Part shown: positions 1 through 64,000 of the stretch, in pieces
How the letters are laid out: each line of letters begins with the position of its first letter
Numbering within the stretch: position 1 is the stretch's first letter
NCBI GenBank assembly: GCA_018057705.1
Contig: JAGPDF010000022.1
Span: forward strand, 1 to 64,000
From: Thermoanaerobaculia bacterium
GTDB taxonomy: Bacteria; Acidobacteriota; Thermoanaerobaculia; Multivoradales; JAGPDF01
Reading direction: 5' to 3'
Length of the DNA: 64,000 nucleotides
Notes under the pieces: model-generated
The model's input: the letters and a program-made list of their open reading frames with translations, nothing else
Database searches by the model: none
Told to the model about the DNA's origin: nothing
Translations under genes and position numbers: made by a program

Positions 1-2
1 TC

Positions 3-386
3 TACATCAAGCTCGCCGGCCAGGACCGGGCCCGATGGGAGAACCGACGCCAGTTCTTCGCGGTGACGGCGCGGCTGATCCGCCGGATCCTGGTCGACCA
101 CGCGCGCGAGCGTGGAGCGGAGAAGCGGGCCGGAGGCGCGATCCGGGTCGAGCTCACCGACGACCTGGCGATCGAGGCTCCCGAAGATATCGACCTGCTC
201 GGCCTCGACCGTGCCCTCGAGCGCCTCGCGAACCTCGATCCGCGCGCCACCGAGGTCGTCGGAATGCATTACTTTCTCGGCTTTTCGGTCGGGGAGATCG
301 CCGACCTCATGGCGCTCTCGACGCCGACGATCAAGCGCGATCTGCGCTCGGCGCGCGCCTTTCTCCAGCTCGAGCTCGCACCATGA
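3..386 (+). CDS. ECF RNA polymerase sigma factor, C-terminal part (5' end outside window)
   Basis: The frame is open from the window edge and reads YIKLAGQDRARWENRRQFFAV, then RRILVDHAR, which matches the linker region of the ECF sigma family common in Acidobacteria and Planctomycetes (TIGR02999-like). The sigma-4 helix-turn-helix follows, with LANLDPRATEVVGMHYFLG and GEIADLMALSTPTIKRDLR. Region 2 lies outside the window. The stop (TGA) overlaps the kinase start as ATGA, so the two genes are translationally coupled. No anti-sigma gene is adjacent, so control by the downstream Ser/Thr kinase, as known for some other ECF groups, is an inference. An internal GTG at 63 is not the real start, because conserved sequence continues upstream of it. 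Confidence 0.9.
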   Translation, partial: YIKLAGQDRARWENRRQFFAVTARLIRRILVDHARERGAEKRAGGAIRVELTDDLAIEAPEDIDLLGLDRALERLANLDPRATEVVGMHYFLGFSVGEIADLMALSTPTIKRDLRSARAFLQLELAP

Positions 387-2956
387 GCCAAGCCGAAAGC
401 TGGGCGCGCATCCGGGCTCTCTTCGACGAGGTCGCCGAGCTCGGCGCGGTCGAAGCCGAAGTGAGGGTGAAAGCGCTCGCCGGCGGCGACGTTGAGCTCG
501 AGTCCGAGGTCCGCAGGCTCCTCGCGGCGGACCGGAAGGCCAGCGAAACGCCGCCGCCGAAGTTCGTGCTGCACGCCAGCAATTGGAGCGCTGAGAGCGC
601 TGCGAGCGACGGGAGCGATGGGAGCGGCGGGAGCGATCCGCTCATCGGCCGGCGATTCGGCAACTGGACGCTCGAACGGCCGCTCGGCCGCGGCGGCATG
701 GGGCGCGTCTATCTCGCTCGCCGCGCCGACCGCGCCTTCGAGAAGACCGCGGCGCTCAAGCTCCTGCGCGGCGCGCTCGACAGCGCGAGCTTCCGCGACC
801 GCTTCGCGCGTGAGCGCCGGATCGTCGCGACCCTCGACCACCCGGGGATCGCGCGCCTCCTCGACGGCGGCGAGAGCGCCGACGGGCTGCCCTTCCTCGT
901 CCTCGAGGCGGTCGAAGGCAGCGATCTCATCGCCTGGGCGGACGAGCGCCGGCTCGACGTCACCGGGCGGCTGCGCCTCTTCCGCAAGGTACTCGACGCC
1001 GTCGCCTATGCCCACCGCAGGCTGATCGTGCATCGCGACCTCAAGCCGTCGAACATCCTCGTCACCGCCGACGGCTCGCCGAAGCTGCTCGACTTCGGCA
1101 TCGCGCGGATCCTCGACCAGGAAGAGGGCGCGGACTCTCCAGGCGCGACGCGGACGGGCGAGGCGATGTTGACGCCCGAGTACGCGAGCCCGGAGCAGCG
1201 GCGGGGCGATCCGGTCGCAACCGGCAGCGACATTTATTCGCTCGGCATCGTCCTCTACGAGCTCCTGGTCGGCTCGACGCCGCTGCGCGGCCGAACGTCG
1301 TCCTCCCCGGCCGGGACTGCGCGAGAAGGGGACCGACCTCCCGAGCGACCGTCGACGGCGGCGCGGAAGCGCAGTTCCGGCTTGACAACGGTGCGGCCCG
1401 ACGAGATCCGCGGCGACCTCGACGCGATCGTGCTCAAGGCGATCCGGCCGGAGGCCGATGAGCGCTACCGTTCGGTCGAAGAGCTGGCCGCCGAGATCGA
1501 TCGATTTCTCGAAGGGCGCCCCGTCGAGGCCCGCCGGGGGAGTAACCTCTATCGCCTGGCGAAGTTCGCACGTCGCCATCGCGTGGCGCTCGTCGCTGCG
1601 GGGCTGGCCGTGACGGTGTTCGCCGTAACCCTGACCCACTCGGCGCTTCGCCTGCGCGCCGAGCGCGATCGCGCAGAACGGCGCTTCGCCGAGACGCGCG
1701 AGCTCGCGCGCAGCCTCCTCTTCGACCTGCACGACTCGATCCGCGATCTCGACGGTGCGACCGCCGCCCGACGCCTGCTCGTCGAGCGGGGCCTGCACTA
1801 CCTCGAGCGCCTGCGTGATGAATCCACCGGCGATCCGACGCTGCGACGGGAAGTCGTCGAAGGGTATCTTCGTCTCGCCGAGATCTTCTCCGACCGCCGC
1901 GCCGCCGCCGGCCTCGAGCTCACGGTCGAAGCGGGGGACCTGCTCGAGAGCGCGCGAGCTCTCATCGAGCCGCACGCCGGAGAGCTCGGCGAGGCAGCGG
2001 ACCGCCGGCTTCTCGTCCAGGTCCTCGGCGCGACGGTGCGCCGACGTTTCACCGGCGAGATCGAGAGCGAAGTGCGGCTCGCCGCGGCGCAGCGCGCGGT
2101 CGAGGTCGCCGCGACGCTGGTGCGCGACTCTCCGGAGAGTGCGGACGATCAGCATCTTCATGCCGAGGCGCTGCGCGACCTGGCGGACCAGCTCGGCTTC
2201 GCCGGCCGGATCGCCGAGGCGGCCGGGCCGATCGACCGGGCGTCGGTGGCCGCGCGCCGCGCCGCCGAGTTGCGCCCGGCCGATCGCGAGCTCGAGCTGG
2301 CCCAGGCGGAGCTCGAGCTCGCCGCCGCCAAGGTGAGATTCCGCGTCGGGCTTCACCGGGAGGCGCGGGCTTCGCTACAGACGGCGCGCGAGATTCTCGC
2401 GCGGCGCGCAGCGGCCGAGCCCGGGAGCGTCGAGCTGCGGGACCGCTTCGCCCTGGCGCTGGCCGAGATCGGCAGCGACGCCTGGCAGAACGGCCGGCCC
2501 GAGGAGGGGATGGCCGCTCTCGAGCAGTCGTGCGAGCTGCTGGCGGCGACCGTCGCCGCCGATCCGGCGAACCGCCAGGGGGTGCGCCGCCTGACCAGCG
2601 CGCGTACCGAGCTCGCTCTGGCGATGGTTGCGTCGGGGCGGATCGACGAGGCGCTCGCGCGCCATGGCGATGCCCTCGCCGCCCTGTCGCGCGCCCGCGA
2701 ACGACCGGGCGCGCCGGCCTTCTTGATCTACGACGAGGCGTTCCTCGCAGCGCAGATGGGCAAAGCGGCCGCCCTCGCTTCCAGGGCGGCCGGCGGAGCT
2801 CGCGAGCAGGAGTCCCTCCTCGCCCGCGCCCGTGAGTGGTACGAGCGCGCCCTGACACTCCACGCCGAGGGGGTACGCGGAGGCACCGCCTCGCACCAGG
2901 AGCCGCAGGCCTGGGAGCAGGTGCAGGCGGCCGCGGCCGAGCTCGGCGTCGACTGA
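383..2956 (+). CDS. Membrane Ser/Thr protein kinase with TPR-like C-terminal domain
   Basis: This is a Hanks-type kinase of 857 residues. After a short N-terminal helical region of about 90 residues come the glycine loop GRGGMGRVYLA (about 105), the catalytic HRDLKPSNIL (about 216), DFGIAR (about 237) and the activation-segment motif TPEYASPEQ. One transmembrane helix lies at about 401-422 (VALVAAGLAVTVFAVTL). A long helical, TPR-like region fills the rest and probably faces the periplasm. The chosen ATG overlaps the sigma gene stop (ATGA); the same frame is open further upstream, but that stretch reads as sigma sequence in another frame. Expected role: phosphorylation signalling, plausibly on the coupled ECF sigma factor (inference). 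Confidence 0.9.
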   Translation: MSQAESWARIRALFDEVAELGAVEAEVRVKALAGGDVELESEVRRLLAADRKASETPPPKFVLHASNWSAESAASDGSDGSGGSDPLIGRRFGNWTLERPLGRGGMGRVYLARRADRAFEKTAALKLLRGALDSASFRDRFARERRIVATLDHPGIARLLDGGESADGLPFLVLEAVEGSDLIAWADERRLDVTGRLRLFRKVLDAVAYAHRRLIVHRDLKPSNILVTADGSPKLLDFGIARILDQEEGADSPGATRTGEAMLTPEYASPEQRRGDPVATGSDIYSLGIVLYELLVGSTPLRGRTSSSPAGTAREGDRPPERPSTAARKRSSGLTTVRPDEIRGDLDAIVLKAIRPEADERYRSVEELAAEIDRFLEGRPVEARRGSNLYRLAKFARRHRVALVAAGLAVTVFAVTLTHSALRLRAERDRAERRFAETRELARSLLFDLHDSIRDLDGATAARRLLVERGLHYLERLRDESTGDPTLRREVVEGYLRLAEIFSDRRAAAGLELTVEAGDLLESARALIEPHAGELGEAADRRLLVQVLGATVRRRFTGEIESEVRLAAAQRAVEVAATLVRDSPESADDQHLHAEALRDLADQLGFAGRIAEAAGPIDRASVAARRAAELRPADRELELAQAELELAAAKVRFRVGLHREARASLQTAREILARRAAAEPGSVELRDRFALALAEIGSDAWQNGRPEEGMAALEQSCELLAATVAADPANRQGVRRLTSARTELALAMVASGRIDEALARHGDALAALSRARERPGAPAFLIYDEAFLAAQMGKAAALASRAAGGAREQESLLARAREWYERALTLHAEGVRGGTASHQEPQAWEQVQAAAAELGVD

Positions 2957-2966
2957 CCGTCCGGCC

Positions 2967-4421
2967 CTACGGCACGAACCCGGACCAGCCGGCGGTCGTC
3001 CCGAGGTCGAAGCCGTCGGCGAAGAACGGCTGGTCGATCGCCCAGAGCTCGCGGCCGTAGAAGCCCCCGTCGTTAGCGGCGAAAAGGATGCGATCGCCCA
3101 GCTGGACGAGCTCGCTTGGACCGGCGCCAGCTGCGGTAACGACTGCCGGATTCTCGGCCTTCTTCGTGCCGGCGGCGGTGCCGTCGGTCAACCAGGTGTG
3201 GACCTCGCCGCTGCCGTCGTTGGCGGCGAAGAACAGCAGGTCAGGCCCTGCCGTGAACTCCCCCGGCGCGCTACCCGCGACCGGCCGGATGTCCCGGACC
3301 AGCACGGTGCCGGCCTCGGTGCCGTCACTGCGCCAGAGCTCGTTGTTGCCGAAGTCGTCGCCGCCGTCATTGCCGAGAAAGTAGAGCTCTCCCTGCCAGG
3401 CGATGCGCCGCGCATCGTTGCCGCCGCTGCCGGTGCCCGGGAAGAGATCCCGGACGATCGTTGTGCCGACCTCCGTGCCGTCGCTCCGCCAGAGCTCCGG
3501 ACCGACCAATCCGTCATCCGCGATGAAGTAGACCTCGTCGCCGATCGTCACCGGAAAGTCCGGATTCGACGCCGCCGAGCCGTCCTGGATGTCGGCGATC
3601 ATGGCGGTCCCGCCCTCCGTGCCGTCGCTCACCCAGGCCTCCCGTCCGGCGACGCCATCGGTCGCGGCGAAGAACAGCCGGCCGCCGAGGGTGGCGAAGG
3701 CGCTCGGATTCGCGCCGGTCGAGCCTGAGGTGATGTCGCGTACCAGGGCGACACCGGCGTTCGTCGCGACGTGGAGCTCCCTCCCGACGCCGGCGGCGGT
3801 GGCAGTGGCGGCGAAGAAGAGCTGATCGCCGACGACGTGGAGCCCGGCCGGCGACGAGCTACCGGCGCCGGTGGCGAGGTTCGCAACCATCGCGGTGCCG
3901 CCTGCGCTGCCGTCGCTCGACCAGATCTCGATGCCGGTGGTGCCGTTGTTCGCTGGAAACCAGGCCAAGCCTGCGAAAGCGACGATCTCCGAAATTTCGG
4001 CGCCAGTCCCGCCCCCACGGATGTTCTCGACGAGAACGGTGCCGCCCGGCGTGCCGTCGGTCACCCAGAGCTCGGGGCCGTTCACGCCGTCGTCGGCGAC
4101 GAAGAAAACCTGCCCTCCCACTGCCGTGAACAGGCGCGGACTCGAGCCGTTGACGCCCGGGAAGGCGTCGAGCAGCATCGCGGTTCCCGCTTCGGTGCCA
4201 TCGGTAGTCCACGGTTCGCAACCGGTGGCGGGCTCGCAGGCGCGAAAGTAGACCCGGTCGCCAACGGTGACCATCTGGCTGGGACTCGAGTCCGCCCCGG
4301 GCGCGATGTCGCGCACCAGCCTGGGCGTGCGCTGGGCTGCAACCGGGCCGACGATGTCGAGACTCAGGAAGCACAACGTGACGACGAACACCGGCAGGCG
4401 CTGGATTCGGGCGCGGTCCAT
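2967..4421 (-). CDS. Secreted ELxxDGT-repeat protein
   Basis: The 484-residue protein has a signal peptide (residues 1-29, ending PVAAQ) followed by about nine repeats of the ELWxxDGTxxGT type, for example PELWVTDGTPGGT and NELWRSDGTEAGT. Each repeat is spaced about 45-50 residues from the next and alternates with segments like GRLFFAATDG. ELxxDGT repeats form a predicted beta-propeller-like extracellular protein without known activity. The extreme C-terminus reads FADGFDLGTTAGWSGFVP, a short tail that does not fit the repeat and may be a sorting or surface tag (inference). A good Shine-Dalgarno AGGAGG lies 7 nt upstream of the ATG. The gene is convergent with the kinase, with only 10 nt between the two stops. 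Confidence 0.9.
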   Translation of the reverse strand: MDRARIQRLPVFVVTLCFLSLDIVGPVAAQRTPRLVRDIAPGADSSPSQMVTVGDRVYFRACEPATGCEPWTTDGTEAGTAMLLDAFPGVNGSSPRLFTAVGGQVFFVADDGVNGPELWVTDGTPGGTVLVENIRGGGTGAEISEIVAFAGLAWFPANNGTTGIEIWSSDGSAGGTAMVANLATGAGSSSPAGLHVVGDQLFFAATATAAGVGRELHVATNAGVALVRDITSGSTGANPSAFATLGGRLFFAATDGVAGREAWVSDGTEGGTAMIADIQDGSAASNPDFPVTIGDEVYFIADDGLVGPELWRSDGTEVGTTIVRDLFPGTGSGGNDARRIAWQGELYFLGNDGGDDFGNNELWRSDGTEAGTVLVRDIRPVAGSAPGEFTAGPDLLFFAANDGSGEVHTWLTDGTAAGTKKAENPAVVTAAGAGPSELVQLGDRILFAANDGGFYGRELWAIDQPFFADGFDLGTTAGWSGFVP

Positions 4422-4540
4422 GGGGAGTCCTCCTCTCCCAGACGCGGATTCCCCCGCCCGGCGGGATCATGGGAGGGGTCGTCCGGCGCCCGCGAGCCCT
4501 CGGCGGCTTTCGCCGAATCGCCTTCCCGCCGCGGATTCCA

Positions 4541-4546
4541 TAGAGT
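4541..4546 (+). promoter_or_regulatory. Predicted -10 element TAGAGT
   Basis: TAGAGT followed by GC and then, 7 nt after the hexamer, a TTG start. This is one of a recurrent set of TAG(A/G)NT elements close to starts in this window. No -35 hexamer is recognisable. Confidence 0.5.
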
Positions 4547-4553
4547 GCGGCTC

Positions 4554-4580
4554 TTGAATCTGCCCATCCTCTGGAAATGA
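4554..4580 (+). CDS. Possible leaderless mini-ORF upstream of kinase remnant
   Basis: An 8-codon frame starts with TTG 7 nt after the predicted -10 element and reads (M)NLPILWK. Its TGA stop overlaps the ATG of the kinase remnant as ATGA. The same arrangement occurs before the intact kinase at 10895. It may be a coupling leader peptide; translation is an inference. Confidence 0.3.
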
Positions 4581-4699
4581 GCCTCACGCCCGGCACCCGC
4601 CTCGGCTCCTACGAGATCACCGCCAAGCTCGGGGAAGGCGGCATGGGGGAGGTCTATCGCGCCACGGACCTTCGCCGCGAGCGCGAGACCCGAGCCTGA
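4577..4699 (+). pseudogene. Truncated Ser/Thr kinase N-terminus (40 codons)
   Basis: The frame starts [20 protein letters not shown] and continues [11 protein letters not shown], then reads into RRERETRA and a stop. This is the start of a kinase up to the glycine-rich loop, ending before the invariant lysine, so it cannot be an active kinase. It closely resembles the N-terminus of the intact kinase at 8037 ([29 protein letters not shown]). The stop TGA overlaps the ATG of the phytase-like gene (TGATG). The likely history is a deletion that removed the rest of a tandem kinase copy and joined its 5' end to the next gene. That gene may therefore now use the kinase promoter and translation start region. 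Confidence 0.7.
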
Positions 4700-6201
4700 T
4701 GCGCATCCTGCGCGCCTCCGGCACCCGCGTGCTTTCCGTGTTCGCCGCCTTTGCCGGGATTTCCGCGCTCCCGGGAATCCCCGCGATCGCAGGCGGCGGC
4801 GGAGGCGGCGGCGCCGCCGGCGAGCCCCAGGCTCGACTCGTCGCGCGCAGCGTCCTGCCGGCGCGCAGCTTTCGCACCGGCTCGCCACCGTCGGGCGCCT
4901 TCTTGACGGCGGAGGAGCGCGCTGTCGCCGCCGGCAACGGCCTGAGCGGGCCGGCAGCCGGTCCCTATTTTCCGCGGCAGCCGGTGCAGGGGTTCTCGAG
5001 CATGGTCCCGGCCGTCGACGGCAACTGGTGGGCGCTCGCCGACAACGGCTACGCCTGGCGTGGCAACTCGGCCGACTGGCAGCTCGTGCTCTACCGGCTC
5101 GACCCGCAGTGGGGCTCGCCTGCCGGCCCGCGGCTCATCGAGGCTATTCTGCTGCGCGATCCCGACCGCCGGATTCCGTGGACGATTGTCTGCGATCCCG
5201 GCTCCGGCATACGGCTTCCCGACCTCTCCTTCAACGCCTTGCCGCTCCCGCCGGCGGCCTGCGGCGACGACCTCGAAGCGCGCCTCCTGACCGGTTTCGA
5301 CTTCGACCCGGAGTCTTTCGTGCTCGCGTCCGACGGCAGCTTCTGGATCAGCGAGGAGTTCGGGCCTTTCCTCCTCCACTTCGCTGCCGACGGCCTCCTG
5401 GTCGAGCCGCCGGTCGCCGTGCCCGGCGTCCGCTCGCCGCAGAATCCGTTTCTCGATTTCACCCGTCGTGCGCACCCCGAAGCGCCCACGATCGCGGCCA
5501 GTCGCGGCTTCGAGGGGATGGCCATCAGCCCCGACGGCGACACCCTCTTCGCTCTGCTCGAAGGAGCCGTGACCGGCGACGACGCGCAGGATCTCCGGAT
5601 CTACGTCTATCGCATCGCGGCGCGGCGATTCGAAAAGAGCCACCTCCGCGTCCGGCTCGAGGCCGCTTCGCAGACGGTCGACCTGACGAAGCTCGAATAC
5701 CCGGGCGGCGCCCGCCTCTTTCCGGACGCCGCCGCGCCGGCGAGTGGTCCGGTGGCGATCGGAGAGCTCAAGGCAGTCAACGACCACGAGCTCTTGATGA
5801 TCGAGCGCGACAATCTGGGCGACGACGAGCGCGCGCCGCGATTCAAGAAGGTCTTTCTGCTCGACACCCAAGGCGCCGCCGAGCGTGGCGGTCATGTCGG
5901 CAAGACCCTGCTGCTCGACCTCCTGGCCCTCCCCGATCCGGACGCCGTCGGCGGCGACGGCGACTTCTTCCGCCTGCCGTTCTACACCATCGAGTCGGTG
6001 CATCTGGTCGACGAGCGCACCCTCCTCGTGGCCTCGGACAACAACCTTCCGTTTTCGAACGGGCGTGCCCGTGGAGGGAGCAGCGACCGCAGGGGCCCGC
6101 TCGCCTCCGACGAGACCGAGCTGGTCCTGGTGCGCCTCGGCACGCCGCTGCGCGCCGACCCCCGGCTGCTGCCGCGCGCTTCTCAGACGGTCGGCAAGTG
6201 A
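4699..6201 (+). CDS. Secreted esterase-like phytase-family protein
   Basis: The 500-residue protein has a signal peptide (FAAFAGISALPGIPAIA, about 15-32) followed by a Gly run. The body resembles the esterase-like activity of phytase family (PF13449-like): GFSSMVPAVDGNWWALADNG near the start, then GFDFDPESFVLASDGSFWISEEFGP in the middle, RGFEGMAISPDGDTLFALLEG around 270, and LLVASDNNLPFSNGR near the end. These are the usual landmarks of this beta-propeller family, which is predicted to act on phosphate esters or other esters in the periplasm or outside the cell. The substrate cannot be told from sequence. The start codon overlaps the stop of the kinase remnant, so it may be translated by reinitiation. 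Confidence 0.85.
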   Translation: MRILRASGTRVLSVFAAFAGISALPGIPAIAGGGGGGGAAGEPQARLVARSVLPARSFRTGSPPSGAFLTAEERAVAAGNGLSGPAAGPYFPRQPVQGFSSMVPAVDGNWWALADNGYAWRGNSADWQLVLYRLDPQWGSPAGPRLIEAILLRDPDRRIPWTIVCDPGSGIRLPDLSFNALPLPPAACGDDLEARLLTGFDFDPESFVLASDGSFWISEEFGPFLLHFAADGLLVEPPVAVPGVRSPQNPFLDFTRRAHPEAPTIAASRGFEGMAISPDGDTLFALLEGAVTGDDAQDLRIYVYRIAARRFEKSHLRVRLEAASQTVDLTKLEYPGGARLFPDAAAPASGPVAIGELKAVNDHELLMIERDNLGDDERAPRFKKVFLLDTQGAAERGGHVGKTLLLDLLALPDPDAVGGDGDFFRLPFYTIESVHLVDERTLLVASDNNLPFSNGRARGGSSDRRGPLASDETELVLVRLGTPLRADPRLLPRASQTVGK

Positions 6202-6289
6202 CGGCGCGAGGATCGATTCCCCTCTCGGCCCCGACGTAGCCACCGTTGGGGAGGGCTCCGGCAGTGCAGGGAACGCCCGGCGGCCGGTC

Positions 6290-6601
6290 GTGCCCGAAGT
6301 CGATCATCTGCTCGGAACGCGGCTGGGTCGAGCCGCGCGGCAGCAGTTCTACCGCGGTCTCGTCGACGCGAGCTACCTGCTCGTCGACCTCCCGCAAGAG
6401 CGAGTGGCGCGCATTCGCGAGATCGACGAGCAGTTCCCGGAGCTCGATCTCGGCTTCGTCGACAGCGCGCTGGTGGCCCTCTCCGGAACGACCGGCGTGA
6501 GACGCATCGCAACTGCCGACCGCAGACGTTTCACGCCGCTCGCCCGCGCTTTCGACCTGACCCTCGTACCCATGCCGCCCGAGACGCCCTTCACGCCCTG
6601 A
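6290..6601 (+). pseudogene. N-terminally truncated PIN-domain (VapC-like) toxin remnant
   Basis: The frame from GTG 6290 reads VPEVDHLLGTRLGRAARQQF and, later, DEQFPELDLGFVDSALVALS followed by RRIATADRRRF. These match the middle and end of PIN-domain ribonucleases, including the late acidic cluster (DLGFVDSALVAL) and the closing ATxDRRxF motif. The family's first about 40 residues, with the first catalytic Asp of a DTSAL-like segment, are missing: the DNA just upstream does not encode them in any frame I can recognise. No antitoxin gene is adjacent. The fragment is probably inactive. It lies in the gap where kinase copies were also broken. Confidence 0.6.
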
Positions 6602-6630
6602 TTCCTGATTCCATACGTTCAGAACCCGCC

Positions 6631-6700
6631 GGCTCCTCCAGGAGATCCGCGCAAGCTCGGCGAGGGCGGCACGAAGGAGACCCTCTTCGTCCGCTCCGGC
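6631..6700 (+). pseudogene. Decayed second copy of the kinase glycine-loop region
   Basis: The DNA reads GGCTCCTCCAGGAGATCCGC and then AAGCTCGGCGAGGGCGGC, which aligns with the kinase start [14 protein letters not shown] if two small indels are allowed; the downstream codons read KLGEGGTKETLF. It is out of frame and mutated at the Met-Gly of the loop. It appears to be a relic of another tandem kinase copy. Confidence 0.45.
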
Positions 6701-6780
6701 ACGATGTCGCGCTGCAACGCCGTCCCGGGACGAGATGCGGCTTCGCTGAACGAAGCTCGCCAGCGGAGGGTCGGGTCGCG

Positions 6781-6786
6781 TAGAAT
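6781..6786 (+). promoter_or_regulatory. Predicted -10 element TAGAAT
   Basis: TAGAAT followed by GC, 160 nt upstream of the DUF2934 gene start. It fits the window-wide TAG(A/G)NT pattern; no clear -35. Confidence 0.45.
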
Positions 6787-6945
6787 GCACTGCCGCGCGT
6801 GGATTGGGCGATTCCAGGCCCCGGTTCGTGCCGGTCTCCAATTTCTGCTGCCTTCTCCGCTCGGTCGCTTCGTCGCCAGTTTGTCGACGAGGTGCCACGC
6901 GGTCGTGCGGGTGGCAGGCTAAAACTCCACATCGAAAGGAATCCC

Positions 6946-7320
6946 ATGACTGCGAAGAAGACCAAGGACATCCAGGCCACCGCTCGCGCCCCGAAACCGA
7001 AGCAGGCCAGCAAGTCGCCCGGTTCACCGGCGGCAAAGAGTGCGGCGACGCCGAAAGCGACGCCGAAACCGGCCAAGGCTGCAAAAGGCGCCGCGATAAA
7101 GGCGCCGACAAAGAAGGCCTCCGCACCGCGCAAGAAGTCTGCGATCGCAGCGAAGCCGCGCACGCTCCCGCCGGTCGTCGTCGCGACAGAGGCCGTTCCG
7201 TCCCCCCCGAAACCCCCTTCCCGGGACAGGATCGCCGCCCGTGCGGCCGAGATCTGGCGCGAGACGGGCGGCGCCCCGTTCGAGAACTGGATCCGCGCCG
7301 AGCGCGAGCTCGGCGCCTGA
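6946..7320 (+). CDS. Lys/Ala/Pro-rich protein with C-terminal DUF2934 domain
   Basis: The 124-residue protein begins with about 85 residues of low-complexity Lys, Ala and Pro repeats (AKSAATPKATPKPAKAAKGA is typical), like histone H1-type bacterial tails. It ends in a short DUF2934-like segment, RDRIAARAAEIWRETGG then FENWIRAERELGA, a roughly 30-residue helical motif seen at the ends of small Acidobacterial and Proteobacterial proteins. The ATG is preceded by GAAAGGA with a 6-nt spacing. The basic tail suggests nucleic-acid or polyanion binding, but the function is unknown. The gene stands alone, with the next start 92 nt away. Confidence 0.8.
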   Translation: MTAKKTKDIQATARAPKPKQASKSPGSPAAKSAATPKATPKPAKAAKGAAIKAPTKKASAPRKKSAIAAKPRTLPPVVVATEAVPSPPKPPSRDRIAARAAEIWRETGGAPFENWIRAERELGA

Positions 7321-7354
7321 CCGGGGGGCCAGACACCTCGCCGGAGCGACCGGA

Positions 7355-7360
7355 TAGGAT
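7355..7360 (+). promoter_or_regulatory. Predicted -10 element TAGGAT
   Basis: CGGATAGGAT, with the hexamer TAGGAT 52 nt upstream of the DinB gene start; the same GGATAGGAT string recurs before the kinase at 8037. Confidence 0.5.
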
Positions 7361-7412
7361 CGTCCCCGAGCTACCCATTTCGTATTCCGGGAGCTTCCGA
7401 GGTGTTGCGCGC

Positions 7413-7970
7413 ATGAACCTTCCCGACCGCAACCGCAGTGAGTTCTCGCTCTCCGCAGCCCGGAACCACCTCGCCCGCACTCCGGCGGTACTCGACACCT
7501 GGCTGCGCGATCTGCCGGAGGAGTGGGCCCGGGCGAACGAGGGGGGCGAGAGCTGGAGCCCCTGCGACGTCGTCGGTCATCTGATCCACGGCGAGAAGAC
7601 CGACTGGATTCCACGCCTGACGCGGATCCTCGAGCACGGCACCGGCGTGCCGTTCGAGAAGTTCGACCGCTTCGCCCAGTTCCGCGACTCGGAGGGTAAA
7701 GCGCTCGGGGAGCTCCTCGACGAGTTCGCGCGCCGGCGCGCCGAGAGCCTGCGCGCGCTCGATGGCCTTGCACTCGACAGCGCCGCGCTCGACCGGCAGG
7801 GTCGCCATCCCATTCTGGGGGAAGTCACCGCGCGCCAGCTTCTCGCCACCTGGGTGGCGCACGACCACGACCACATCGTGCAGATCGCCCGCGTCATCGC
7901 CGCCCAGTACGCCGAGGAAGTCGGCCCCTGGCGCCAGTTCCTGCGCGTCATCTCCGGCCAGCCCGGCTGA
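7413..7970 (+). CDS. DinB-family putative metal-dependent protein
   Basis: The 185-residue protein has the four-helix DinB/YfiT layout. The N-terminal helix contains LDTWLRDLPEEW, followed by WSPCDVVGHLIHGEKTDWIP with the first metal-ligand His. The C-terminal helix reads ARQLLATWVAHDHDHIVQIA and carries the other His ligands. Length and motif order fit the family. Members include bacillithiol or mycothiol S-transferases and many of unknown function, so only a thiol-transferase or hydrolase-like role can be suggested. It is probably monocistronic, with its own TAGGAT promoter; the following kinase has another. Confidence 0.85.
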   Translation: MNLPDRNRSEFSLSAARNHLARTPAVLDTWLRDLPEEWARANEGGESWSPCDVVGHLIHGEKTDWIPRLTRILEHGTGVPFEKFDRFAQFRDSEGKALGELLDEFARRRAESLRALDGLALDSAALDRQGRHPILGEVTARQLLATWVAHDHDHIVQIARVIAAQYAEEVGPWRQFLRVISGQPG

Positions 7971-8023
7971 GCGGCGCCGCGCGGCCGGCAAGAAATTCCT
8001 TCACGCGGTAACGGCAAGCCGGA

Positions 8024-8029
8024 TAGGAT
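8024..8029 (+). promoter_or_regulatory. Predicted -10 element TAGGAT (leaderless)
   Basis: TAGGAT ends 7 nt before the TTG start of the kinase, so transcription would begin at or next to the start codon. There is no Shine-Dalgarno, which fits leaderless translation. Confidence 0.55.
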
Positions 8030-8036
8030 TCGTGGC

Positions 8037-10793
8037 TTGATCGGCAAGCGCCTCGGCCCCTACGAGATTACCGCCAAGCTGGGCGAAGGCGGCATGGGCG
8101 AGGTCTACCGCGCGACCGACACCCGCCTCAAGCGCGAGGTTGCCATCAAGGTCCTGCCGGCGGCGTTCATCGCGGACATTGACCGCCTGGCGCGCTTCGA
8201 GCGCGAGGCGCAGCTCCTCGCCCAGCTCCACCATCCGAACATCGCCTCAATCTTCGGGCTCGAGGTAGCGGGAGGAGTTCGGGCCCTCGTCATGGAGCTC
8301 GTCCCCGGCCCCACACTGGCCGAGCGCCTCGAATCCGGGCGGCTTCCCTTTGCTGAATGCCTTTCTTTCGCGCTGCAGATCGCGCAGGCGCTCGAGGAGG
8401 CGCACGACAAGGGAATCGTCCACCGGGACTTGAAGCCGCAGAACATCAAGGCCTCCAGCGAAGGAGAGATCAAGGTCCTCGACTTCGGCCTGGCGAAGGC
8501 GATGGATACCGCCGCGGGATCCTCGGCCGCTGCGGATCTGGCGAAATCGCCGACGCTGATGCACTCCCCCACGATGACCGCGGCGGCGATCGGCGGGGGC
8601 ACGCAGATGGGCGTCATCCTCGGCACGGCGGCCTACATGGCGCCGGAGCAGGCGCGCGGCACGGCGGTGGACGCGCGGGCCGACGTCTGGGCGTTCGGCG
8701 TGGTGCTCTACGAAATGCTCGCCGGCGGCACCCTCTTCGCCTCGGAGACCGTGGCCGACACCCTTGCGGCGGTTCTGACCCGCGAGATCGACTGGTCCCG
8801 CCTGCCGGCCTCGACGCCGCCCGCGGTCCTGCAACTGCTGCGCCGCTGCCTCGAACGCAAACCGCGGGAGCGCCTGCACTCGATCGCCGACGCGCGCCAA
8901 CTGCTCGCCGACTTTTCCTCCGGCCGCATCGGCGGCGTGGGCGGCGCGAGCGTCGTCAGTGGAACGCTGACTGCGGCGCCCGACGCGGTGGTTCCGCGCG
9001 CGCGGACGATCGTTCGCCTCCTTCCCTGGACGATCGCCGCGCTGGCGGCCCTCGCGGCGATCTTCCTGGCACTGCGCAAGGTGCCGGCGGCGGTGGACGC
9101 AGCGGCCGGAAGCGAGATCCACTTTGCGCCGCTGACCAGCTTCTCCGGCGTCGAGTCGCCGGGAAGCTGGTCGCCCGACGGGTCGTTCCTCGCCTACTCG
9201 CACTCCGCCGAGGGCTCGATGGACCTCTTCGTTCTCCCCACGGCGGGCGGCGCACCGATCTCGCTCTACAAGTCGGCGTTCGACGAAGGGGCACCGCGCT
9301 GGTCACCGGACAGCAAGTGGATCGCCTTCACCTCGTTCAAGGAGGGACGGGCCGGAATCTTCCTCGTCTCGCCGCTCGGCGGTCCGGCCCAGAAACTGGT
9401 CGACTTGCCGCAGCGCGAGCCCGAGTCCGATGCCCTCGTCGCGCTCGGCAAGCAGCCCTGGTCGCCCGACGGCCGCTGGCTGCTCTTCGCGCGCGCCCGG
9501 GAGAAAGGGGGCACGGCGCTCTGGCGTATCGACCTCGAAGGGCGCGAGGAGAAGGAGCTCCTGCCGGCAGTCGAGGGGCAGAGCTTCGCCGAGCCCTCTC
9601 TCGCTCCCGACGGCCGCCGAATCGTCTTCACGCGAGCCTCGATCGACGGTCGGGCGAGTCTCTGGCTTCTCGATCTCGACGCCTCCGAGGCGCGCCCCCT
9701 GGTCGACGAGAAGGCGAACGCCATGGAGCCGCTCTTTTCGCCCGGTGGCGAGGCCGTGATCTTCGTCTCGGATCGTGCCGGCAACGAGGGCAACGTCTGG
9801 ACGATCGACCTCGCCAGCCGGCGGATCACTCCCATCACGCTGAGCCCGACGCTCGTCAACTCGCCGGTGGCGGCGCGCGACGGGCGCCTCGCGGTCGCGA
9901 CCTCCTCGCATCAGACCGACCTCTACCTCGATGCCGTCGACGGAGGGAGCCAGCGCCGACTCACCTTCCACACCCACGACAACTTCGGCCCCCGGCTCTC
10001 CCCGGACGGCCGGAAGATCGCCTACATGTCGAACCGGACCGGCGATCCCGAGATCTGGCTGCTCGATCTCGAGTCGGGGGAGGAGCGCCGGCTCACCGAC
10101 AATCCTGCGCGCGACATGAGCCCGACCTGGGCGCCCGACGGCAGGTCGATCCTCTTCTCCTCGGACCGCGACCCCGCGCACCCGCTCTGGACGCTCGAGG
10201 TCGACGGCGGACGGATCGAACCGGTCGGCAAGGGCGTCGCGGCGCTCGACAAGCTTCGCCTCGTCTGGGGACAGTGGGCGCCGGACGGCTCGCGCCTCGG
10301 GCTCATCGCGGCCGACGACAGTCGCGGCGGCTCCCTCTGGACGCTCTCCCGCGACGGCTCATTGTCCGGCCCATTCCTGCCGGGCCTGCGCGAGCTCGAT
10401 TTCTACCGCGACGGGCGGACGATTCTCTACGTTCGGGACGGCAAGGAGGGCGAGGGCCTCGAGCTGCGCGCCGCCGACCTCGAGACCGGCGCCGACGAGC
10501 TCCTCTACCGTGGCTGGGTGCGCGAAATGACTGTCTCCCGGGACGGCCGGCTCGTCTCCTTCATCCTGGCCGAGAGCCACATCAACCTGAACCTCTTCGG
10601 CCTCGAGCTCGCTCCTCCCCAGCGCCCGGGCGAGCTGCCGCGGGCACTCGGAGCGCCGCGCGCCTTGACCGAAGGCAAGGGGCGCTGGCATGTCCACAAC
10701 GGCAGCCTCTCGGCGGATGGCAAGCTCGCCGCGTACACGCGCGATACCGACACCGCCGATATCTTCGTGGTCAGCAGCGAACCGCCGCGCTGA
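8037..10793 (+). CDS. Membrane Ser/Thr protein kinase with TolB/PD40 propeller
   Basis: The 918-residue protein starts at TTG (MIGKRLGPYEI). The kinase domain covers about 1-280 and has the glycine loop [12 protein letters not shown] (about 16-27), VAIKVLP with the ATP lysine, HRDLKPQNIK (about 128), DFGLAK (about 148) and MAPEQARG. One transmembrane helix sits at about 328-347 (LLPWTIAALAALAAIFLAL). The periplasmic part is a PD40/TolB-like beta-propeller with repeated xSPDGRxIxF blades, such as LSPDGRKIAYMSNRTGDPEI. This kinase-sensor layout is typical of Acidobacteria. The ligand of the propeller is unknown. TTG is chosen because the homologous kinase at 10895 begins at the same residue and the promoter element ends just before it. 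Confidence 0.92.
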   Translation: MIGKRLGPYEITAKLGEGGMGEVYRATDTRLKREVAIKVLPAAFIADIDRLARFEREAQLLAQLHHPNIASIFGLEVAGGVRALVMELVPGPTLAERLESGRLPFAECLSFALQIAQALEEAHDKGIVHRDLKPQNIKASSEGEIKVLDFGLAKAMDTAAGSSAAADLAKSPTLMHSPTMTAAAIGGGTQMGVILGTAAYMAPEQARGTAVDARADVWAFGVVLYEMLAGGTLFASETVADTLAAVLTREIDWSRLPASTPPAVLQLLRRCLERKPRERLHSIADARQLLADFSSGRIGGVGGASVVSGTLTAAPDAVVPRARTIVRLLPWTIAALAALAAIFLALRKVPAAVDAAAGSEIHFAPLTSFSGVESPGSWSPDGSFLAYSHSAEGSMDLFVLPTAGGAPISLYKSAFDEGAPRWSPDSKWIAFTSFKEGRAGIFLVSPLGGPAQKLVDLPQREPESDALVALGKQPWSPDGRWLLFARAREKGGTALWRIDLEGREEKELLPAVEGQSFAEPSLAPDGRRIVFTRASIDGRASLWLLDLDASEARPLVDEKANAMEPLFSPGGEAVIFVSDRAGNEGNVWTIDLASRRITPITLSPTLVNSPVAARDGRLAVATSSHQTDLYLDAVDGGSQRRLTFHTHDNFGPRLSPDGRKIAYMSNRTGDPEIWLLDLESGEERRLTDNPARDMSPTWAPDGRSILFSSDRDPAHPLWTLEVDGGRIEPVGKGVAALDKLRLVWGQWAPDGSRLGLIAADDSRGGSLWTLSRDGSLSGPFLPGLRELDFYRDGRTILYVRDGKEGEGLELRAADLETGADELLYRGWVREMTVSRDGRLVSFILAESHINLNLFGLELAPPQRPGELPRALGAPRALTEGKGRWHVHNGSLSADGKLAAYTRDTDTADIFVVSSEPPR

Positions 10794-10850
10794 AGCGCGG
10801 TGGCTTCGCCGGGCCCTGCGCAAACCGGAGTCAGAGCCGTCGGGCTGCAG

Positions 10851-10856
10851 TAGAGT
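10851..10856 (+). promoter_or_regulatory. Predicted -10 element TAGAGT
   Basis: TAGAGT followed by GCGCCG and an ATG, that is 6 nt between the hexamer and the mini-ORF start. It has the same spacing as the other leaderless-type elements here. Confidence 0.55.
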
Positions 10857-10862
10857 GCGCCG

Positions 10863-10898
10863 ATGCGGCGCGACCTCGAAGACGGCGCAAGCCGATGA
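10863..10898 (+). CDS. Leaderless mini-ORF coupled to kinase start
   Basis: An 11-codon frame, MRRDLEDGASR, begins 6 nt after the predicted -10 hexamer. Its TGA stop overlaps the kinase ATG as ATGA. If transcription starts at its ATG, the kinase start would lie 32 nt into the RNA without a Shine-Dalgarno and would depend on reinitiation. The kinase remnant at 4577 has the same layout. Confidence 0.4.
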   Translation: MRRDLEDGASR

Positions 10899-13582
10899 TC
10901 GGAACACGGCTCGGCCCCTACGAGATCCTCGCCAAGCTCGGCGAGGGCGGGATGGGCGAGGTCTTCCGGGCCCGCGACACCAAGCTCGACCGCGAGGTGG
11001 CGGTGAAGGTCCTGCCGCCGCATCTCGCCGCCGACGCCGACGCGCTGGCGCGTTTCGAGCGCGAGGCCAAGGCGGTCGCGGCGCTCTCGCATCCGAACAT
11101 CCTGGCGATCTTCGATTTCGGCAGGGACGGCGCGATCGCTTTCGCCGCCATGGAGCTCCTCGAAGGCGAGACGCTGCGCGAACGTCTGGTCGCCGGCGCG
11201 CTGCCGGCGAGGAAGGCTCTCGAGATCGCCTCCCAGGTAGCGACCGGGCTCGCCGCGGCGCACGCCCGCGGCATCGTGCACCGCGACCTCAAACCCGACA
11301 ACCTCTTCCTGACCCGCGACGGACAGGTGAAGATCCTCGACTTCGGCCTCGCCCGCCAGAGCGAGCCGCACGGTTCGAAGAGCCAGCTGCTCGCGGCGCC
11401 GACGATGGCTGCGGCGGCTCCGGGCACCGAGCCCGGCGCGGTCCTCGGTACCGTCGGCTACATGTCTCCCGAGCAGGTCCGGGGCGAGACGGCGGATGCC
11501 CGCTCGGACCTCTTCGCTCTCGGTGTGGTGCTCTACGAGATGCTCATCGGGCGGCGGGCGTTCGCGCACGGTTCGGCGGTCGAGACGATGTCGGCGATCC
11601 TTCGCGAGGAACCCCCGGAGATCGAGACCGTCGGGGAGAGATTCTCGCCCGCCCTCGCGCGGCTGCTCCAACACTGTCTCGAGAAGCGCCCCGACGAGCG
11701 CTTCCAGTCGGCGCGCGACCTCGCCTTCGATCTCAAATCGCTGGCCTCCGGCGGCTCGTCGACCCGTGCAGGCGGCGGCGCCGCGCTGGTCTCTGCCCAG
11801 AGCGACCGCAGCGCACGCCGACGCCTGCTCCTCGCCGCCGGGCTGGTCCTCGCAGGAGCCCTCGCCGGCTGGCTGGCGGCGGGCCTCTCGCGAAAGCCTG
11901 AAGCGTCCTCCACGCCGGTCCTGCGTCCGACCTTTCGCCAGTTGACCAAACTGCCCGGCGGCGAGGGCAATCCGAGCATCGCCCCAGACGGCGAGAGCTT
12001 CGTCTTCGTCAAGCGCGACGGCGGCGACGCCGATCTCTTCCTGCAGCGGATCGACGGCACGAAGCCGATTCCGCTCACCACCGACTGCGCGCAGGACGAT
12101 GTGGACCCCGCTTTCTCGCCCGACGGGCGGTCGATCGCCTACCGTTCGGACTGCGGCGGCGGCGGCATCTTCGTCATGGGAGCGACCGGCGAGGCGAGCC
12201 GTCGGGTGACCGAATTGGGCTACGCGCCGGCCTGGTCGCCGGACGCCGCCGAGCTCGCCGTCGTCACCGAGAGAACGGGGGCGCCGACCTCGCGCAACTC
12301 GGTGAGCGAGCTCTGGGTGGTGAAGGTCGAGACCGGCGCCCGCCGGCGGGTGAGCGAGCTCGACGCGATGGCCCCGACCTGGTCACCCGACGGCCGGCGG
12401 ATCGCCTTCTGGGGCCTGCGCGACGAGACCTTTCAACGCGATCTCTGGAGCGTGGCCGCCGACGGCTCCCCCGGCGCGAAGGAGTCTGCGCTCTCGCTCG
12501 TCGACGATCCGGCGATCGACTGGGCACCGGTCTACTCCCACGACGGACGTTGGCTCTACTTCGCGTCGACCCGCGGCGGGACGTTCAATCTCTGGCGGTT
12601 GGCGCTCGAAAGCGCCACCGGAAAACCCCAGGGCGCGCCCGAGCCGGTCACCGCTCCGTCGAGCTGGGCCGGTCCGTTCGACCTCTCCGCCGACGGCCGT
12701 CGGATCGTCTTCGTCGACCGCAACGCGCAGACGGAGATCGTGCGTGCCGCCGTTGATCCCGCTCGCCTGGCGCTCGCCAGCGCGCCGGCGCCGGTCTTCA
12801 GCGGCTCGTTCGAGATCCGCGAGCAGCAACTGTCGTTCGACGGCGCGTCGGTCGTCTTCACCAATGAAGACATGCCGCAGCACCTCCACCTGGTGCACTC
12901 CGACGGTTCCGGCTACCGGCAGCTCACCACCGGCGTCGATCGCAATCGGCAAGGCGCCTGGTCTCCCGACGGGCAGTGGATCGCCTTCCAGACCAATCGC
13001 GGCGCCTCGAGCCTGGCGGTCATCCACCCCGACGGCGGCGGCTGGCAGGCGATCGGAGTCGGGCGGGGCTTCACCAATCCGCGCTGGTCGCCCGACGGCA
13101 AGCGGCTGCTCTCCTACAACACCAGCGAAGGCGGCAGCATCCTCGATCTCGCCACCGGATTCGCAACGCCGGCAAAGCAGGATCTGCCGCCGATCGCTCC
13201 CGGGGTGCTCTTCTGGCCGATCGCCTGGTCGCCCGACGGGAGCCTGGTCGCCGGGTCGGCCGTTCGCGCCGGGCAGATCGGCGAGATCCACATCTGGTCG
13301 ACCGCCGACCGCGCCTACCGCGAAATGCCTTGGCGGCGCGGCGAACAGATCGACTACAGCGTCGTCTTCATCGACCGCGACCGCCTCGTCTTCGGCTCCG
13401 GTACTGGACTTTCCGTCGGGGACCTCCGCGGCGGCGAGCTCGAGCCGCTCTACACGCCCCCGCCCGGCCACCTCATCGTCAATCTCTCCGGCTCCAGTGA
13501 TGGCCGTTCGCTCACCTGGATCGACAGGGCCGACGAGTCGGATATCTGGCTCATGACGCTCGACGAAAAGACCGAGCTGTAG
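10895..13582 (+). CDS. Membrane Ser/Thr protein kinase with TolB/PD40 propeller
   Basis: A paralogue of the preceding kinase, 895 residues. It has [21 protein letters not shown] (about 6-26), VAVKVLP, HRDLKPDNLFL (about 129), DFGLARQ (about 149) and MSPEQVRGE. One transmembrane helix is at about 308-330 (LLLAAGLVLAGALAGWLAAG). The C-terminal propeller has repeated SPDGR blades, for example FSPDGRSIAYRSD and WSPDGRRIAFWG. The ATG is set by homology to the neighbouring kinase and by the ATGA overlap with the mini-ORF; the frame is open far upstream, but that part is a shadow of the first kinase. The two kinases are tandem duplicates that have diverged strongly in the propeller, suggesting different signals. 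Confidence 0.92.
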   Translation: MIGTRLGPYEILAKLGEGGMGEVFRARDTKLDREVAVKVLPPHLAADADALARFEREAKAVAALSHPNILAIFDFGRDGAIAFAAMELLEGETLRERLVAGALPARKALEIASQVATGLAAAHARGIVHRDLKPDNLFLTRDGQVKILDFGLARQSEPHGSKSQLLAAPTMAAAAPGTEPGAVLGTVGYMSPEQVRGETADARSDLFALGVVLYEMLIGRRAFAHGSAVETMSAILREEPPEIETVGERFSPALARLLQHCLEKRPDERFQSARDLAFDLKSLASGGSSTRAGGGAALVSAQSDRSARRRLLLAAGLVLAGALAGWLAAGLSRKPEASSTPVLRPTFRQLTKLPGGEGNPSIAPDGESFVFVKRDGGDADLFLQRIDGTKPIPLTTDCAQDDVDPAFSPDGRSIAYRSDCGGGGIFVMGATGEASRRVTELGYAPAWSPDAAELAVVTERTGAPTSRNSVSELWVVKVETGARRRVSELDAMAPTWSPDGRRIAFWGLRDETFQRDLWSVAADGSPGAKESALSLVDDPAIDWAPVYSHDGRWLYFASTRGGTFNLWRLALESATGKPQGAPEPVTAPSSWAGPFDLSADGRRIVFVDRNAQTEIVRAAVDPARLALASAPAPVFSGSFEIREQQLSFDGASVVFTNEDMPQHLHLVHSDGSGYRQLTTGVDRNRQGAWSPDGQWIAFQTNRGASSLAVIHPDGGGWQAIGVGRGFTNPRWSPDGKRLLSYNTSEGGSILDLATGFATPAKQDLPPIAPGVLFWPIAWSPDGSLVAGSAVRAGQIGEIHIWSTADRAYREMPWRRGEQIDYSVVFIDRDRLVFGSGTGLSVGDLRGGELEPLYTPPPGHLIVNLSGSSDGRSLTWIDRADESDIWLMTLDEKTEL

Positions 13583-13591
13583 GCACTCCGG

Positions 13592-15484
13592 TCAGACAGG
13601 AGCGTCGACCGCGGCTGGCGGATCGGGGGCCGCAGCGCCGAAGAAGAAGGCGAGGCCCACCAGAAGGCGCTCGGCCGAGCTCATCCCTGAGCGCCGTTCG
13701 ATCACCCAGCGGGCGATCGCCGGCTCGTCGGTGATGAGTCCATCGACTCCGAGGTTCAGCATGCGGAACATCTGCACCGGGTCGTTGATGGTCCAGACGT
13801 AGACCTTCTTGCCGCGGGCGTGGGCGCGACGCACGAAAGCGCGCGTGGCGATCCCGGCGTTGACGGCGAGGAAGTCGGCGTCGACCGTGGTCAGGTCGCC
13901 GACCGCCTTCGCCGTCAGCAGGCCGAGCGTCCACTGCGGCCGGAGCTCCCGCATTCTTCGCACCTGGTCGTACTCGAGCGACATGGCGACGACGTTTCCA
14001 GCCTGAGCGAGCCCTTCGACGATGTCGACGGCCCGCTGTGCGAGCGCGATGTCGTGACCGTAGTACTTGAGCTCGATCATGACCTTGGCGCTTCCTCGCG
14101 CTCGCGAAAGGACATCTCGCAGCAGCGGCACGCGCTCGCCATGGAACTCCGGGGCGAACCAGCTGCCGATGTCGATTCCGGCGAGGCGCTCGACGGTCGC
14201 GTCCCAGATCTTCAGGTCGACGCCGGCGACTCTCATGAGATCGCTGTCGTGCAGCACGGCGATCTCGCCGTCGGCGGTCTCCTGGACATCGATCTCGACA
14301 AAGTCCGCACCCTCATCGATGGCCCTCTGCACCGAGGCGAGCGTGTTTTCGGGCGCCGACGCCGCGGCGCCGCGATGGGCGATGACGACCACTTCGCCCT
14401 GACCGCGCACTCCCCGCAGCAGGTAGACACCGATGCCGCCGGCGATCAGGGCGAGCAGCACCACGGCACCCATCGCCAGGGCGAAGCTCAGACGAGGTGC
14501 GCCGCCCGCTGTGAGAGGTTCGGCCTCCGCCAGGCGTGCGCGCATCGCGCTGTCCCTGCCACCCAAACGCCGGTAGATCTGTACGACGAGAAGTGCGAAG
14601 GCAGAGGTGTTTCCCCAGCTGATCAACAGGTTGATGACGACCCAGAGGGCGGTGAGGAGAAGCATGAAGCCGAGGACCCAGCCGACGTTGCCCATCCCGA
14701 AGGGAGCGACGAGCCGCCCCAGTCCGAAGATCGCCGCCGGCAGCACGCTAGCGAGGAGAAGCGCTGCGACACCCCACAGGATGAGCGTGCGGGAAATCCT
14801 CCGGCGCTCGCCGTCGGTCCGCCGCGCGCTTTCGGCGAGGGCGCGCCGCGGCGGAACATCCTCGAAAAGGACCAACGGCAGCGCCAGGCTCCAGGAGACG
14901 AGTCGCGGCACCAGGACCGCCGCCAGTCCGATCACCAGGGCCAGAACCAGCCCCACTGCCGCCAGGAAGGCCGGCGGCTTCTCCTTGAGGTAGTAGTTGA
15001 TGTCGAAATCGCGCAGGAGACCGAGGTAGACCAGGCCCAGTCCCAGCAGGAACGGAGCGGCAAGCAGCAGCGACCTCGCGACCACCCGGACGGCGAGCTC
15101 GAAGACCGGCAGCGCACGGCCGAGCGCGAAGCGCACGGCCTGCCCGGAGTCGACCCGCACCCCAGCCGTCGCGCCGACGCCGATTGCCATCAGACAGGCC
15201 AGCTCGAGCGCGACGATGGCGATCGAAAACGCCGCGACGCCGACCAGCAGGAGGAGTCCCAGGGGGCGCAAGAAAAAGAGGAGGATGTCGATGTCCGCCA
15301 GGACCGAGCTTCCGGACGCGGCCACCCCCGCCTCGAGGGCCAGCCCGACGAGTGGCGTCAATACCGCGAACGCCAGCAGTTTGAAGACCAGATCGGTCGC
15401 GAGGAGCTGCCGCCAGACCCGCATGCCGTCGGACCAGGCACCGGCGAAGACGGGCTCGGAGCCGGACGGTTGGGAGTCCTCCAT
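13592..15484 (-). CDS. Membrane-anchored glycerophosphodiester phosphodiesterase
   Basis: The 630-residue protein has about 360 N-terminal residues with multiple hydrophobic helices (for example GLLLLVGVAAFSIAIVALEL and ALPLVLFEDVPPRRALAES). This fits the membrane domain found fused to GDPD enzymes. The catalytic domain begins with VVVIAHRGAAASAPENTLAS (about 362) and continues with DFVEIDVQETADGEIAVLHD and, later, VMIELKYYGHD, LGLLTAKAVGD and KVYVWTINDP, the full set of GDPD landmarks. It should hydrolyse glycerophosphodiesters to glycerol-3-phosphate plus an alcohol, on the outer face of the membrane if the topology is as in relatives. The gene is convergent with the second kinase, 9 nt apart. 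Confidence 0.92.
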   Translation of the reverse strand: MEDSQPSGSEPVFAGAWSDGMRVWRQLLATDLVFKLLAFAVLTPLVGLALEAGVAASGSSVLADIDILLFFLRPLGLLLLVGVAAFSIAIVALELACLMAIGVGATAGVRVDSGQAVRFALGRALPVFELAVRVVARSLLLAAPFLLGLGLVYLGLLRDFDINYYLKEKPPAFLAAVGLVLALVIGLAAVLVPRLVSWSLALPLVLFEDVPPRRALAESARRTDGERRRISRTLILWGVAALLLASVLPAAIFGLGRLVAPFGMGNVGWVLGFMLLLTALWVVINLLISWGNTSAFALLVVQIYRRLGGRDSAMRARLAEAEPLTAGGAPRLSFALAMGAVVLLALIAGGIGVYLLRGVRGQGEVVVIAHRGAAASAPENTLASVQRAIDEGADFVEIDVQETADGEIAVLHDSDLMRVAGVDLKIWDATVERLAGIDIGSWFAPEFHGERVPLLRDVLSRARGSAKVMIELKYYGHDIALAQRAVDIVEGLAQAGNVVAMSLEYDQVRRMRELRPQWTLGLLTAKAVGDLTTVDADFLAVNAGIATRAFVRRAHARGKKVYVWTINDPVQMFRMLNLGVDGLITDEPAIARWVIERRSGMSSAERLLVGLAFFFGAAAPDPPAAVDAPV

Positions 15485-15493
15485 GACCCTTGG

Positions 15494-15499
15494 ATTCTA
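15494..15499 (-). promoter_or_regulatory. Predicted -10 element TAGAAT
   Basis: On the minus strand, TAGAAT ends 9 nt before the ATG of the GDPD gene, giving a leader of a few nt at most. Confidence 0.5.
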
Positions 15500-15619
15500 G
15501 TTCGAACGCAGGGGTCGGGAACCCGCACCGAGGAGATCCTTCTCAAGGAGCTCGGGACAGGCGAAAATAGCGGCGTACCCGGCGGCGCCCAACTGCGCAA
15601 CGGGTTCGGAGGCGCCGCG

Positions 15620-17002
15620 ATGAGCCAGCCCCGAGGTCCCAGGTCCCAGGCCGCCGATGGCCTCGCGATCGCAGGACGCGAGGAGATCCTGCGCGTCCTG
15701 CTCAAGGCCGGCGTCATCGTCGTGCTGGGGACGCTCGCGCTGCTGGCCCTGTTCGAAGGCCGGCGCATCGTACTCTGGCCGTATGTCGCGTTGCTCGCAA
15801 GCCATTTGGCAGCCTGGTTCCTGCTGCGCTCGGGGCGGCTGCGCACAGCGGTGCTCACCCACGCCACGGTCTACATCTCGACGATCCTCCTGGTACTCCT
15901 CCTCTTCGGAGGCCTGCGGTCTCCCGCCAGCTTCGTCCTGTCGCCGATCGTCCTGATCGTGGGACTGACCTGGAACGGGCGGGCCGCGATCGTCACCGCC
16001 GGTGCCTGTTCACTGGGCATGCTGGGGCTCGTCGCATGGGCGGCGACGCGCGACCGACTCAAGCGCGGAGAGCTCACCTACTGGGTGGTGGCGACCGCGG
16101 TTCTCGCCCTGACCAGCGTCGTCCTGGCCATTGCGCTCCGCGCCATCGGCCGCGCCCAGGCGCGGACGATCGGTGCCGAGCGCGAGCGCTGGGCACTGCA
16201 GGAGCAGCTCCTCCGCTCGCAGCGCCTCGAGTCGGTCGCGAGACTCGCCGCCGGCGTGGCGCACGACTTCAACAACCTGCTGAACGTCATCGTCGGCCAG
16301 GCCGGAATGCTCGCCCGTCACCCGGACGAAAAGACCGCCAAGCAGGCGCGGCAGATCGAGAGCGCGGCCTGGCGCGCCGCGGACCTCACCCAGAAGCTCC
16401 TCGCTGTCGGGCGCGACCGTACCTTCGAGAACGGCGACCTCGAGCTGAACGCCGTAGTCAGGGAGATCGAGCCGCTCCTGCGGCGGAGCCTCGCCGGTGT
16501 CGACGGCGGGGGACGCCCGGACGGGCCGGAGCAGCTGGAGCCTGCGGGCGGCCGGGACCGGCTCAGCTTCGACCTCGAACCGGCGCCACTGCTCGTCCGC
16601 GCCGACGCAGCGGGTCTCGAACAGATCCTCATGAACCTGGTCGTCAACGCCGGCCACGCGACCCGCGGCGGTGGCGAGATCCGCGTCGTCACGCGCCGCG
16701 CGGAACGTGCCGAGGTCGCCCGCCTTCCAGAATTCGCGACGGCGCGGGGAGCGATCCGTCTCGAGGTCGCGGACACCGGCGCCGGCATGACACCCGAGGT
16801 GCAGGCCCACCTCTTCGAGCCGTTCTTCAGCACCCGGCCTCCCGGGGAGGGCACCGGCCTCGGACTCGCCTCGGTCTACGGCATCGTCCAGCAGTGTGGC
16901 GGGGCCATTCAGGTAGAGAGCGCTCCCGGCCGCGGCGCCTCGTTTCGCGTCTATCTGGCCGGTGCAAGCGACCCGGTGTCCACCCCTGCGCCAGGGGCCT
17001 GA
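15620..17002 (+). CDS. Orphan membrane sensor histidine kinase
   Basis: The 460-residue protein has about six hydrophobic helices in residues 25-185 (for example VIVVLGTLALLALFEG, YISTILLVLLLFGGL and YWVVATAVLALTSVVLAIAL) and no recognisable extracellular sensor domain. A short coiled segment leads to the phosphoacceptor motif ARLAAGVAHDFNNLLNVIVG (His about 214), of the VAHDFNN type. The ATPase domain has ILMNLVVNAGHAT, VADTGAGM, FEPFFSTRPPGEGTGLGLA and VESAPGRGASFRVYL. No receiver domain or response regulator gene is adjacent, so it must signal to a partner elsewhere. The ATG at 15620 gives a compact N-terminus; open frame upstream is antisense to the GDPD gene. Confidence 0.92.
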   Translation: MSQPRGPRSQAADGLAIAGREEILRVLLKAGVIVVLGTLALLALFEGRRIVLWPYVALLASHLAAWFLLRSGRLRTAVLTHATVYISTILLVLLLFGGLRSPASFVLSPIVLIVGLTWNGRAAIVTAGACSLGMLGLVAWAATRDRLKRGELTYWVVATAVLALTSVVLAIALRAIGRAQARTIGAERERWALQEQLLRSQRLESVARLAAGVAHDFNNLLNVIVGQAGMLARHPDEKTAKQARQIESAAWRAADLTQKLLAVGRDRTFENGDLELNAVVREIEPLLRRSLAGVDGGGRPDGPEQLEPAGGRDRLSFDLEPAPLLVRADAAGLEQILMNLVVNAGHATRGGGEIRVVTRRAERAEVARLPEFATARGAIRLEVADTGAGMTPEVQAHLFEPFFSTRPPGEGTGLGLASVYGIVQQCGGAIQVESAPGRGASFRVYLAGASDPVSTPAPGA

Positions 17003-17057
17003 GGCCCGGAAAGACGCACCCACCCCGCAGGACGGTGCCTCGAAACGCCGGCCCGCG

Positions 17058-17063
17058 TAACCT
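17058..17063 (+). promoter_or_regulatory. Weak -10-like element TAACCT
   Basis: TAACCT lies 9 nt before the ATG of the SDR gene. It departs from the TAG(A/G)NT consensus but has the same position. Confidence 0.25.
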
Positions 17064-17072
17064 CGAAGCTCG

Positions 17073-18584
17073 ATGGGGCAACTACCGCGACTCGTGCTGA
17101 CCGGCGCGGCCGGCTTCCTCGGCAGACGGGTGATCGACCGTCTCGCCGGCAAGTGGCAGATCGAAGCGGTGGATCGCGAGCCCCCGGTCGCCGGCGCGCT
17201 CGTCCATCGCCCCGAGGTCCGTTGGCACGCGGTCGACCTGACCGAATCCGAGGCGGTGACGCGGCTCTTCGACGGCCTGCGCGAGAGCGGCGGCGCCACG
17301 GCATTGGTTCATCTCGCGGCGCACTACGACTTCACCGGCGAGCGCCACCCCGACTACGAGCGCACCAACGTCGAGGGAACCCGCCGGCTGCTCGACGCCT
17401 GCGAAGGGCTCGGCCTCGAGCGGTTCATCTTCGCGAGCTCGCTCGCCGCCAGCCAGTTCCCGCGCGCCGGCCGGATGCTCGACGAATCGAGCCCACCCGA
17501 CGGCGATCACATCTATGCCGAGAGCAAGCGCGCCGGCGAGGCGATGATGCGGGCGGAGGGCCGCTTCCCGACCGCCATCATCCGCTTCGCGGCGCTCTAC
17601 TCGGACTGGTGCGAATACGCTCCGCTCTTCTCGCTGCTGCGCACCTGGCTCGCCGGGCGCTGGAACTCGCGCATCCTCGGCGGACGCGGCCGCTCCGCCG
17701 TGCCCTACCTCCACGTGCGCGACGCCGGCGTCTTCGTCGAGCGCCTGCTCGACCTGCGACGCGAGCTCCTGCCGGCCGAGGTGCTCATCGCGAGCCCGAA
17801 CCGGGTGACCTCGCACGCCGACCTCTTCCGTGCCGTGACCACCTACGTGCGAGGCACTGCGTCGCGTCCGATCTGCACGCCGCGGGCGGTCGCGACCCTG
17901 GGGCTTCACTTCCTCGATCTCGTCGGCCGGGCGAGCGGCAACCGGCCGTTCGAACGTCCCTGGATGGGCAGAATGATCGACCGCCGCCTCGAGGTCGATC
18001 CGCACCAGAGCTACCGGCGGCTCTCCTGGACGCCGCGCCCGCGCCTCGACATCGTGCGCCGGATCCCGTTCCTGATCGAGAACCAGTACAGCGAGCCGGG
18101 AACCTGGGCAGCGCACAACGAGGCGGCGCTGCACTCTTCCGAGCTCTCGCCGCAGGTCCAGATCCTTCGCCTGTTCGAGGCCCACGAAGAGGAGCTGTTC
18201 GAGGCCGCCACCCGCGCCCTGGTGGCCGATCCGGTGAATTTTCCCCACTACGCCCGCGTCGGCGCCGTCGAGCACGACTGGAATCATCGCCAGTTCCTGC
18301 GCAACCTGGCCCAGTCGGTGCGCACGCGTCACCGCGGCTTCTTTCGCACCTACTGCTACGACCTGGCGCGACGACGGGCACAGCAGGGCTTTCCGCAGGA
18401 CGAGCTGCGCGCCGCGCTGCTCTCTTTCGAGCGCGTCTTCCACTACGTCCTGGCGACCGACCCGCGTGCCGCCGCCCTGGAGCCCCACTTGAACGAGCTC
18501 GTGCACCGCACAATCGAGTTCGGGATGGACGGCCTCGAGGCCGGCTACGAAGAGGCCGGCGAACCCCCGGCCCAGCCGGCCTGA
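17073..18584 (+). CDS. Extended SDR (NAD-dependent epimerase/dehydratase) with extra C-terminal domain
   Basis: The 503-residue protein starts with a Rossmann fold, LVLTGAAGFLGRRVI (GxxGxxG at about 12-18), then ALVHLAAHYDF and the catalytic YAESKRAGEAMM (Tyr about 149, Lys about 153). The SDR part covers about 1-345. The last about 150 residues are not typical of SDRs: a helical segment with LRLFEAHEEELFEAATRALV, DPVNFPHYARVGAVEHDW and RRRAQQGFPQDELRAALLSF. This pattern resembles the RsbRD N-terminal (RsbT co-antagonist) type of helical sensor domain, though I cannot confirm it. Substrate is unknown. It would be an unusual enzyme-sensor fusion. Confidence 0.85.
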   Translation: MGQLPRLVLTGAAGFLGRRVIDRLAGKWQIEAVDREPPVAGALVHRPEVRWHAVDLTESEAVTRLFDGLRESGGATALVHLAAHYDFTGERHPDYERTNVEGTRRLLDACEGLGLERFIFASSLAASQFPRAGRMLDESSPPDGDHIYAESKRAGEAMMRAEGRFPTAIIRFAALYSDWCEYAPLFSLLRTWLAGRWNSRILGGRGRSAVPYLHVRDAGVFVERLLDLRRELLPAEVLIASPNRVTSHADLFRAVTTYVRGTASRPICTPRAVATLGLHFLDLVGRASGNRPFERPWMGRMIDRRLEVDPHQSYRRLSWTPRPRLDIVRRIPFLIENQYSEPGTWAAHNEAALHSSELSPQVQILRLFEAHEEELFEAATRALVADPVNFPHYARVGAVEHDWNHRQFLRNLAQSVRTRHRGFFRTYCYDLARRRAQQGFPQDELRAALLSFERVFHYVLATDPRAAALEPHLNELVHRTIEFGMDGLEAGYEEAGEPPAQPA

Positions 18585-18587
18585 TTC

Positions 18588-18627
18588 AGCTTCGCTCCGC
18601 GGCCGACTCGCGGCGGGGGTCGAAGCT
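18588..18627. terminator. Possible bidirectional hairpin between convergent genes
   Basis: AGCTTCG (18588-18594) pairs with CGAAGCT (18621-18627), and inside it CCGCG (18597-18601) pairs with CGCGG (18609-18613). It lies between the stops of the SDR gene and the DUF4287 gene. There is no T-run, so an intrinsic terminator is uncertain. Confidence 0.4.
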
Positions 18628-18634
18628 CGCGGGG

Positions 18635-19204
18635 TCAGCCAGCGGCGTCATAGGCGGCGCGGATCCAGCCGACGAGAGCGGCGTCAACCTCTTCCGGCGA
18701 GCCGATGCGCACTTTGAACTGACACATGCCGCCGGGCGGCAGGGCGATCAGGCGATCGCCGGCAGCCAGGCCCTTGGCGTTGAGGCCGACCTCCACCTGG
18801 GTCTTCGTCGCCGGACCGACCATCGCGAACTGCTTCTTGCGGCGCAGGCTGAGGTATCCCTTCTTGGGGGCGATCTCGAACGGGCCAAAGCCGGCGATCG
18901 CCGCCATCAGCCGGTCGTGGATCGGGCGCAGCGCTGCCTTGGGCCCGGCGTAGATCTCGTCCTCCGCCGCCCCAGCGCTCGCCGCCGGCGCGGCCGCCGC
19001 TCCAGTCGCTCTCAGGTGCAGCGTCACCAACGTGTTGGCGTCACCGTGCCCGAGCCCCAGCGCGCTTTTCGCGGCGTCGCGCAGCTCACCGTGTTTAGCG
19101 AGACCGGTCGCCTGGAGCCAGGCGTAGAGATCGTCGAGCGTCTTTCCGGTCTTCTTCTGGATGTTCGCGAGTTGCGTCTGGATCGCCTTGTCGACTTCGG
19201 TCAT
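18635..19204 (-). CDS. DUF4287 and DUF5655 domain protein
   Basis: The 189-residue protein has an N-terminal DUF4287-like motif (IQTQLANIQKKTGKTLDDLY, then AKHGELRDAAKSALGLGHGD, about 8-55). An Ala-rich linker follows, then a DUF5655-like domain: LRPIHDRLMAAIAGFGPFEI, PKKGYLSLRRKKQFAMVGPA and QVEVGLNAKGL (about 90-180). This domain pair is common in small stand-alone bacterial proteins. The C-terminal half resembles proteins of the transport-associated or DUF1801 type that bind unknown ligands, and no enzymatic role is established. A strong Shine-Dalgarno AAGGGAGG precedes the ATG by about 4 nt. It is single-gene and convergent with the SDR gene. Confidence 0.9.
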   Translation of the reverse strand: MTEVDKAIQTQLANIQKKTGKTLDDLYAWLQATGLAKHGELRDAAKSALGLGHGDANTLVTLHLRATGAAAAPAASAGAAEDEIYAGPKAALRPIHDRLMAAIAGFGPFEIAPKKGYLSLRRKKQFAMVGPATKTQVEVGLNAKGLAAGDRLIALPPGGMCQFKVRIGSPEEVDAALVGWIRAAYDAAG

Positions 19205-19299
19205 CGCGCCTCCCTTGGCTCCGGTGGCTTGGAGGGGCGATTCTCACCCGTTTCCGCCCCGCCGTCGACCGGGCTGCCGAGAAACGACCCCGATGGGGT

Positions 19300-19305
19300 T
19301 ACGAT
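19300..19305 (+). promoter_or_regulatory. Predicted -10 element TACGAT (leaderless)
   Basis: TACGAT followed by CCGCCG and the ATG of the CHAT gene: 6 nt of spacing and no Shine-Dalgarno. The divergently placed CRP gene at 61299 has the same TACGATCC-N4-ATG layout. Confidence 0.5.
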
Positions 19306-19311
19306 CCGCCG

Positions 19312-22300
19312 ATGAATCGGACTCCGGGCGGCTTCCTTCACGGCGGATCCTGGATGGCCCTGGCTCTCGTGACCGGGCTCGCGGCGCCGGGATCTCCGGC
19401 TGCTGCGGCGGTCGTGGTGGAAGCGATCACGGCGCCGCCGGGGGCGCAGGCGCCGCTCGCGGCGGGCGATGCAGTGGTGCGCTGGCGGCTCACCGGCGCC
19501 TCGCCGGCGCGCTCCGGAGAGCTGGCGCACTGGGGGGAGCTCGAGCTCCTGCCGCTCATCGAGAGTCCGCGCGGCACCCTGGAGATCGACCTGGTGCGTG
19601 GCGGGTCGCCGCAGCGCGTGACGCTGGCGCCGGCGGCCTGGATCTTGAAAGGACGCCCGGCGGGTGCGGGCGCTGAGCTGCTGGCCTTCGTCGCCGGTTT
19701 CGCCGACAAGAGCTCGACGCTCGATGCCACCGGCGTCGAGGGGCGCCTGGCCGGGACTTCGGACGAGATTCGCAGCTGGGTCTGGGTACGATTCGCCGAC
19801 GCGCGCGGCAAGCGCTCCGACTGGCTCGGGGCCGAGCAGGGCTATGCCATCGCGATCGCGCTCTCCCCAGCCATCGTCGCAGCCGATCTCGAACGCTTTC
19901 GGGGCGATGCCTTGCGGCGGCTCGGCAGGCTCGCCGAAGCGGAAGCCGCCTACCGACGCGCGCTCGCCGTCTGGAACCGGCTCGAGCCCGCGGGCCTGGG
20001 CGCCTCTACCGCGCTCGGCGCGCTGGGCTCCCTGCGCGCCGCGCAGTACGAGCTCGCCGAGGCGAACCGGTTCTACGCCGAGGTGGCTGCGATCCGGAAA
20101 CGGCTCGCCGCCGGGAGCTGGCTGTACGCCAACGCGCTCAACAATCTCGGGACGCTCGCCGGACGCCGGAACGACCTGGCCGCGGCTGAAGACTACCTGC
20201 TCGAAGCGCTGGCGATCGCCGAGAGGGGGCAGGGTGACGCCGCACCCCTGCTCGCCAATCTGGGAATCGTGGCGCGTCTGCGCGGCGATTTCGAACGCGC
20301 GGAGATGTACACCCGCCGGGCGATCGGGCTCTTCCGCGAGGCGGGCAACCGCCGCGAAATGGCCAGCAAGCTCATGACGCTCGCCAACGTGCTCGGCGAC
20401 CTCGGGCGATTCGATGACGCGTTCGCCACCTACGCCGAAGCCCTCGCAGGCCTCGCCGGCGAGCACCCCGACCGCGAACTGGTCGGCACCGTGCATGCCA
20501 ATCGCGCCAAGGTCTTTCAATTGAAGGGTGACTACCCCGCCGCAGCGACCGATCTCGCCGCCGCCCGGACGTGGCTGGCTTTCGAGCTGCCGCGGACCTC
20601 GACCGAGGCCCTGGTGACGGCACTCGAGTCCGAGCAGGCGAAGGCGCGCGGAGATCTCGGCGAAGCGGGCCGCCTCGCGGAAATCACGCTCTCGGCGCGC
20701 TCCCGCCTCCAGCCCGACACCAGTTTCGAAGCGCAGGCCGCTTCGGAGCTGGCCGGCGTACGGGATTTGCAGGGTCGGACGGCGGACGCCGACACCCTCT
20801 TCCAGCGTTCGATTCGGGCCCTCGAACGGCAGCAGCAGCGTCTCGGCGGTGGCGATCGCGGCCTGGTCGCTTTCCGTACCAAGTACGCCGGAATCTACCG
20901 CGCTTATCAGGAGTTCCTGCTTCGCAACGCACGGACCGAAGCCGCCTTCGAGCTCTACGAGCGCTCGCGCGCTCAGGCGCTGCTGGCGCTCCTGCAGCAG
21001 CGCGATCTCGACTTCACCGAGAACGATCTCCCGCCGTCGCTGCACAGCCGGCGAAGCGCGATCCTGCTCGACATCGACCGCGCCTACCTCGCGCTCGCGA
21101 AAGTCCCGGAGGACGACGCCACCGCGCGCGAAGCCCAGCGCCAGGCTCTCGAATCGCTGCACGCCGAGCGGGAGCTCGTGACGCGCGAGATCCACGCCGC
21201 CTCGCCGCGCCTCGCCGCCATCGAGGCGCCACCGGCCCTCGCGCTCGACGCGATCCGGCGCGGTTTGGCGCCGGGGACGCTGCTGCTCGCCTACAGCGTC
21301 GGCGCGAAGTCGTCGACGTTGTTCGCTCTGCCCGCGGGAGGCGAGCTCACGGCCCACCCGATCGCCGCCGGCGAGCCCGAGCTCGCCGCCGACGTGCGGC
21401 GCTGGGTCGAGCTCACGACAGCGACCACGCTCGGTCGCGCCGAGCTCGCCGGCCTCGAGAGGCGCCTCGGTGACCGGCTGCTCTCGCCGGTCGCCGGCCA
21501 GCTGGCGAAGGCCCGGCGTTTGCTCGTCGTTCCGGATGGCGCTCTCCACGCGCTCGCTTTCGCCGCGCTCCCGGACCCGCGCGATCCGGGCAAGCGCCTG
21601 ATCGAGGCACTCCCCGTGTCGCACCAGGTCTCGGCTTCGGTCCATGCCGCGCTCGCCAGGCGCCCGGCGGCCGGTATTGGCGCCATTGGAGCCATTGGAT
21701 CCGTCGCCGTCTTCGCCGACCCGGTGACCGCGGCGACGGCACCGGCGCGCCTGCGGCGCGAGCTCGGCCGGTTGCCGGCGACGCGGCGCGAGGCGGCGCG
21801 AGTCAACCAGGCGTTCGGAGGCCGGGCGCACCTCTTCCTCGACGCCGACGCCACGGAGGCGACCGCCCGGCGGGAGATGGCTTCGGCGTCGCTCGCTCAC
21901 TTCGCCACTCACGCGGTGGTCGACGAGGCGCTGCCGCTCGACTCGGCACTGGTGCTCTCGCCCTCTGGCGGCGACGAGGGGTTGCTCCAGGCCTGGGAGA
22001 TCGCCGAGCAGGTGAAGCTCACGAGCGACCTCGTCGTGCTCTCGGCCTGCGAAACGGCGCGTGGCGGAGATCGCGGCGGCGAGGGGGTTCTCGGCCTGGT
22101 GCGGGCGATGCAGGTGGCCGGCGCCCGCAGTGTCGTCGCCAGCCTCTGGCGCGTCGACGACGAGTCGACCGCCGAGCTCATGGGACGCTTCTACTCGGCC
22201 CTCGCGACCGGACTGCCGCGCGACGAAGCGCTGCGCCGGGCCCAACTCGAGCTTCTGCGCGGCGGCGTCGAGGTCGAGCGCGACGGTCGCAAAGTGGCTC

Positions 22301-22359
22301 TGCGGACCTCGGAGCCGCGCCACTGGGCGCCGTTCATCCTGATCGGCCCGGCCGACTAG
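19312..22359 (+). CDS. Secreted TPR-CHAT domain protein (caspase-like peptidase)
   Basis: The 1015-residue protein has a hydrophobic N-terminal signal (WMALALVTGLAAPGSPAAAA). A beta-rich segment of about 150 residues follows, then TPR repeats at about 190-560 (for example FRGDALRRLGRLAEAEAAYR and LYANALNNLGTLAGRRNDLA). The C-terminal CHAT domain (about 690-1015) has the catalytic His in AHFATHAVVDE (about 867) and the catalytic Cys in VVLSACETARGG (about 913), followed by GARSVVASLWRVDDESTAEL. Both catalytic residues are intact. CHAT proteases are related to caspases and separases and often serve in regulated proteolysis; the target here is unknown. The gene ends 30 nt from the stop of a convergent anti-sigma gene. 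Confidence 0.92.
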   Translation: MNRTPGGFLHGGSWMALALVTGLAAPGSPAAAAVVVEAITAPPGAQAPLAAGDAVVRWRLTGASPARSGELAHWGELELLPLIESPRGTLEIDLVRGGSPQRVTLAPAAWILKGRPAGAGAELLAFVAGFADKSSTLDATGVEGRLAGTSDEIRSWVWVRFADARGKRSDWLGAEQGYAIAIALSPAIVAADLERFRGDALRRLGRLAEAEAAYRRALAVWNRLEPAGLGASTALGALGSLRAAQYELAEANRFYAEVAAIRKRLAAGSWLYANALNNLGTLAGRRNDLAAAEDYLLEALAIAERGQGDAAPLLANLGIVARLRGDFERAEMYTRRAIGLFREAGNRREMASKLMTLANVLGDLGRFDDAFATYAEALAGLAGEHPDRELVGTVHANRAKVFQLKGDYPAAATDLAAARTWLAFELPRTSTEALVTALESEQAKARGDLGEAGRLAEITLSARSRLQPDTSFEAQAASELAGVRDLQGRTADADTLFQRSIRALERQQQRLGGGDRGLVAFRTKYAGIYRAYQEFLLRNARTEAAFELYERSRAQALLALLQQRDLDFTENDLPPSLHSRRSAILLDIDRAYLALAKVPEDDATAREAQRQALESLHAERELVTREIHAASPRLAAIEAPPALALDAIRRGLAPGTLLLAYSVGAKSSTLFALPAGGELTAHPIAAGEPELAADVRRWVELTTATTLGRAELAGLERRLGDRLLSPVAGQLAKARRLLVVPDGALHALAFAALPDPRDPGKRLIEALPVSHQVSASVHAALARRPAAGIGAIGAIGSVAVFADPVTAATAPARLRRELGRLPATRREAARVNQAFGGRAHLFLDADATEATARREMASASLAHFATHAVVDEALPLDSALVLSPSGGDEGLLQAWEIAEQVKLTSDLVVLSACETARGGDRGGEGVLGLVRAMQVAGARSVVASLWRVDDESTAELMGRFYSALATGLPRDEALRRAQLELLRGGVEVERDGRKVALRTSEPRHWAPFILIGPAD

Positions 22360-22389
22360 CGGGGCTCGGCGGCCGCGGGCGCCGACCGG

Positions 22390-23238
22390 CTACGGAGCGA
22401 CAACGACACGGTAGTGCGCGATGCGCGCCCAGGTGGCTCCGATTCGTCCCTCGAGCTCGATGCCGAGTTCGCCCGCGCGCAGCGCACCGGCTGGGAGGAA
22501 CAGCGCGTAGGCACCGCCAGCGGCCGGTTTGAGGCCGGTCGCCTGCCATTGCGGCCGTTCTGCCGCCGGCTCGCCCAGGCGCACGCGTACCTCCTCCCAC
22601 GCCTCGGCTCGATCGGTGACCAGAAGCAGCGTCGTCGCGACACGGCGATCGACGCCTACCGCCGCAGCGTCGGCGGCCGCGGTGCCGCGCGTGCGGGAAT
22701 CCGCGGGAAGGAGCTCGACGAGGGCGACCCGGGCCTCCGGCACCGGGGTCCGCGCGCGCATCGCGACCCACACCGAAAGTGCCGTGGTCGCAACAAGGGC
22801 AGCCGCCAGGGCGAGCGCCCGGCCCCATCGGCGCGGCGGCCCGGGCGCCGGGGCCGGCGCGACAGGACGCTGCCCGGCCGGGCCCGCGATCCCGGACGCC
22901 GCAGCCGAACCGGCAGCCGCCACCGAGCTTCGGTCGGCTCCGACCAGCTGAAGCTCCTCCCGGCACTCCGTGCAGTGCGCCAGGTGGAGCTCGAGGGTGG
23001 AGCGCTCGAGGCCGTCCGCAGGGTCGAGCGGCAGCCCGAGAGCGTAGTCCACGAGCGTCGCCGCCTCGGGGTGGCCGGCGAACAGCGCGCTCGCTTCGCG
23101 GGTGGCCGCGAGCGCCCCGCGGCACTCCGCGCAGCCCGCGAGATGGGCTGAAAGTTCGGCCCGCTCCACGGGGCTGAGGCTCCCGTGCAGGAACCAGGGA
23201 AGGCGCTCTTCGATCTCGCGGCAGGTGAGGTCGCTCAT
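22390..23238 (-). CDS. Anti-sigma factor with two zinc-finger motifs
   Basis: The 282-residue protein has an N-terminal zf-HC2 motif (RAELSAHLAGCAECRGALAA, HxxxCxxC at about 31-38). A second motif of the same form occurs further along (LELHLAHCTECREELQLVG, about 86-95). A transmembrane helix lies at about 140-160 (ALALAAALVATTALSVWVAM), and a C-terminal domain of about 110 residues, probably periplasmic, ends EGRIGATWARIAHYRVVVAP. This fits a membrane anti-sigma factor that holds the ECF sigma encoded just upstream, with 6 nt between the genes. Two zinc-finger motifs in one protein are unusual; the second may be a duplicated sigma-binding or redox-sensing unit (inference). Confidence 0.9.
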   Translation of the reverse strand: MSDLTCREIEERLPWFLHGSLSPVERAELSAHLAGCAECRGALAATREASALFAGHPEAATLVDYALGLPLDPADGLERSTLELHLAHCTECREELQLVGADRSSVAAAGSAAASGIAGPAGQRPVAPAPAPGPPRRWGRALALAAALVATTALSVWVAMRARTPVPEARVALVELLPADSRTRGTAAADAAAVGVDRRVATTLLLVTDRAEAWEEVRVRLGEPAAERPQWQATGLKPAAGGAYALFLPAGALRAGELGIELEGRIGATWARIAHYRVVVAP

Positions 23239-23244
23239 CTTCTC

Positions 23245-23856
23245 CTATGTCACCCCGGCCGGTTTCGCGTTACCGCCGGCCGTCCATCGCGCACGCGCTG
23301 CCAGGGCTTTCTCGCGGCAGCGCAGGACGCGCACGCGCAGCGTGCCGGCGGCGACGCCGAGCGCCTCGCCCATCGCTTCGTAGCCCAGCCCACGGTGGAT
23401 CATCGCCCAGAGCTCACGGCAGTGTTCGGGCATCCCGGCGAGGACGCGCAGGGCGAGCTCGAGGTCGTGCCGACGGCGGGCAGCCTCGTAGGGGGTCGGT
23501 TGCGGATCGACCAGTTGCACGTCGTCGAGGTCGACCCACTGCTTTCCGCGCCGCGCCCGCAGCCGGTTCAGGCACTTGTGGTGCACCATCCGGCGGACGT
23601 AGGTCGCGAGCCGGCTCCGCCCCTCGAAGCGCCCGGCGGAGAGCGCCTCGATCAACTCGAGCACGACCTCCTGTTCGAGATCCTCGATCTCGGCGGCGAG
23701 GCGGAACCGGTAGGGGCTCACGGCGCCGCGCACCCAGCGCCGCACCTCGGCGATCGCCGATTCGTCACCAGCCACGACTGCGGCGACGAGACGCTCCTCC
23801 TCCGCGGTTGTCCTGTCGGGTTCGGGCCGGGACGATTTCGCGGAGGGCTCGGGCAC
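23245..23856 (-). CDS. ECF RNA polymerase sigma factor
   Basis: The 203-residue protein starts at GTG. Sigma-2 is seen in ERLVAAVVAGDESAIAEVRR, RLAAEIEDLEQEVVLELIEA and SRLATYVRRMVHHKCLNRLR. Sigma-4 follows as LRVLAGMPEHCRELWAMIHR and GLGYEAMGEALGVAAGTLRV. It overlaps nothing but sits 6 nt upstream of its anti-sigma partner, whose Shine-Dalgarno (AGGAGA) lies in the last bases of this gene, so the pair is an operon. A TAGGAT element lies 24 nt upstream. Target promoters cannot be read here; the CHAT gene is a convergent neighbour rather than a part of the operon. Confidence 0.92.
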   Translation of the reverse strand: MPEPSAKSSRPEPDRTTAEEERLVAAVVAGDESAIAEVRRWVRGAVSPYRFRLAAEIEDLEQEVVLELIEALSAGRFEGRSRLATYVRRMVHHKCLNRLRARRGKQWVDLDDVQLVDPQPTPYEAARRRHDLELALRVLAGMPEHCRELWAMIHRGLGYEAMGEALGVAAGTLRVRVLRCREKALAARARWTAGGNAKPAGVT

Positions 23857-23880
23857 AGGGCGGGCTCGGTGGACGGGCCG

Positions 23881-23886
23881 ATCCTA
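23881..23886 (-). promoter_or_regulatory. Predicted -10 element TAGGAT for sigma/anti-sigma operon
   Basis: TAGGAT on the minus strand ends 24 nt upstream of the GTG of the sigma gene; part of the window-wide TAG(A/G)NT set. Confidence 0.45.
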
Positions 23887-23940
23887 GGACGGGAGCGTCC
23901 CCCGCCGCCAATACCCCGTGCCGAATGCCCCGCCAGCCGA

Positions 23941-23946
23941 TAGAAT
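23941..23946 (+). promoter_or_regulatory. Predicted -10 element TAGAAT for amidohydrolase operon
   Basis: CCGATAGAATCC, with a leader of about 100 nt before the first amidohydrolase ATG. It is divergent from the sigma promoter 55 nt away. Confidence 0.45.
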
Positions 23947-24053
23947 CCGCCTCCCGGGCCGGCGAACCAGGCAGCGCGCGAACCAGCGTGATCGTCCTCG
24001 CTCTGCGATCGCGCTCACGTCCGTCCGGCGAACGATTTCCGAAAGGGCAGAAC

Positions 24054-25349
24054 ATGCGAATTGCAGCCTGGGCCACCGCTGCCGTGCTCCTTCCCGCCAC
24101 CCTGGTGGGGCAGGAGAATCCGCACGCCTTCACCGGCGCGCGCATCCTCACCATCACCGGCGGCGAGATCGAGAACGGTACCCTTCTCGTCCATCGCGGG
24201 AAGATCGCTGCGGTCGGCAGCGGCATCGCGATCCCGCCGGGGGCGATCGTGCACGACGTCTCGGGCCGGATCCTGATGCCGGGGCTCGTCGACACGCACT
24301 CCCACGTCGGGCAGGTGGCGGGCGCCGACGGCAGCGCGCCGATCCAGCCCGAGGTCCGGGCGCTCGACAGCGTCAACGTCCGCCACGCCGGCATCCAGAA
24401 GGCGCAGGCGGGCGGCATCACGACCGCCAACGTCATGCCCGGCTCGGGCCACCTGCTCTCCGGGCAGACCGTCTACTTGAAGCTCCGCGACGGCTCGACG
24501 GTCGAGGAGCTCGCGATCCGCCTGCCGGACGGAGCGATCGCCGGCGGCATGAAGATGGCCAACGGCACGAACTCGCGCAAAGACCCCCCTTTCCCCGGCT
24601 CGCGCGGAAAGTCGGCCGCGCTGGTGCGCGAGCAGTACGTCAAGGCGCGGGAGTACTGCGGCAAGCGCAACGATCCGAAGATCGCCGCCGACAAGCGACC
24701 GGCCCGAGAGCTGGCGATGGAGGGTCTGTGCGAGGTCCTTTCGGGCCGGCGCATCGTTCATCACCATACCCATCGTCACGACGACATCGTCACCGTGCTG
24801 CGGCTCGCCGAGGAGTTCGGATTCCGCGTCGTGTTGCACCACGTCAGCGAGGGCTGGAAAGTCGCCGAGGAGATCGCGCGCGCCAAAGTCCCGGCCTCGA
24901 TCATCCAGATCGACAGCCCCGGCGGCAAGCTCGAAGCGGTGGACCTCATTTTCGAGACCGGAGCCACCCTGGAGAAAGCCGGCGTCCTCCTCGCGTACCA
25001 CACCGACGACCCGATCACCGACTCGAGGCTCTTCCTGCGTTCGGCGGCGATGGGCGTGCGCGCCGGCCTCTCCCGGCAGACCGCCCTCGCGGCACTGACG
25101 CTCAACGGCGCCAGGATGCTCGATCTCGACCCGCGCGTCGGCTCGCTCGAGGCCGGCAAGGACGCCGACTTCATCGTTCTCGACGGCGATCCGCTCAGCG
25201 TCTACACGAAGGTGCTCGAAACCTGGGTCGAGGGCGAGAAGGTCTTCGATCGCAGCGATCCGCTCGACCACCTCTTCGCCGTCGGCGGCTACGGCGCCGG
25301 CCACGATTCGATCGCCAACGAAGAGCTCGAGATGGAGGGGTCGCGATGA
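24054..25349 (+). CDS. Secreted amidohydrolase (metal ligands intact)
   Basis: The 431-residue protein has a signal peptide (AAWATAAVLLPATLVGQ). It shows the amidohydrolase-superfamily layout: a small beta domain with TGARILTITGGEIENGTLLV, then PGLVDTHSHVGQ with the metal HxH pair (His about 82 and 84), later His-rich VHHHTHRHDDIVTVLRLAEE, VLHHVSEGWKVAEE and the Asp-containing AYHTDDPITDS. It closes with GSLEAGKDADFIVLDGDPLS, typical of the family. The likely function is an imidazolonepropionase-like or peptidase-like hydrolase in the periplasm; the substrate is unknown. It overlaps the next gene by ATGA. The start ATG follows GAAAGGGCAG. Confidence 0.9.
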   Translation: MRIAAWATAAVLLPATLVGQENPHAFTGARILTITGGEIENGTLLVHRGKIAAVGSGIAIPPGAIVHDVSGRILMPGLVDTHSHVGQVAGADGSAPIQPEVRALDSVNVRHAGIQKAQAGGITTANVMPGSGHLLSGQTVYLKLRDGSTVEELAIRLPDGAIAGGMKMANGTNSRKDPPFPGSRGKSAALVREQYVKAREYCGKRNDPKIAADKRPARELAMEGLCEVLSGRRIVHHHTHRHDDIVTVLRLAEEFGFRVVLHHVSEGWKVAEEIARAKVPASIIQIDSPGGKLEAVDLIFETGATLEKAGVLLAYHTDDPITDSRLFLRSAAMGVRAGLSRQTALAALTLNGARMLDLDPRVGSLEAGKDADFIVLDGDPLSVYTKVLETWVEGEKVFDRSDPLDHLFAVGGYGAGHDSIANEELEMEGSR

Positions 25350-26608
25350 CGACCGGGAAGCAGGAAAAGCGCGCATTCACCCTCGTCGCGACCCTCGCGA
25401 CCTTAGCGATCCTCGCGGTCACCGCGGTGACGACGCCCGGGGCGGCGCGGGCCCAGAGTCTCGCGATCCGCGCCGGGACGGTCCACACGATGGCCGGCCC
25501 GCCGATTTCCGACGGCGTCATCGTCATCCGCGACGGCCGGATCGAGAGCATCGGACCGGGCGCGTCGACTCCGGTGCCGGCGGGGTTCCGCCTCCTCACC
25601 GCAACGGTCGCGACGCCCGGTCTCGTCGACGCGCACAGCGTCGTCGGGCTCGCCGGCTACCTCAATCAGCCGCACGACCAGGATCAGCTCGAGCGCTCGG
25701 CCCCGATGCAACCGCAGCTGCGGGCCATCGACGCCTACAACGCGCAGGAGCCCCTGGTCGGCTGGCTGCGCAGCTTCGGCGTGACGACGATCCACACCGG
25801 CCACGGCCCGGGAGCTCTCGTCTCAGGCCAGACCATGATCGCGAAGACCCGCGGCTCGACCGTCGACGAGGCGGTCGTCCGGCCGCTGGCGATGATCGCC
25901 TCGAATCTGGGCCCGTCGGCGCTCGCCGAGAAGGAGAAGTCGCCGGGCACCCGCGCCAAACAGATGTCGCTGCTGCGCTCCGCGCTGATTCGCGCCGACG
26001 AGTATCGCAAGAAGGTCACCGCCGCGGGGGCCGCCGAGAAGCCGCCCCGCGACCTCGAGCTCGAGGCACTGGCCTCCGTTCTCGACGGCAAGACGCCGCT
26101 CCTCGTCACCGTGAACCGGGCGCAGGACATCCTCTCCGCCCTCCGTCTCGCCGCCGAGTTCCGGATCCGCGTCGTGCTCGACGGCGCCGCGGAGGCCTAC
26201 CTCGTGCTCGACGAGATCCGCGCCGCCGGCGTGCCGGTGATTCTCCACCCGAGCATGGCGCGCGCCTTCGACGAGCGCGAGAACCTCTCCTTCGAGACCG
26301 CCTCCCGGCTCAAGGCGGCGGGGATCCCGTTCGCGCTCCAGAGTGGCTATGAGAGTTACGTCCCGAAGACCCGCGTCGTCCTGTTCGAAGCCGGCATCGC
26401 CGCGGCCAACGGCCTGGAGCTCGCCGACGCGCTGGCGGCGATCACGCTCGACGCGGCGAAGGTCCTCGGCGTCGCCGATCGCGTCGGCTCGCTCGAAAAG
26501 GGCAAGGACGGCGACGTCGCACTCTTCGACGGCGATCCGTTCGAGTACACGACGCACGTCACCGGCGTCGTCATCGACGGCGTCGTGGTGAGCGAAGCGA
26601 GCCGATGA
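25346..26608 (+). CDS. Secreted amidohydrolase paralogue lacking metal ligands
   Basis: The 420-residue protein has a signal peptide (LATLAILAVTAVTTPGAARA) and aligns in order with the preceding amidohydrolase: AIRAGTVHTMAGPPISDGVI, TPGLVDAHSVVGLAG, SALRLAAEFRIRVVLDGAAE and GSLEKGKDGDVALFDGDPFE. The metal-binding positions are lost. HSH is HSV here, the His-rich segment reads LLVTVNRAQDILSA, LHHVSEG reads LDGAAEA, and YHTDDP reads LQSGYES. It is therefore probably a pseudoenzyme or regulatory partner of the active paralogue, to which it is coupled by an ATGA overlap. It overlaps the next gene by ATGA as well. Confidence 0.9.
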   Translation: MTTGKQEKRAFTLVATLATLAILAVTAVTTPGAARAQSLAIRAGTVHTMAGPPISDGVIVIRDGRIESIGPGASTPVPAGFRLLTATVATPGLVDAHSVVGLAGYLNQPHDQDQLERSAPMQPQLRAIDAYNAQEPLVGWLRSFGVTTIHTGHGPGALVSGQTMIAKTRGSTVDEAVVRPLAMIASNLGPSALAEKEKSPGTRAKQMSLLRSALIRADEYRKKVTAAGAAEKPPRDLELEALASVLDGKTPLLVTVNRAQDILSALRLAAEFRIRVVLDGAAEAYLVLDEIRAAGVPVILHPSMARAFDERENLSFETASRLKAAGIPFALQSGYESYVPKTRVVLFEAGIAAANGLELADALAAITLDAAKVLGVADRVGSLEKGKDGDVALFDGDPFEYTTHVTGVVIDGVVVSEASR

Positions 26609-28116
26609 CCGTGGCACCGGGCGCCGTCCCGGAGATTTTGCCGCCCGCTCCGGCGGCGCCACCCGCGGCGGTGAAGCTCAGCGTGGTCGTGCCCGTCTGG
26701 AACGAGCGCTTTCTGGTGCGGGACCTCCTGGCACGGGTCCTCGCGGTCGAGGATCCCTGCATCCGGGAGCTCGAGGTGGTGGTGGTCGACGACGGCTCGA
26801 CCGACGGCACGCGCGATCTCCTGCGCCAACTGGCGCGGGATGAACCGCGGGTGCGCTACTTCGAGCACGCGCGCAACATGGGAAAAGGCGCCGCCATCCG
26901 CACCGGCATCGCCGCCGCGACGGGCGATCTGACGCTCTTCCAGGACGCCGACCTCGAGTACGACCCGCGCGACTATCCGCGGCTCGTCCGGCCGTTCCTC
27001 GAGGACGGCGCCGATGTCGTCTACGGCTCCCGTTTTCTCGCCGCCGACCGCCGGCGGGTCCTGCGCTTCCGCCACTCGCGGGTGAACCGCTGGCTCACCT
27101 GGATGAGCAACTTCTTCACCGACCTCGATCTCACCGACATGGAGACCTGCTACAAGGTCTTCCGCACCGAGCTCCTGAAGTCGATCCCGCTGCGCTCGAA
27201 CGACTTCGCGCTCGAGCCCGAAATCACGGCCAAGATCGCCAAGCGTGGCTTCCGGATCTTCGAGGTGCCGGTGAGCTACCTCGGGCGGACGCATCTCGAG
27301 GGCAAGAAGATCGGCTGGCGCGACGGCTTCAGGGCGATCGCCACGATGATCCGCTACTGGCTGGTGGACGACGCCTACGCTCCCGACGAGTACGGCTCGC
27401 ACATTCTCACCAGCCTGGAAAAGGCCCGTCGTTTCAACCGCTGGATGGCCGACGAGGTGCGTCCCAACGTCGGCGCCCGCGTGCTCGAGATCGGCGCCGG
27501 CATCGGCAACATCACCGTCTGGCTCCTGCCGCGCGACTCCTGGATGGCGAGCGACATCAACCCCAACTACATCCACTACCTGCGAAACCTCACCGCGGCG
27601 AAGCCCTATCTCGAAGTGCAGCGGGTCGACGTCGAGCGCAGCGAGGATTTCTCGCAGCTGCGCGAACGCTTCGACACCGTCATCTGCCTCAACGTCCTCG
27701 AGCACGTCGGCGACCCTCTGCAGGCGCTGCGCAACATGCGCTCCGCCCTCGCCCCGGGCGGGACTCTGGTGCTCTATGTTCCGCACGGCCAGCGCCTCTA
27801 CTCCTCGCTCGACGAGGTGCTCGGGCACCGCTGCCGCTACGACCGCGCGATGCTCGAGCGCGAGCTCGCGGCGACCGGCTTCGAGCTCGCCGAGTGGCGC
27901 TTCTTCAATCGCGCCGCGATTCCCGGCTGGTGGTGGAACGGCAAGGTGCTGAAGCGGCGCTCCTTCAGTCGCGTGCAGCTCAAGCTCTTCGACCTCGCCG
28001 TGCCGCTGCTGCGCCGCGTCGACCGCCTCCTGCCCTGGCCCGGCCTTGGCCTGATCGCCATCGCCCGCCGAGTCGAACCGGCGGCGCCCGGTCCGGCCGG
28101 CGCCACCCCTGCCTGA
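26605..28116 (+). CDS. Bifunctional family 2 glycosyltransferase - class I methyltransferase
   Basis: The 503-residue protein combines two enzymes. The N-terminal half is a dolichol-phosphate-mannose-synthase-like GT2: LSVVVPVWNERFLVRDLLAR, VVDDGSTDGTRDLL, NMGKGAAIRTGIAAATGDL, FQDADLEYDPRDYP and VYGSRFL. The C-terminal half (about 280-420) is a SAM-dependent methyltransferase with motif I VLEIGAGIGNITVWL (about 293) and ICLNVLEHVGDPLQALRNMR. It lacks transmembrane helices, so it is probably cytoplasmic or membrane-associated and acts on a lipid- or protein-linked sugar (inference). It is translationally coupled to the amidohydrolase pair, an unexpected neighbour. Confidence 0.9.
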   Translation: MTVAPGAVPEILPPAPAAPPAAVKLSVVVPVWNERFLVRDLLARVLAVEDPCIRELEVVVVDDGSTDGTRDLLRQLARDEPRVRYFEHARNMGKGAAIRTGIAAATGDLTLFQDADLEYDPRDYPRLVRPFLEDGADVVYGSRFLAADRRRVLRFRHSRVNRWLTWMSNFFTDLDLTDMETCYKVFRTELLKSIPLRSNDFALEPEITAKIAKRGFRIFEVPVSYLGRTHLEGKKIGWRDGFRAIATMIRYWLVDDAYAPDEYGSHILTSLEKARRFNRWMADEVRPNVGARVLEIGAGIGNITVWLLPRDSWMASDINPNYIHYLRNLTAAKPYLEVQRVDVERSEDFSQLRERFDTVICLNVLEHVGDPLQALRNMRSALAPGGTLVLYVPHGQRLYSSLDEVLGHRCRYDRAMLERELAATGFELAEWRFFNRAAIPGWWWNGKVLKRRSFSRVQLKLFDLAVPLLRRVDRLLPWPGLGLIAIARRVEPAAPGPAGATPA

Positions 28117-28215
28117 CTCCGCTGGGGGTCGCCGCGCCGACCCGTAATTCTCCGGATCGACGCGGGGCGCCGTCCGGGTCATTCTGACCTCTCCGCGCAG
28201 GGCGTGATTCGGGCG

Positions 28216-28232
28216 AAGATGCCGGGCATCTT
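28216..28232. repeat. Perfect 17-base palindrome upstream of sortase
   Basis: AAGATGCC-G-GGCATCTT, in the gap between the glycosyltransferase stop and the sortase ATG. It may be an operator for the sortase genes or part of a terminator for the preceding operon; the bases after it are only moderately T-rich. Confidence 0.5.
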
Positions 28233-28293
28233 GCGCTTCGCTTGCACGTCCTCGCGGGTTCCGAGCGAGGTCGCGACCGTGGAAAGGCAAGGT

Positions 28294-29007
28294 ATGCCGG
28301 GCAGCACCAACGCTGGCGACGCCCCTTCCGGAGGCCCTGTCCCCCGCGCGCTGCCGCGTCTCCTCCGCTGGATCCAGACCGGCACACTCGGCGCCGGCGT
28401 CGCCCTGCTGGTCTTTTTCGCCGGTGCCATGCTCGACCGATCGGTCGCCCGCGGCAGGCAGCTTTCGGCTTTCGAGGCGGCACGCGACGCGGCGCCCGAC
28501 CCGGCGGGCCCCGGGGCCACCGACCAGAGCCTCTGGTCCGAGGGTCGGATCGCCAAGTATCGGGAGAGCCTGAGTCTCGACTTCGCACCCCCGCTCGCGG
28601 TGCTCCGGATTCCGCGGCTCGGTCTCGAGGTTCCCGTGCTCCCCGGCATCGACGAGCTCACTCTCAACCGCGCCGTCGGCGCCATTCCCGGTACCGCCGC
28701 CCCGGGAGAGTCGGGCAACGTCGGCATCGCCGGGCATCGCGACGGCTACTTCCGCGGCCTCAAGGACCTCGAGTCGGGCGACCGCCTCGAGCTCGAGACC
28801 CTCGACGGAATCCAGGAGTTCCGGGTGACCTCGATCCGGATCGTCGATCCGTCCGAGGTCCACGTGCTCGCTCCGACGCCCCGGCAGGTCGTCACGCTCG
28901 TCACCTGCTATCCGTTCTATTTCGTCGGGAAAGCCCCCCGGCGCTACATTGTTCAGGCTGAAGCCCAGCCTTCGGCCGGAGCCAGCGAAGCGCGCCAGAA
29001 CCGATGA
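28294..29007 (+). CDS. Class D-like sortase
   Basis: The 237-residue protein has an N-terminal membrane anchor (IQTGTLGAGVALLVFFAGAML, about 25-45) and a C-terminal sortase domain. The catalytic residues are all visible: His in GIAGHRDGYFRGL (about 148), Cys in VTLVTCYPFYFVG (about 205) and Arg in KAPRRYIVQA (about 216-217). The TCYPFxFxGxAPxRYIV pattern fits class D or related sortases of Gram-negative-type bacteria. The enzyme should cleave an LPxTA/G-like signal and transfer the protein to an amino group. ATG 28294 is preferred because GGAAAGGCAAGG precedes it; an open frame reaches back to GTG 28204. The stop overlaps by ATGA a small frame extending the next gene, whose product carries an LPSTA signal. 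Confidence 0.9.
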   Translation: MPGSTNAGDAPSGGPVPRALPRLLRWIQTGTLGAGVALLVFFAGAMLDRSVARGRQLSAFEAARDAAPDPAGPGATDQSLWSEGRIAKYRESLSLDFAPPLAVLRIPRLGLEVPVLPGIDELTLNRAVGAIPGTAAPGESGNVGIAGHRDGYFRGLKDLESGDRLELETLDGIQEFRVTSIRIVDPSEVHVLAPTPRQVVTLVTCYPFYFVGKAPRRYIVQAEAQPSAGASEARQNR

Positions 29008-29054
29008 TCGGTGCCTGGCTTCGATTCACCTGCAGGCCCAAGGAGGAAGCGAAG

Positions 29055-29594
29055 ATGTTCAAGAACACGAAGCTCACGGCGATGATGGTGGCTCTGGCGG
29101 TGCTGTTGGTACCGGTCTCGGCCGCACTGGCGCAGGAAGTCAAGGTGACCGAGGAGGCGACCCTCGAAGTCCTCAAGGTAATCGGCAAGCAGGCTGGAAG
29201 TGCCGGCCACACGATCGTCATCCAGAACCTCAAGACCAAGGAGTTCCACAAGTACAGCGAGGTTCCGGACAACGTCGTCCTTATGGTGAACGGCAAGCCG
29301 GCGAAGATCTCGGATCTCAAGAAGGGCATGAAGTTCCAGGCCATCCGGATGGAGAGCGTCCAGCCGACCACGGTCACGCAGGCGGAAGTGGATGCCATTC
29401 CGGAGCCCGCCCCGGCGCCTGCCCCGGCCGCCGCTCCGGCCCCCACTCCGGCTCCGGCGCCGGCCCCGGCTCCGACTCCGGCAGCCGCCGAACTGCCGTC
29501 CACCGCTTCGAACCTGCCGCTCGTCGGTCTTTCCGGACTCGCGTTCCTGCTGGTCGGCGCGGTCGTCGCGGGAATTCGTCGCCGCCAGAACTGA
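29055..29594 (+). CDS. Sortase substrate with LPSTA C-terminal sorting signal
   Basis: The 179-residue protein has a signal peptide (LTAMMVALAVLLVPVSAALA) and a mature domain of about 85 residues rich in Lys and Val (TIVIQNLKTKEFHKYSEVPD, VNGKPAKISDLKKGMKF). A Pro-Ala-rich linker (about 115-143) leads to LPSTA at 147-151, a hydrophobic stretch (LVGLSGLAFLLVGAVVAGI) and the basic tail RRRQN. This is a complete cell-wall-type sorting signal. The gene begins 47 nt after the sortase stop, with AGGAGG 8 nt before its ATG, so the two form an enzyme-substrate pair. The mature domain is otherwise unknown to me. Confidence 0.9.
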   Translation: MFKNTKLTAMMVALAVLLVPVSAALAQEVKVTEEATLEVLKVIGKQAGSAGHTIVIQNLKTKEFHKYSEVPDNVVLMVNGKPAKISDLKKGMKFQAIRMESVQPTTVTQAEVDAIPEPAPAPAPAAAPAPTPAPAPAPAPTPAAAELPSTASNLPLVGLSGLAFLLVGAVVAGIRRRQN

Positions 29595-29650
29595 GGATGT
29601 TCGGCATGGAAGGTCCTTCCCTCCCGGTTCCGGAGGTGCGAGGATCTTCC

Positions 29651-32600
29651 ATGCCCGCTTCAACTTCTCCACCCTTTCCCAATCGTCTCTCCAGGATCGC
29701 ACCTGCCGATCGCGCCGGGCGCTGCGACAGGCCGGCGGAGGGCTGTCCCGCTCTCTCGCGCCCGCGCCGCGCCCGACGCACGGCCCTCCCATGGGCGGTC
29801 GTGGCGCTTCTCTTCCCAGTTGCCACCGTCGCGGCGCCGCTCGACGAAATGGCCCTGGGCCTCCGCCAGAAGGGGCTCGCCGAGCTCGAGAACGAACAGA
29901 ACTCGGCGGCGGAATCGACGTTTGCCGAGCTCGCCAGCAGACTTCCGGGCGACCCCCTGCCGCACGCCAACCAGGCGATCGCCGCCCTGCGCCAGGCCCG
30001 GCTCGAGGAAGCGCGGACGGCGCTCCTGCGCGCCCTCCGTCTCGCCCCCGACCGCCCCGATCTCGTGGCCATCGAGGCCGAGCTCAGGGTCGCCTCCGGA
30101 GACCTCGAAGGCGGCCTCGAGCGCTTCCGTATCGCAGGCGCGGGCGCCCCCGACCGTCCCGACCTGCAGTTCGCCCTCTTTCGAAACGGTGAGGCTCTGG
30201 GCACCGAGGCGGGCGACGCGGCCATGGACACGGCACTCGCCCGCCTCACCCGCCTGCGCCCCGACAACCTGGTCGTGCTGCTCGGCGCCGGCAAGAGGGC
30301 GGTGGCGCTAGCGGATCGAGCCGGCGCCACGGCTGCGGCGCTGCGCATTCGTGAGCTACTGTGGGACGCCCCACAGGGCGCGGCCGAGGCGCTCGCGCGA
30401 CTGACCGCGGCGCTCGAGGCGGGCGACCTGCCGCGCGCGCGGGTGCCGATGCAACAGCTCGCGAACCTGCTGCGCCCGAGTCCGCTCTTTCAGCAAGGGG
30501 TCCGCGAGCTTTCGAGCGGCATCCTGGGAATCCCGGTCGAGCGCTTCGTACTCGAGCCGCCGGCGCGCGAGTTCGGCGCGGCGCTCCCGGTGACCTTCGT
30601 CGCCGGCGCGAGCGTCACGGGTGCGGACCCGGCGGGCGGCGCCTCGCCGCCCGGCACGCGGACGCTTCTGGCGAGCGACCTCGACGGCGACCAGCGGCCG
30701 GATCTCGCGCGACTCGTCACCGGCCCGTCGCCTTCGAGCCCCGTCGCCGTCGAGATCCGGCTCGCCTCGGGCGGCTTCGAGCCACGGATTCTCGGCCGGG
30801 CGGCCGGGCTCGTCGCGCTGCAGGCGGCCGACCTCGATCAGGACGGCAGGATCGACCTCGTCGCCTCGGGCCCCGCCGGTGCCGTCCGCTTCCGCGCCGG
30901 GGCCGCGGGTTTCACCGCCTGGCCGGCCGCCGCCGGCGAGCTCCCGATTCGCGGCAGCGCGCTCACGGTGCTCGACTTCGACCTCGAAGGAGACCTCGAT
31001 CTGGCGCTCGCCGGTGCCGGTGCGTCTGCCGGCGAGCTCTGGCGCTCGGCGGCCCCCGATGCTCTCGTCGCAGTGGGATCGCAGGTGCTGCCGCGCATGG
31101 CCCTCGGCGGAGTGCGGCGCCTGTTGACGAGCGACCTCGACCGCGACGGCGACCCCGATCTCCTGGCCGTAGGCGACGCGGGCCTCCTCTGGCTCGACAA
31201 TCTCCGCCAGGGACGCTTCGCCGATCGCACTCGGGTCGCGAAGCTCGCCGCGCTCGGGCCGCTCCTCGACGCGGCGAGCGCCGATTTCGATGCCGACGGG
31301 CGGCCCGACCTGGTGCTCGCCGGACCGGAGGGTCTGCGTCTTCTCCGCAACGAGGGCGGCACCTTCGCTCCCTGGCCGGTCGCCGGACTGCCGGCAGGGC
31401 GCTGCGATGCCGTGCTCGCCTTCGACGCCGACAACGACGGCCGTCTCGATCTGGCGCTCGCCGGACCCGGCGGGGTCGTCGTCCTGGGCCTGCGCGGACC
31501 GCTCGCGGCACCGCGCTTCGAGCTCCTCCCGGTGACCGGCAGTTCCGGGGCCCGCACGGCGCTCGCCAGCGCCGATCTCGACGGCGACGGCGATCTCGAT
31601 CTCGTGGCGGTCGGCCCCACCGGGCTCGCGCGCTTCGAGAACCGCGGCGGAAACGGCAATCACTGGCTGGCGGTCCGCCTGCGCGGCCTCGAACAGGGCA
31701 ACGGCAAGAACGACCGGCTCGGCTACGGTGCCACGGTCGAGCTGCGGCGCGGCGCGGCCTATCAGTTCCGCGAAGTCGACGACGAGGTCACCCACTTGGG
31801 GCTAGGCTCGCGCCCCTCGGCCGACACCTTGCGCATCGTCTGGTCGAACGGCGTGCCGCAGAATCGGCTGGCACCCCGCGGCGACCAGCGGATCGTCGAG
31901 GAGCAGGTTCTCAAGGGGAGCTGTCCGTTCCTCTACGCCTGGACCGGCGAGCGCTTCGAGTTCGTCACCGACCTGCTCTGGAACTCACCCCTGGGGCTGC
32001 CGGTCGCTCCCGGCATCTGGGCAGCTCCCGATCCCGGCGAGCTCGTGCGGGTCGACGGGCTCGTGGAGGACGGCGGGCTCTACCGGCTGCGCCTGACCGA
32101 GGAGCTCTGGGAGGCGGCACTCTTCGACGCCGTCCGCCTCTGGGTCGTCGACGCTCCGGAGGATCTCGAGCTGGCGAGCAATCTCCGCGTCGTGCCCGGC
32201 GCCCCGCCGCAGCCGGAGGTCGTCCTGGCCAGCCGCGCCCTGCGCGCACCGGCCGCCGCCTGGGATGGTACCGGCGCCCCAGTGACCGCGCGCATCGCGC
32301 TGCGCGACGATATCTACGCCTCCGGCTATCCGACAGGCCCACTGCAGGGTATGGCCTCCTCCTGGACCTTCACCTTCGAGCTCGACGAAGCGCCGGCGGC
32401 ACCGATCCGTCTGCACCTCGACGGCTGGGTCTTTCCGTCGGACGCGAGCCTCAACCTGGCGGTGGCCCAGCGCAGCGATCTGCCCTACCTTGCGCCACGC
32501 CTCGAGGTCGAGACGGCAGACGGCTGGGATCTCCTCGTCGCCGATTTCGGTCTGCCACCCGGAAAAACCAAGACCATGGTCGTGGACACGCCGCCGCTCC

Positions 32601-33193
32601 CCGCCGGAGCGCGCCGGCTGCGCATCGTCTCTTCACTCTGGCTCGCCTGGGACAGGATCGCCTGGACGACACAGAGGGCCGATGCCGAGGCCACCACGGT
32701 TGCGAGGCTGCAGCCGGCGAACGCCGCGTTGCGCTATCGCGGCTTCTCCGCGCTCTACCGGCACGCACCAAACGCGCCGCACGCCTACGACTATGACTCT
32801 GTCGCTGCCACTTCTCCCTGGCTGCCCTTTCCGGGCCGCTACACCCGGTACGGTGAGGTCGGCGAGCTTCTGACGGCGGCCGACGACCGCAGCGCGATCC
32901 TCGCGCCGGGCGACGAGTTGGCGCTCGACTTCGACGGCATACACCTGCCGCCGCTTGCCTCGGGCCTCCGGCGCACTTTCTTTCTCGAGAGCCAGGGCTG
33001 GGACAAGGATGCCGATCGCAACACCTTCGCGGGAGAGCGGCTCGAACCGCTCCCGTTCCGCGCCATGAGCGGCTACCCATGGCGGGACGACGAGCACTAT
33101 CCGGAGACTCCCGAGCTCGCGCGCTATCGCGAGGAGTGGTTGACCCGCGAGATCGTGGACGGTTCCGTCGGCCGCGACGACCCGGAGGAGTGA
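29651..33193 (+). CDS. Large FG-GAP/ASPIC-UnbV (CRTAC1-type) protein with TPRs
   Basis: The 1180-residue protein has a hydrophobic signal near residue 46 (LPWAVVALLFPVATVAA). TPR repeats lie at about 70-220 (NQAIAALRQARLEEARTALL). FG-GAP repeats with calcium-type loops follow at about 335-680 (ASDLDGDQRPDLARLV, FDADNDGRLDLALAGPGG, SADLDGDGDLDLVAVG). An ASPIC/UnbV segment (NRGGNGNHWLAVRLRG then GYGATVELRRG and LRIVWSNGVPQ) lies near 680-745. The last about 430 residues, starting near KGSCPFLYAWTGERFEFV, are a unique beta-rich region with no domain I can name. The start ATG 29651 has GAGGA at 6 nt. It begins 56 nt after the sortase substrate and may share its operon. Confidence 0.82.
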   Translation: MPASTSPPFPNRLSRIAPADRAGRCDRPAEGCPALSRPRRARRTALPWAVVALLFPVATVAAPLDEMALGLRQKGLAELENEQNSAAESTFAELASRLPGDPLPHANQAIAALRQARLEEARTALLRALRLAPDRPDLVAIEAELRVASGDLEGGLERFRIAGAGAPDRPDLQFALFRNGEALGTEAGDAAMDTALARLTRLRPDNLVVLLGAGKRAVALADRAGATAAALRIRELLWDAPQGAAEALARLTAALEAGDLPRARVPMQQLANLLRPSPLFQQGVRELSSGILGIPVERFVLEPPAREFGAALPVTFVAGASVTGADPAGGASPPGTRTLLASDLDGDQRPDLARLVTGPSPSSPVAVEIRLASGGFEPRILGRAAGLVALQAADLDQDGRIDLVASGPAGAVRFRAGAAGFTAWPAAAGELPIRGSALTVLDFDLEGDLDLALAGAGASAGELWRSAAPDALVAVGSQVLPRMALGGVRRLLTSDLDRDGDPDLLAVGDAGLLWLDNLRQGRFADRTRVAKLAALGPLLDAASADFDADGRPDLVLAGPEGLRLLRNEGGTFAPWPVAGLPAGRCDAVLAFDADNDGRLDLALAGPGGVVVLGLRGPLAAPRFELLPVTGSSGARTALASADLDGDGDLDLVAVGPTGLARFENRGGNGNHWLAVRLRGLEQGNGKNDRLGYGATVELRRGAAYQFREVDDEVTHLGLGSRPSADTLRIVWSNGVPQNRLAPRGDQRIVEEQVLKGSCPFLYAWTGERFEFVTDLLWNSPLGLPVAPGIWAAPDPGELVRVDGLVEDGGLYRLRLTEELWEAALFDAVRLWVVDAPEDLELASNLRVVPGAPPQPEVVLASRALRAPAAAWDGTGAPVTARIALRDDIYASGYPTGPLQGMASSWTFTFELDEAPAAPIRLHLDGWVFPSDASLNLAVAQRSDLPYLAPRLEVETADGWDLLVADFGLPPGKTKTMVVDTPPLPAGARRLRIVSSLWLAWDRIAWTTQRADAEATTVARLQPANAALRYRGFSALYRHAPNAPHAYDYDSVAATSPWLPFPGRYTRYGEVGELLTAADDRSAILAPGDELALDFDGIHLPPLASGLRRTFFLESQGWDKDADRNTFAGERLEPLPFRAMSGYPWRDDEHYPETPELARYREEWLTREIVDGSVGRDDPEE

Positions 33194-33203
33194 AACTCGA
33201 AAT

Positions 33204-35093
33204 CTAGCGGATGCGTTCGACGACGATGGTCGTGTCGACGGCGGAGAGGCGCGACGCTTCGACCTCCTGCAGCGCTCCGTCGGGCCAACGGACGGTAATC
33301 CCCTCGACACCGGTCGCATCGCCCAGCCCGAAGGACGCAACGATCTCGCTCTGCGAGAGGTAGCCGCGAGTCGCCGTGACCGTGCGGCGTTGGGTCCTGC
33401 CATCGGCCTTGAGCTCCACCACGGCGCCGATGCCGAGGCGGTTGCCATGCGGGTCGGCGAGCCGGACCTTGAGCCAGTGATGTCCCGTCGTCTGATCGTT
33501 GCGCAGCAGCAGCGGCGGGCCGCCGACCTGCGTCAGAACGAGGTCGGAATCGCCGTCGCCGTCGAAGTCGGCCGTCGCGATCCCCCGCCCCGCGATCGGC
33601 CGGGCGAGCTCCCCAATCGCTGTCGCGGGGAGAAGCGCGAAAGTCTGGCGCGCCTCCGGGCCGGCGTTCCAGAAGAGCTGCGCCGACTGCAGGTAGGTCT
33701 GGCTCGGATCGACGAGCGCGATAGCCCCTTCGAGGTGCCCGTTCGCAGCGACGAGATCGAGTCGCCCGTCGAGGTCGAGGTCGGAGAACAGAATTCCGAA
33801 AGTGAGCGCCCGGCGCGACGCAGCGCCGATGCCGGCGGCTATCGCCTCGTCGGCCCAGAGCAGGCCGTCACCCTGGCTGACGTAGAACGAGGTCATTTCG
33901 TTGGCGAAGTTGCCGATCGCGATCGCCAGCTCGCCGGGATCGCGAAAGGCGCCGAGGTCGAGCCCCATGGCACCGGTCGCCGCTCCCATGCGGTCGAAGG
34001 CGAGACCGGCGGCCGTCCCGACCTCTTCGAACCTGCGATCGCCGAGGTTGCGGAAGTAGAAGTTCGCGGTGGTGTCGTTGGCGACGACGAGGTCGATCCA
34101 ACCGTCGCCATCGACATCCTGCGCCAGGACTCCGAGAGCCTTCCCGACCGGCCGCCCGGTCGCCGGGTTGGCGACCTCGAGGCCCGCCGCTCCCGAGATG
34201 TCGATGAAATGACCTGTCCCGTCGTTCTCGAAGAGCGCCGAGTGGGCCCCCTCGTAGCTCGTCGGCGGACCGTAGGCCCGGCCGACTCCGGTGAGACGGA
34301 AGTCGACGTCGAGGTCGATCCCGCGCGACCAGCGCACGTAGCGGCAGACGAAGAGATCGAGGTCGCCGTCGCGCTCGAGATCGAAGAACGTCGCACAGCT
34401 GTGCCAGTCGGAGCTCGCGCCCGCGACGCCGGAGCGTGGCATCTCGACGAAGCGCAGCGCCCCTCCTTCCGAGATGTTGCGCAACAGGCGGTTCTCGCCC
34501 ACCGCTGTCACCAGGAGGTCCGGCCGGGCATCGCCGTCGACGTCGCCCACCGCCACCCCCATGCCGTAGAGCTTCACCCGCCCCAGGCCGGACTCGGCCG
34601 TGACATCGACGAACCGCCAGGTGCCGGCCCGGCAGTCGTTGCGGAAGAGGCGCAGCGCAGCTCCGGGCCCACCGCTCCACGGCCATCTCCCGGAGTCGAC
34701 GAACAGCAGGTCGCTGTCGCCATCGCCGTCGGCGTCGAACGCCGCGACACCGCCGCCCATCGATTCGGGCAGGAGCTTCTCGCCGGTCGCACCGGTCGAG
34801 TGCACGAAATCGATCCCCGCCCCGACGGTCTGATCGGAGAAGGCGAGTGTCTGCGGCGCGCCCGCCGAAGGCATCGCAGCGGTGGCGCGCGGCGCCTCGG
34901 CGGCGACCTCCCGCACCGCGGTCTTGCGCGGCCGGCATTCGCCGACGAGGAAAACCGCAGCCGCGCCGGCGGCGATGAGGAAGAGAGCGAGCAGCGACCG
35001 GCGAACTGCGCGCCCGATGACCGCGTCGTCGGTCGGCGCGAGCTCGTCGTCGGGTGGCGGTGCGAGCGGATCGCGTCCGTCCGGCGCGCTCAT
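33204..35093 (-). CDS. CRTAC1-type protein, membrane-anchored FG-GAP and ASPIC/UnbV
   Basis: The 629-residue protein has one N-terminal transmembrane helix (LLALFLIAAGAAAVFLVGE, about 30-50) and no cleavable signal. FG-GAP/VCBS repeats follow, with calcium-loop motifs such as AAFDADGDGDSDLLFVDSG, VGDVDGDARPDLLVTAVG and DFDGDGDSDLVLTQVGG. The C-terminal ASPIC/UnbV domain reads GIGAVVELKADGRTQRRTVT and FGLGDATGVEGITVRWPDG. CRTAC1 proteins are calcium-binding beta-propellers of largely unknown bacterial function. This gene starts inside the stop of the upstream cytochrome gene (ATGA), so the two are translated together. The membrane anchor suggests a periplasmic-face partner of the cytochrome (inference). 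Confidence 0.88.
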   Translation of the reverse strand: MSAPDGRDPLAPPPDDELAPTDDAVIGRAVRRSLLALFLIAAGAAAVFLVGECRPRKTAVREVAAEAPRATAAMPSAGAPQTLAFSDQTVGAGIDFVHSTGATGEKLLPESMGGGVAAFDADGDGDSDLLFVDSGRWPWSGGPGAALRLFRNDCRAGTWRFVDVTAESGLGRVKLYGMGVAVGDVDGDARPDLLVTAVGENRLLRNISEGGALRFVEMPRSGVAGASSDWHSCATFFDLERDGDLDLFVCRYVRWSRGIDLDVDFRLTGVGRAYGPPTSYEGAHSALFENDGTGHFIDISGAAGLEVANPATGRPVGKALGVLAQDVDGDGWIDLVVANDTTANFYFRNLGDRRFEEVGTAAGLAFDRMGAATGAMGLDLGAFRDPGELAIAIGNFANEMTSFYVSQGDGLLWADEAIAAGIGAASRRALTFGILFSDLDLDGRLDLVAANGHLEGAIALVDPSQTYLQSAQLFWNAGPEARQTFALLPATAIGELARPIAGRGIATADFDGDGDSDLVLTQVGGPPLLLRNDQTTGHHWLKVRLADPHGNRLGIGAVVELKADGRTQRRTVTATRGYLSQSEIVASFGLGDATGVEGITVRWPDGALQEVEASRLSAVDTTIVVERIR

Positions 35094-37921
35094 GGCTGCC
35101 CGCCGACGGACGGCAGCTCGTAGGCCCCGACCCGATCGAGATCGTAGAGCACGATGGCCTCGGCGGCATGATCCGCTGCCGGATCCGCAGCGCGCGCGAT
35201 CGCCACCGCGCGGTCGCGCGCGTTGTCGTCGACGCGATAGCGCGCGAACGCCTCCGAATGCCGGCGGGCGCTTTCGGCATCGCCCAGCTCCTGAAGGACG
35301 CGCGCCAGGTTGTAGTGCGCTGCAGCGTTCTCAGGATCGGTCTCAAGCGCCGTCTCGAGCTCGCCCACAGCGCGCCGCAGAAACTCCTCCCGCACCGCGG
35401 CCTTCGCCGGGCCGCGCTCCTGCCGGGCCCGCTCGGCGAGCGTCTCGCCGAGCTCGATGCGCACCCGGTAGTCGCGCGAGAAATCGAAGCCCTTCTCGGC
35501 CAGCACGCCTCCGGTTCCGGACAGGATCCCCTCGAAAGCGGCGATCGCCTCGTCGAGGTAGCCGTTCTGCTTGTCGACCTGCGCCGACAGCCAGGCGAGC
35601 GTCCAGGGGCGTGCCGGAGGATCGAACTTCGCCGCGCGTTCGAGCGCCGCGACCGCTCGATCCGCGACCGCTCCCTGCGCCAGGTAGACCCGCGCCAGAT
35701 TGAGCGGGCCGTCGGGCTTACCGAGGCGCTCGACCTCGGCGAACGCCGCCTCGGCGTTGGCGAGCTCGCCGCGCGTCTTGCCGCCCTTCAGCAACAGGCC
35801 GATGCCGTAGTCGTTCCAGCGCTGCCACTCGGGAATCGCCGACTCCGGGTTCGCTGCCTCCACCCCGTCGCCCACCGGAAAGGTGATGCGGTCGGTCGCC
35901 AGGGTCAGGATCGGCAGGTCGTTGACGAACCCGGCGCCATAGACCAGGCGCATGTACCTGGTGTCGAACTTGCGGTAGCGCAGGGCCACCTCCACAGTGA
36001 GCGCGCCGCGCAGGTCGGGAGGGATGTTCAGCCGATAGTGGATGACATCGGCCGCGCCGGGTCCGATCTGATGGTCGTAGAGCGGCACGAAGATGTCCTG
36101 CGCGTTGCGACGGTCGATTCGCCGGCCTTCGCGGTCGAGCACCCATGCGTTCAGGAAGTGCGACCAGGGATCCACTTCTCCACTCGGAGCCCGGCCGCCG
36201 CTCTTGCCGATTCGCCGGTCGCCGGCGGTCGCGGTCACCTCGAGCCAGACCTCGTTCGAGTCCGCGGTGCCCTGCGTGAAGTGGTGCCCGAGCTTCACGG
36301 TCCGCACCACGGTCTCGAGCAGGTAGCTCCTCCCGGCGACGAGTGTCGGCAATGCCGGCCGCAGGGGAGCCGTCAGCGCTCCGTCGATGGTGCCGCCCTC
36401 TTTCACGCCGAAGAGATCGACGCGCACCACGCCCTCGTTGAACTTCTCGTGCTCCTTCACCACCTCCGCCCAGTCCGGCTCTCCGGCGAGCTTCGCGATC
36501 GCCGTATTGGCGGAAGGAAAGAGGTGATCGCGAATCGCGAGCATCTTGCCATCGTGATACTTGGCGCCGAAGTCGTTCGAGGGCACCGGCTTCATGTGAC
36601 AGCCGTTGCAGTTGGGCTCGGCCTTCTCGGGGTAGTAGAAGGCGGCGGCGCCATGGCCCGAGACACCCGACAGGAGGAAAGAGTCGTAGTGGTTCTGGCC
36701 GCGCAGCCACTTGTACTTGTTGAGCTGCTGCGGCAGGTGCACCTTGTGACAGGCGCCGCAGAACTCGGTGGTGCGGTGCAGCGGCTTGAGGAAGGTCTTC
36801 TTGTGGAACTCCGGCTTCGCCTTGATCAGCTGCCGGTTGACCCAGGCGAGCGTCCTGTTCTCGGCGAACGCGAACGGGTAGTGCTGTGGCTCTTCGATGG
36901 TGTAGTCGGAGTTGCCGCGCGGCGAGTTGACGTGCGTGATCGCGTGGCAGGTCGAGCAGGTGAGCCCGGCCTTGGCGGTCGGGTCGTTCACGTCGTCGAA
37001 CTGCGGGTCGTCGAAGCGCCCGGAGAAGAAGACCACCGGATCGTGGCAGCCGGCGCAGAAGCGCGCCGCCTGCACGTCGCCGTCGCGCTCGAGGGCGACC
37101 TTTCTGGTCTCGCGCACCGAGAACAGGTAGGGCGGATTGTTGAACGAGCTGAACCGGTGGGCGCTTTTCTTCCAACGCGCGTGCGTGTCCTTGTGACACT
37201 CGGCGCAATAGTCATTGTTGTCGAGGACTCGCGCCGGAATGAACCCTCCCGTCGACGTACGGGCCAGCGATGGCTGGAAGTAGCGCTCCCCGCTCGCCGG
37301 GCCGCTCATGTTCCAGCGCCGCGGATCCTGCGCCTGCACGACGAGGAGAGCTCCGGCGAAGAGCGCCGCCACCACCGCCCAGCGACGGCCGACCGCCCAG
37401 CGGATTCTCTTTCCCGCCAGCCGGTGCAGGACGAAGAGCCAGACGACGCCGATGGGCACGAGAACGTGCACCCACCAGGCGACGGATCGCACCGTCGGAT
37501 CGTTCACCACGATCACTCCGTCGATCCTCGTGAGCACGACTCCACTCGCGAGGAGCAGAAGGACGGCAGTGAAGAGGGCGTAGCCCACCGCCACGGCGCG
37601 TCGATTCGGACGCGTACGCGCCCGCCACCAGTGGATCAGGCCGAAACCGACCGCCGGCAGGAGCAGCAGGGCTCCGAGGACGAGGTGCAGCAGGAAGAGG
37701 ATGAGGTAGAACCAGTTCTGGTAGGTCTGCCCGGTCGCCGCCTCGAGGCCGCGCACCCCGAGGAGGTAGACCGAATCGACGACCAGAAGGGCAAAGAGGC
37801 CGAAAACGACGAACAGCAGCTTCGCGAGCCGCGGCCCTACGGCTGGAACGTAGCGCCGCTTCGCGGGCGCGAGGCGCGAAGCCGCCGCCTCGCCCGAAGG
37901 GGGTGTCGGGACCTCGATCAT
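35090..37921 (-). CDS. Membrane cytochrome: b-type-like helices, five haem c sites and TPRs
   Basis: This 943-residue protein joins three parts. Residues 30-205 hold five transmembrane helices with intramembrane His (FYLILFLLHLVLGALLLLPA, FGLIHWW, WWVHVLVPIGVVWLFVLHRL), which suggests a di-haem b561-like quinol module. Next are five CxxCH haem c sites: CAECH, CAGCH, CSTCH, CGACH and CNGCH (about 239, 289, 321, 387 and 437). The C-terminal about 300 residues are TPR-like (PDGPLNLARVYLAQGAVADR, NAAAHYNLARVLQELGDAES). This looks like a quinol-linked multihaem reductase or electron-transfer protein with a protein-binding tail. It is coupled to the CRTAC1 gene downstream by ATGA. The substrate is unknown. 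Confidence 0.85.
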   Translation of the reverse strand: MIEVPTPPSGEAAASRLAPAKRRYVPAVGPRLAKLLFVVFGLFALLVVDSVYLLGVRGLEAATGQTYQNWFYLILFLLHLVLGALLLLPAVGFGLIHWWRARTRPNRRAVAVGYALFTAVLLLLASGVVLTRIDGVIVVNDPTVRSVAWWVHVLVPIGVVWLFVLHRLAGKRIRWAVGRRWAVVAALFAGALLVVQAQDPRRWNMSGPASGERYFQPSLARTSTGGFIPARVLDNNDYCAECHKDTHARWKKSAHRFSSFNNPPYLFSVRETRKVALERDGDVQAARFCAGCHDPVVFFSGRFDDPQFDDVNDPTAKAGLTCSTCHAITHVNSPRGNSDYTIEEPQHYPFAFAENRTLAWVNRQLIKAKPEFHKKTFLKPLHRTTEFCGACHKVHLPQQLNKYKWLRGQNHYDSFLLSGVSGHGAAAFYYPEKAEPNCNGCHMKPVPSNDFGAKYHDGKMLAIRDHLFPSANTAIAKLAGEPDWAEVVKEHEKFNEGVVRVDLFGVKEGGTIDGALTAPLRPALPTLVAGRSYLLETVVRTVKLGHHFTQGTADSNEVWLEVTATAGDRRIGKSGGRAPSGEVDPWSHFLNAWVLDREGRRIDRRNAQDIFVPLYDHQIGPGAADVIHYRLNIPPDLRGALTVEVALRYRKFDTRYMRLVYGAGFVNDLPILTLATDRITFPVGDGVEAANPESAIPEWQRWNDYGIGLLLKGGKTRGELANAEAAFAEVERLGKPDGPLNLARVYLAQGAVADRAVAALERAAKFDPPARPWTLAWLSAQVDKQNGYLDEAIAAFEGILSGTGGVLAEKGFDFSRDYRVRIELGETLAERARQERGPAKAAVREEFLRRAVGELETALETDPENAAAHYNLARVLQELGDAESARRHSEAFARYRVDDNARDRAVAIARAADPAADHAAEAIVLYDLDRVGAYELPSVGGQP

Positions 37922-37930
37922 TGGCAGCAG

Positions 37931-37936
37931 ACTCTA
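37931..37936 (-). promoter_or_regulatory. Predicted -10 element TAGAGT for cytochrome operon
   Basis: On the minus strand TAGAGT ends 9 nt before the cytochrome ATG; divergent with the TPR gene promoter 31 nt away. Confidence 0.5.
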
Positions 37937-37961
37937 CCAGCCGACCTGGAGCCCGGGATGC

Positions 37962-37967
37962 TAGTCT
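37962..37967 (+). promoter_or_regulatory. Predicted -10 element TAGTCT for TPR gene
   Basis: TAGTCT ends 7 nt before the TTG start at 37975, the same spacing as the kinase at 8037. Confidence 0.4.
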
Positions 37968-37974
37968 CGAGTCG

Positions 37975-38988
37975 TTGCTCCTACTCGCGTTTCTCGCGCT
38001 CCTCGCGATCACGGGTGAAACCGCGCCGTCGCCCTCCGGCTCGCCCTCGGAGACCTCCGCGGCTCCGACGGCCGGTCCGATGACCGAGGTGCTCGCCGAC
38101 GTCCAGGCCAGGCGCTGGGGCGCGGCCGAACCGGCGCTGCGCGCGGCGCTGGTTCGGGCGCCGCAGGCTCCCGTTCTGCACTTCCTGCTCGGCGAGACCC
38201 TGGCAGGGCTCGGGCGGCGCGCCGAGGCGGTGACCGAGCTCGAGCAGGCGGTCGCGTTGCGCCCGGACCGGCCGCGCTTCTGGCACTCCCTGGCGCGCGT
38301 CGAAGCCGATTCAGGCCACTGCGAGCGCGCCCTCGTCGCACTCGACCGAGCGCTCGCGCTCGCCGCCGAGCCGGTCTACCAGTACGACTCCGCCACCTGT
38401 CTCGTCACTCTGGGCAGACTCCAACCGGCGGCGGCTCGCCTCGATCGCGCTCTCGCGGGGGCGCCGCGCCACTTTGCGGCGCTTCTCCTGCGCGCCACGG
38501 TCGCGCGCGATCTCGGCGATCCGCAGGGGGCAAGGAGCTTCGCCGACCGGGCCCTCGCGCTGGCGCCCTTCTCCCCTGCCGCGCACACCGCCCGGGGCAT
38601 GGCCCTCCTCGATCTCGAGCGGCCGGCCTCGGCAATCGACGACTTCCGCGCCGCGCTCACCGAGGCGCCGGCACGATTCGAGGCCGGCTATGGACTGACG
38701 CAAGCGCTCCGCGCCCTCGACCGCAGGGACGAGGCCGCGGCGGAGCTCGCGCGGATCCAGGAGTTCTCGCGCCAGCGCGAGCGCGCCGAAGAGCTGACCG
38801 CAGCGCTCCAGCTCGCACCCGAAGCGACCGCGCAGCGCGTCGAGCTCGCGCGGCTCCTCCTCGCGTCGGGAGAGGCCTCCGCGGCGCTGCGCCAGCTCGA
38901 GGTCGCGGTGGCACGCGCGAGCACGGATGCGGCGCTACAGGAACTTCTGGCTCGAGCGAAGGAGAGGAAAGCGCGATGGGAACCTTGA
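37975..38988 (+). CDS. Exported TPR protein
   Basis: The 337-residue protein starts with a hydrophobic segment (LLLLAFLALLAITGETA) that reads as a signal or anchor. It continues with about seven TPR units, for example APVLHFLLGETLAGLGRRAE, LRPDRPRFWHSLARVEADSG, DSATCLVTLGRLQPAAARLD and HFAALLLRATVARDLGDPQG. The frame is also open back to 37903, but that would overlap the divergent cytochrome gene; TTG 37975 is preferred because a -10 element ends 7 nt before it and the signal begins there. Its end overlaps the CRTAC1 gene start by 13 nt, so both are in one operon. TPRs mediate protein contacts and give no specific function. Confidence 0.72.
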   Translation: MLLLAFLALLAITGETAPSPSGSPSETSAAPTAGPMTEVLADVQARRWGAAEPALRAALVRAPQAPVLHFLLGETLAGLGRRAEAVTELEQAVALRPDRPRFWHSLARVEADSGHCERALVALDRALALAAEPVYQYDSATCLVTLGRLQPAAARLDRALAGAPRHFAALLLRATVARDLGDPQGARSFADRALALAPFSPAAHTARGMALLDLERPASAIDDFRAALTEAPARFEAGYGLTQALRALDRRDEAAAELARIQEFSRQRERAEELTAALQLAPEATAQRVELARLLLASGEASAALRQLEVAVARASTDAALQELLARAKERKARWEP

Positions 38989-40691
38989 ACCAGCGCTTCG
39001 CTCCGGCCCTTGGATTGATCGCGCTCCTGCAAGGGAGCGCGGCGCTCGATTCGAGCGCCCTGGAATACCCGCCGAGCGTTGCAGCGCCGAGCGCGGCGGC
39101 CTGGCTCCACGACGCCACCGTCGAGCTCGGTCTCGACTTTCGTCATCGCACCGGCGCCGCGGGCCGCAAGCTCCTCCCCGAGACGATGGGCGCCGGCGGC
39201 TGCCTGCTCGACGCCGACGGCGACGGGTGGCTCGATATCTATCTCGTTCAGTCGGGTCCCCTGCCGCCCACCTCGGCACCCGAGGCGGCCAATCGCCTTT
39301 TCGTGAGGCGCAACGGGCGCTTCGTCGAGCGCGACCCCGGCGACGCCGCCGATCGCGGCTACGGCCAGGGTGCCGTCTGCGCCGACGTCGACGGCGACCG
39401 CGACGTCGACATCTATGTCACCAACTTCGGACCCAACGTGCTCCTGCTGAACGACGGGAACGGGCGCTTTGCCCGCGCGCCCGCCGGTTCTGGCGCGGAA
39501 GATCCGCGCTGGAGCTCGAGCGCCGCCTTCGCCGACCTCGACCGTGACGGCGACCTCGACCTCTATGTCGTGAACTACGTCGACCTCGACCTGGAGCTGC
39601 AGCCGCGCTGCCGGCGAACGAGCACGCCCGATCTCTTCTACTGCCATCCCGACCTCTTTCGCGCTGCCCCCGATTCGGTCTGGGAGAACCTCGGCGACGG
39701 ACGATTCCGCGACGCCACCTCTCGCTTCGGGGTTGCGGACGCCGAGGGCAAGGGCTTGGGCGTCGTCGCCTCGGATCTCGATGAAGATGGATGGAGCGAC
39801 CTGTACGTGTCGAACGACTCCACACCCAACTTTCTCTGGCGCAACCGGGCCGGGCGCCTCGTCGAGGACGGACTCGCTTCGGGCGTCGCTTTGAACGGCG
39901 CGGGACGCACCGAAGCCGGCATGGGGGTCGACGCCGGCGATACCGACGGCGACGGCCGGCTCGACCTCATCGTGACCAACCTCTCGCTGGAGACCAACAC
40001 GCTTTACCTCGCGACCGACAGCGGTTTTCGCGACGCCACGCGCGGCGCCGGTCTCTTCGCACCCTCCCTCGCCGTGCTCGGATTCGGCGTCGACCTGCTC
40101 GACCTGGACCTCGACGGCGACCTCGATCTGGCCGTGGCCAACGGCGACGTGCTCGACAACATCGAGCTGCTGAACGACGGCCTGTCGTATCGCCAGCCCG
40201 GGCATCTCCTGCAGAACGACGGACGCGGCCGTTTCACCCTTCTCGATCCGAAGTCCACCGGCGGCTTTGCCGAGCCCCGGGTGGCACGGGCACTGCTCAC
40301 CGGCGACATGGACAACGATGGGCGCCCCGACCTCGTCGTCACCGAAAGCGGCGGTCCGGCGCGCGTCTACTTGAACCGCGCTCCCGCCGGGCACTGGCTC
40401 GGACTGAAACTCGAAGGCAGGGGTTCGAACAGTCAGGCGATCGGAGCCCTGGTCGACTTCGACCGCGGCGGGCGGCGGCTCGTCGAAGAGGTGCGGGCCG
40501 GAGGAAGCTATCAGGGGAGCAGCGATCCTCGTCTGCACTTCGGTCTGGGAGCGGACACGAGCCCGGTCGCCGAGTTGCGGGTGCGCTGGCCCGACGGCTC
40601 GCGCGAGCTCTTCGGTCCGCTCGCCGCCGACCGCTACCACCCGCTCCGTCAGGGCGAGGGGCGAGCGATCAGCGCGCCTTCGCCGCGCTAG
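38976..40691 (+). CDS. Secreted CRTAC1-type FG-GAP/ASPIC-UnbV protein
   Basis: The 571-residue protein has a weak signal peptide (FAPALGLIALLQGSAALDSS). The repeats carry calcium-loop signatures: LLDADGDGWLDIYLVQSG, CADVDGDRDVDIYVTNFG, FADLDRDGDLDLYVVNYVDL and LDLDLDGDLDLAVANGDVLD. The ASPIC/UnbV part near the end reads IGALVDFDRGGRRLVEEVRA and LRVRWPDGSRELFGP. It is translationally linked to the preceding TPR gene (13-nt overlap), and its 3' end overlaps the convergent CRTAC1 gene by 23 nt. It is probably secreted and propeller-shaped; the function is not established. Confidence 0.88.
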   Translation: MGTLNQRFAPALGLIALLQGSAALDSSALEYPPSVAAPSAAAWLHDATVELGLDFRHRTGAAGRKLLPETMGAGGCLLDADGDGWLDIYLVQSGPLPPTSAPEAANRLFVRRNGRFVERDPGDAADRGYGQGAVCADVDGDRDVDIYVTNFGPNVLLLNDGNGRFARAPAGSGAEDPRWSSSAAFADLDRDGDLDLYVVNYVDLDLELQPRCRRTSTPDLFYCHPDLFRAAPDSVWENLGDGRFRDATSRFGVADAEGKGLGVVASDLDEDGWSDLYVSNDSTPNFLWRNRAGRLVEDGLASGVALNGAGRTEAGMGVDAGDTDGDGRLDLIVTNLSLETNTLYLATDSGFRDATRGAGLFAPSLAVLGFGVDLLDLDLDGDLDLAVANGDVLDNIELLNDGLSYRQPGHLLQNDGRGRFTLLDPKSTGGFAEPRVARALLTGDMDNDGRPDLVVTESGGPARVYLNRAPAGHWLGLKLEGRGSNSQAIGALVDFDRGGRRLVEEVRAGGSYQGSSDPRLHFGLGADTSPVAELRVRWPDGSRELFGPLAADRYHPLRQGEGRAISAPSPR

Positions 40692-42408
40692 TCTGGACCA
40701 CGACATGCAGGCGATCGAGGGTCGTCAGGCTCTGCGTCTGGGTTGCGCCGTCGGGCCAGCGGATCGCGACCGTCACCGGCCCGCTCCAGCCGCCGAGTCC
40801 GACATGCAGGTCGAGCGCCGACTGCGAGAGGAAGCTCCCGCCGCTGCGGGTGTGGCGCAGCAACGTCCGTCCGCCGGCCTGGACCTCGACGCGGGCACCC
40901 AGCACGACCGCGGAGCCGCGCCGGTCGACGAGCCTCAGTCCGAGCCAGTGACCCGGCTGCGCGGTTTCGTTGCGCAGCAACTGGGTGGGCCCGTTGGTAC
41001 GGGTGATGAGCAGATCGACGCGCCCGTCACCATCGACGTCGGCGCTCGCCAGCCCGCGGCTCACCGCGCGCTCCGCGAAGCCCGGCCCCGCGGAGGCACC
41101 CAGGTCGGTGAACCGGCCGCTGCCGTCGTTGGCAAAGAGCTGATTGGGCTGGGCATACGCGAGCCCGGCTTCGAAGATCTCGATGTTGTCGACGGCGTGC
41201 CCGTTGGCCACGGCAAGGTCGAGGTCGCCGTCGTTGTCGGCGTCGAAGAGCTCGACACCCCATCCGACATGGGGCCACGAGGCCTCGGCGACGCCGCGCC
41301 GCCTGCCCTCGTCCTCCCAGAGCCCGGGAGCAATCTTTCGATAGAGGTTGTTCGGTTCGGTCGAGTAGTTCGTCTTGACGAGCTCCACCGTGCCGTCGCC
41401 GTCGACGTCCCCCGCCGCGAGACCCATTCCGGCCTGCGCCGCACCCATGTTCGACACGGCGGTACCGAGGAGCAGCGCTTCGTCGGCGAAAAAACCGTCG
41501 CCCCGGTTGACGTAGTGCCGGCTCGGCGTGCCGTCGTTGGCGACGAAGATATCGAGATCGAAATCACCGTCCAGATCCTGCATCAGGACGCCGAAGCCCT
41601 TCTCGTCCGCTCCGGCAGCGATGCCCCGGCGGCGGCTCTCATCCACGAAACGGCCCTTGCCGTCGTTGATGTAGAGCGAATCGGCGACGCCGGAGAAAGC
41701 GTCCGGCCGGCAGTAAGCACGCACCCCGCGCGCGCGGTCGCCGCACCAGGGGTTGCGGTCGAAACTGAAATCGACGTAGCGCGCCACATAGAGGTCGTGA
41801 TCGCCGTCGCCATCGACGTCGCCGAAGGCGCAGCCGCTGTTCCAGCGCCGGTCCTCGAGACCGGCGCGCGCGGCAATCTCCTCGAACCGTCCCCCGCCCA
41901 GGTTGCGGAAGAGCAGCAGCGCTGCGTACTCGGTGACCAGGATGTCGACCCGGCCGTCGGCATCGACGTCTCCGACGCAGACTCCCATCCCGAAGCCGCT
42001 CCCCGCGACGCCGGAGCGCTCCGTGACGTCGACGAAGCGGCCGTCGCGGTTCTCGAACAACTTGCGGGAGCGCGGCGCTTGCGCGGCCGGCATCCTGGCA
42101 CCCGGGGCGACGGGCGCGGCGGCACCTTGAAGCAGCAGCACGTCCGCGTCGCCGTCGCCGTCGAAGTCGACGAAACCGCCACCGCTCTCGGCGCTCTCGA
42201 CGTAGAACTTCTCGCCGGTGCGGAAGTCGGAATGGACGAAGTCGAGCCCGCGCTCGTGGGCGACGTCGCGAAACGGCTGCGCCGCGGCGCCCGCGTTGAC
42301 CGCGATGAGCAGGAAAGCCCACCCCGCCGCCGTCCGAAGAGCCAGGGCGGAGTTCCGCCGTCCCGCGATCGCGCTATCGTCTCCGCAGTGGATCTCCGGT
42401 CGTTGCAC
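40669..42408 (-). CDS. Secreted CRTAC1-type FG-GAP/ASPIC-UnbV protein
   Basis: The 579-residue protein has a hydrophobic signal (ALRTAAGWAFLLIAVNAGAA, about 23-43) and the start of the mature repeat region at AHERGLDFVHSDFRTGEKFY. FG-GAP blades follow with FVDFDGDGDADVLLLQGAAA, CVGDVDADGRVDILVTEYAA, FGDVDGDGDHDLYVARYVDF and AAGDVDGDGTVELVKTNYST. The last part is ASPIC/UnbV-like (VVLGARVEVQAGGRTLLRHT, VAIRWPDGATQTQ). The start is GTG at 42408, inside the 5' end of the divergent lipoprotein gene, which begins at 42388. It is close kin to the preceding plus-strand gene. Confidence 0.85.
   Translation of the reverse strand: MQRPEIHCGDDSAIAGRRNSALALRTAAGWAFLLIAVNAGAAAQPFRDVAHERGLDFVHSDFRTGEKFYVESAESGGGFVDFDGDGDADVLLLQGAAAPVAPGARMPAAQAPRSRKLFENRDGRFVDVTERSGVAGSGFGMGVCVGDVDADGRVDILVTEYAALLLFRNLGGGRFEEIAARAGLEDRRWNSGCAFGDVDGDGDHDLYVARYVDFSFDRNPWCGDRARGVRAYCRPDAFSGVADSLYINDGKGRFVDESRRRGIAAGADEKGFGVLMQDLDGDFDLDIFVANDGTPSRHYVNRGDGFFADEALLLGTAVSNMGAAQAGMGLAAGDVDGDGTVELVKTNYSTEPNNLYRKIAPGLWEDEGRRRGVAEASWPHVGWGVELFDADNDGDLDLAVANGHAVDNIEIFEAGLAYAQPNQLFANDGSGRFTDLGASAGPGFAERAVSRGLASADVDGDGRVDLLITRTNGPTQLLRNETAQPGHWLGLRLVDRRGSAVVLGARVEVQAGGRTLLRHTRSGGSFLSQSALDLHVGLGGWSGPVTVAIRWPDGATQTQSLTTLDRLHVVVQTSAAKAR
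42375..42380 (+). promoter_or_regulatory. Weak -10-like element TATCGT
   Basis: TATCGT ends 7 nt before the GTG of the CRTAC1 lipoprotein gene. The hexamer is atypical, but the spacing equals that of other leaderless-type starts here. Confidence 0.3.
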
Positions 42409-44625
42409 GCGTTGGCTCTGCTACTCATCCTAGTCCCTTCCGCGACCGGTTGTGGAGGGCAGGATGCCGCGACCGCGCGCATGGCCGCCCGGCTCGAGAC
42501 AGCCGCGCGCCGCCTCGAAAGCACTTCGCCCGTCTTTCGCGTCACCGCTCTGCGCGACGAGCTCGCGGCGACGCCCTGGCCGGAGGAAGGCCGTCAGCGT
42601 CTCGCTTTCGCCCTCAACCTGGCGCGTACGGAGCTCTACGCCGGAAATCCGCGCGCCGCAGCCGAGGCGGTCGAGAAGCTCCTCGACGAGGGCGCGGCCG
42701 AGCTTCCAGCCGAAGGCCGGCGGCTGGCGCTGCGGGTCGCCGCCACCGCCCGCCTCCGCCAGGCCGAAATCGAGAATTGCATCGGCGGTCACGGGCCGGA
42801 GAGCTGTCTCTTTCCGCTCCAGGGCGGGGGCGTCCATCAGCGGCGAGCGGCGACCCTTGCAGCGCGTGCGCACCTCGAGGCCTGGCTCGCCCAATCGCCC
42901 GACGACGCCACGGCGCGCTGGCTGCTGAATATCACCGCGATGGCGCTCGGCGAGTGGCCCGCGGGCGTACCCGAAGCGCTGCGCATTCCGGCGGAGATCG
43001 CCGGATCCGGGAGCTCCGAGAGTCCATTCCCGCGCTTTCGCGACGTCGCCATGAGCGCCGGCCTGACCGAAAGCTCGCTCGCCGGCGGTGTCGCCGCCGA
43101 AGACTTCGACGGCGACGGGCTGCTCGATCTCGTCGTCTCCGCCTGGGGACCGCGCGACCCACTCCGCCTCTTCGCCGCCGACGGGCACGGTGGCTTCGCC
43201 GACCGTTCCGAGCACGCCGGCTTCGCTGGCCTGGTCGGCGGCCTCAATCTGAACCACGCTGACTACGACAACGACGGCGACGCCGACCTGCTGATCCTGC
43301 GCGGCGGCTGGCTCACTCGCGACGGCAGCCTCCCCTCTTCGCTGCTCGAGAACGACGGTTCCGGGCGCTTCTCCGATGTCACCGAGGCCGCCGGGCTGCT
43401 CTTCGCGGCGCCGACCCAGACGGGGGCCTGGGCGGACTACGACCTCGACGGCGACCTCGACCTCTTCGTCGGCTTCGAGTCGACGCCCGGCGACCCCCAT
43501 CCCTGCCGTCTCTATCGCAACCGCGGCGACGGGCACTTCGACGACGTGGCGCGCGAGGCCGGGCTGGACGTCGTCGGCTACGTCAAGGCCGCCATCTGGG
43601 GGGACGTCGACAACGACGGCCGCCCCGATCTCTTCCTGTCGCGTTTCGGCGAAGCCAATCTGCTCTTTCGCAACCTGGGGAATGAGGACGGCCGGGCGGT
43701 CGCCGGTGCGCGCTTTGCCGACATCACGGCGCACGCCGGTGTCGCCGAGCCCCGCTTCTCGTTCCCGGCGCTCTTCTTCGACGCCGACGACGACGGCGAC
43801 CTCGACCTCTTCGTGGCCGGTTTCACGCGCGACTTCTTCGGCGAGTCCCTGGACGACGTCCTCGCCTCCTGGCTGGGCGAGGCCTCGACCCCCGAGCTCC
43901 TGCCGAAGTTCTACCGCAACCGCGGCGACGGCACGTTCGAAGACCGCTCCCAAGCGGCCGGGCTCGACCGCCCGATCCTCGCCATGGCGGCCAACGTCGC
44001 CGACCTCGACGGCGACGGGCGCCTCGACCTCTACCTGGGCACCGGGGCGCCGGACTTCGCCGCGCTGCTACCCAACGTTCTGCTGCACAATCGCGCCGAC
44101 GGCCGGCTGGTGCAGGCGCAGAATGCGGCGGGGGTGGGACATCTGCAGAAGGGACACGGCATCGCCATCGCCGATTTCGACCAGGACGGCGACGAGGACA
44201 TCTACGCCGTGCTCGGCGGCGCCTGGCCCGGGGACACCTACTACGACGCGCTGTTCGAGAGCTCGGCGTCGCCGGCCGCGTGGGTCGGCCTCGAGCTTTC
44301 GGGCAGCACTGCGAACCGGGCCGCGATCGGCGCCCGGATCGAGCTCGATCTCGAAACTCCGATCGGTCCGCGGCAGATCTTTCGCTGGGTGCAGACCGGC
44401 GGCAGTTTCGGCTCCTCGTCCTTGCGGCGGACGATTGCACTGGGCGAGGCCACGGCGATCCGGCGTCTCGTCGTGCGCTGGCCGGGCGGAGGCGAGGAGA
44501 GCTTCCCGCGGCCCGAGCTCGCGCGGAGCTACGGCTTGATCGAAGGGTCCGGTGCTGTGGCACCGCTGGCGCGCGGTCCATTCCGGCTCGGCACCGCCGG
44601 GCGCCACGAGCACCTGCCTCACTGA
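42388..44625 (+). CDS. CRTAC1-type FG-GAP lipoprotein
   Basis: The 745-residue protein starts at GTG with a lipoprotein signal (LALLLILVPSATGCGG, Cys at about 22). An Arg/Ala-rich helical region with a TPR-like pattern covers about 25-190. FG-GAP repeats follow: AEDFDGDGLLDLVVSAWG, HADYDNDGDADLLILRGG, WADYDLDGDLDLFVGFESTP and ADFDQDGDEDIYAVLGGAWP. The C-terminal ASPIC/UnbV part reads IGARIELDLETPIGPRQIF and LVVRWPGGGEESFP. The lipid anchor would hold the propeller to a membrane. The 5' end overlaps the divergent CRTAC1 gene by 21 nt, and the 3' end overlaps the convergent TPR lipoprotein gene by 7 nt. Confidence 0.88.
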   Translation: MDLRSLHALALLLILVPSATGCGGQDAATARMAARLETAARRLESTSPVFRVTALRDELAATPWPEEGRQRLAFALNLARTELYAGNPRAAAEAVEKLLDEGAAELPAEGRRLALRVAATARLRQAEIENCIGGHGPESCLFPLQGGGVHQRRAATLAARAHLEAWLAQSPDDATARWLLNITAMALGEWPAGVPEALRIPAEIAGSGSSESPFPRFRDVAMSAGLTESSLAGGVAAEDFDGDGLLDLVVSAWGPRDPLRLFAADGHGGFADRSEHAGFAGLVGGLNLNHADYDNDGDADLLILRGGWLTRDGSLPSSLLENDGSGRFSDVTEAAGLLFAAPTQTGAWADYDLDGDLDLFVGFESTPGDPHPCRLYRNRGDGHFDDVAREAGLDVVGYVKAAIWGDVDNDGRPDLFLSRFGEANLLFRNLGNEDGRAVAGARFADITAHAGVAEPRFSFPALFFDADDDGDLDLFVAGFTRDFFGESLDDVLASWLGEASTPELLPKFYRNRGDGTFEDRSQAAGLDRPILAMAANVADLDGDGRLDLYLGTGAPDFAALLPNVLLHNRADGRLVQAQNAAGVGHLQKGHGIAIADFDQDGDEDIYAVLGGAWPGDTYYDALFESSASPAAWVGLELSGSTANRAAIGARIELDLETPIGPRQIFRWVQTGGSFGSSSLRRTIALGEATAIRRLVVRWPGGGEESFPRPELARSYGLIEGSGAVAPLARGPFRLGTAGRHEHLPH
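42427..42432 (-). promoter_or_regulatory. Predicted -10 element TAGGAT inside divergent gene
   Basis: On the minus strand TAGGAT ends 18 nt before the GTG of the 40669-42408 gene. It lies within the first codons of the divergent lipoprotein gene, so the two promoters are interlocked. Confidence 0.4.
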
Positions 44626-45905
44626 GGCGAGGGCGCCGCGAAGCGCTCGAGATCTGCGAGCACCTGCTGACGCTCGCCGGCGCGGCCCAGCAGCTCGAGC
44701 TGCCGCGCCAACTCCTCCACCCACTCGCGCTTCCAGGGCGCCCATCGCACCGCCCGGCGCAGGCGATCGAGCCCTTCGGCCTCGTTGCCGAGGCGCTGCT
44801 CGGCACGCGCCAGGACGACCTCGCAGCGCGCGCAGGGCGCGCCAGCCGAGCGGCCCGCGAGGAGCGCCACGAGCCTGCCACGCGCCGCCTCCGGCGCCCC
44901 TTCGTCGAGATCGAGCAGCGCCAGCGACGTCGCCGCCCCCGGATCGAGCGGCGCGAGCCGTTGCACGTGCTCGAAGAGTTCGCGCGCCAACCTGCCGCGT
45001 TTCGCCGCGTAGGCCGAGCGTCCGAGCTCGCCCAGCTCGTCCGGCGTCAGCGCGGGCGCCAGCTCGCGCGCCAGGACTTCGGCCTGGCCAAGGTCGCCGA
45101 CAGCGAGCCACCATCGCACACGCAGCAGCCGGAGATCCGGCAGCGACTCTCCGAGCTGCGCCTCGAGATCGGCGAGGAGCGCGAGACCCTCCCGCGGCGA
45201 GGGCGCTGCGGCGCTCCCCTCGCCGAGCAGGGCGCGCATCTGCCGGTGGATCCCGAGCCAGCGCTCTGCGCCCTCCCTGTCCCCTTCGCGCAGCGCGCTC
45301 CGGCCGAGCAGATAGGCCGCCCTGAGACGCGTCGGCCCAGCGCCCAGGGCCTGCAGGGCGTGACCCTCGACGGCGGCGAAATCGTCGAGCTCGTAGGCAA
45401 TCTCGGCCGCGAGCAGATGGATGTAGGGCAGATCCGGAGCGCGCAAGAGCGCCTGGTCGATCGCGGCGCGCGCCGCGGCGGCATCGCTCGCCATCAGCGC
45501 CCGGGCGCGCAGGGCATGCGTCTCGGCCTCCGACTCCGGCAGGTGAGTGGCTTCCGCGTAGGCCGCCGTCCAGTTGCCGGTGAGCAGCCGGGCCTCGACT
45601 CCTTCCCGCCGGGCCAGCATGTCGCCGGGCATCCGGACGAGATAGCGATCGAGGCGAATGAGGCCTTCGCTGGTACTGATCTGGGTGCCGCGCAGCCACG
45701 CGAGCGCCGCGCTGCGCAGGGCGGGGAGATCGTCCGGATGGGATAGCACCACCTCGCCCCAGAAGCCCCGGGCGAGATCGGAGCGCCCCTCCATCTCCGC
45801 GGTCAGCGCACGCTGGCGAGCGAGCTCAGCGCCGTCGCGTGCACAGGCCGAGAGGGCGAGGGTCCAGCCCAGAAGAGCGAAGGTACGCCGGAGCAGGGCG
45901 TTCAC
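44619..45905 (-). CDS. TPR lipoprotein
   Basis: The 428-residue protein begins with a lipoprotein signal (FALLGWTLALSACARDG, Cys about 21). It consists of TPR-like helical repeats, for example ETHALRARALMASDAAAARA, PYIHLLAAEIAYELDDFAAV, LRAAYLLGRSALREGDREGA and GDLGQAEVLARELAPALTPD. It carries no catalytic motif. The GTG start overlaps the stop of the PPIase gene upstream (GTGA), so it is the last gene of a four-gene operon running from 51176. It is likely a scaffold for envelope protein assembly together with the two PPIases (inference). Confidence 0.85.
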   Translation of the reverse strand: MNALLRRTFALLGWTLALSACARDGAELARQRALTAEMEGRSDLARGFWGEVVLSHPDDLPALRSAALAWLRGTQISTSEGLIRLDRYLVRMPGDMLARREGVEARLLTGNWTAAYAEATHLPESEAETHALRARALMASDAAAARAAIDQALLRAPDLPYIHLLAAEIAYELDDFAAVEGHALQALGAGPTRLRAAYLLGRSALREGDREGAERWLGIHRQMRALLGEGSAAAPSPREGLALLADLEAQLGESLPDLRLLRVRWWLAVGDLGQAEVLARELAPALTPDELGELGRSAYAAKRGRLARELFEHVQRLAPLDPGAATSLALLDLDEGAPEAARGRLVALLAGRSAGAPCARCEVVLARAEQRLGNEAEGLDRLRRAVRWAPWKREWVEELARQLELLGRAGERQQVLADLERFAAPSPQ

Positions 45906-47584
45906 TCTCCGGCGGTGGGCGCCGGAGCCGGCGGCGCCGCAACCAGACGACTCACCAACACCTGGCGGTAGCTCTCGAAGGCCTCCTGCGGAGCGAACTC
46001 CACCCTGTAGGCCAGGAAGAGCTCGCGGCGCGAAGCGGCGACCAGCTCCTCGCGATGCTCACCGAGCCAGGCGCGGCGCACCTCCTCGGAGCTCTCGGCG
46101 AAGCCGCGGTCGCGCGCCGGAGCGAAGGCGTCGACTCGCACGAGGTGCAGCGCGCGGCCGGCCTGATAGGGACCGAAGACCTCGCCTTCGGCGAGGGTCT
46201 CGAGCGCCAGACGCGCCAGGGCGGGCTGCCGCGTCACGATCTCGCGCACGGCGCCGCGCGGCAACGATACGAACCGGGCGCCCGCGCCGACGAGCTCGCG
46301 ATCGCGCCGCGAGCGCAGGGCCTCGACGTGGCCGAGCACTCGCTCCTGGACCTGCAGCGGATCGACTCCGGCGGCAACCGGCCAGGAGGCGAGGGTCAAC
46401 TCGACCTCCGGTTCGGTGCGGAACCGCTCGACGGCGCCGGCGTGAAAGGCACGGAGCGTCTCCGGGTCGACGGCCTCGAGCGCCTTGCGCAGCCGTGCCT
46501 CGCGCGCCCTCTCGAGAGCCAGGTCGTGCCGCGTCGTCGCCTCGAGCCGCGCCACAGCCTCGGGCCCGCTTTCGCCGTAGGCGCGCGCCAGGAGGGTAAG
46601 GCCGACGCGGCGCCAGGCGGCGTCGGAGATCGACTCGCCGGCGGCACGACCAGCGAGCGCCTCTTTGCCCGTCACGCGTTCGCCGTCGAGCTCGAGCAGC
46701 AGCACGTCGGGCGGCAGCGGATCCTGGATCCCCTCGAGCGCCCGAACCGGCTTGCCGAGGCGCGCCAGCTCTGCCCGCACCAGACTGCGGTACCACTCGC
46801 GCCGTCGCTCGTCGGCGATCTCGCGCGCCAGCTCCGGCGCAGCCAGGTTGAGATCCGGCGCCGAGGCCGGCTCGATCGAGGTCACCAGAAAGAGCTGGCA
46901 GCCGGCCGGAGTCGGAACCGGGGGGCTCACGACACCTGGCTCGAGCCCGAAGAGAACCTCTCTGGGTCCCTTGCGCAAAGCCTCGGCGGAAAGCGGTCCG
47001 ATCTGGCCTCCCTGGGCGCGCGACTCCGAAGAGGAGTGGGCACGCACGAGCTGCTCGAAGCTCTCCCCGGCGACCGCCGTCCGGCGGAGCTCCTCGGCGC
47101 GGCGGCAAGCGTCCTCGAGGCTTTCCCCGGCCCCGGGGGCTACCAGCAAGTGGCGAAAGGTCCGGCGCTCCGGACGACGGTGACGCGCCCTTTCGCGCTC
47201 GAAGCGCGCCGCGATCTCGGACGGGCGGACCTCGAACTCGGCGTTGTGCCCGGCGAGCCAGGCGGTGGCGCGGCGGTCGCGCAGGCGGTCGCGCAGCAGC
47301 TCCGCGAAACCGGAGTCGCGCGTGGCGAGCTCGAGCTCACCGTTCGCTTCGAGCAGGCGCTCTTCGACGAGGCTCTCCACCATGCGCCGGATCTGGATCG
47401 GATCCTCGCCCGCCGCCGGATCGGCCGGCTTGCCGAAGCGCGCATCGACCGCCTCGACGACGAGCTCTCCACCCTCCCAGCGGGCGAGCACCCCTTCAGG
47501 AAACGGCGGCGGCCCGGGTTGCCCGGGTTGGTGGCAGGCGGCGAGGAGTCCCAAAGACAATCCGGCGACGACGACTCGTTTCAC
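45902..47584 (-). CDS. Parvulin-type peptidyl-prolyl isomerase lipoprotein
   Basis: The 560-residue protein starts at GTG with a lipoprotein signal (VAGLSLGLLAACHQ). A SurA-like N-terminal helical region (MVESLVEERLLEANGELELA) is followed by a parvulin domain: RRTFRHLLVAPGAGESLEDA, EELRRTAVAGESFEQLVRAH, SSSESRAQGGQIGPLSAEAL and PGVVSPPVPTPAGCQLFLV, about 140-235. A second, more diverged parvulin-like stretch may lie near 380-520 (LASWPVAAGVDPLQVQERVL, GPYQAGRALHLVRVDAF). It should fold or chaperone envelope proteins. It overlaps both its neighbours by GTGA. Confidence 0.85.
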   Translation of the reverse strand: MKRVVVAGLSLGLLAACHQPGQPGPPPFPEGVLARWEGGELVVEAVDARFGKPADPAAGEDPIQIRRMVESLVEERLLEANGELELATRDSGFAELLRDRLRDRRATAWLAGHNAEFEVRPSEIAARFERERARHRRPERRTFRHLLVAPGAGESLEDACRRAEELRRTAVAGESFEQLVRAHSSSESRAQGGQIGPLSAEALRKGPREVLFGLEPGVVSPPVPTPAGCQLFLVTSIEPASAPDLNLAAPELAREIADERRREWYRSLVRAELARLGKPVRALEGIQDPLPPDVLLLELDGERVTGKEALAGRAAGESISDAAWRRVGLTLLARAYGESGPEAVARLEATTRHDLALERAREARLRKALEAVDPETLRAFHAGAVERFRTEPEVELTLASWPVAAGVDPLQVQERVLGHVEALRSRRDRELVGAGARFVSLPRGAVREIVTRQPALARLALETLAEGEVFGPYQAGRALHLVRVDAFAPARDRGFAESSEEVRRAWLGEHREELVAASRRELFLAYRVEFAPQEAFESYRQVLVSRLVAAPPAPAPTAGE

Positions 47585-49614
47585 CCGCTCTTCCCCTTCC
47601 CGGAAAGCAGCGCCTCGACCAGCCTCCGGCTCGGCTCATGCGCCGGCGCGAGCCGCGCCGCCCGCTCGGCCGAGCGCAGCGCACCGGCGCCCTCGCCCCG
47701 AGTCTGCTGCAGCAGTGCCAGGTTGTACCAGCCGAGCGCGAAGTAGGGTGAATCCGCGAGCAGCTCGCGGTACAGCTCCTCGGCGTCTCGGTCGTTGCGT
47801 CGAGCGTGGAGGTTGGCGCGGTAGAGGCGCAACCAGACGTTTCCGGGCTCGCGCTCGAGACCCTGAACGTAAGCCGTCTCGGCCGCCGCCGTGCGACCCA
47901 GCTGCGCCTCGACCCGACCGATCCAGGCCAGAGCGCCGGCCGAAGGCTCGGCAATCTTGCGCAGCTCGGCCAGACCCTCTTCCATCGCACCGCCTTCGAT
48001 CCGCAGTTGCCCGAGGAGTTGTCGCGCCTCGAGGTCTTCGGGCACACGCTGCAGGGCCAGTTCGAGCTCCCGGCAGGCGCCCGCCAGGTCGCCGCGCATC
48101 GCGGCGATGATCGCCACGCCGCGGATTGCCTGGGAGTTCGCCGGCGAACGCGACAGCACCTGCCGCCAGAGCGCCTCGGCGCGGCTCCAGTCCTTCTGTG
48201 CCATCGCACCCTTGGCCTCGGAAAAGGCCGAGATGTCGACGACCAGCCGGTATGGATCCGGGAGCCCCGCGACGTCGAGCATGTCGGAGAGCTGCTGGAT
48301 GTCGCCGCCGCCGGCCGCGAGATAGCCCAGCGCCTGGAGCTTGGCGCGGGTCTCGACGTCGAGCGCCTGCGCGGCGCGGGCAGGTGCGGCCTGCTCCTGC
48401 GCTGCGAGGAAGCCGGAGAGGTCCCGGAGCAGTGCCGCCGTCTTCTGCGGCTCGGCGGCGAAACGGTCGTCGATCTCGGCGGCATCGACGGCGAGATCGA
48501 AGAGGTGCGGTGCCGGGCCGTGCACCAGCCGCCAGGAGCCTTCCATCCAGGCGGTGAGCTGCGACCAACCCTGGGAGGTCCGCGGCGCCAGGGTCTCGAA
48601 GTAGGCCTCGAAACGGGGCCAGCCTGCTGGACGGACGCCGCCCGAGGCGAGGAGCGGAACGAGGCTCGTGCCGCGGCGCGCATCGGCCGGCGGCTCGAGG
48701 CCGGCGAGCTCGGTGACGGTCGCGAAGAGCTGCGTCGAGATCGTCCACTCGGTCGTGCGGCCCACCGGCACGCCGGGTCCGTGGAGGATCAGCGGCACAT
48801 GCAGCGTCGGCTGGTGGAGGAGGACCCCGTGCGTCAGCTCGCCGTGCTCCCCTTGCGCCTCGCCATGGTCGGCGGTGACGACGACGAGGGTGCGGTCGAA
48901 GCGGCCGGACTCGCGCAAGAAGGTGAACAGCCGGCCGAGCTGCTCGTCGAGGCCGGCGATCTCGCCGCGATACGGATCGGCGGCGAAGCGCACGTCCCAC
49001 GGCGCCTTCGGCAGCAGCGGCTGATGGGCATCGAAAAGATGGATCCAGGTGAAGCGCGGGCCCGCCTCCGGCAGCTCGCGAAGATGGGCGATGGCGCGGC
49101 CGATGACCGCCGCTGCCGGACGCTCGGGGAAGTAGACCCCCGGCCCACCCGGCCCCTCCTGCGGCAGGTCGTCGTCGAAAACCGCGAAGCCCTGGTTCAG
49201 GCCGAACTTCGCCGAGACCGGAAAGGATCCGATGAAGGCGCTGGTGCGGTAGCCGGCCTCTTCGAAAAGCTCGGCGATCGTGAGCTGGTCGGGGAGGAGG
49301 GCGAAGAGCCCATTGTCGCGCGCGCCGTGCGCCGGCGGATAGAGCCCGGTGAAGATCGAGGCGTGCGCCGGCAGGGTGATCGGTGCCGGCGTCAGATGCT
49401 CCGCGAAAAGGAAACCGTGCCGCCCGAGGTCGTCGAGATTCGGCGTGTGCGCCTGCGCGTCGCCGGTGATGCCGAAGCGATCGGCGCGCACCGTGTCGAG
49501 AGTGACGATGAGGACGTCGGGGCGCGGCCGGCCACAGCCGGCGCCGAGACCGGCGAGCGCTCCGACACCGAGCAGGAGCGCAGCCGCCCGGGAGCCGCGT
49601 CGTCGGTCCTTCAC
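47581..49614 (-). CDS. Sulfatase-fold lipoprotein with Thr in place of Cys, plus TPRs
   Basis: The 677-residue protein starts at GTG, which overlaps the upstream stop (GTGA). It has a lipoprotein signal (LLLGVGALAGLGAGCGR). The alkaline-phosphatase-superfamily fold is visible: DVLIVTLDTVRADRFG with a metal Asp, then PAPITLPAHASIFTGLYPPA (about 79), HLFDAHQPLLP and VVTADHGEAQGEHG. In true sulfatases the position before LPxR/H is Cys or Ser, converted to formylglycine. Here it is Thr (TLPAH), as in phosphoethanolamine- and phosphoglycerol-transferase relatives. TPRs follow from about 430 to the end (GNVWLRLYRANLHARRNDRD, GWYNLALLQQTRGEGAGALR). It is more likely a phospho-transferase or phosphodiesterase than a sulfatase (inference). 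Confidence 0.85.
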   Translation of the reverse strand: MKDRRRGSRAAALLLGVGALAGLGAGCGRPRPDVLIVTLDTVRADRFGITGDAQAHTPNLDDLGRHGFLFAEHLTPAPITLPAHASIFTGLYPPAHGARDNGLFALLPDQLTIAELFEEAGYRTSAFIGSFPVSAKFGLNQGFAVFDDDLPQEGPGGPGVYFPERPAAAVIGRAIAHLRELPEAGPRFTWIHLFDAHQPLLPKAPWDVRFAADPYRGEIAGLDEQLGRLFTFLRESGRFDRTLVVVTADHGEAQGEHGELTHGVLLHQPTLHVPLILHGPGVPVGRTTEWTISTQLFATVTELAGLEPPADARRGTSLVPLLASGGVRPAGWPRFEAYFETLAPRTSQGWSQLTAWMEGSWRLVHGPAPHLFDLAVDAAEIDDRFAAEPQKTAALLRDLSGFLAAQEQAAPARAAQALDVETRAKLQALGYLAAGGGDIQQLSDMLDVAGLPDPYRLVVDISAFSEAKGAMAQKDWSRAEALWRQVLSRSPANSQAIRGVAIIAAMRGDLAGACRELELALQRVPEDLEARQLLGQLRIEGGAMEEGLAELRKIAEPSAGALAWIGRVEAQLGRTAAAETAYVQGLEREPGNVWLRLYRANLHARRNDRDAEELYRELLADSPYFALGWYNLALLQQTRGEGAGALRSAERAARLAPAHEPSRRLVEALLSGKGKSG

Positions 49615-51176
49615 CTCACGCCCTCGGCGACCCACTGGCGTCCCGCGTCCGTCAGCTCGAAACCGGCCAGCAGCTCGGTCGCTCGCGCCGCCAACCCCGC
49701 CCGACGGCGCTCGGCGCGGATCGCCGCACGGACCTCCGGCGCCGCCTCGGCGGCGGCGAGCGGACGCGCGGCCTCTCGCGCCGTCACCTCCACGACCACC
49801 CAGTCGAAAGCGTCGTGAATCGGCGCGCTGAGCGCACCCGGCGCGAGGTCTTTCACCTGCTCGAACACCTGTGGACCGAGCTCGCCGGCGACCTCGATCA
49901 GCGGACGCAGGTCGACGACGGAGAGCGCCGCGGCAGACAGCGCCCTCGCGGCGGCGACTGCCTCGAGGCCACCGCCCGTTTCACGCGACGCCACGATCTC
50001 GGCCTCCAGCCGACGCTCCTCCGCGAACGGGTCGCGGTCGCGTGGAATCGCCAGGCGCAGGAACCGCACTGCCATCTGCTCGGGTCGCCGGTAGCGCGCG
50101 GGGTTCGCGGAGAAGCGGGCGGCGATCTCTTCTTCGGTCGGATCCACGATCCGGCTCTCGGCCGCTCTCTCGATCCGGCTGCGCAGGCGGAGATCGGCTG
50201 CAACGTCGTCGCCGCGCCGCTGCTCCTCCAGGCTCAGGCGCCTCTCGAGGCGAGCGAGATGCCAGAGCCGCTCGCTCTCGATCCAGGCCGAAAGCCGCTC
50301 CGGTGGGTCGGCGCTCGCCACTACGGCGCGCACGAGCTCCCCCGGCATCGTCGTCTCGCCGATCCTGAGATAGGCCGGCAGACCGTCGCTCGCGGGCTGT
50401 CCCAACTCTGCCCGTGGGGCTCGCGCCAGCGCCTGCCGCCGATTGTCGGCGACCGCCGCGGCGCGCCGGCGAGCGAGCTCGCGCTCGACGTCCTTGTCGG
50501 TGAGGCCACGGCCTGCCGGGAAGTGCTCCTCGACCCAGAACAGGTGGACACCGGGGCCGGTCACCACCGGTGCGCTCACCTGTCCGAGCGGCAGCGCCCG
50601 GATCACCACTTCGGCCTCGGGGCGCAGGAATCCCGGCTTGACGACCCCGAGCCGCCCGTTGCGGCGGGCCGACTCCGACTGCGAGATCGACCGAGCCTGG
50701 CGCCCGAACTCCTCGAGCGTGCGCAGTGTCGGGCAGAGGGCCGCGAGCCGTTCGACTGCCGCCGAACGCTCTTCCTCGGTCGCTGCGGCGAGGAAGATGT
50801 GCGACAGCCGCCAGCGCTCCGGCAGATCGGGCAGGGAGCGCTCGAGCTCGGCGCGCACGGCCTCCCCGGCCGGCGTCGCGATCGGCAGGTCATAGCCGCG
50901 CGCCGCCCAGCGCCCAAGAAAGTCGTCGCGGCGAAAGGCCTCGGCCCGGGCCTCGAGGGCGGGGTCGTCCCCGGGCTGGCCGATAGCCCGGCGCAGGGCG
51001 CAGCGGCGCAGGACGTCGAGCCGGCCGCGCTCGCCATCGAGCCCCTTCACGGCGCGGAACTGCGCCTCGTCGCGCCCGCGGTAGCGCTCTTCGCGGACGG
51101 CGTCGTCGAGCGCGACCTCGGCACCGGCGAGGCGGGCGAGGACAGTCGCGGTGGTGAGAAGTTGGACGAAGTTCAT
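49611..51176 (-). CDS. Parvulin-type peptidyl-prolyl isomerase
   Basis: The 521-residue protein is the first gene of the four-gene operon. The N-terminus (MNFVQLLTTATVLARLAGAE) is only weakly hydrophobic, so export is unclear. A SurA-like helical region follows (ERGRLDVLRRCALRRAIGQP). The parvulin signature is WRLSHIFLAAATEEERSAAV, FGRQARSISQSESARRNGRL and ALPLGQVSAPVVTGPGVHLF, about 135-230. The second half is helical with another possible parvulin-like core (EQMAVRFLRLAIPRDRDPF). The ATG at 51176 is preferred over one at 51203 because it starts just before the hydrophobic stretch. No TAG(A/G)NT element is visible upstream of it. Confidence 0.8.
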   Translation of the reverse strand: MNFVQLLTTATVLARLAGAEVALDDAVREERYRGRDEAQFRAVKGLDGERGRLDVLRRCALRRAIGQPGDDPALEARAEAFRRDDFLGRWAARGYDLPIATPAGEAVRAELERSLPDLPERWRLSHIFLAAATEEERSAAVERLAALCPTLRTLEEFGRQARSISQSESARRNGRLGVVKPGFLRPEAEVVIRALPLGQVSAPVVTGPGVHLFWVEEHFPAGRGLTDKDVERELARRRAAAVADNRRQALARAPRAELGQPASDGLPAYLRIGETTMPGELVRAVVASADPPERLSAWIESERLWHLARLERRLSLEEQRRGDDVAADLRLRSRIERAAESRIVDPTEEEIAARFSANPARYRRPEQMAVRFLRLAIPRDRDPFAEERRLEAEIVASRETGGGLEAVAAARALSAAALSVVDLRPLIEVAGELGPQVFEQVKDLAPGALSAPIHDAFDWVVVEVTAREAARPLAAAEAAPEVRAAIRAERRRAGLAARATELLAGFELTDAGRQWVAEGVR

Positions 51177-51221
51177 CACTTCTTCAGTGGGGACTCCCGG
51201 CACGGCTCCGGCACAAACAAA

Positions 51222-51245
51222 GAGCCCCGCCGGTGGGCGGGGCTC
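51222..51245 (-). terminator. Intrinsic terminator after the secreted-protein gene
   Basis: GAGCCCCGCC and GGCGGGGCTC form a perfect 10-bp stem with a 4-nt loop. On the minus strand it is followed by TTTGTTTG. It lies 27 nt past the stop of the gene ending at 51273 and before the PPIase operon. Confidence 0.85.
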
Positions 51246-51272
51246 CGGGTCCTCCGTGCCGCCGGGCTCCGC

Positions 51273-52049
51273 TCAGTCGATGCCGAACGACATGAGCTCG
51301 ACCGGCACCAGCGCCTGCGAGGTCACGTTGGCGCGCAGGATGGCGTTGAAGCCCGGCTGAGCAGCGAAAGCCACCGCGCCGACACCCGAAACGGCCGTGT
51401 AGCCGCGGTTGCCTTCGCCGCGCACGTTGGTCGCCAGGCCGATGACTTCGTTGTTGATCGGGAACATGGTGGCCGAGTTCAGGCACCAGGCGCCGAGGAA
51501 GAAGGTGTCGTTGAACATTCCCGTCGTGCCGAGACCGGCCTGCGCAACGACGTTGAGCACTGGCGCCGAGAAGCTGGGGCCGGAGTTCATCAGGCCCACG
51601 ATGTTGATCGAGGCGCGGGCGGAGATCGACGTGGCATTCAGCGGATCGGCGGCCTGAAAGAACAGGCCGGTGTCCACCGCGCTGTCTTCCATGAAATAGA
51701 ACGAGAAGCTGTTCAGCGTGAGTGCGCCCAGCGGCACGCCGCCGATGCCCTGGCTGAAGCGGTTGCCGTAGACCTGCCCGAAGACCGTCGGCAGGGCGGT
51801 GAGGGCGCCGTCGTCGTATTGCATCGTCTGGGTATCCTCCGGCGCGACGGCTCCGGCAGGCGCGGTGTGGCCGCTACCGACCGTGGCCATGACGGGCCCC
51901 TGGCCGCGTCCCTGGCCGGGAGTCCAGCTGTTGCGTCCGGCGGCGGCGAGCTCCTGCTGCTTCGCGGCGGGCAGGGCGGCGGCGAGTGCGGAGACGGCAG
52001 CGGCGACGAAGAGCACGGATCCTGCAACCACGGAGTACGTTCGGCGCAT
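51273..52049 (-). CDS. Secreted protein of unknown function
   Basis: The 258-residue protein has a signal peptide (VVAGSVLFVAAAVSALAAAL) and a mature part rich in Gly, Asn and aromatic residues, with an all-beta look (TLNSFSFYFMEDSAVDTGLF, ISARASINIVGLMNSGPSFS). I recognise no domain. The protein ends VPVELMSFGID; the VPVELMSF string resembles short C-terminal or linker motifs I recall in surface-exported proteins, but I cannot verify this. It has an own -10 (TAAGAT) 36 nt upstream and a strong terminator downstream, so it is monocistronic and probably well expressed. Confidence 0.75.
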   Translation of the reverse strand: MRRTYSVVAGSVLFVAAAVSALAAALPAAKQQELAAAGRNSWTPGQGRGQGPVMATVGSGHTAPAGAVAPEDTQTMQYDDGALTALPTVFGQVYGNRFSQGIGGVPLGALTLNSFSFYFMEDSAVDTGLFFQAADPLNATSISARASINIVGLMNSGPSFSAPVLNVVAQAGLGTTGMFNDTFFLGAWCLNSATMFPINNEVIGLATNVRGEGNRGYTAVSGVGAVAFAAQPGFNAILRANVTSQALVPVELMSFGID

Positions 52050-52085
52050 AGTCCCCCCACATTCAACTTGCAGATAGAAGCCGGT

Positions 52086-52091
52086 ATCTTA
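52086..52091 (-). promoter_or_regulatory. Predicted -10 element TAAGAT
   Basis: TAAGAT on the minus strand, 36 nt before the ATG of the secreted-protein gene. Confidence 0.4.
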
Positions 52092-52168
52092 AGACCACCT
52101 CTCGCCAGGCGCAACCCCCAGACGCGGCTCCCCGCGGCAGCCGGCCGGAGACGCGAACCCCGATCGGC

Positions 52169-52174
52169 TAGGCT
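52169..52174 (+). promoter_or_regulatory. Predicted -10 element TAGGCT
   Basis: GGCTAGGCTCC, with the hexamer ending 10 nt before the ATG of the spermidine-synthase-like fusion. Confidence 0.45.
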
Positions 52175-52184
52175 CCGGCCTCTC

Positions 52185-54998
52185 ATGAACCGCACCCGCT
52201 TCCCGCTGCTGGCGCTCGCGCTGCTCGTCTCCGGCGCTTCGGGGCTGGCGCTGCAGGTCGCCTGGTCCGACCGTCTTTCGCTCGTCCTGGGGGCGGGAGA
52301 AGTGGCGATCGCCGCGGTTGTTGCGGCCACGATGAGTGGCCTCGCGCTCGGCGCCTGGTTCGGCGGCCGTTTCGCCGGTGGCAAACGGCCCGGGATCGGC
52401 TATGCCGCGGCCGAGCTCACGGTCAGCGCCGGCGCGCTGCTGGTGCCGGCTCTCGGCTGGCTCGTCGGCGCCGCGGAATCGGTGCTGGTCGCCTCGGGCT
52501 GGCCGGCGATGGGTCCGGGGTGGATGCTCTTCGAGGCTCTGGCGGCCATCGCGCTCCTGCTGCTGCCGGCGACCGCCATGGGCGCGGCTCTGCCGCTGCT
52601 CGCTGCGGCGCTGGGCGACGACTCCGACCGGCGCGGACTGGGGGCGCTCTATGCGGTGAATACGCTCGGTGCTGCCGTCGGCGCGGCCTGCGCGAGCTTC
52701 TGGCTCCTGCCTGCCCTTGGCCTGGCGGCGACCGAGAGACTCGCTGCGGCAGGCCACGCGACTGCCGGACTGCTCGTCCTCCTCCTGGTCTCGGCGCGCG
52801 CTCGCCAGGAAGTACGCGAACCGCGCGGCCGCTCTGCGCCCGCGCTGCTTCTCGCGGCTCTGGCGCTCGCTTCCGTCGCCTCGTTCGTGCTCGAGATGCT
52901 CTGGACCCGCCTGCTCGCCTACTTGCTCGGATCGTCGCTCGCCGGCTTCGGGGCGATGCTCTCCCTGTTTCTCCTCGGCCTCGCGCTCGGAGCCGGCGTC
53001 GCCTCACATCCGAGGCTCGCCGGTCGCCCGCTCGCGAGCTTCGTCGCGCTGCAGGCCTTCGCGGGGCTCAGCAGCGCCCTCGCCTTTCTCGCTCTCTCTC
53101 AGTTCGCCGCCCGCCTGCCGCCGGAGGGTGCGGCGCTCGGCACACGCCTGCTGATCGCGAGCGCCCTCCTGCTGCCGCTCACGTTCCTTCTCGGCGCCGG
53201 CGTACCGCTCGCCTTCCGAGCCGCAGCCGAGCGCGGCGCCGGCGGCCCGCTCGCTGCCGGTCAGATCCTGGCGGCAAGCACCGTCGGCGCGGTCGCCGGC
53301 GTGACCCTCGGGGGCTTCGTGCTGCTGCCGAAGATCGGCTTCGAAGGCACCGCGCGAGCCGGCGCAATTGTCGCCCTCTCGGCGGCGCTGTCCGCCGCTC
53401 TGGCGCTCCCGTGGCGTCGGTCTGCGGAGAGCGGGAGGAGCCCAACGGTCGTCGCCGGCGTGGGCTGGCTCGCCGGAGTCGCTCTCATCTTCCTGCTGCC
53501 CCTCGCTCGCCCGGATGCTCTCTTGCGCCGCGTCGCCTTCGGCCAGTTCGCGAGCGAGCGCGGCGCTCTCCTCTCGGCCGAGGCCGGCAGCACCGCGACG
53601 GTCATCGTCGTCGATCGCGGCGCCGGCTGGCGCCTCGCGACCAACGGTTTGCCGGAGTCGCTGATTCTCCCGCCAGGCGCCCGGCGCGGCCGGCTCGCCA
53701 CCGCCTTCGGTCTGGGAAACCTCGGCAGCGCCGCAAGACCCGGGGCGCGCTCGCTCTTCATGGTCGGCCTCGGCGGCGGCGTGGCGCTCGAGACGATCCC
53801 CCCCGAGATCGAACGGCTGCGGGTCGCCGAGATCGAACCCGCGGTGGTTGCCGCGAACCGACTGCTCGCCTCGCACCGAGCCCGCGATCCACTCGCCGAT
53901 TCGCGGCTCGAGATCGTGGCCGCCGACGCTCGGGCGCTGTTGCGCCGCGACCCTGCCAAGTGGGAGATCGTCGTTTCGCAACCTTCCCACCCGTGGACCG
54001 CCGCCGGCGCCCACCTCTACAGTCGTGAGTTCTTCGCCCTGGTCCACGACCGGCTGACACCCAGCGGCGTTTTCGTGCAGTGGATGGGCCTCGCCTTCCT
54101 CGACGCGCCGCTGCTGCGCGAGCTCTCCGCGACCCTGCTCGCCAGCTTTCGCGAGGTAGAAGTCGTCCAGCTCGATCCGGGCTCGCTCCTTTTCCTGGCG
54201 TCGGACGCGGCGCTCGACCTCGCCGGCGCCGGAGCGTTACCGGGCGACCCGGCGCATTGGGCGGAGATCGGCATCCTCGACCGGGGCGAGCTTGCCGACG
54301 CGCGGGTCCTCGACAGCGCCGGCGCCCGGCGTTTCGCGGCGGGCGCGCCGCTCCTCAGCGAGGATCGCAACCGCCTCCGCTTCGCGACGTCAGCGCCTGG
54401 ATTCCGCGGCCTCGAGCCGGCCGCGCTCGGCGGGCTCCTCGCGCCGTACGACTCCTTCGTGGCCGACGCCGAGGCACCGCGGCGGCTGCGCCGCCTTAGC
54501 GAACGCGGCTTCCTCCTCCGCGCGACGCGTCTCGCCCGCCGCCTGGGGATCTCCGTCGAGACTGCCGACTCGCTGGCGAAGGACGATGCATTGCTGCGCG
54601 TGATCGACGCTGGCAGGCTGGCGCTCGCCGCCGGTGATCGCTTCGCGCTGGAAGAGCTGAGCGCCGCACTCGCCTCGATCCCCGCCGCGCATGCGCTCGG
54701 CCGCGAAGCGGTTCTCCTCAGGGCTCAGACCCTGTTGCTGCGCCGAGAACCGGACGCCGCCGCGGCCGCGGCCGCTCTTCTCGCGCGTTCGCTAGGCCCG
54801 CGGGCCTCGGCGCGCGAGCTCTTGATCGCCGCCGAAGCCGAGATGGCGGCGGGCCACTTCCGCGCCGCCCGCAGCCTGCTCGACGAAGTCTCCTCCGGCT
54901 ATCGGTACGGGGCGCCGCCGGAGCTGTTGCGCGCCTACGGACGGCTGCCCGAGGCGTTACGGCCCTTCGACGACGAAGCCACCACTGGCCTCGACTAG
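52185..54998 (+). CDS. MFS-like membrane protein fused to spermidine-synthase-like domain
   Basis: The 937-residue protein starts with about twelve to fourteen membrane helices (residues 1-450; for example LLALALLVSGASGLALQVAW, SVASFVLEMLWTRLLAYLLG and LLPLTFLLGAGVPLAF). A spermidine-synthase-like methyltransferase-fold domain follows, with LFMVGLGGGVALETIPPEIE (about 523), LRVAEIEPAVVAANRLL and WEIVVSQPSHPWTAAGAHLY, then YSREFFALVHDRLTPSGVFV. A TPR-like C-terminal region covers about 770-937. This layout is the known bacterial SpeE-like membrane fusion; many such proteins lack true aminopropyltransferase activity. No polyamine pathway gene is adjacent, so its substrate is open. Confidence 0.9.
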   Translation: MNRTRFPLLALALLVSGASGLALQVAWSDRLSLVLGAGEVAIAAVVAATMSGLALGAWFGGRFAGGKRPGIGYAAAELTVSAGALLVPALGWLVGAAESVLVASGWPAMGPGWMLFEALAAIALLLLPATAMGAALPLLAAALGDDSDRRGLGALYAVNTLGAAVGAACASFWLLPALGLAATERLAAAGHATAGLLVLLLVSARARQEVREPRGRSAPALLLAALALASVASFVLEMLWTRLLAYLLGSSLAGFGAMLSLFLLGLALGAGVASHPRLAGRPLASFVALQAFAGLSSALAFLALSQFAARLPPEGAALGTRLLIASALLLPLTFLLGAGVPLAFRAAAERGAGGPLAAGQILAASTVGAVAGVTLGGFVLLPKIGFEGTARAGAIVALSAALSAALALPWRRSAESGRSPTVVAGVGWLAGVALIFLLPLARPDALLRRVAFGQFASERGALLSAEAGSTATVIVVDRGAGWRLATNGLPESLILPPGARRGRLATAFGLGNLGSAARPGARSLFMVGLGGGVALETIPPEIERLRVAEIEPAVVAANRLLASHRARDPLADSRLEIVAADARALLRRDPAKWEIVVSQPSHPWTAAGAHLYSREFFALVHDRLTPSGVFVQWMGLAFLDAPLLRELSATLLASFREVEVVQLDPGSLLFLASDAALDLAGAGALPGDPAHWAEIGILDRGELADARVLDSAGARRFAAGAPLLSEDRNRLRFATSAPGFRGLEPAALGGLLAPYDSFVADAEAPRRLRRLSERGFLLRATRLARRLGISVETADSLAKDDALLRVIDAGRLALAAGDRFALEELSAALASIPAAHALGREAVLLRAQTLLLRREPDAAAAAAALLARSLGPRASARELLIAAEAEMAAGHFRAARSLLDEVSSGYRYGAPPELLRAYGRLPEALRPFDDEATTGLD

Positions 54999-55015
54999 CG
55001 AGCCCCGCGCGATCT

Positions 55016-57292
55016 TCAGCTCTCCTTGCGGACCAGCCTGCCGAGCTCGACGCGGTCGGCGGCGAGGAGTCTCTCGACCTGGGCCCGGTCGACTTCGGCG
55101 ACGATGATCTGGCCGACCTCCGTATTGACCGCGGAGTAGACGCCGTGCGACTTCATCTTCGCCGCCTGGTACTGGTTGTCCTCGGTCGGCGAGACGTAGT
55201 GCACGGAGTCGGCCTTGTAGCGGTGCACGAGGTAGAGGTGGATGAGGGTCATCAGCCGCTTCTGGCGCAGCTTCTCGTCGAAGGTGTTCTGGTCGCGCAC
55301 CGATAGGATGACCCGGCCGTGGCGATCCTGGATCGGCGCGAAGACGACGTTCGCCTCCTTCTCGCCCTCCTTGCCCCCCTTTCCGACAATCGCGAGCTCG
55401 AGGAGCTCGGACCCCGCGCGGTGTGGCTTGAGCTCGACGCCGAGCTTGAGCTCGAGCCCGTAGTGCGTGCTCCAGAGGCCGAGCCACTCCTCGAGGAGCT
55501 TCTTCGGCACCTCGGTCTGGATGAGGTGCTGGTGCTGCGTCGATCCCTTGCCCATCGCCTTCGTCGTCGCCGTGCGCCCCGAAGAGGCGAGCAGCGCGGC
55601 GTCGGAGCGCGGGCCGCCGACCAGCGTCTGCGGGGTCTTGTAGGGCGACTCGACGAGCCGGATCTTCCTCTGCAGCCGCGCCAGGGCGAGCATTCCGTCC
55701 TGCTTCAGGGCCGTGGCGAACTCCTCCCCGGCGACCCCGTCGACCTGATGGCCACCGTAGGTGATGAAGTTGAACACGAAGCCCATCTTGCCGAGCTCCT
55801 CGGGGAACCGCCGCATCTCGTCGTCGCCCATGCCGGTCGAGTCCCAGTTGAACGAGGGCGAGAGGTTGTAGGCCATCATCATCTCGGGGAACTCGGCGTG
55901 GATCGCCTCGGCGAACTCCCGGGCATCCTTGAGATCCGCGGTCTTGGTCTCCATCCAGAGAACGTCGGCGAACGGCGCCGCGGCGAGCGATTTGGCGATC
56001 GCATAGTCGACCCCGCCACGCACCTGGTAGTAGCCCTCCGGGGTCTTCGCGTGCTCGCAGTCCCAGATGATGTTGATGCCCAGCGCCTTCGCCTTCTCGC
56101 GGGCAGAGTAGAACGAGGCCCTTCTGGCAAACTTCCGCCACTGCTCGACGGTCACCTCGAGCGCCTCACCCTCGCCCGCCCGGAACTCGAGGATCTCGGC
56201 GACCGCTTCGCCGTAGGTCTCGAGCCCGGCCTCGGCCTCCCACCGCTCCACCAGGCGCGATTCGGCCTCGTCGAAGATCGCGTCGACCCTCGCCGCGCCG
56301 CCCTTGGCGTAGACCGCGGCGCCGTCGTCGGCGAGCTTGCCCAGGCCCGTGCGGTCCAGCCAGAGCCCGGCGGCGGCGTACTCTTCGACCGACACCTTGT
56401 AGAGGAGGTGGCCGTTGAGCTCACCCACGCCCCGGTCGTAGAAACGCTTCATGAGCGCCAGGAAGCAGAGCTTGTAAGCGGGCACCTGGAGATTCGTCGC
56501 GCCGAGAATGAACGGCTGGTCGCGCTCGTCGCTCCTGCCGTCGAGGAGCGTCGCCGCTTCGGCGTCGGTGCGCGCCACGATGATCCCCTCCACGCCCATG
56601 ACGTCGAGCTGAAAACGCGCCGCGTTCAGACGCTTGATCTGCTCGTCGGAGGGCACCAGTACCTTGCCGCCCTGGTGCCCGCACTTCTTCGTGCCCGGGC
56701 GCTGGTCCTCGATGTGGTAGCCGGGGACCCCGGCCTCGACGAAGCGGCGGACGAGATTGCGCACGTGCGGATCGCCGCCGTGGCCGGTGTCGGCGTCGGC
56801 GATGATGAACGGGCGGAAGTCGGCGAGCGGCGTCGCCGCGCGCTGCGCTTCGCTCATGCGAGAGCGCAGGAAATGCTGGTTGCGGTCGGCGGTCAGCAGG
56901 GCGCGCACCAGGGTCGCGGCTTCGTCGGGAACCTGCGAAAGCGGATAGCTCGCGAGGTCGGAACCCGGGTCCTCGGTCACCGAGCCCTTGGCCGAGGTCG
57001 CCCAGCCTCCGAGATAGATCCCCTCGATCCCCAGACGCCGCATCGTCACCGCCTGGCCGGGTGAATAAGGCCCGAAGGTCGTGATGCTCCTCCTCTCCGC
57101 GAAGAGCTCGCGGAGGCGGGCGTGAAAGGCCGCAGCCGCCTCGCGAGCCACCGTGTAGTCGACGGCGATCCCCCCGCGTTGTGCGGCCACCTGCCGCGCC
57201 GAGTAGAGCCGCAGGACGCGCGCGAAACGCGGGCTGTCGAACCACTGCTGCAGAGCTTCCACCTGCTGGTCGAACTGGGTCATGGTGGTCAT
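55016..57292 (-). CDS. aceA: Isocitrate lyase, long ICL2 (AceA2) type
   Basis: The 758-residue enzyme has the catalytic signature [20 protein letters not shown] (Cys about 201) and [12 protein letters not shown] with metal-binding Asp. The sequence around [20 protein letters not shown] and [20 protein letters not shown] matches the long isocitrate lyase form (about 760 residues) known from Mycobacterium ICL2, not the 430-residue enterobacterial form. It cleaves isocitrate to glyoxylate and succinate. The C-terminal about 150 residues (from about [20 protein letters not shown]) correspond to the extra domain that in ICL2 binds acyl-CoA and activates the enzyme (inference by length and order). 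It is downstream of malate synthase by 19 nt in one operon. Confidence 0.93.
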
Positions 57293-57311
57293 AGGGGGGT
57301 CCTGTTCTCGG

Positions 57312-59219
57312 TCAGGGTGCCGGTCGAGGCGTGAAGTCGAGATTGCCGGTGATACGGGTACCGTCTTTCTCGAAGAGCTCCAGGAACTGCGCGATGCGCT
57401 GGCGCGCGACGGCGAGGTCGTACTCGTCGAGATTCAGATTCAGCAGGTCGATGTACCACGGCGCCTTGGTCTTCGACGCGACGTAGGCCTTGACGATCGC
57501 TCTCGCGATCGGCAGGGTCGTGGTCTTGGAATCGTCGTGGACGTCGCGGTCGCGGGCGGCGAGCAGCTTGTCGTACTCCTCGTCGAGCAGGCGCTCGAAG
57601 ATCCCGGCCGAAAGGGCTTCGCCGGCGCGCACTCCCGTCGGCGCGTCGTCCTCGGTGAAGCGGCCACCTTTGTGCAGCCACTCCCAGAGGATGCTCAGAC
57701 GGATCTCGCCGGTCGCCATGTCCTCCATGAGATAGAGCACGTCTTCGTCGCCGAAGAAGTCGGCGGGCTTGAGTGCCGCCGCCTGGAAGCCCTGACCGAA
57801 GGCGTTGCCGTACTGGAGGGCAACGGAGAGGAGATCGCGTGCGCCGCGCACCGTGCGCGGCGCCGCCTCGAGCTCGACGAGCTTCCGGGCGTCGGCCGCG
57901 CCGTAGGTGAGACGCGGGAAGGCCCGGCCGAGCTGATTGTCGGCGCCCGCGACCTCCCACACCGGCCGCACGATGTGCACCATCTTCCAGTGCGCCACCC
58001 ACTTGCCGGAGGCTCCCTCGCGCTGCTCGCGCTCGGCGCCGGCGACCGCGCGCCGCATCCCGGCGGCGACACCGGCCGGGGAGCCGACCGGAATGTTCGG
58101 CTCCATGCCGCCCTGCCAGAGCGCCATTCGTCCGGCGAGATCGGGCGTGTTCACCGCCCGCCGCACGCGGTCCTCGTAGTGGCGCATGTAGCCATAGGTC
58201 ATCGTGATCGCGTCGATGTTCGGATTCACGAACTCCGGATCCCAGGCGAGCGCGTCGGAGACGCTGTTGATGTAGTCCCAGCGCCCGGTGTTGAAGCCGA
58301 CGAAATGCACCCCGAGCGCGGCCCGGATCTCCATCAGCTGAAAAGCCGCCTCGAGTTGTTCGACCAGGACGTAGACCAGAATGGTTCCGGGCGGGAGGCC
58401 GAGGTGCGCCTCCAGCGCCAGCAGAAGCCGATTCCAGAGCGCCGCTTCGCCGGCCGTCTGGATCTTCGGCAGATAGAGCACCACCGACGATCCGGCAGCG
58501 CGCAGGCGCCGCTGATTGTTGACGACGTAGAGCACGACATCGACGATCGAGGCCGAGAATCCCGTGCCGTCCGCCTCGCGCAGATGGCGATCGTCCAAGT
58601 GCAGGCCGCGGGCGCGGAAGATCTTCGTGGTGAATTCCAATTGCGCGCGCCAGTCGGCGATGATCTCGCGACCGAAGAATCGGCGCGCCCAGGCGTTCAT
58701 TTCGCCGGCGACCTGGCCCGCCACCTCCAGGAAGCGTGGGTCCGCGGCGATCGCCAGTTTGAGGTTGCGCTGGTTGTCGAGCGCCATCGTGGCGACCTGG
58801 CCGAGGGCGTCCTCGCCGTCGAACATCCAGCCGTCGGCGCCGGAGAGCAGAGCGTACGCGACGTTTCTCAGCCCACTCGCCGCCCCCTCGTTCCTTTCGG
58901 AGGCTTGAGGCCGGGTGGCAGGGCCCGTCCCCTGGATCCACTGACGCACGAGGTCGGGCGGGATCTCGGGACCGGTGAACTTGCCGTCGCGGGCGTCCTG
59001 GACACGAAGTCCGGTACCTGGAATCACGCTCTCGGGATCGAGAAAATCGATCGGCCGGCGATCGGCCGCCCGCATCGCGCGACGTCGGATCCGTTCCGCC
59101 ATGAGGGAGAGGCGCTCACGGTTCCACGGCGCGAGTGCCTCGACGGCGGAAACGGCCTCTTCGGTCCAGATCTCGGGATAGTCCTGTCGGACCTCCGCCC
59201 TCCATTCCAGCCTCGGCAT
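57312..59219 (-). CDS. aceB: Malate synthase
   Basis: The 635-residue protein has the malate-synthase landmarks: [60 protein letters not shown] (GRWDYI about 310), then [20 protein letters not shown] and [14 protein letters not shown]. It condenses glyoxylate with acetyl-CoA to malate, completing the glyoxylate shunt with the downstream lyase. It is longer than the 530-residue A form; the extra residues are near the N-terminus. A Shine-Dalgarno AAGGGAG precedes the ATG. A palindrome 35-49 nt upstream is a candidate operator. It lies 54 nt downstream of the haem-copper-like gene on the same strand. Confidence 0.92.
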
Positions 59220-59238
59220 CCAGTCTCCCTTCCGTGGA

Positions 59239-59244
59239 ATTCTC
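59239..59244 (-). promoter_or_regulatory. Weak -10-like element GAGAAT for aceB
   Basis: GAGAAT on the minus strand matches TAGAAT at five of six positions and ends 19 nt before the aceB ATG. Confidence 0.3.
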
Positions 59245-59253
59245 CCACTTTTT

Positions 59254-59268
59254 TGCCGCAGTGCGGCA
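59254..59268. promoter_or_regulatory. Palindrome upstream of aceB, candidate operator
   Basis: TGCCGCA-G-TGCGGCA, a perfect 15-base palindrome, flanked by six T on the plus strand. It sits in the 54-nt gap before aceB, around the -35 position of the weak promoter element, which suits a repressor. On neither strand is it followed by a T-run, so it is not an intrinsic terminator. Confidence 0.5.
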
Positions 59269-59273
59269 CCCCC

Positions 59274-60623
59274 TCATCGGGTGGGACGGCCAGATCCTGC
59301 CGGCGGCGGCCCGGCGAGCGCGAGCAGGTGCGCCGCACTGGCCAACGTCGCCGCCAGGAGGAGGAGCGATCCCAGCCGGATGATCTCGTGGCGGCCGATG
59401 AAGGCCCCGCCAGCGAGCAGGGGCACGCCCAGGCCCCAGCCCGCAAGGACGACGCGCAACCAGGGCAGGGAGGCCCGAAAGTCGAGCGCCGCCGGGGGCG
59501 GCTGGGCCGAAGCCGAGGATCGCGGGCTTGCCCCGCCGTGCCGGCGGATCCAGGCGTAGGCCGGGGCCAGGAGTCCGGCGACGCCGAATACCATCTGCGC
59601 CAGGAAACCGAGCAGGACGAGGATGCCGTAGGGCACGATCGCGCGGCGCAGTGCCAGGTCCTCCGGAAACCAGGCAAGGAGGACCCCCAGTGCCGTCGCC
59701 CCGGCGAGCGCCGCGAGGGCCAGGACCGCATGCACCGGGGTGGGATCGAAGCCCCTCCGGAAGGTCGCAGGGCGCACGCGCCGCCGGGCCAGGGCCGCGC
59801 CGTGGGCGAGGAAGGCGACGACGGCGAGCGCCGCCACCACGGCGAACCACGGCACCAGCGACGGAGTCAGGAGGATGGAGGCTCCCAACCCCAGCGCACC
59901 GGCGGCGTGCAGCGCTGCGATCCAGTAGAGGTCACGACCGGCGCCGGGGCGGGCCGCGAAGAGCATCGGCAGCATCCGCGAACCGAATCCGAAGAGAGTG
60001 CCGGTGAGCCAGCCGAAAGCGGCGAGATGGGCGTGGGCGGCGAGGATCGCCGAACGCTCGAGAGCCGGCGGCAGGCCGAAGATTCGCGCCCAGGCGAAAG
60101 AGACTCCGAGGCCTCCGGCGAGCAGGAAGAAGCCGGCGGCACTCCCGATCAGAACTCGCGTGCCCAGCGGGACACGGCAGGCCGGGAGACCGAGCGCCAG
60201 CCGGCCGAGAATCCAAACGCCGCCCAGGAAGGCGGCTGTGCCGCCGACCGCGGCGTGCCATGGACCGGCGGCGGCGAGGCCGTGGGCCATCGCCATCGTC
60301 CCCGCAGCGTGCAGGACGAAGGCGGCCAGGTCGAGCCGGCGCTCGGCGAGCGGCAGCCGGAGGACCGAAGGGGCGAAGGCGTAGATCGCCCCGTAGACCG
60401 CCGAGGCAAGGAACCCGAGCGTCAGCAGATGGACGTAGCCGACGAACCGCGAGGAGCTCGGGAAGGTGGTGAGGTCCTCGGGCGCGACCAGGGCCCGGCC
60501 CAGCGCCACGACGAGCGCGGCATGGGCGAAAGCGGCGTAGAGCGCAGGGAGCGACTGGCCGGGGCGGCCGGGCCGGGCACCGGCTGTGGAGACCGGTTCT
60601 GCGGAGCGCTCAGGAGAGGGCAA
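59274..60623 (-). CDS. Haem-copper-oxidase/NnrS-like multi-helix membrane protein
   Basis: The 449-residue protein has about twelve hydrophobic helices with conserved His, for example GYVHLLTLGFLASAVYGAIY, AAGTMAMAHGLAAAGPW and AAHAHLAAFGWLTGTLFGFG. The YVHLLTLGF and AHAHLAAFGW motifs resemble standalone haem-copper oxidase subunit I relatives and NnrS-type haem proteins, but the complete copper/haem ligand set of an oxidase is not evident, so I do not call it a cytochrome oxidase. It overlaps the end of the CRP/FNR gene by 14 nt. That neighbour and the RIC gene suggest a role in nitric oxide handling (inference). Confidence 0.75.
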   Translation of the reverse strand: MPSPERSAEPVSTAGARPGRPGQSLPALYAAFAHAALVVALGRALVAPEDLTTFPSSSRFVGYVHLLTLGFLASAVYGAIYAFAPSVLRLPLAERRLDLAAFVLHAAGTMAMAHGLAAAGPWHAAVGGTAAFLGGVWILGRLALGLPACRVPLGTRVLIGSAAGFFLLAGGLGVSFAWARIFGLPPALERSAILAAHAHLAAFGWLTGTLFGFGSRMLPMLFAARPGAGRDLYWIAALHAAGALGLGASILLTPSLVPWFAVVAALAVVAFLAHGAALARRRVRPATFRRGFDPTPVHAVLALAALAGATALGVLLAWFPEDLALRRAIVPYGILVLLGFLAQMVFGVAGLLAPAYAWIRRHGGASPRSSASAQPPPAALDFRASLPWLRVVLAGWGLGVPLLAGGAFIGRHEIIRLGSLLLLAATLASAAHLLALAGPPPAGSGRPTR

Positions 60624-61299
60624 CGAGCTCGAGCGCCGCCGGGTCGAGGATCTGGAAGCCTTCCCGGTCGGTGCGCACGAGGCCTTCCTTGCCCCAGCGG
60701 CTCATCACCCGGATGGCGGTCTCGATCGTCGTCGCGCAGAGGTCGGCCAACTCTTGGCGCGTCAGCCGCACGGGGACGAAAACGCCCTCGTCGTTGCGGA
60801 CACCCTGCTCGTCGGCGAGCTTGCACAGCAGGCGCGCCATGCGCGCTTCCACTCTCCCACCCGAAAGCTCCGCCATACGCTTGGTCAGCTCGACGAGGCG
60901 CAGCGTCAGACCGGAGAGCAGACCGCGAACCAGCGACGGATGCGCCTCGAGCAGCGCAAAGAAGGCGTCGCGGCGGGTCACCAGGCAGACGGTGTCGACG
61001 GTCGCCGTGGCCGAGGCCGGATAGGCGAAGCCCTCGAAGGCAGCGACGGCACCGATCGGGTCGCCGGGCCCGGGCATGTCGAGGATCACCTCGCGGCCGG
61101 CCGGGGTCAGCTTCGCGACCTTCACGCGGCCGGAGGCGACGACGTGCACCGACCGGGCGGCATCGCCCTCGCGGAAGATGAGACTGGCGCGCGGGAAGCT
61201 CTCGAGCGTCGAAACCGCCGCCAGCTTGACCCGGTCGTCGGCCTGCAGGCGCCGGTAGAGCGGGAGCTGGGCAATCGCCTGCTCAACCTGGGAACTCAT
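60610..61299 (-). CDS. CRP/FNR-family transcription regulator
   Basis: The 229-residue protein has an N-terminal cyclic-nucleotide-binding-type beta-roll: RASLIFREGDAARSVHVVAS, VKVAKLTPAGREVILDMPGP and GDPIGAVAAFEG. A long dimer helix (VRGLLSGLTLRLVELTKRMA) and a C-terminal helix-turn-helix (PVRLTRQELADLCATTIETA, then IRVMSRWGKEGLVRTD) follow. I see no N-terminal Cys cluster for an iron-sulfur centre, so it is DNR/NnrR- or CRP-like rather than FNR itself. The ATG at 61299 is preceded by a leaderless-type TACGAT element. An FNR-type dyad lies between this gene and the divergent RIC gene. Confidence 0.9.
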   Translation of the reverse strand: MSSQVEQAIAQLPLYRRLQADDRVKLAAVSTLESFPRASLIFREGDAARSVHVVASGRVKVAKLTPAGREVILDMPGPGDPIGAVAAFEGFAYPASATATVDTVCLVTRRDAFFALLEAHPSLVRGLLSGLTLRLVELTKRMAELSGGRVEARMARLLCKLADEQGVRNDEGVFVPVRLTRQELADLCATTIETAIRVMSRWGKEGLVRTDREGFQILDPAALELVALS

Positions 61300-61305
61300 G
61301 GAGGG

Positions 61306-61311
61306 ATCGTA
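61306..61311 (-). promoter_or_regulatory. Predicted -10 element TACGAT (leaderless)
   Basis: On the minus strand TACGAT ends 6 nt before the CRP gene ATG, the same layout as the CHAT gene at 19312. Confidence 0.45.
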
Positions 61312-61347
61312 ACCGATCCCCGCCGTCCCGCATTCGCCGACTCCCCT

Positions 61348-61361
61348 ATGACGCCGGTCAT
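61348..61361. promoter_or_regulatory. FNR/DNR-type dyad in divergent CRP-RIC region
   Basis: ATGAC-N4-GTCAT (ATGACGCCGGTCAT), a perfect dyad with the 5-4-5 geometry of FNR/DNR/NnrR sites (TTGAC-N4-GTCAA). It is centred at 61354.5. If the -10 of the RIC gene is the element at 61384-61389, the centre is 41.5 nt upstream of the expected transcript start, the class II activator position. Confidence 0.6.
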
Positions 61362-61383
61362 GCGCCCCGTTCTCCGTCGCTGC

Positions 61384-61389
61384 TACCTT
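61384..61389 (+). promoter_or_regulatory. Predicted -10 element TACCTT (TGC extended)
   Basis: TGC-TACCTT, an extended -10-like hexamer, placed so that the upstream dyad lies at -41.5. It would drive the RIC gene with a leader of about 47 nt. Confidence 0.4.
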
Positions 61390-61442
61390 GGCGTCGAGCA
61401 GCGAGCAGGGCCCCCGCGACGGGGGCGGAAAGGACTCTCCCC

Positions 61443-62198
61443 TTGAGCACATTCGACCTGTCCACCCCCGTCGGCGAGATCGTTGCCCGCTATCCCTCCA
61501 CCAGCCGCATCTTCGATCGCGCCGGCGTCGACTTCTGCTGCAGCGGCAAGCGACCGCTCGGCGAGGCCTGCCAGGCAAAGGGCCTGCCGGCCGATCGCCT
61601 GCTGGCCGAGCTCGAAGAGGAGCTCGCGGCGGTTTCCGCAGAGCCCGATGCCTCGTTGGCCGACGCGCCCCTGCCGGCGCTCACCCGCTACATCGTCGAG
61701 CGCTTCCACGTGCCGCTGCGCGAAGAGCTGCCGCGCCTCGGCCGGATGGCCGAGCGGGTGCTCGAGGCCCACGGCCGCGCTCATCCGGAGGTCGTGCCCG
61801 AGCTCGTCCGCATCTTTCGCGCGTTCCGCCCCGAGCTCGAAGAGCACATGGGGAAGGAGGAGGCGGAGCTCTTTCCCGCGATCGAGGCTCTGGAGGCACC
61901 CGCCGCCAGCGCCGGCGCGCGGCCCTCGCCGATCGCTGAGCAGGTCACCGCCCTCGAGGGCGATCACGACGGAGCGGGAGCGGCGCTCGTCCGGCTGCGC
62001 GAGCTGACCGGCGGCTACGTTCCGCCGGCCGGCGCGTGCAACACTTTCCGGGCGCTCTACGATGGCCTCGCCCATCTCGAGACCGAGATGCACCTGCACG
62101 TCCATCTCGAGAACAGCGTGCTCTTCCCGCGCGCCGTCGCCCGCGCGCGCGAGCTCGGCGTCCGGGAGTTGCTCGAATCGCCGCGCCCGGGTCTCTAG
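61443..62198 (+). CDS. Iron-sulfur cluster repair di-iron protein (RIC/ScdA/YtfE)
   Basis: The 251-residue protein starts at TTG. It begins with a ScdA-N domain (STPVGEIVARYPSTSRIFDR, then GVDFCCSGKRPLGEAC with the paired Cys, about 31-45). A hemerythrin-like domain follows, with His/Glu ligands in RYIVERFHVPLREELPRLGR, EAHGRAHPEV, EEHMGKEEAELFPAIEAL, ALEGDHDGAGAAL and ETEMHLHVHLENSVLFPRAV. RIC proteins repair iron-sulfur clusters damaged by nitric oxide or oxidative stress. It is divergent from the CRP/FNR regulator and overlaps the convergent S74-domain gene by 4 nt (shared CTAG stop). Confidence 0.93.
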   Translation: MSTFDLSTPVGEIVARYPSTSRIFDRAGVDFCCSGKRPLGEACQAKGLPADRLLAELEEELAAVSAEPDASLADAPLPALTRYIVERFHVPLREELPRLGRMAERVLEAHGRAHPEVVPELVRIFRAFRPELEEHMGKEEAELFPAIEALEAPAASAGARPSPIAEQVTALEGDHDGAGAALVRLRELTGGYVPPAGACNTFRALYDGLAHLETEMHLHVHLENSVLFPRAVARARELGVRELLESPRPGL

Positions 62199-63904
62199 GG
62201 CCGCTCCGCGCCGCTCGCCTCGATCGCTCGGAGCCGGGCCTCGAGCGTCTCGATGGTGCGCTGCTGCTGCTTGACGACTCCGGTGAGCACCGCCACCACG
62301 TCCATCGCCGAGAGGCCGCGGTGGTCTTCGGTCGCGACCAGATCCGGCACGTCCTCGGCGATGAAGCCGACCTGCTGGTCTTCCGGATTCGACCGGTAGG
62401 CGAACGTCACCGGCTGGAGACCGTCCAACGCCTCGCGCGCCACTTCCGGAGAAAGGTCGACGATCCCGGTCTTGAGCTCGCGGCTGGAGGCGTTCGTCCA
62501 GTTTCCGCCGATGAGCTTCGCGCCGGAAGCGTGGTCGATGTTCTGGGTCGGATTCGCCACACCGCCGATGCCGAGCCGGTTGTTGCGCAGGACGAGGAGG
62601 TCCTGCGGATTCGCCGGAAAGATCTTGAACGGCGCGGGTCCGGCGACGTTGTCGGTGACCAGGAGGGCGCCGCTCACCGGGTTGTTGCGCACCGCCCAGG
62701 TCGCGTCGACCGTGCCACCGGCGCTCACGATCTCGAGGCCGATCTGGGTGTTGCCTGCATTCGCGGTCTTCTTGAGCCGGATATTGTCGCCGTTGACATG
62801 GAGCTTCGCCTCGGGCGACGCGGTGCCGATGCCGACTTCGCCGTCGGCGGCGATGTCGATCGAGCTCGTCGGCGCGCCCGGGCGGATGCGAAACGGCAGC
62901 CGGGAGCCTCCGGTGACGTCGCGGACGAAGAAGTTCGCCTCGTTGCCGGCGATGTCCCAGGTCTGGGGGGTGAAGCCGCCGGCGCCGGTCTGTTCGAGAC
63001 GCGCCCCCGGCGTGTTGCTCGTGGAGATATGGAGGTCCAGCACCGGCGTCGCGGTGCGCAGGCCGATGCGCCCGGCGTCGTCGATGTAGAGGGAGTTGGT
63101 GGCGGCGCTGCCTTCGATCGTGAACGGCACCCGGGCGGCGGTGATGTCTTCGATCGAGAACTTGTTCAGGCCCCCGGACGCTGAGTCGTTGGCGGTCAAC
63201 TGCCAGTCGGTCGCGGGAAAGTTCCCGACCGAGGTGTCGTCGAACTTGATCCGCAGGTTGTTCTCCTTCAGCCGGATGGTGTCGAAGCCGAAGCTCTCGT
63301 TGTTGACGCAGTCGAGCCCGGTGCAGAGGCTCCCCTGGACGATCAGATCATCGGGAATCACCTGGTCCAGAGTGGAGAGGACGGGTCCGCCCGCAGCAGC
63401 CGTGGGCGAACCCTCCGGACTGCGCGGCCCGCGGACGTCGCCACGGCTCGGCTCGCTCGCGGCGCCCGCGATGGCCGCGCCGTCGACGATCGCGAAGCCG
63501 CCGCTCACCACCCAGCCCGACTCGCCCGCCGGCCGAACTGCCATCGCCCCGGCGACCGCTTCCGCCTCGGAGCGGCTGCGCCCGTGGGTGGCGATCGCGC
63601 GCAGCTGCCAGGTGTAGCTGCCGTCGGCTAGCGCCGAGCCGTCGCCGCGCAGGAGCGCCAGGGTCGGCAGGCTGCCGGCCGAAAAGAGGTGTCTCGCGAC
63701 CTCCCCCGTCGGGCCGGAGACCGTGAGCTCGACGGCCGTTGCCGGACCTTCCAGGGGAAAGTCGATGCTCCCGCCGCGCACGACCGGCAGGACCGACGCG
63801 GGCGCGCCATCCGCGGCGCCCATGGCGGGCAGCGCCAGGGTCAGGAAGGCGAGCCAGATGACAGTCGGGGAGGAGAAGACGGGTCGAAAGTTCGAGTGGG
63901 CCAT
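62195..63904 (-). CDS. Secreted protein with endosialidase-type self-cleaving chaperone domain
   Basis: The 569-residue protein has a signal peptide (VIWLAFLTLALPAMGAADG). Its body is rich in repeats of the kind seen in trimeric beta-fibres (for example IDDAGRIGLRTATPVLDLHI, IDIAADGEVGIGTASPEAKL, RNNRLGIGGVANPTQNID). The C-terminus is a peptidase S74 / intramolecular chaperone domain: ASSRELKTGIVDLSPEVARE with Ser and Lys of the self-cleavage motif, LQPVTFAYRSNPEDQQVGFI and AEDVPDLVATEDHRGLSAMD, then a coiled coil VVKQQQRTIETLEARLRAIE. It is probably an exported trimeric fibre. AAGGAGG and a TAGGTT element precede the ATG. Confidence 0.9.
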   Translation of the reverse strand: MAHSNFRPVFSSPTVIWLAFLTLALPAMGAADGAPASVLPVVRGGSIDFPLEGPATAVELTVSGPTGEVARHLFSAGSLPTLALLRGDGSALADGSYTWQLRAIATHGRSRSEAEAVAGAMAVRPAGESGWVVSGGFAIVDGAAIAGAASEPSRGDVRGPRSPEGSPTAAAGGPVLSTLDQVIPDDLIVQGSLCTGLDCVNNESFGFDTIRLKENNLRIKFDDTSVGNFPATDWQLTANDSASGGLNKFSIEDITAARVPFTIEGSAATNSLYIDDAGRIGLRTATPVLDLHISTSNTPGARLEQTGAGGFTPQTWDIAGNEANFFVRDVTGGSRLPFRIRPGAPTSSIDIAADGEVGIGTASPEAKLHVNGDNIRLKKTANAGNTQIGLEIVSAGGTVDATWAVRNNPVSGALLVTDNVAGPAPFKIFPANPQDLLVLRNNRLGIGGVANPTQNIDHASGAKLIGGNWTNASSRELKTGIVDLSPEVAREALDGLQPVTFAYRSNPEDQQVGFIAEDVPDLVATEDHRGLSAMDVVAVLTGVVKQQQRTIETLEARLRAIEASGAERP

Positions 63905-63931
63905 GGAGGCCTCCTTCTGGGTTGGGAAGTC

Positions 63932-63937
63932 AACCTA
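63932..63937 (-). promoter_or_regulatory. Predicted -10 element TAGGTT
   Basis: TAGGTT on the minus strand, 27 nt before the ATG of the S74-domain gene, with AAGGAGG between. Confidence 0.4.
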
Positions 63938-63962
63938 CCATGAGGCGGGGCGTTCGCCGACA

Positions 63963-63980
63963 CACCCCCTCCGTGGGGTG
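63963..63980. repeat. Small inverted repeat near the window edge
   Basis: CACCCC and GGGGTG with a 6-nt loop (63963-63968 and 63975-63980). It may be a terminator of a gene beyond the edge; the window ends before that can be tested. Confidence 0.25.
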
Positions 63981-64000
63981 GGGATACGGGGGTCGCCGAG

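Follow-up and report, generated by a model that had tools for sequence, protein, structure and literature searches.

Gene content of the locus

The window, by which we mean the whole 64,000-nucleotide stretch of DNA analysed, holds, inside 15 kb, five genes (A, B, E, F and G) whose open frames match FG-GAP_3 and UnbV_ASPIC in Pfam, together with TPR genes and a multihaem cytochrome gene, C (Table 1); an earlier note on this DNA had placed all of these correctly. A genome search found eight UnbV loci in the 5.08-Mb genome, five of them in these 15 kb, and such clustering would arise by chance with a probability of about 2e-8 in a random-placement approximation. Codon-position GC backs every frame listed. 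The strands alternate, the units being A (+), C-B (-), D-E (+), F (-), G (+) and J-I-H (-), which rules out one operon for the whole region and leaves several short units instead.

Table 1. Features of the cytochrome and CRTAC1-type gene region, in window coordinates.
Feature	Position	Strand	Description	Basis
Gene A	29651-33193	+	1180 aa; TPR, 7-bladed FG-GAP propeller, UnbV and C-terminal domain	Pfam
Gene B	33204-35093	-	629 aa; CRTAC1-type propeller, anchored by a single N-terminal TM segment; partner gene of C	Pfam
Gene C	35090-37921	-	5 TM helices, pentahaem domain with Ig-like part, TPR tail	
ATGA overlap, C stop/B start	35090-35093	-		ORF coordinates
Gene D	37903-38988	+	TPR protein, divergent from C; start uncertain	Pfam
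Gene E	38976-40691	+	571 aa; secreted CRTAC1-type	Pfam, tree
Gene F	40669-42408	-	579 aa; secreted CRTAC1-type, paralogue of E	Pfam, tree
Gene G	42388-44625	+	745 aa; lipoprotein CRTAC1-type, separate lineage	Pfam, tree
Genes J-I-H	44619-49635	-	TPR sulfatase-like, PpiC-type isomerase, TPR lipoproteins; neighbours	Pfam

The note had also described overlaps among the propeller and TPR genes, differing anchors, and one CRTAC1-type gene coupled to the cytochrome, and each of these is borne out. D and E overlap by 13 bp, and the E/F, F/G and G/H overlaps measure 7-23 bp, with those of F/G and C/D varying with the choice of start codon; B starts within the ATGA that contains the stop codon of C. 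By reading, the N-terminus is a single TM anchor in B, signal-peptide-like in A, E and F, and lipobox-like in G.

In B, four FG-GAP_3 stretches (E 1.6e-28, Pfam) are followed by a UnbV_ASPIC domain scoring 62.9 bits against a cut-off of 23.4. The UnbV domain of A scores 20.6 bits in the single protein, against a Pfam gathering score of 23.4, and 25.5 in the genome search. The propeller of B is known from sequence, its profile matching CRTAC1 (9etn) with E 7e-34, and that of A from an AF2 model (pLDDT 78), which matches murine CRTAC1 (9etn) with Z 37.1 over 427 residues. A further has a C-terminal domain of ~420 aa (window 31898-33190, + strand), conserved across phyla with invariant SCP, W and D/E residues, for which sequence searches gave no Pfam and no PDB match.

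Architecture of the cytochrome

The protein encoded by C has exactly five CxxCH motifs (positions 239, 289, 322, 388 and 438) and five TM segments. All CxxCH motifs are invariant in 60 aligned C sequences, as are H255, H373, H466 and H546, and the redox architecture of C is well supported as regards the c haems. Given four invariant additional histidines and five c haems, one haem is predicted to lack a histidine as its sixth ligand; on this sequence pattern it is a possible catalytic site, and a non-histidine residue could supply the missing ligand.

An AF2 model of C (pLDDT 91, pTM 0.88) was compared with known structures. The pentahaem domain resembles cytochrome c552 of Thermochromatium tepidum (5ze8) both by sequence (E 4e-8) and by fold (VIA Z 16.1, rmsd 3.5); the fold match, covering 340 of 385 residues with model residues 229-681 of C, was obtained with VIA-align, and the matches listed by Foldseek for the whole of C were all TPR proteins.

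The TM part of C has no Pfam match. Four of its histidines (H79, H97, H152 and H166) are 100% conserved in the alignment of the close group; in the model, H79 and H97 lie on helix 70-101 and H152 and H166 on helix 142-169. These helices being parallel, the pairs H79/H152 and H97/H166 would each sit close to one of the two faces of the membrane. The histidine pattern and the modelled helix boundaries make it likely that the TM bundle accommodates two bis-His b haems.

Conservation of the C-B pair

C gave 91 matches of any strength in 99 relatives and 89 strong matches in 297 genomes of the phylum. For the cross-phylum set we used the best 80 of at least 577 relatives of C, with 52-68% identity; these come from Acidobacteriota, Planctomycetota, Verrucomicrobiota and MAGs labelled Proteobacteria and Latescibacterota. 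This spread follows the record labels, of which some (Akkermansia, Pirellula, Betaproteobacteria MAGs) could be wrong. Cultured carriers of C-B include Rhodopirellula, Roseiconus and an Opitutaceae isolate.

Far from lying scattered without conserved linkage in neighbouring genomes, C and B travel together. Six of these 80 sequences end within 1.2 kb of C, leaving 74 testable loci, and in 65 of the 74 a B-type CRTAC1 gene lies directly downstream of C on the same strand (counting L084, where the open frame begins far upstream); of the other nine, one has a B-type gene at 1.6 kb and eight have none. Over 86 orthologous pairs the median gap between C and B is -4 bp, with the exact 4-bp overlap in 27, counted in frame, since counting NTGA motifs overcounts. 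The N-terminus of B is TM-like in 80 of 86 orthologues. The correlation between C and B distances reaches r 0.88, whereas 1000 permutations gave no more than 0.30; much of this correlation is expected from common ancestry alone. When all neighbours of the same best 80 relatives were clustered, CRTAC1 was found in 69 loci, A in 19, and sulfatases and TPR proteins in 8-9 each; no neighbour family was as common as CRTAC1. Linkage of C and B across phyla is well supported.

The association extends to more distant cytochromes. Divergent relatives of C in other Acidobacteriota, either short and without the TPR or soluble, often adjoin CRTAC1. The short TPR-less ones L074, L077, L078, L182 and L183 precede a CRTAC1 gene; the soluble ones L170, L171 and L172 have no CRTAC1 directly adjacent. 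In L165 the consecutive genes are one for a TPR protein, three for CRTAC1 and one for a soluble pentahaem-TPR cytochrome. In the two relatives of the same family, a divergent C is accompanied by an E-type CRTAC1 in place of B. The pentahaem genes L163 and L164 of the window's own genome have no CRTAC1 in the stretches read.

Horizontal transfer into the window was hinted at by lower identity to same-family genomes; the C tree keeps the window in its order (93/96), and we rejected this explanation. In two genomes of one genus (L075 6764-10173 and L076 6067-9221) C appears as two overlapping frames, which are either assembly frameshifts or a real split. In L091 (7930-14856), two B-type CRTAC1 genes are present, one on either side of C.

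Lineages of the propeller proteins

The evolutionary history of the CRTAC1-type proteins was investigated with a quick tree method with SH-aLRT support only. B falls within a 37-row clade of cytochrome-linked CRTAC1 sequences (support 100). G sits apart, in a clade of four rows that it shares with sequences from Blastopirellula and a further acidobacterial genome (likewise support 100); as B and G are in separate clades, they are not local duplicates. E and F group with another copy from their own genome, L159, in one lineage (support 93). By this tree A, B and G go back to old lineages of their own, and E and F are lineage paralogues. The earlier note had favoured a multi-part system over gene duplication, and this holds for A, B and G, for which the tree rules out pure duplication; for E and F duplication is retained.

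The co-location to which it pointed is conserved in part, for C-B, A and D-E-like pairs. A is found within the fetched stretch in 22 of the best 80 of at least 577 C loci (about a quarter), and C-B-A are contiguous in other Acidobacteriota (L177, L179 and L180). TPR and CRTAC1 pairs resembling D-E are nearby in L085, L086, L096 and L104. By contrast, H and I had no match in any neighbourhood locus and J had sulfatase matches only, of varying strength; H-I-J were rejected as members of the system, their linkage not being conserved. Two further arrangements were seen: in a Blastopirellula locus (L149 454-8169), two G-type genes and one F-like CRTAC1 gene lie upstream of C-B in a window-like order, and in L159 (7886-11334) a TPR-like frame and the CRTAC1 gene, both on one strand, overlap, which shows the pairing of TPR with CRTAC1 again outside the window.

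Comparison with known multihaem systems

A study of cable bacteria placed ExtKL and the c552-like proteins in one pentahaem family and reported pentacoordinate haems for some members (PMC11976967). C shares with this group (c552 5ze8, ExtKL, the cable-bacteria sPHC and MccSep) the five CxxCH motifs, the fold and the Ig-like C-terminal part, and the region of the conserved GH...G motif aligns weakly with MccSep. C differs in having, besides, a TPR tail and a 5-TM domain that carries two histidine pairs, in lacking selenocysteine, and in having CRTAC1 as its partner rather than a porin cluster. Against the ExtKL equivalog NF040886, C scores 27.2 bits, well short of the curated cut-off of 250. 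Selenocysteine in short relatives of C was considered and dropped: in L078, the sole case checked, the in-frame TGA is an ordinary stop just before the alignment ends.

The likeness to CRTAC1 (cartilage acidic protein 1, 9etn) lies in the FG-GAP propeller and UnbV_ASPIC; what sets the window's proteins apart is the TM anchor of B and its genetic tie to a cytochrome, and the TPR and C-terminal domain of A. Hydrazine-synthase-like alpha/beta-gamma clusters (PMC12758564) also have multihaem genes beside an FG-GAP protein annotated as CRTAC1, but differ in their haem proteins, and C lacks an HZS-type organisation. Identity with hydrazine synthase itself, which requires haem-bearing alpha and beta-gamma type subunits with propellers, fails: a motif scan found no CxxCH in any propeller protein of the region, B included. 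The verrucomicrobial porin-multihaem cytochrome complex (PMC5615132) is similar in its multihaem clusters, in the overlapping phyla and in its proposed electron transfer, but no porin gene is conserved near C-B: the neighbour families within 10 kb shared by at least 5 of the best 80 of at least 577 C loci include no outer-membrane porin of the kind that adjoins the cytochrome in a porin-cytochrome conduit. The same phyla are rich in another kind of c-type haem protein, the planctomycete-specific cytochromes (PSCyt); no PSCyt model is among the Pfam matches of C.

Proposed function of the C-B module

In the literature searched, no role is assigned to bacterial CRTAC1/UnbV proteins, and the cytochrome-CRTAC1 pair is not described, only its parts; these belong to known families, and their combination was not found. 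Within Acidobacteriota, C-type genes are nearly restricted to genomes with a haem-copper oxidase: in a comparison of two genome lists covering 297 genomes of the phylum, COX1 is present in 87 of 89 genomes with C-type genes against 140 of 208 without (Fisher 2e-10, kinship ignored).

The reading that we consider most likely, with a probability of about 50%, is a periplasmic redox complex of C and B, linked to quinol, in bacteria that respire oxygen; it is drawn from sequence and structural models. The two b haems of the TM bundle, if loaded, would draw electrons from the quinone pool and hand them on, presumably outward, to the pentahaem domain on the outer side. B, with its own TM helix in the same membrane, would dock on the pentahaem domain or the TPR tail of C, and its propeller might shape a substrate site or bind a partner protein; any catalysis may take place at the haem predicted to be open. 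The accessory envelope proteins would be A and, in some of the genomes, D-E and G. Contact with quinol would not be universal, as the soluble C relatives in other Acidobacteriota have no TM part. In this way the 'unknown purpose' of the earlier note gives way to something narrower, probably a redox module linked to quinol.

One specific form of the C-B redox complex would be a quinol-driven reductase of hydroxylamine, nitrite, NO or selenite-like substrates. By sequence and fold, C is related to c552, to cytochrome c554 and to MccSep, a multihaem selenoprotein, among others; one of its c haems may be open, CRTAC1 genes flank hydrazine-synthase-like clusters too (PMC12758564), and extI, which lies in the gene cluster of ExtKL, has been linked to the reduction of selenite and tellurite (PMC5877670). 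We nevertheless consider this form unlikely, as no active-site residue of C could be assigned to a substrate and C is widespread in genomes with oxygen reductases. The latter point, with nearly all carriers having oxygen reductases, also bears on extracellular electron transfer, in which C would send electrons outward through surface propellers as proposed for ExtKL in Geobacter. The place of C in the ExtKL, c552 and cable-bacteria PHC fold group (PMC11976967) would suit such a role, as would the lipoprotein G and the exported-looking A, E and F; however, among the neighbour families common to at least 5 of the best 80 of at least 577 C loci there is no porin or barrel within 10 kb, and the recurrent neighbours are limited to A, B, TPR and a small number of sulfatase or housekeeping genes, which makes this explanation quite improbable.

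It is very unlikely that propellers and TPRs make up an envelope scaffold of calcium-binding adhesion or assembly proteins, with the cytochrome a mere passenger or redox sensor. FG-GAP propellers do resemble integrin alpha and CRTAC1, and TPR and propeller are both binding modules, but the B clade is specifically linked to a cytochrome across phyla; this tie, together with the invariant haem ligands of C, argues for selection on electron transfer. For the region as a whole, the most far-fetched reading is that members of an abundant family were simply duplicated in place and share no function: it accounts for E and F, which group with L159, but not for the old and separate A, B and G, nor for a linkage that, A-B-C included, recurs in other phyla. 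The cross-phylum linkage instead points to a so far uncharacterised machinery for electron transfer, widespread among bacteria of soil and water, not a chance pile-up of gene copies.

Should the quinol-linked C-B complex be confirmed, the known respiratory systems of Acidobacteriota, Planctomycetota and Verrucomicrobiota would gain a membrane redox complex of wide distribution. More tentatively, and with the odds against it, A-B-C may represent an undescribed class of respiratory or redox enzyme, in which a CRTAC1 propeller would be a working subunit of a quinol-linked pentahaem enzyme; if so, the class would span several phyla of oxygen-respiring soil and aquatic bacteria and provide the first defined role for bacterial CRTAC1 proteins. 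With one CRTAC1 clade steadily partnered with one multihaem cytochrome, and several carriers in culture, that role becomes testable.

Other genes of the window

Two other genes of the window deserve mention. Gene J (47581-49635, - strand) encodes a sulfatase-fold lipoprotein with a TPR tail, in which, by reading, T-L-P-A-H takes the place of the usual C/S-x-P-x-R nucleophile motif, as in transferase-like members. At 61443-62198 (+ strand), the start of the encoded protein resembles, again by reading, a di-iron repair protein of the RIC/YtfE type, which is tied to NO stress.
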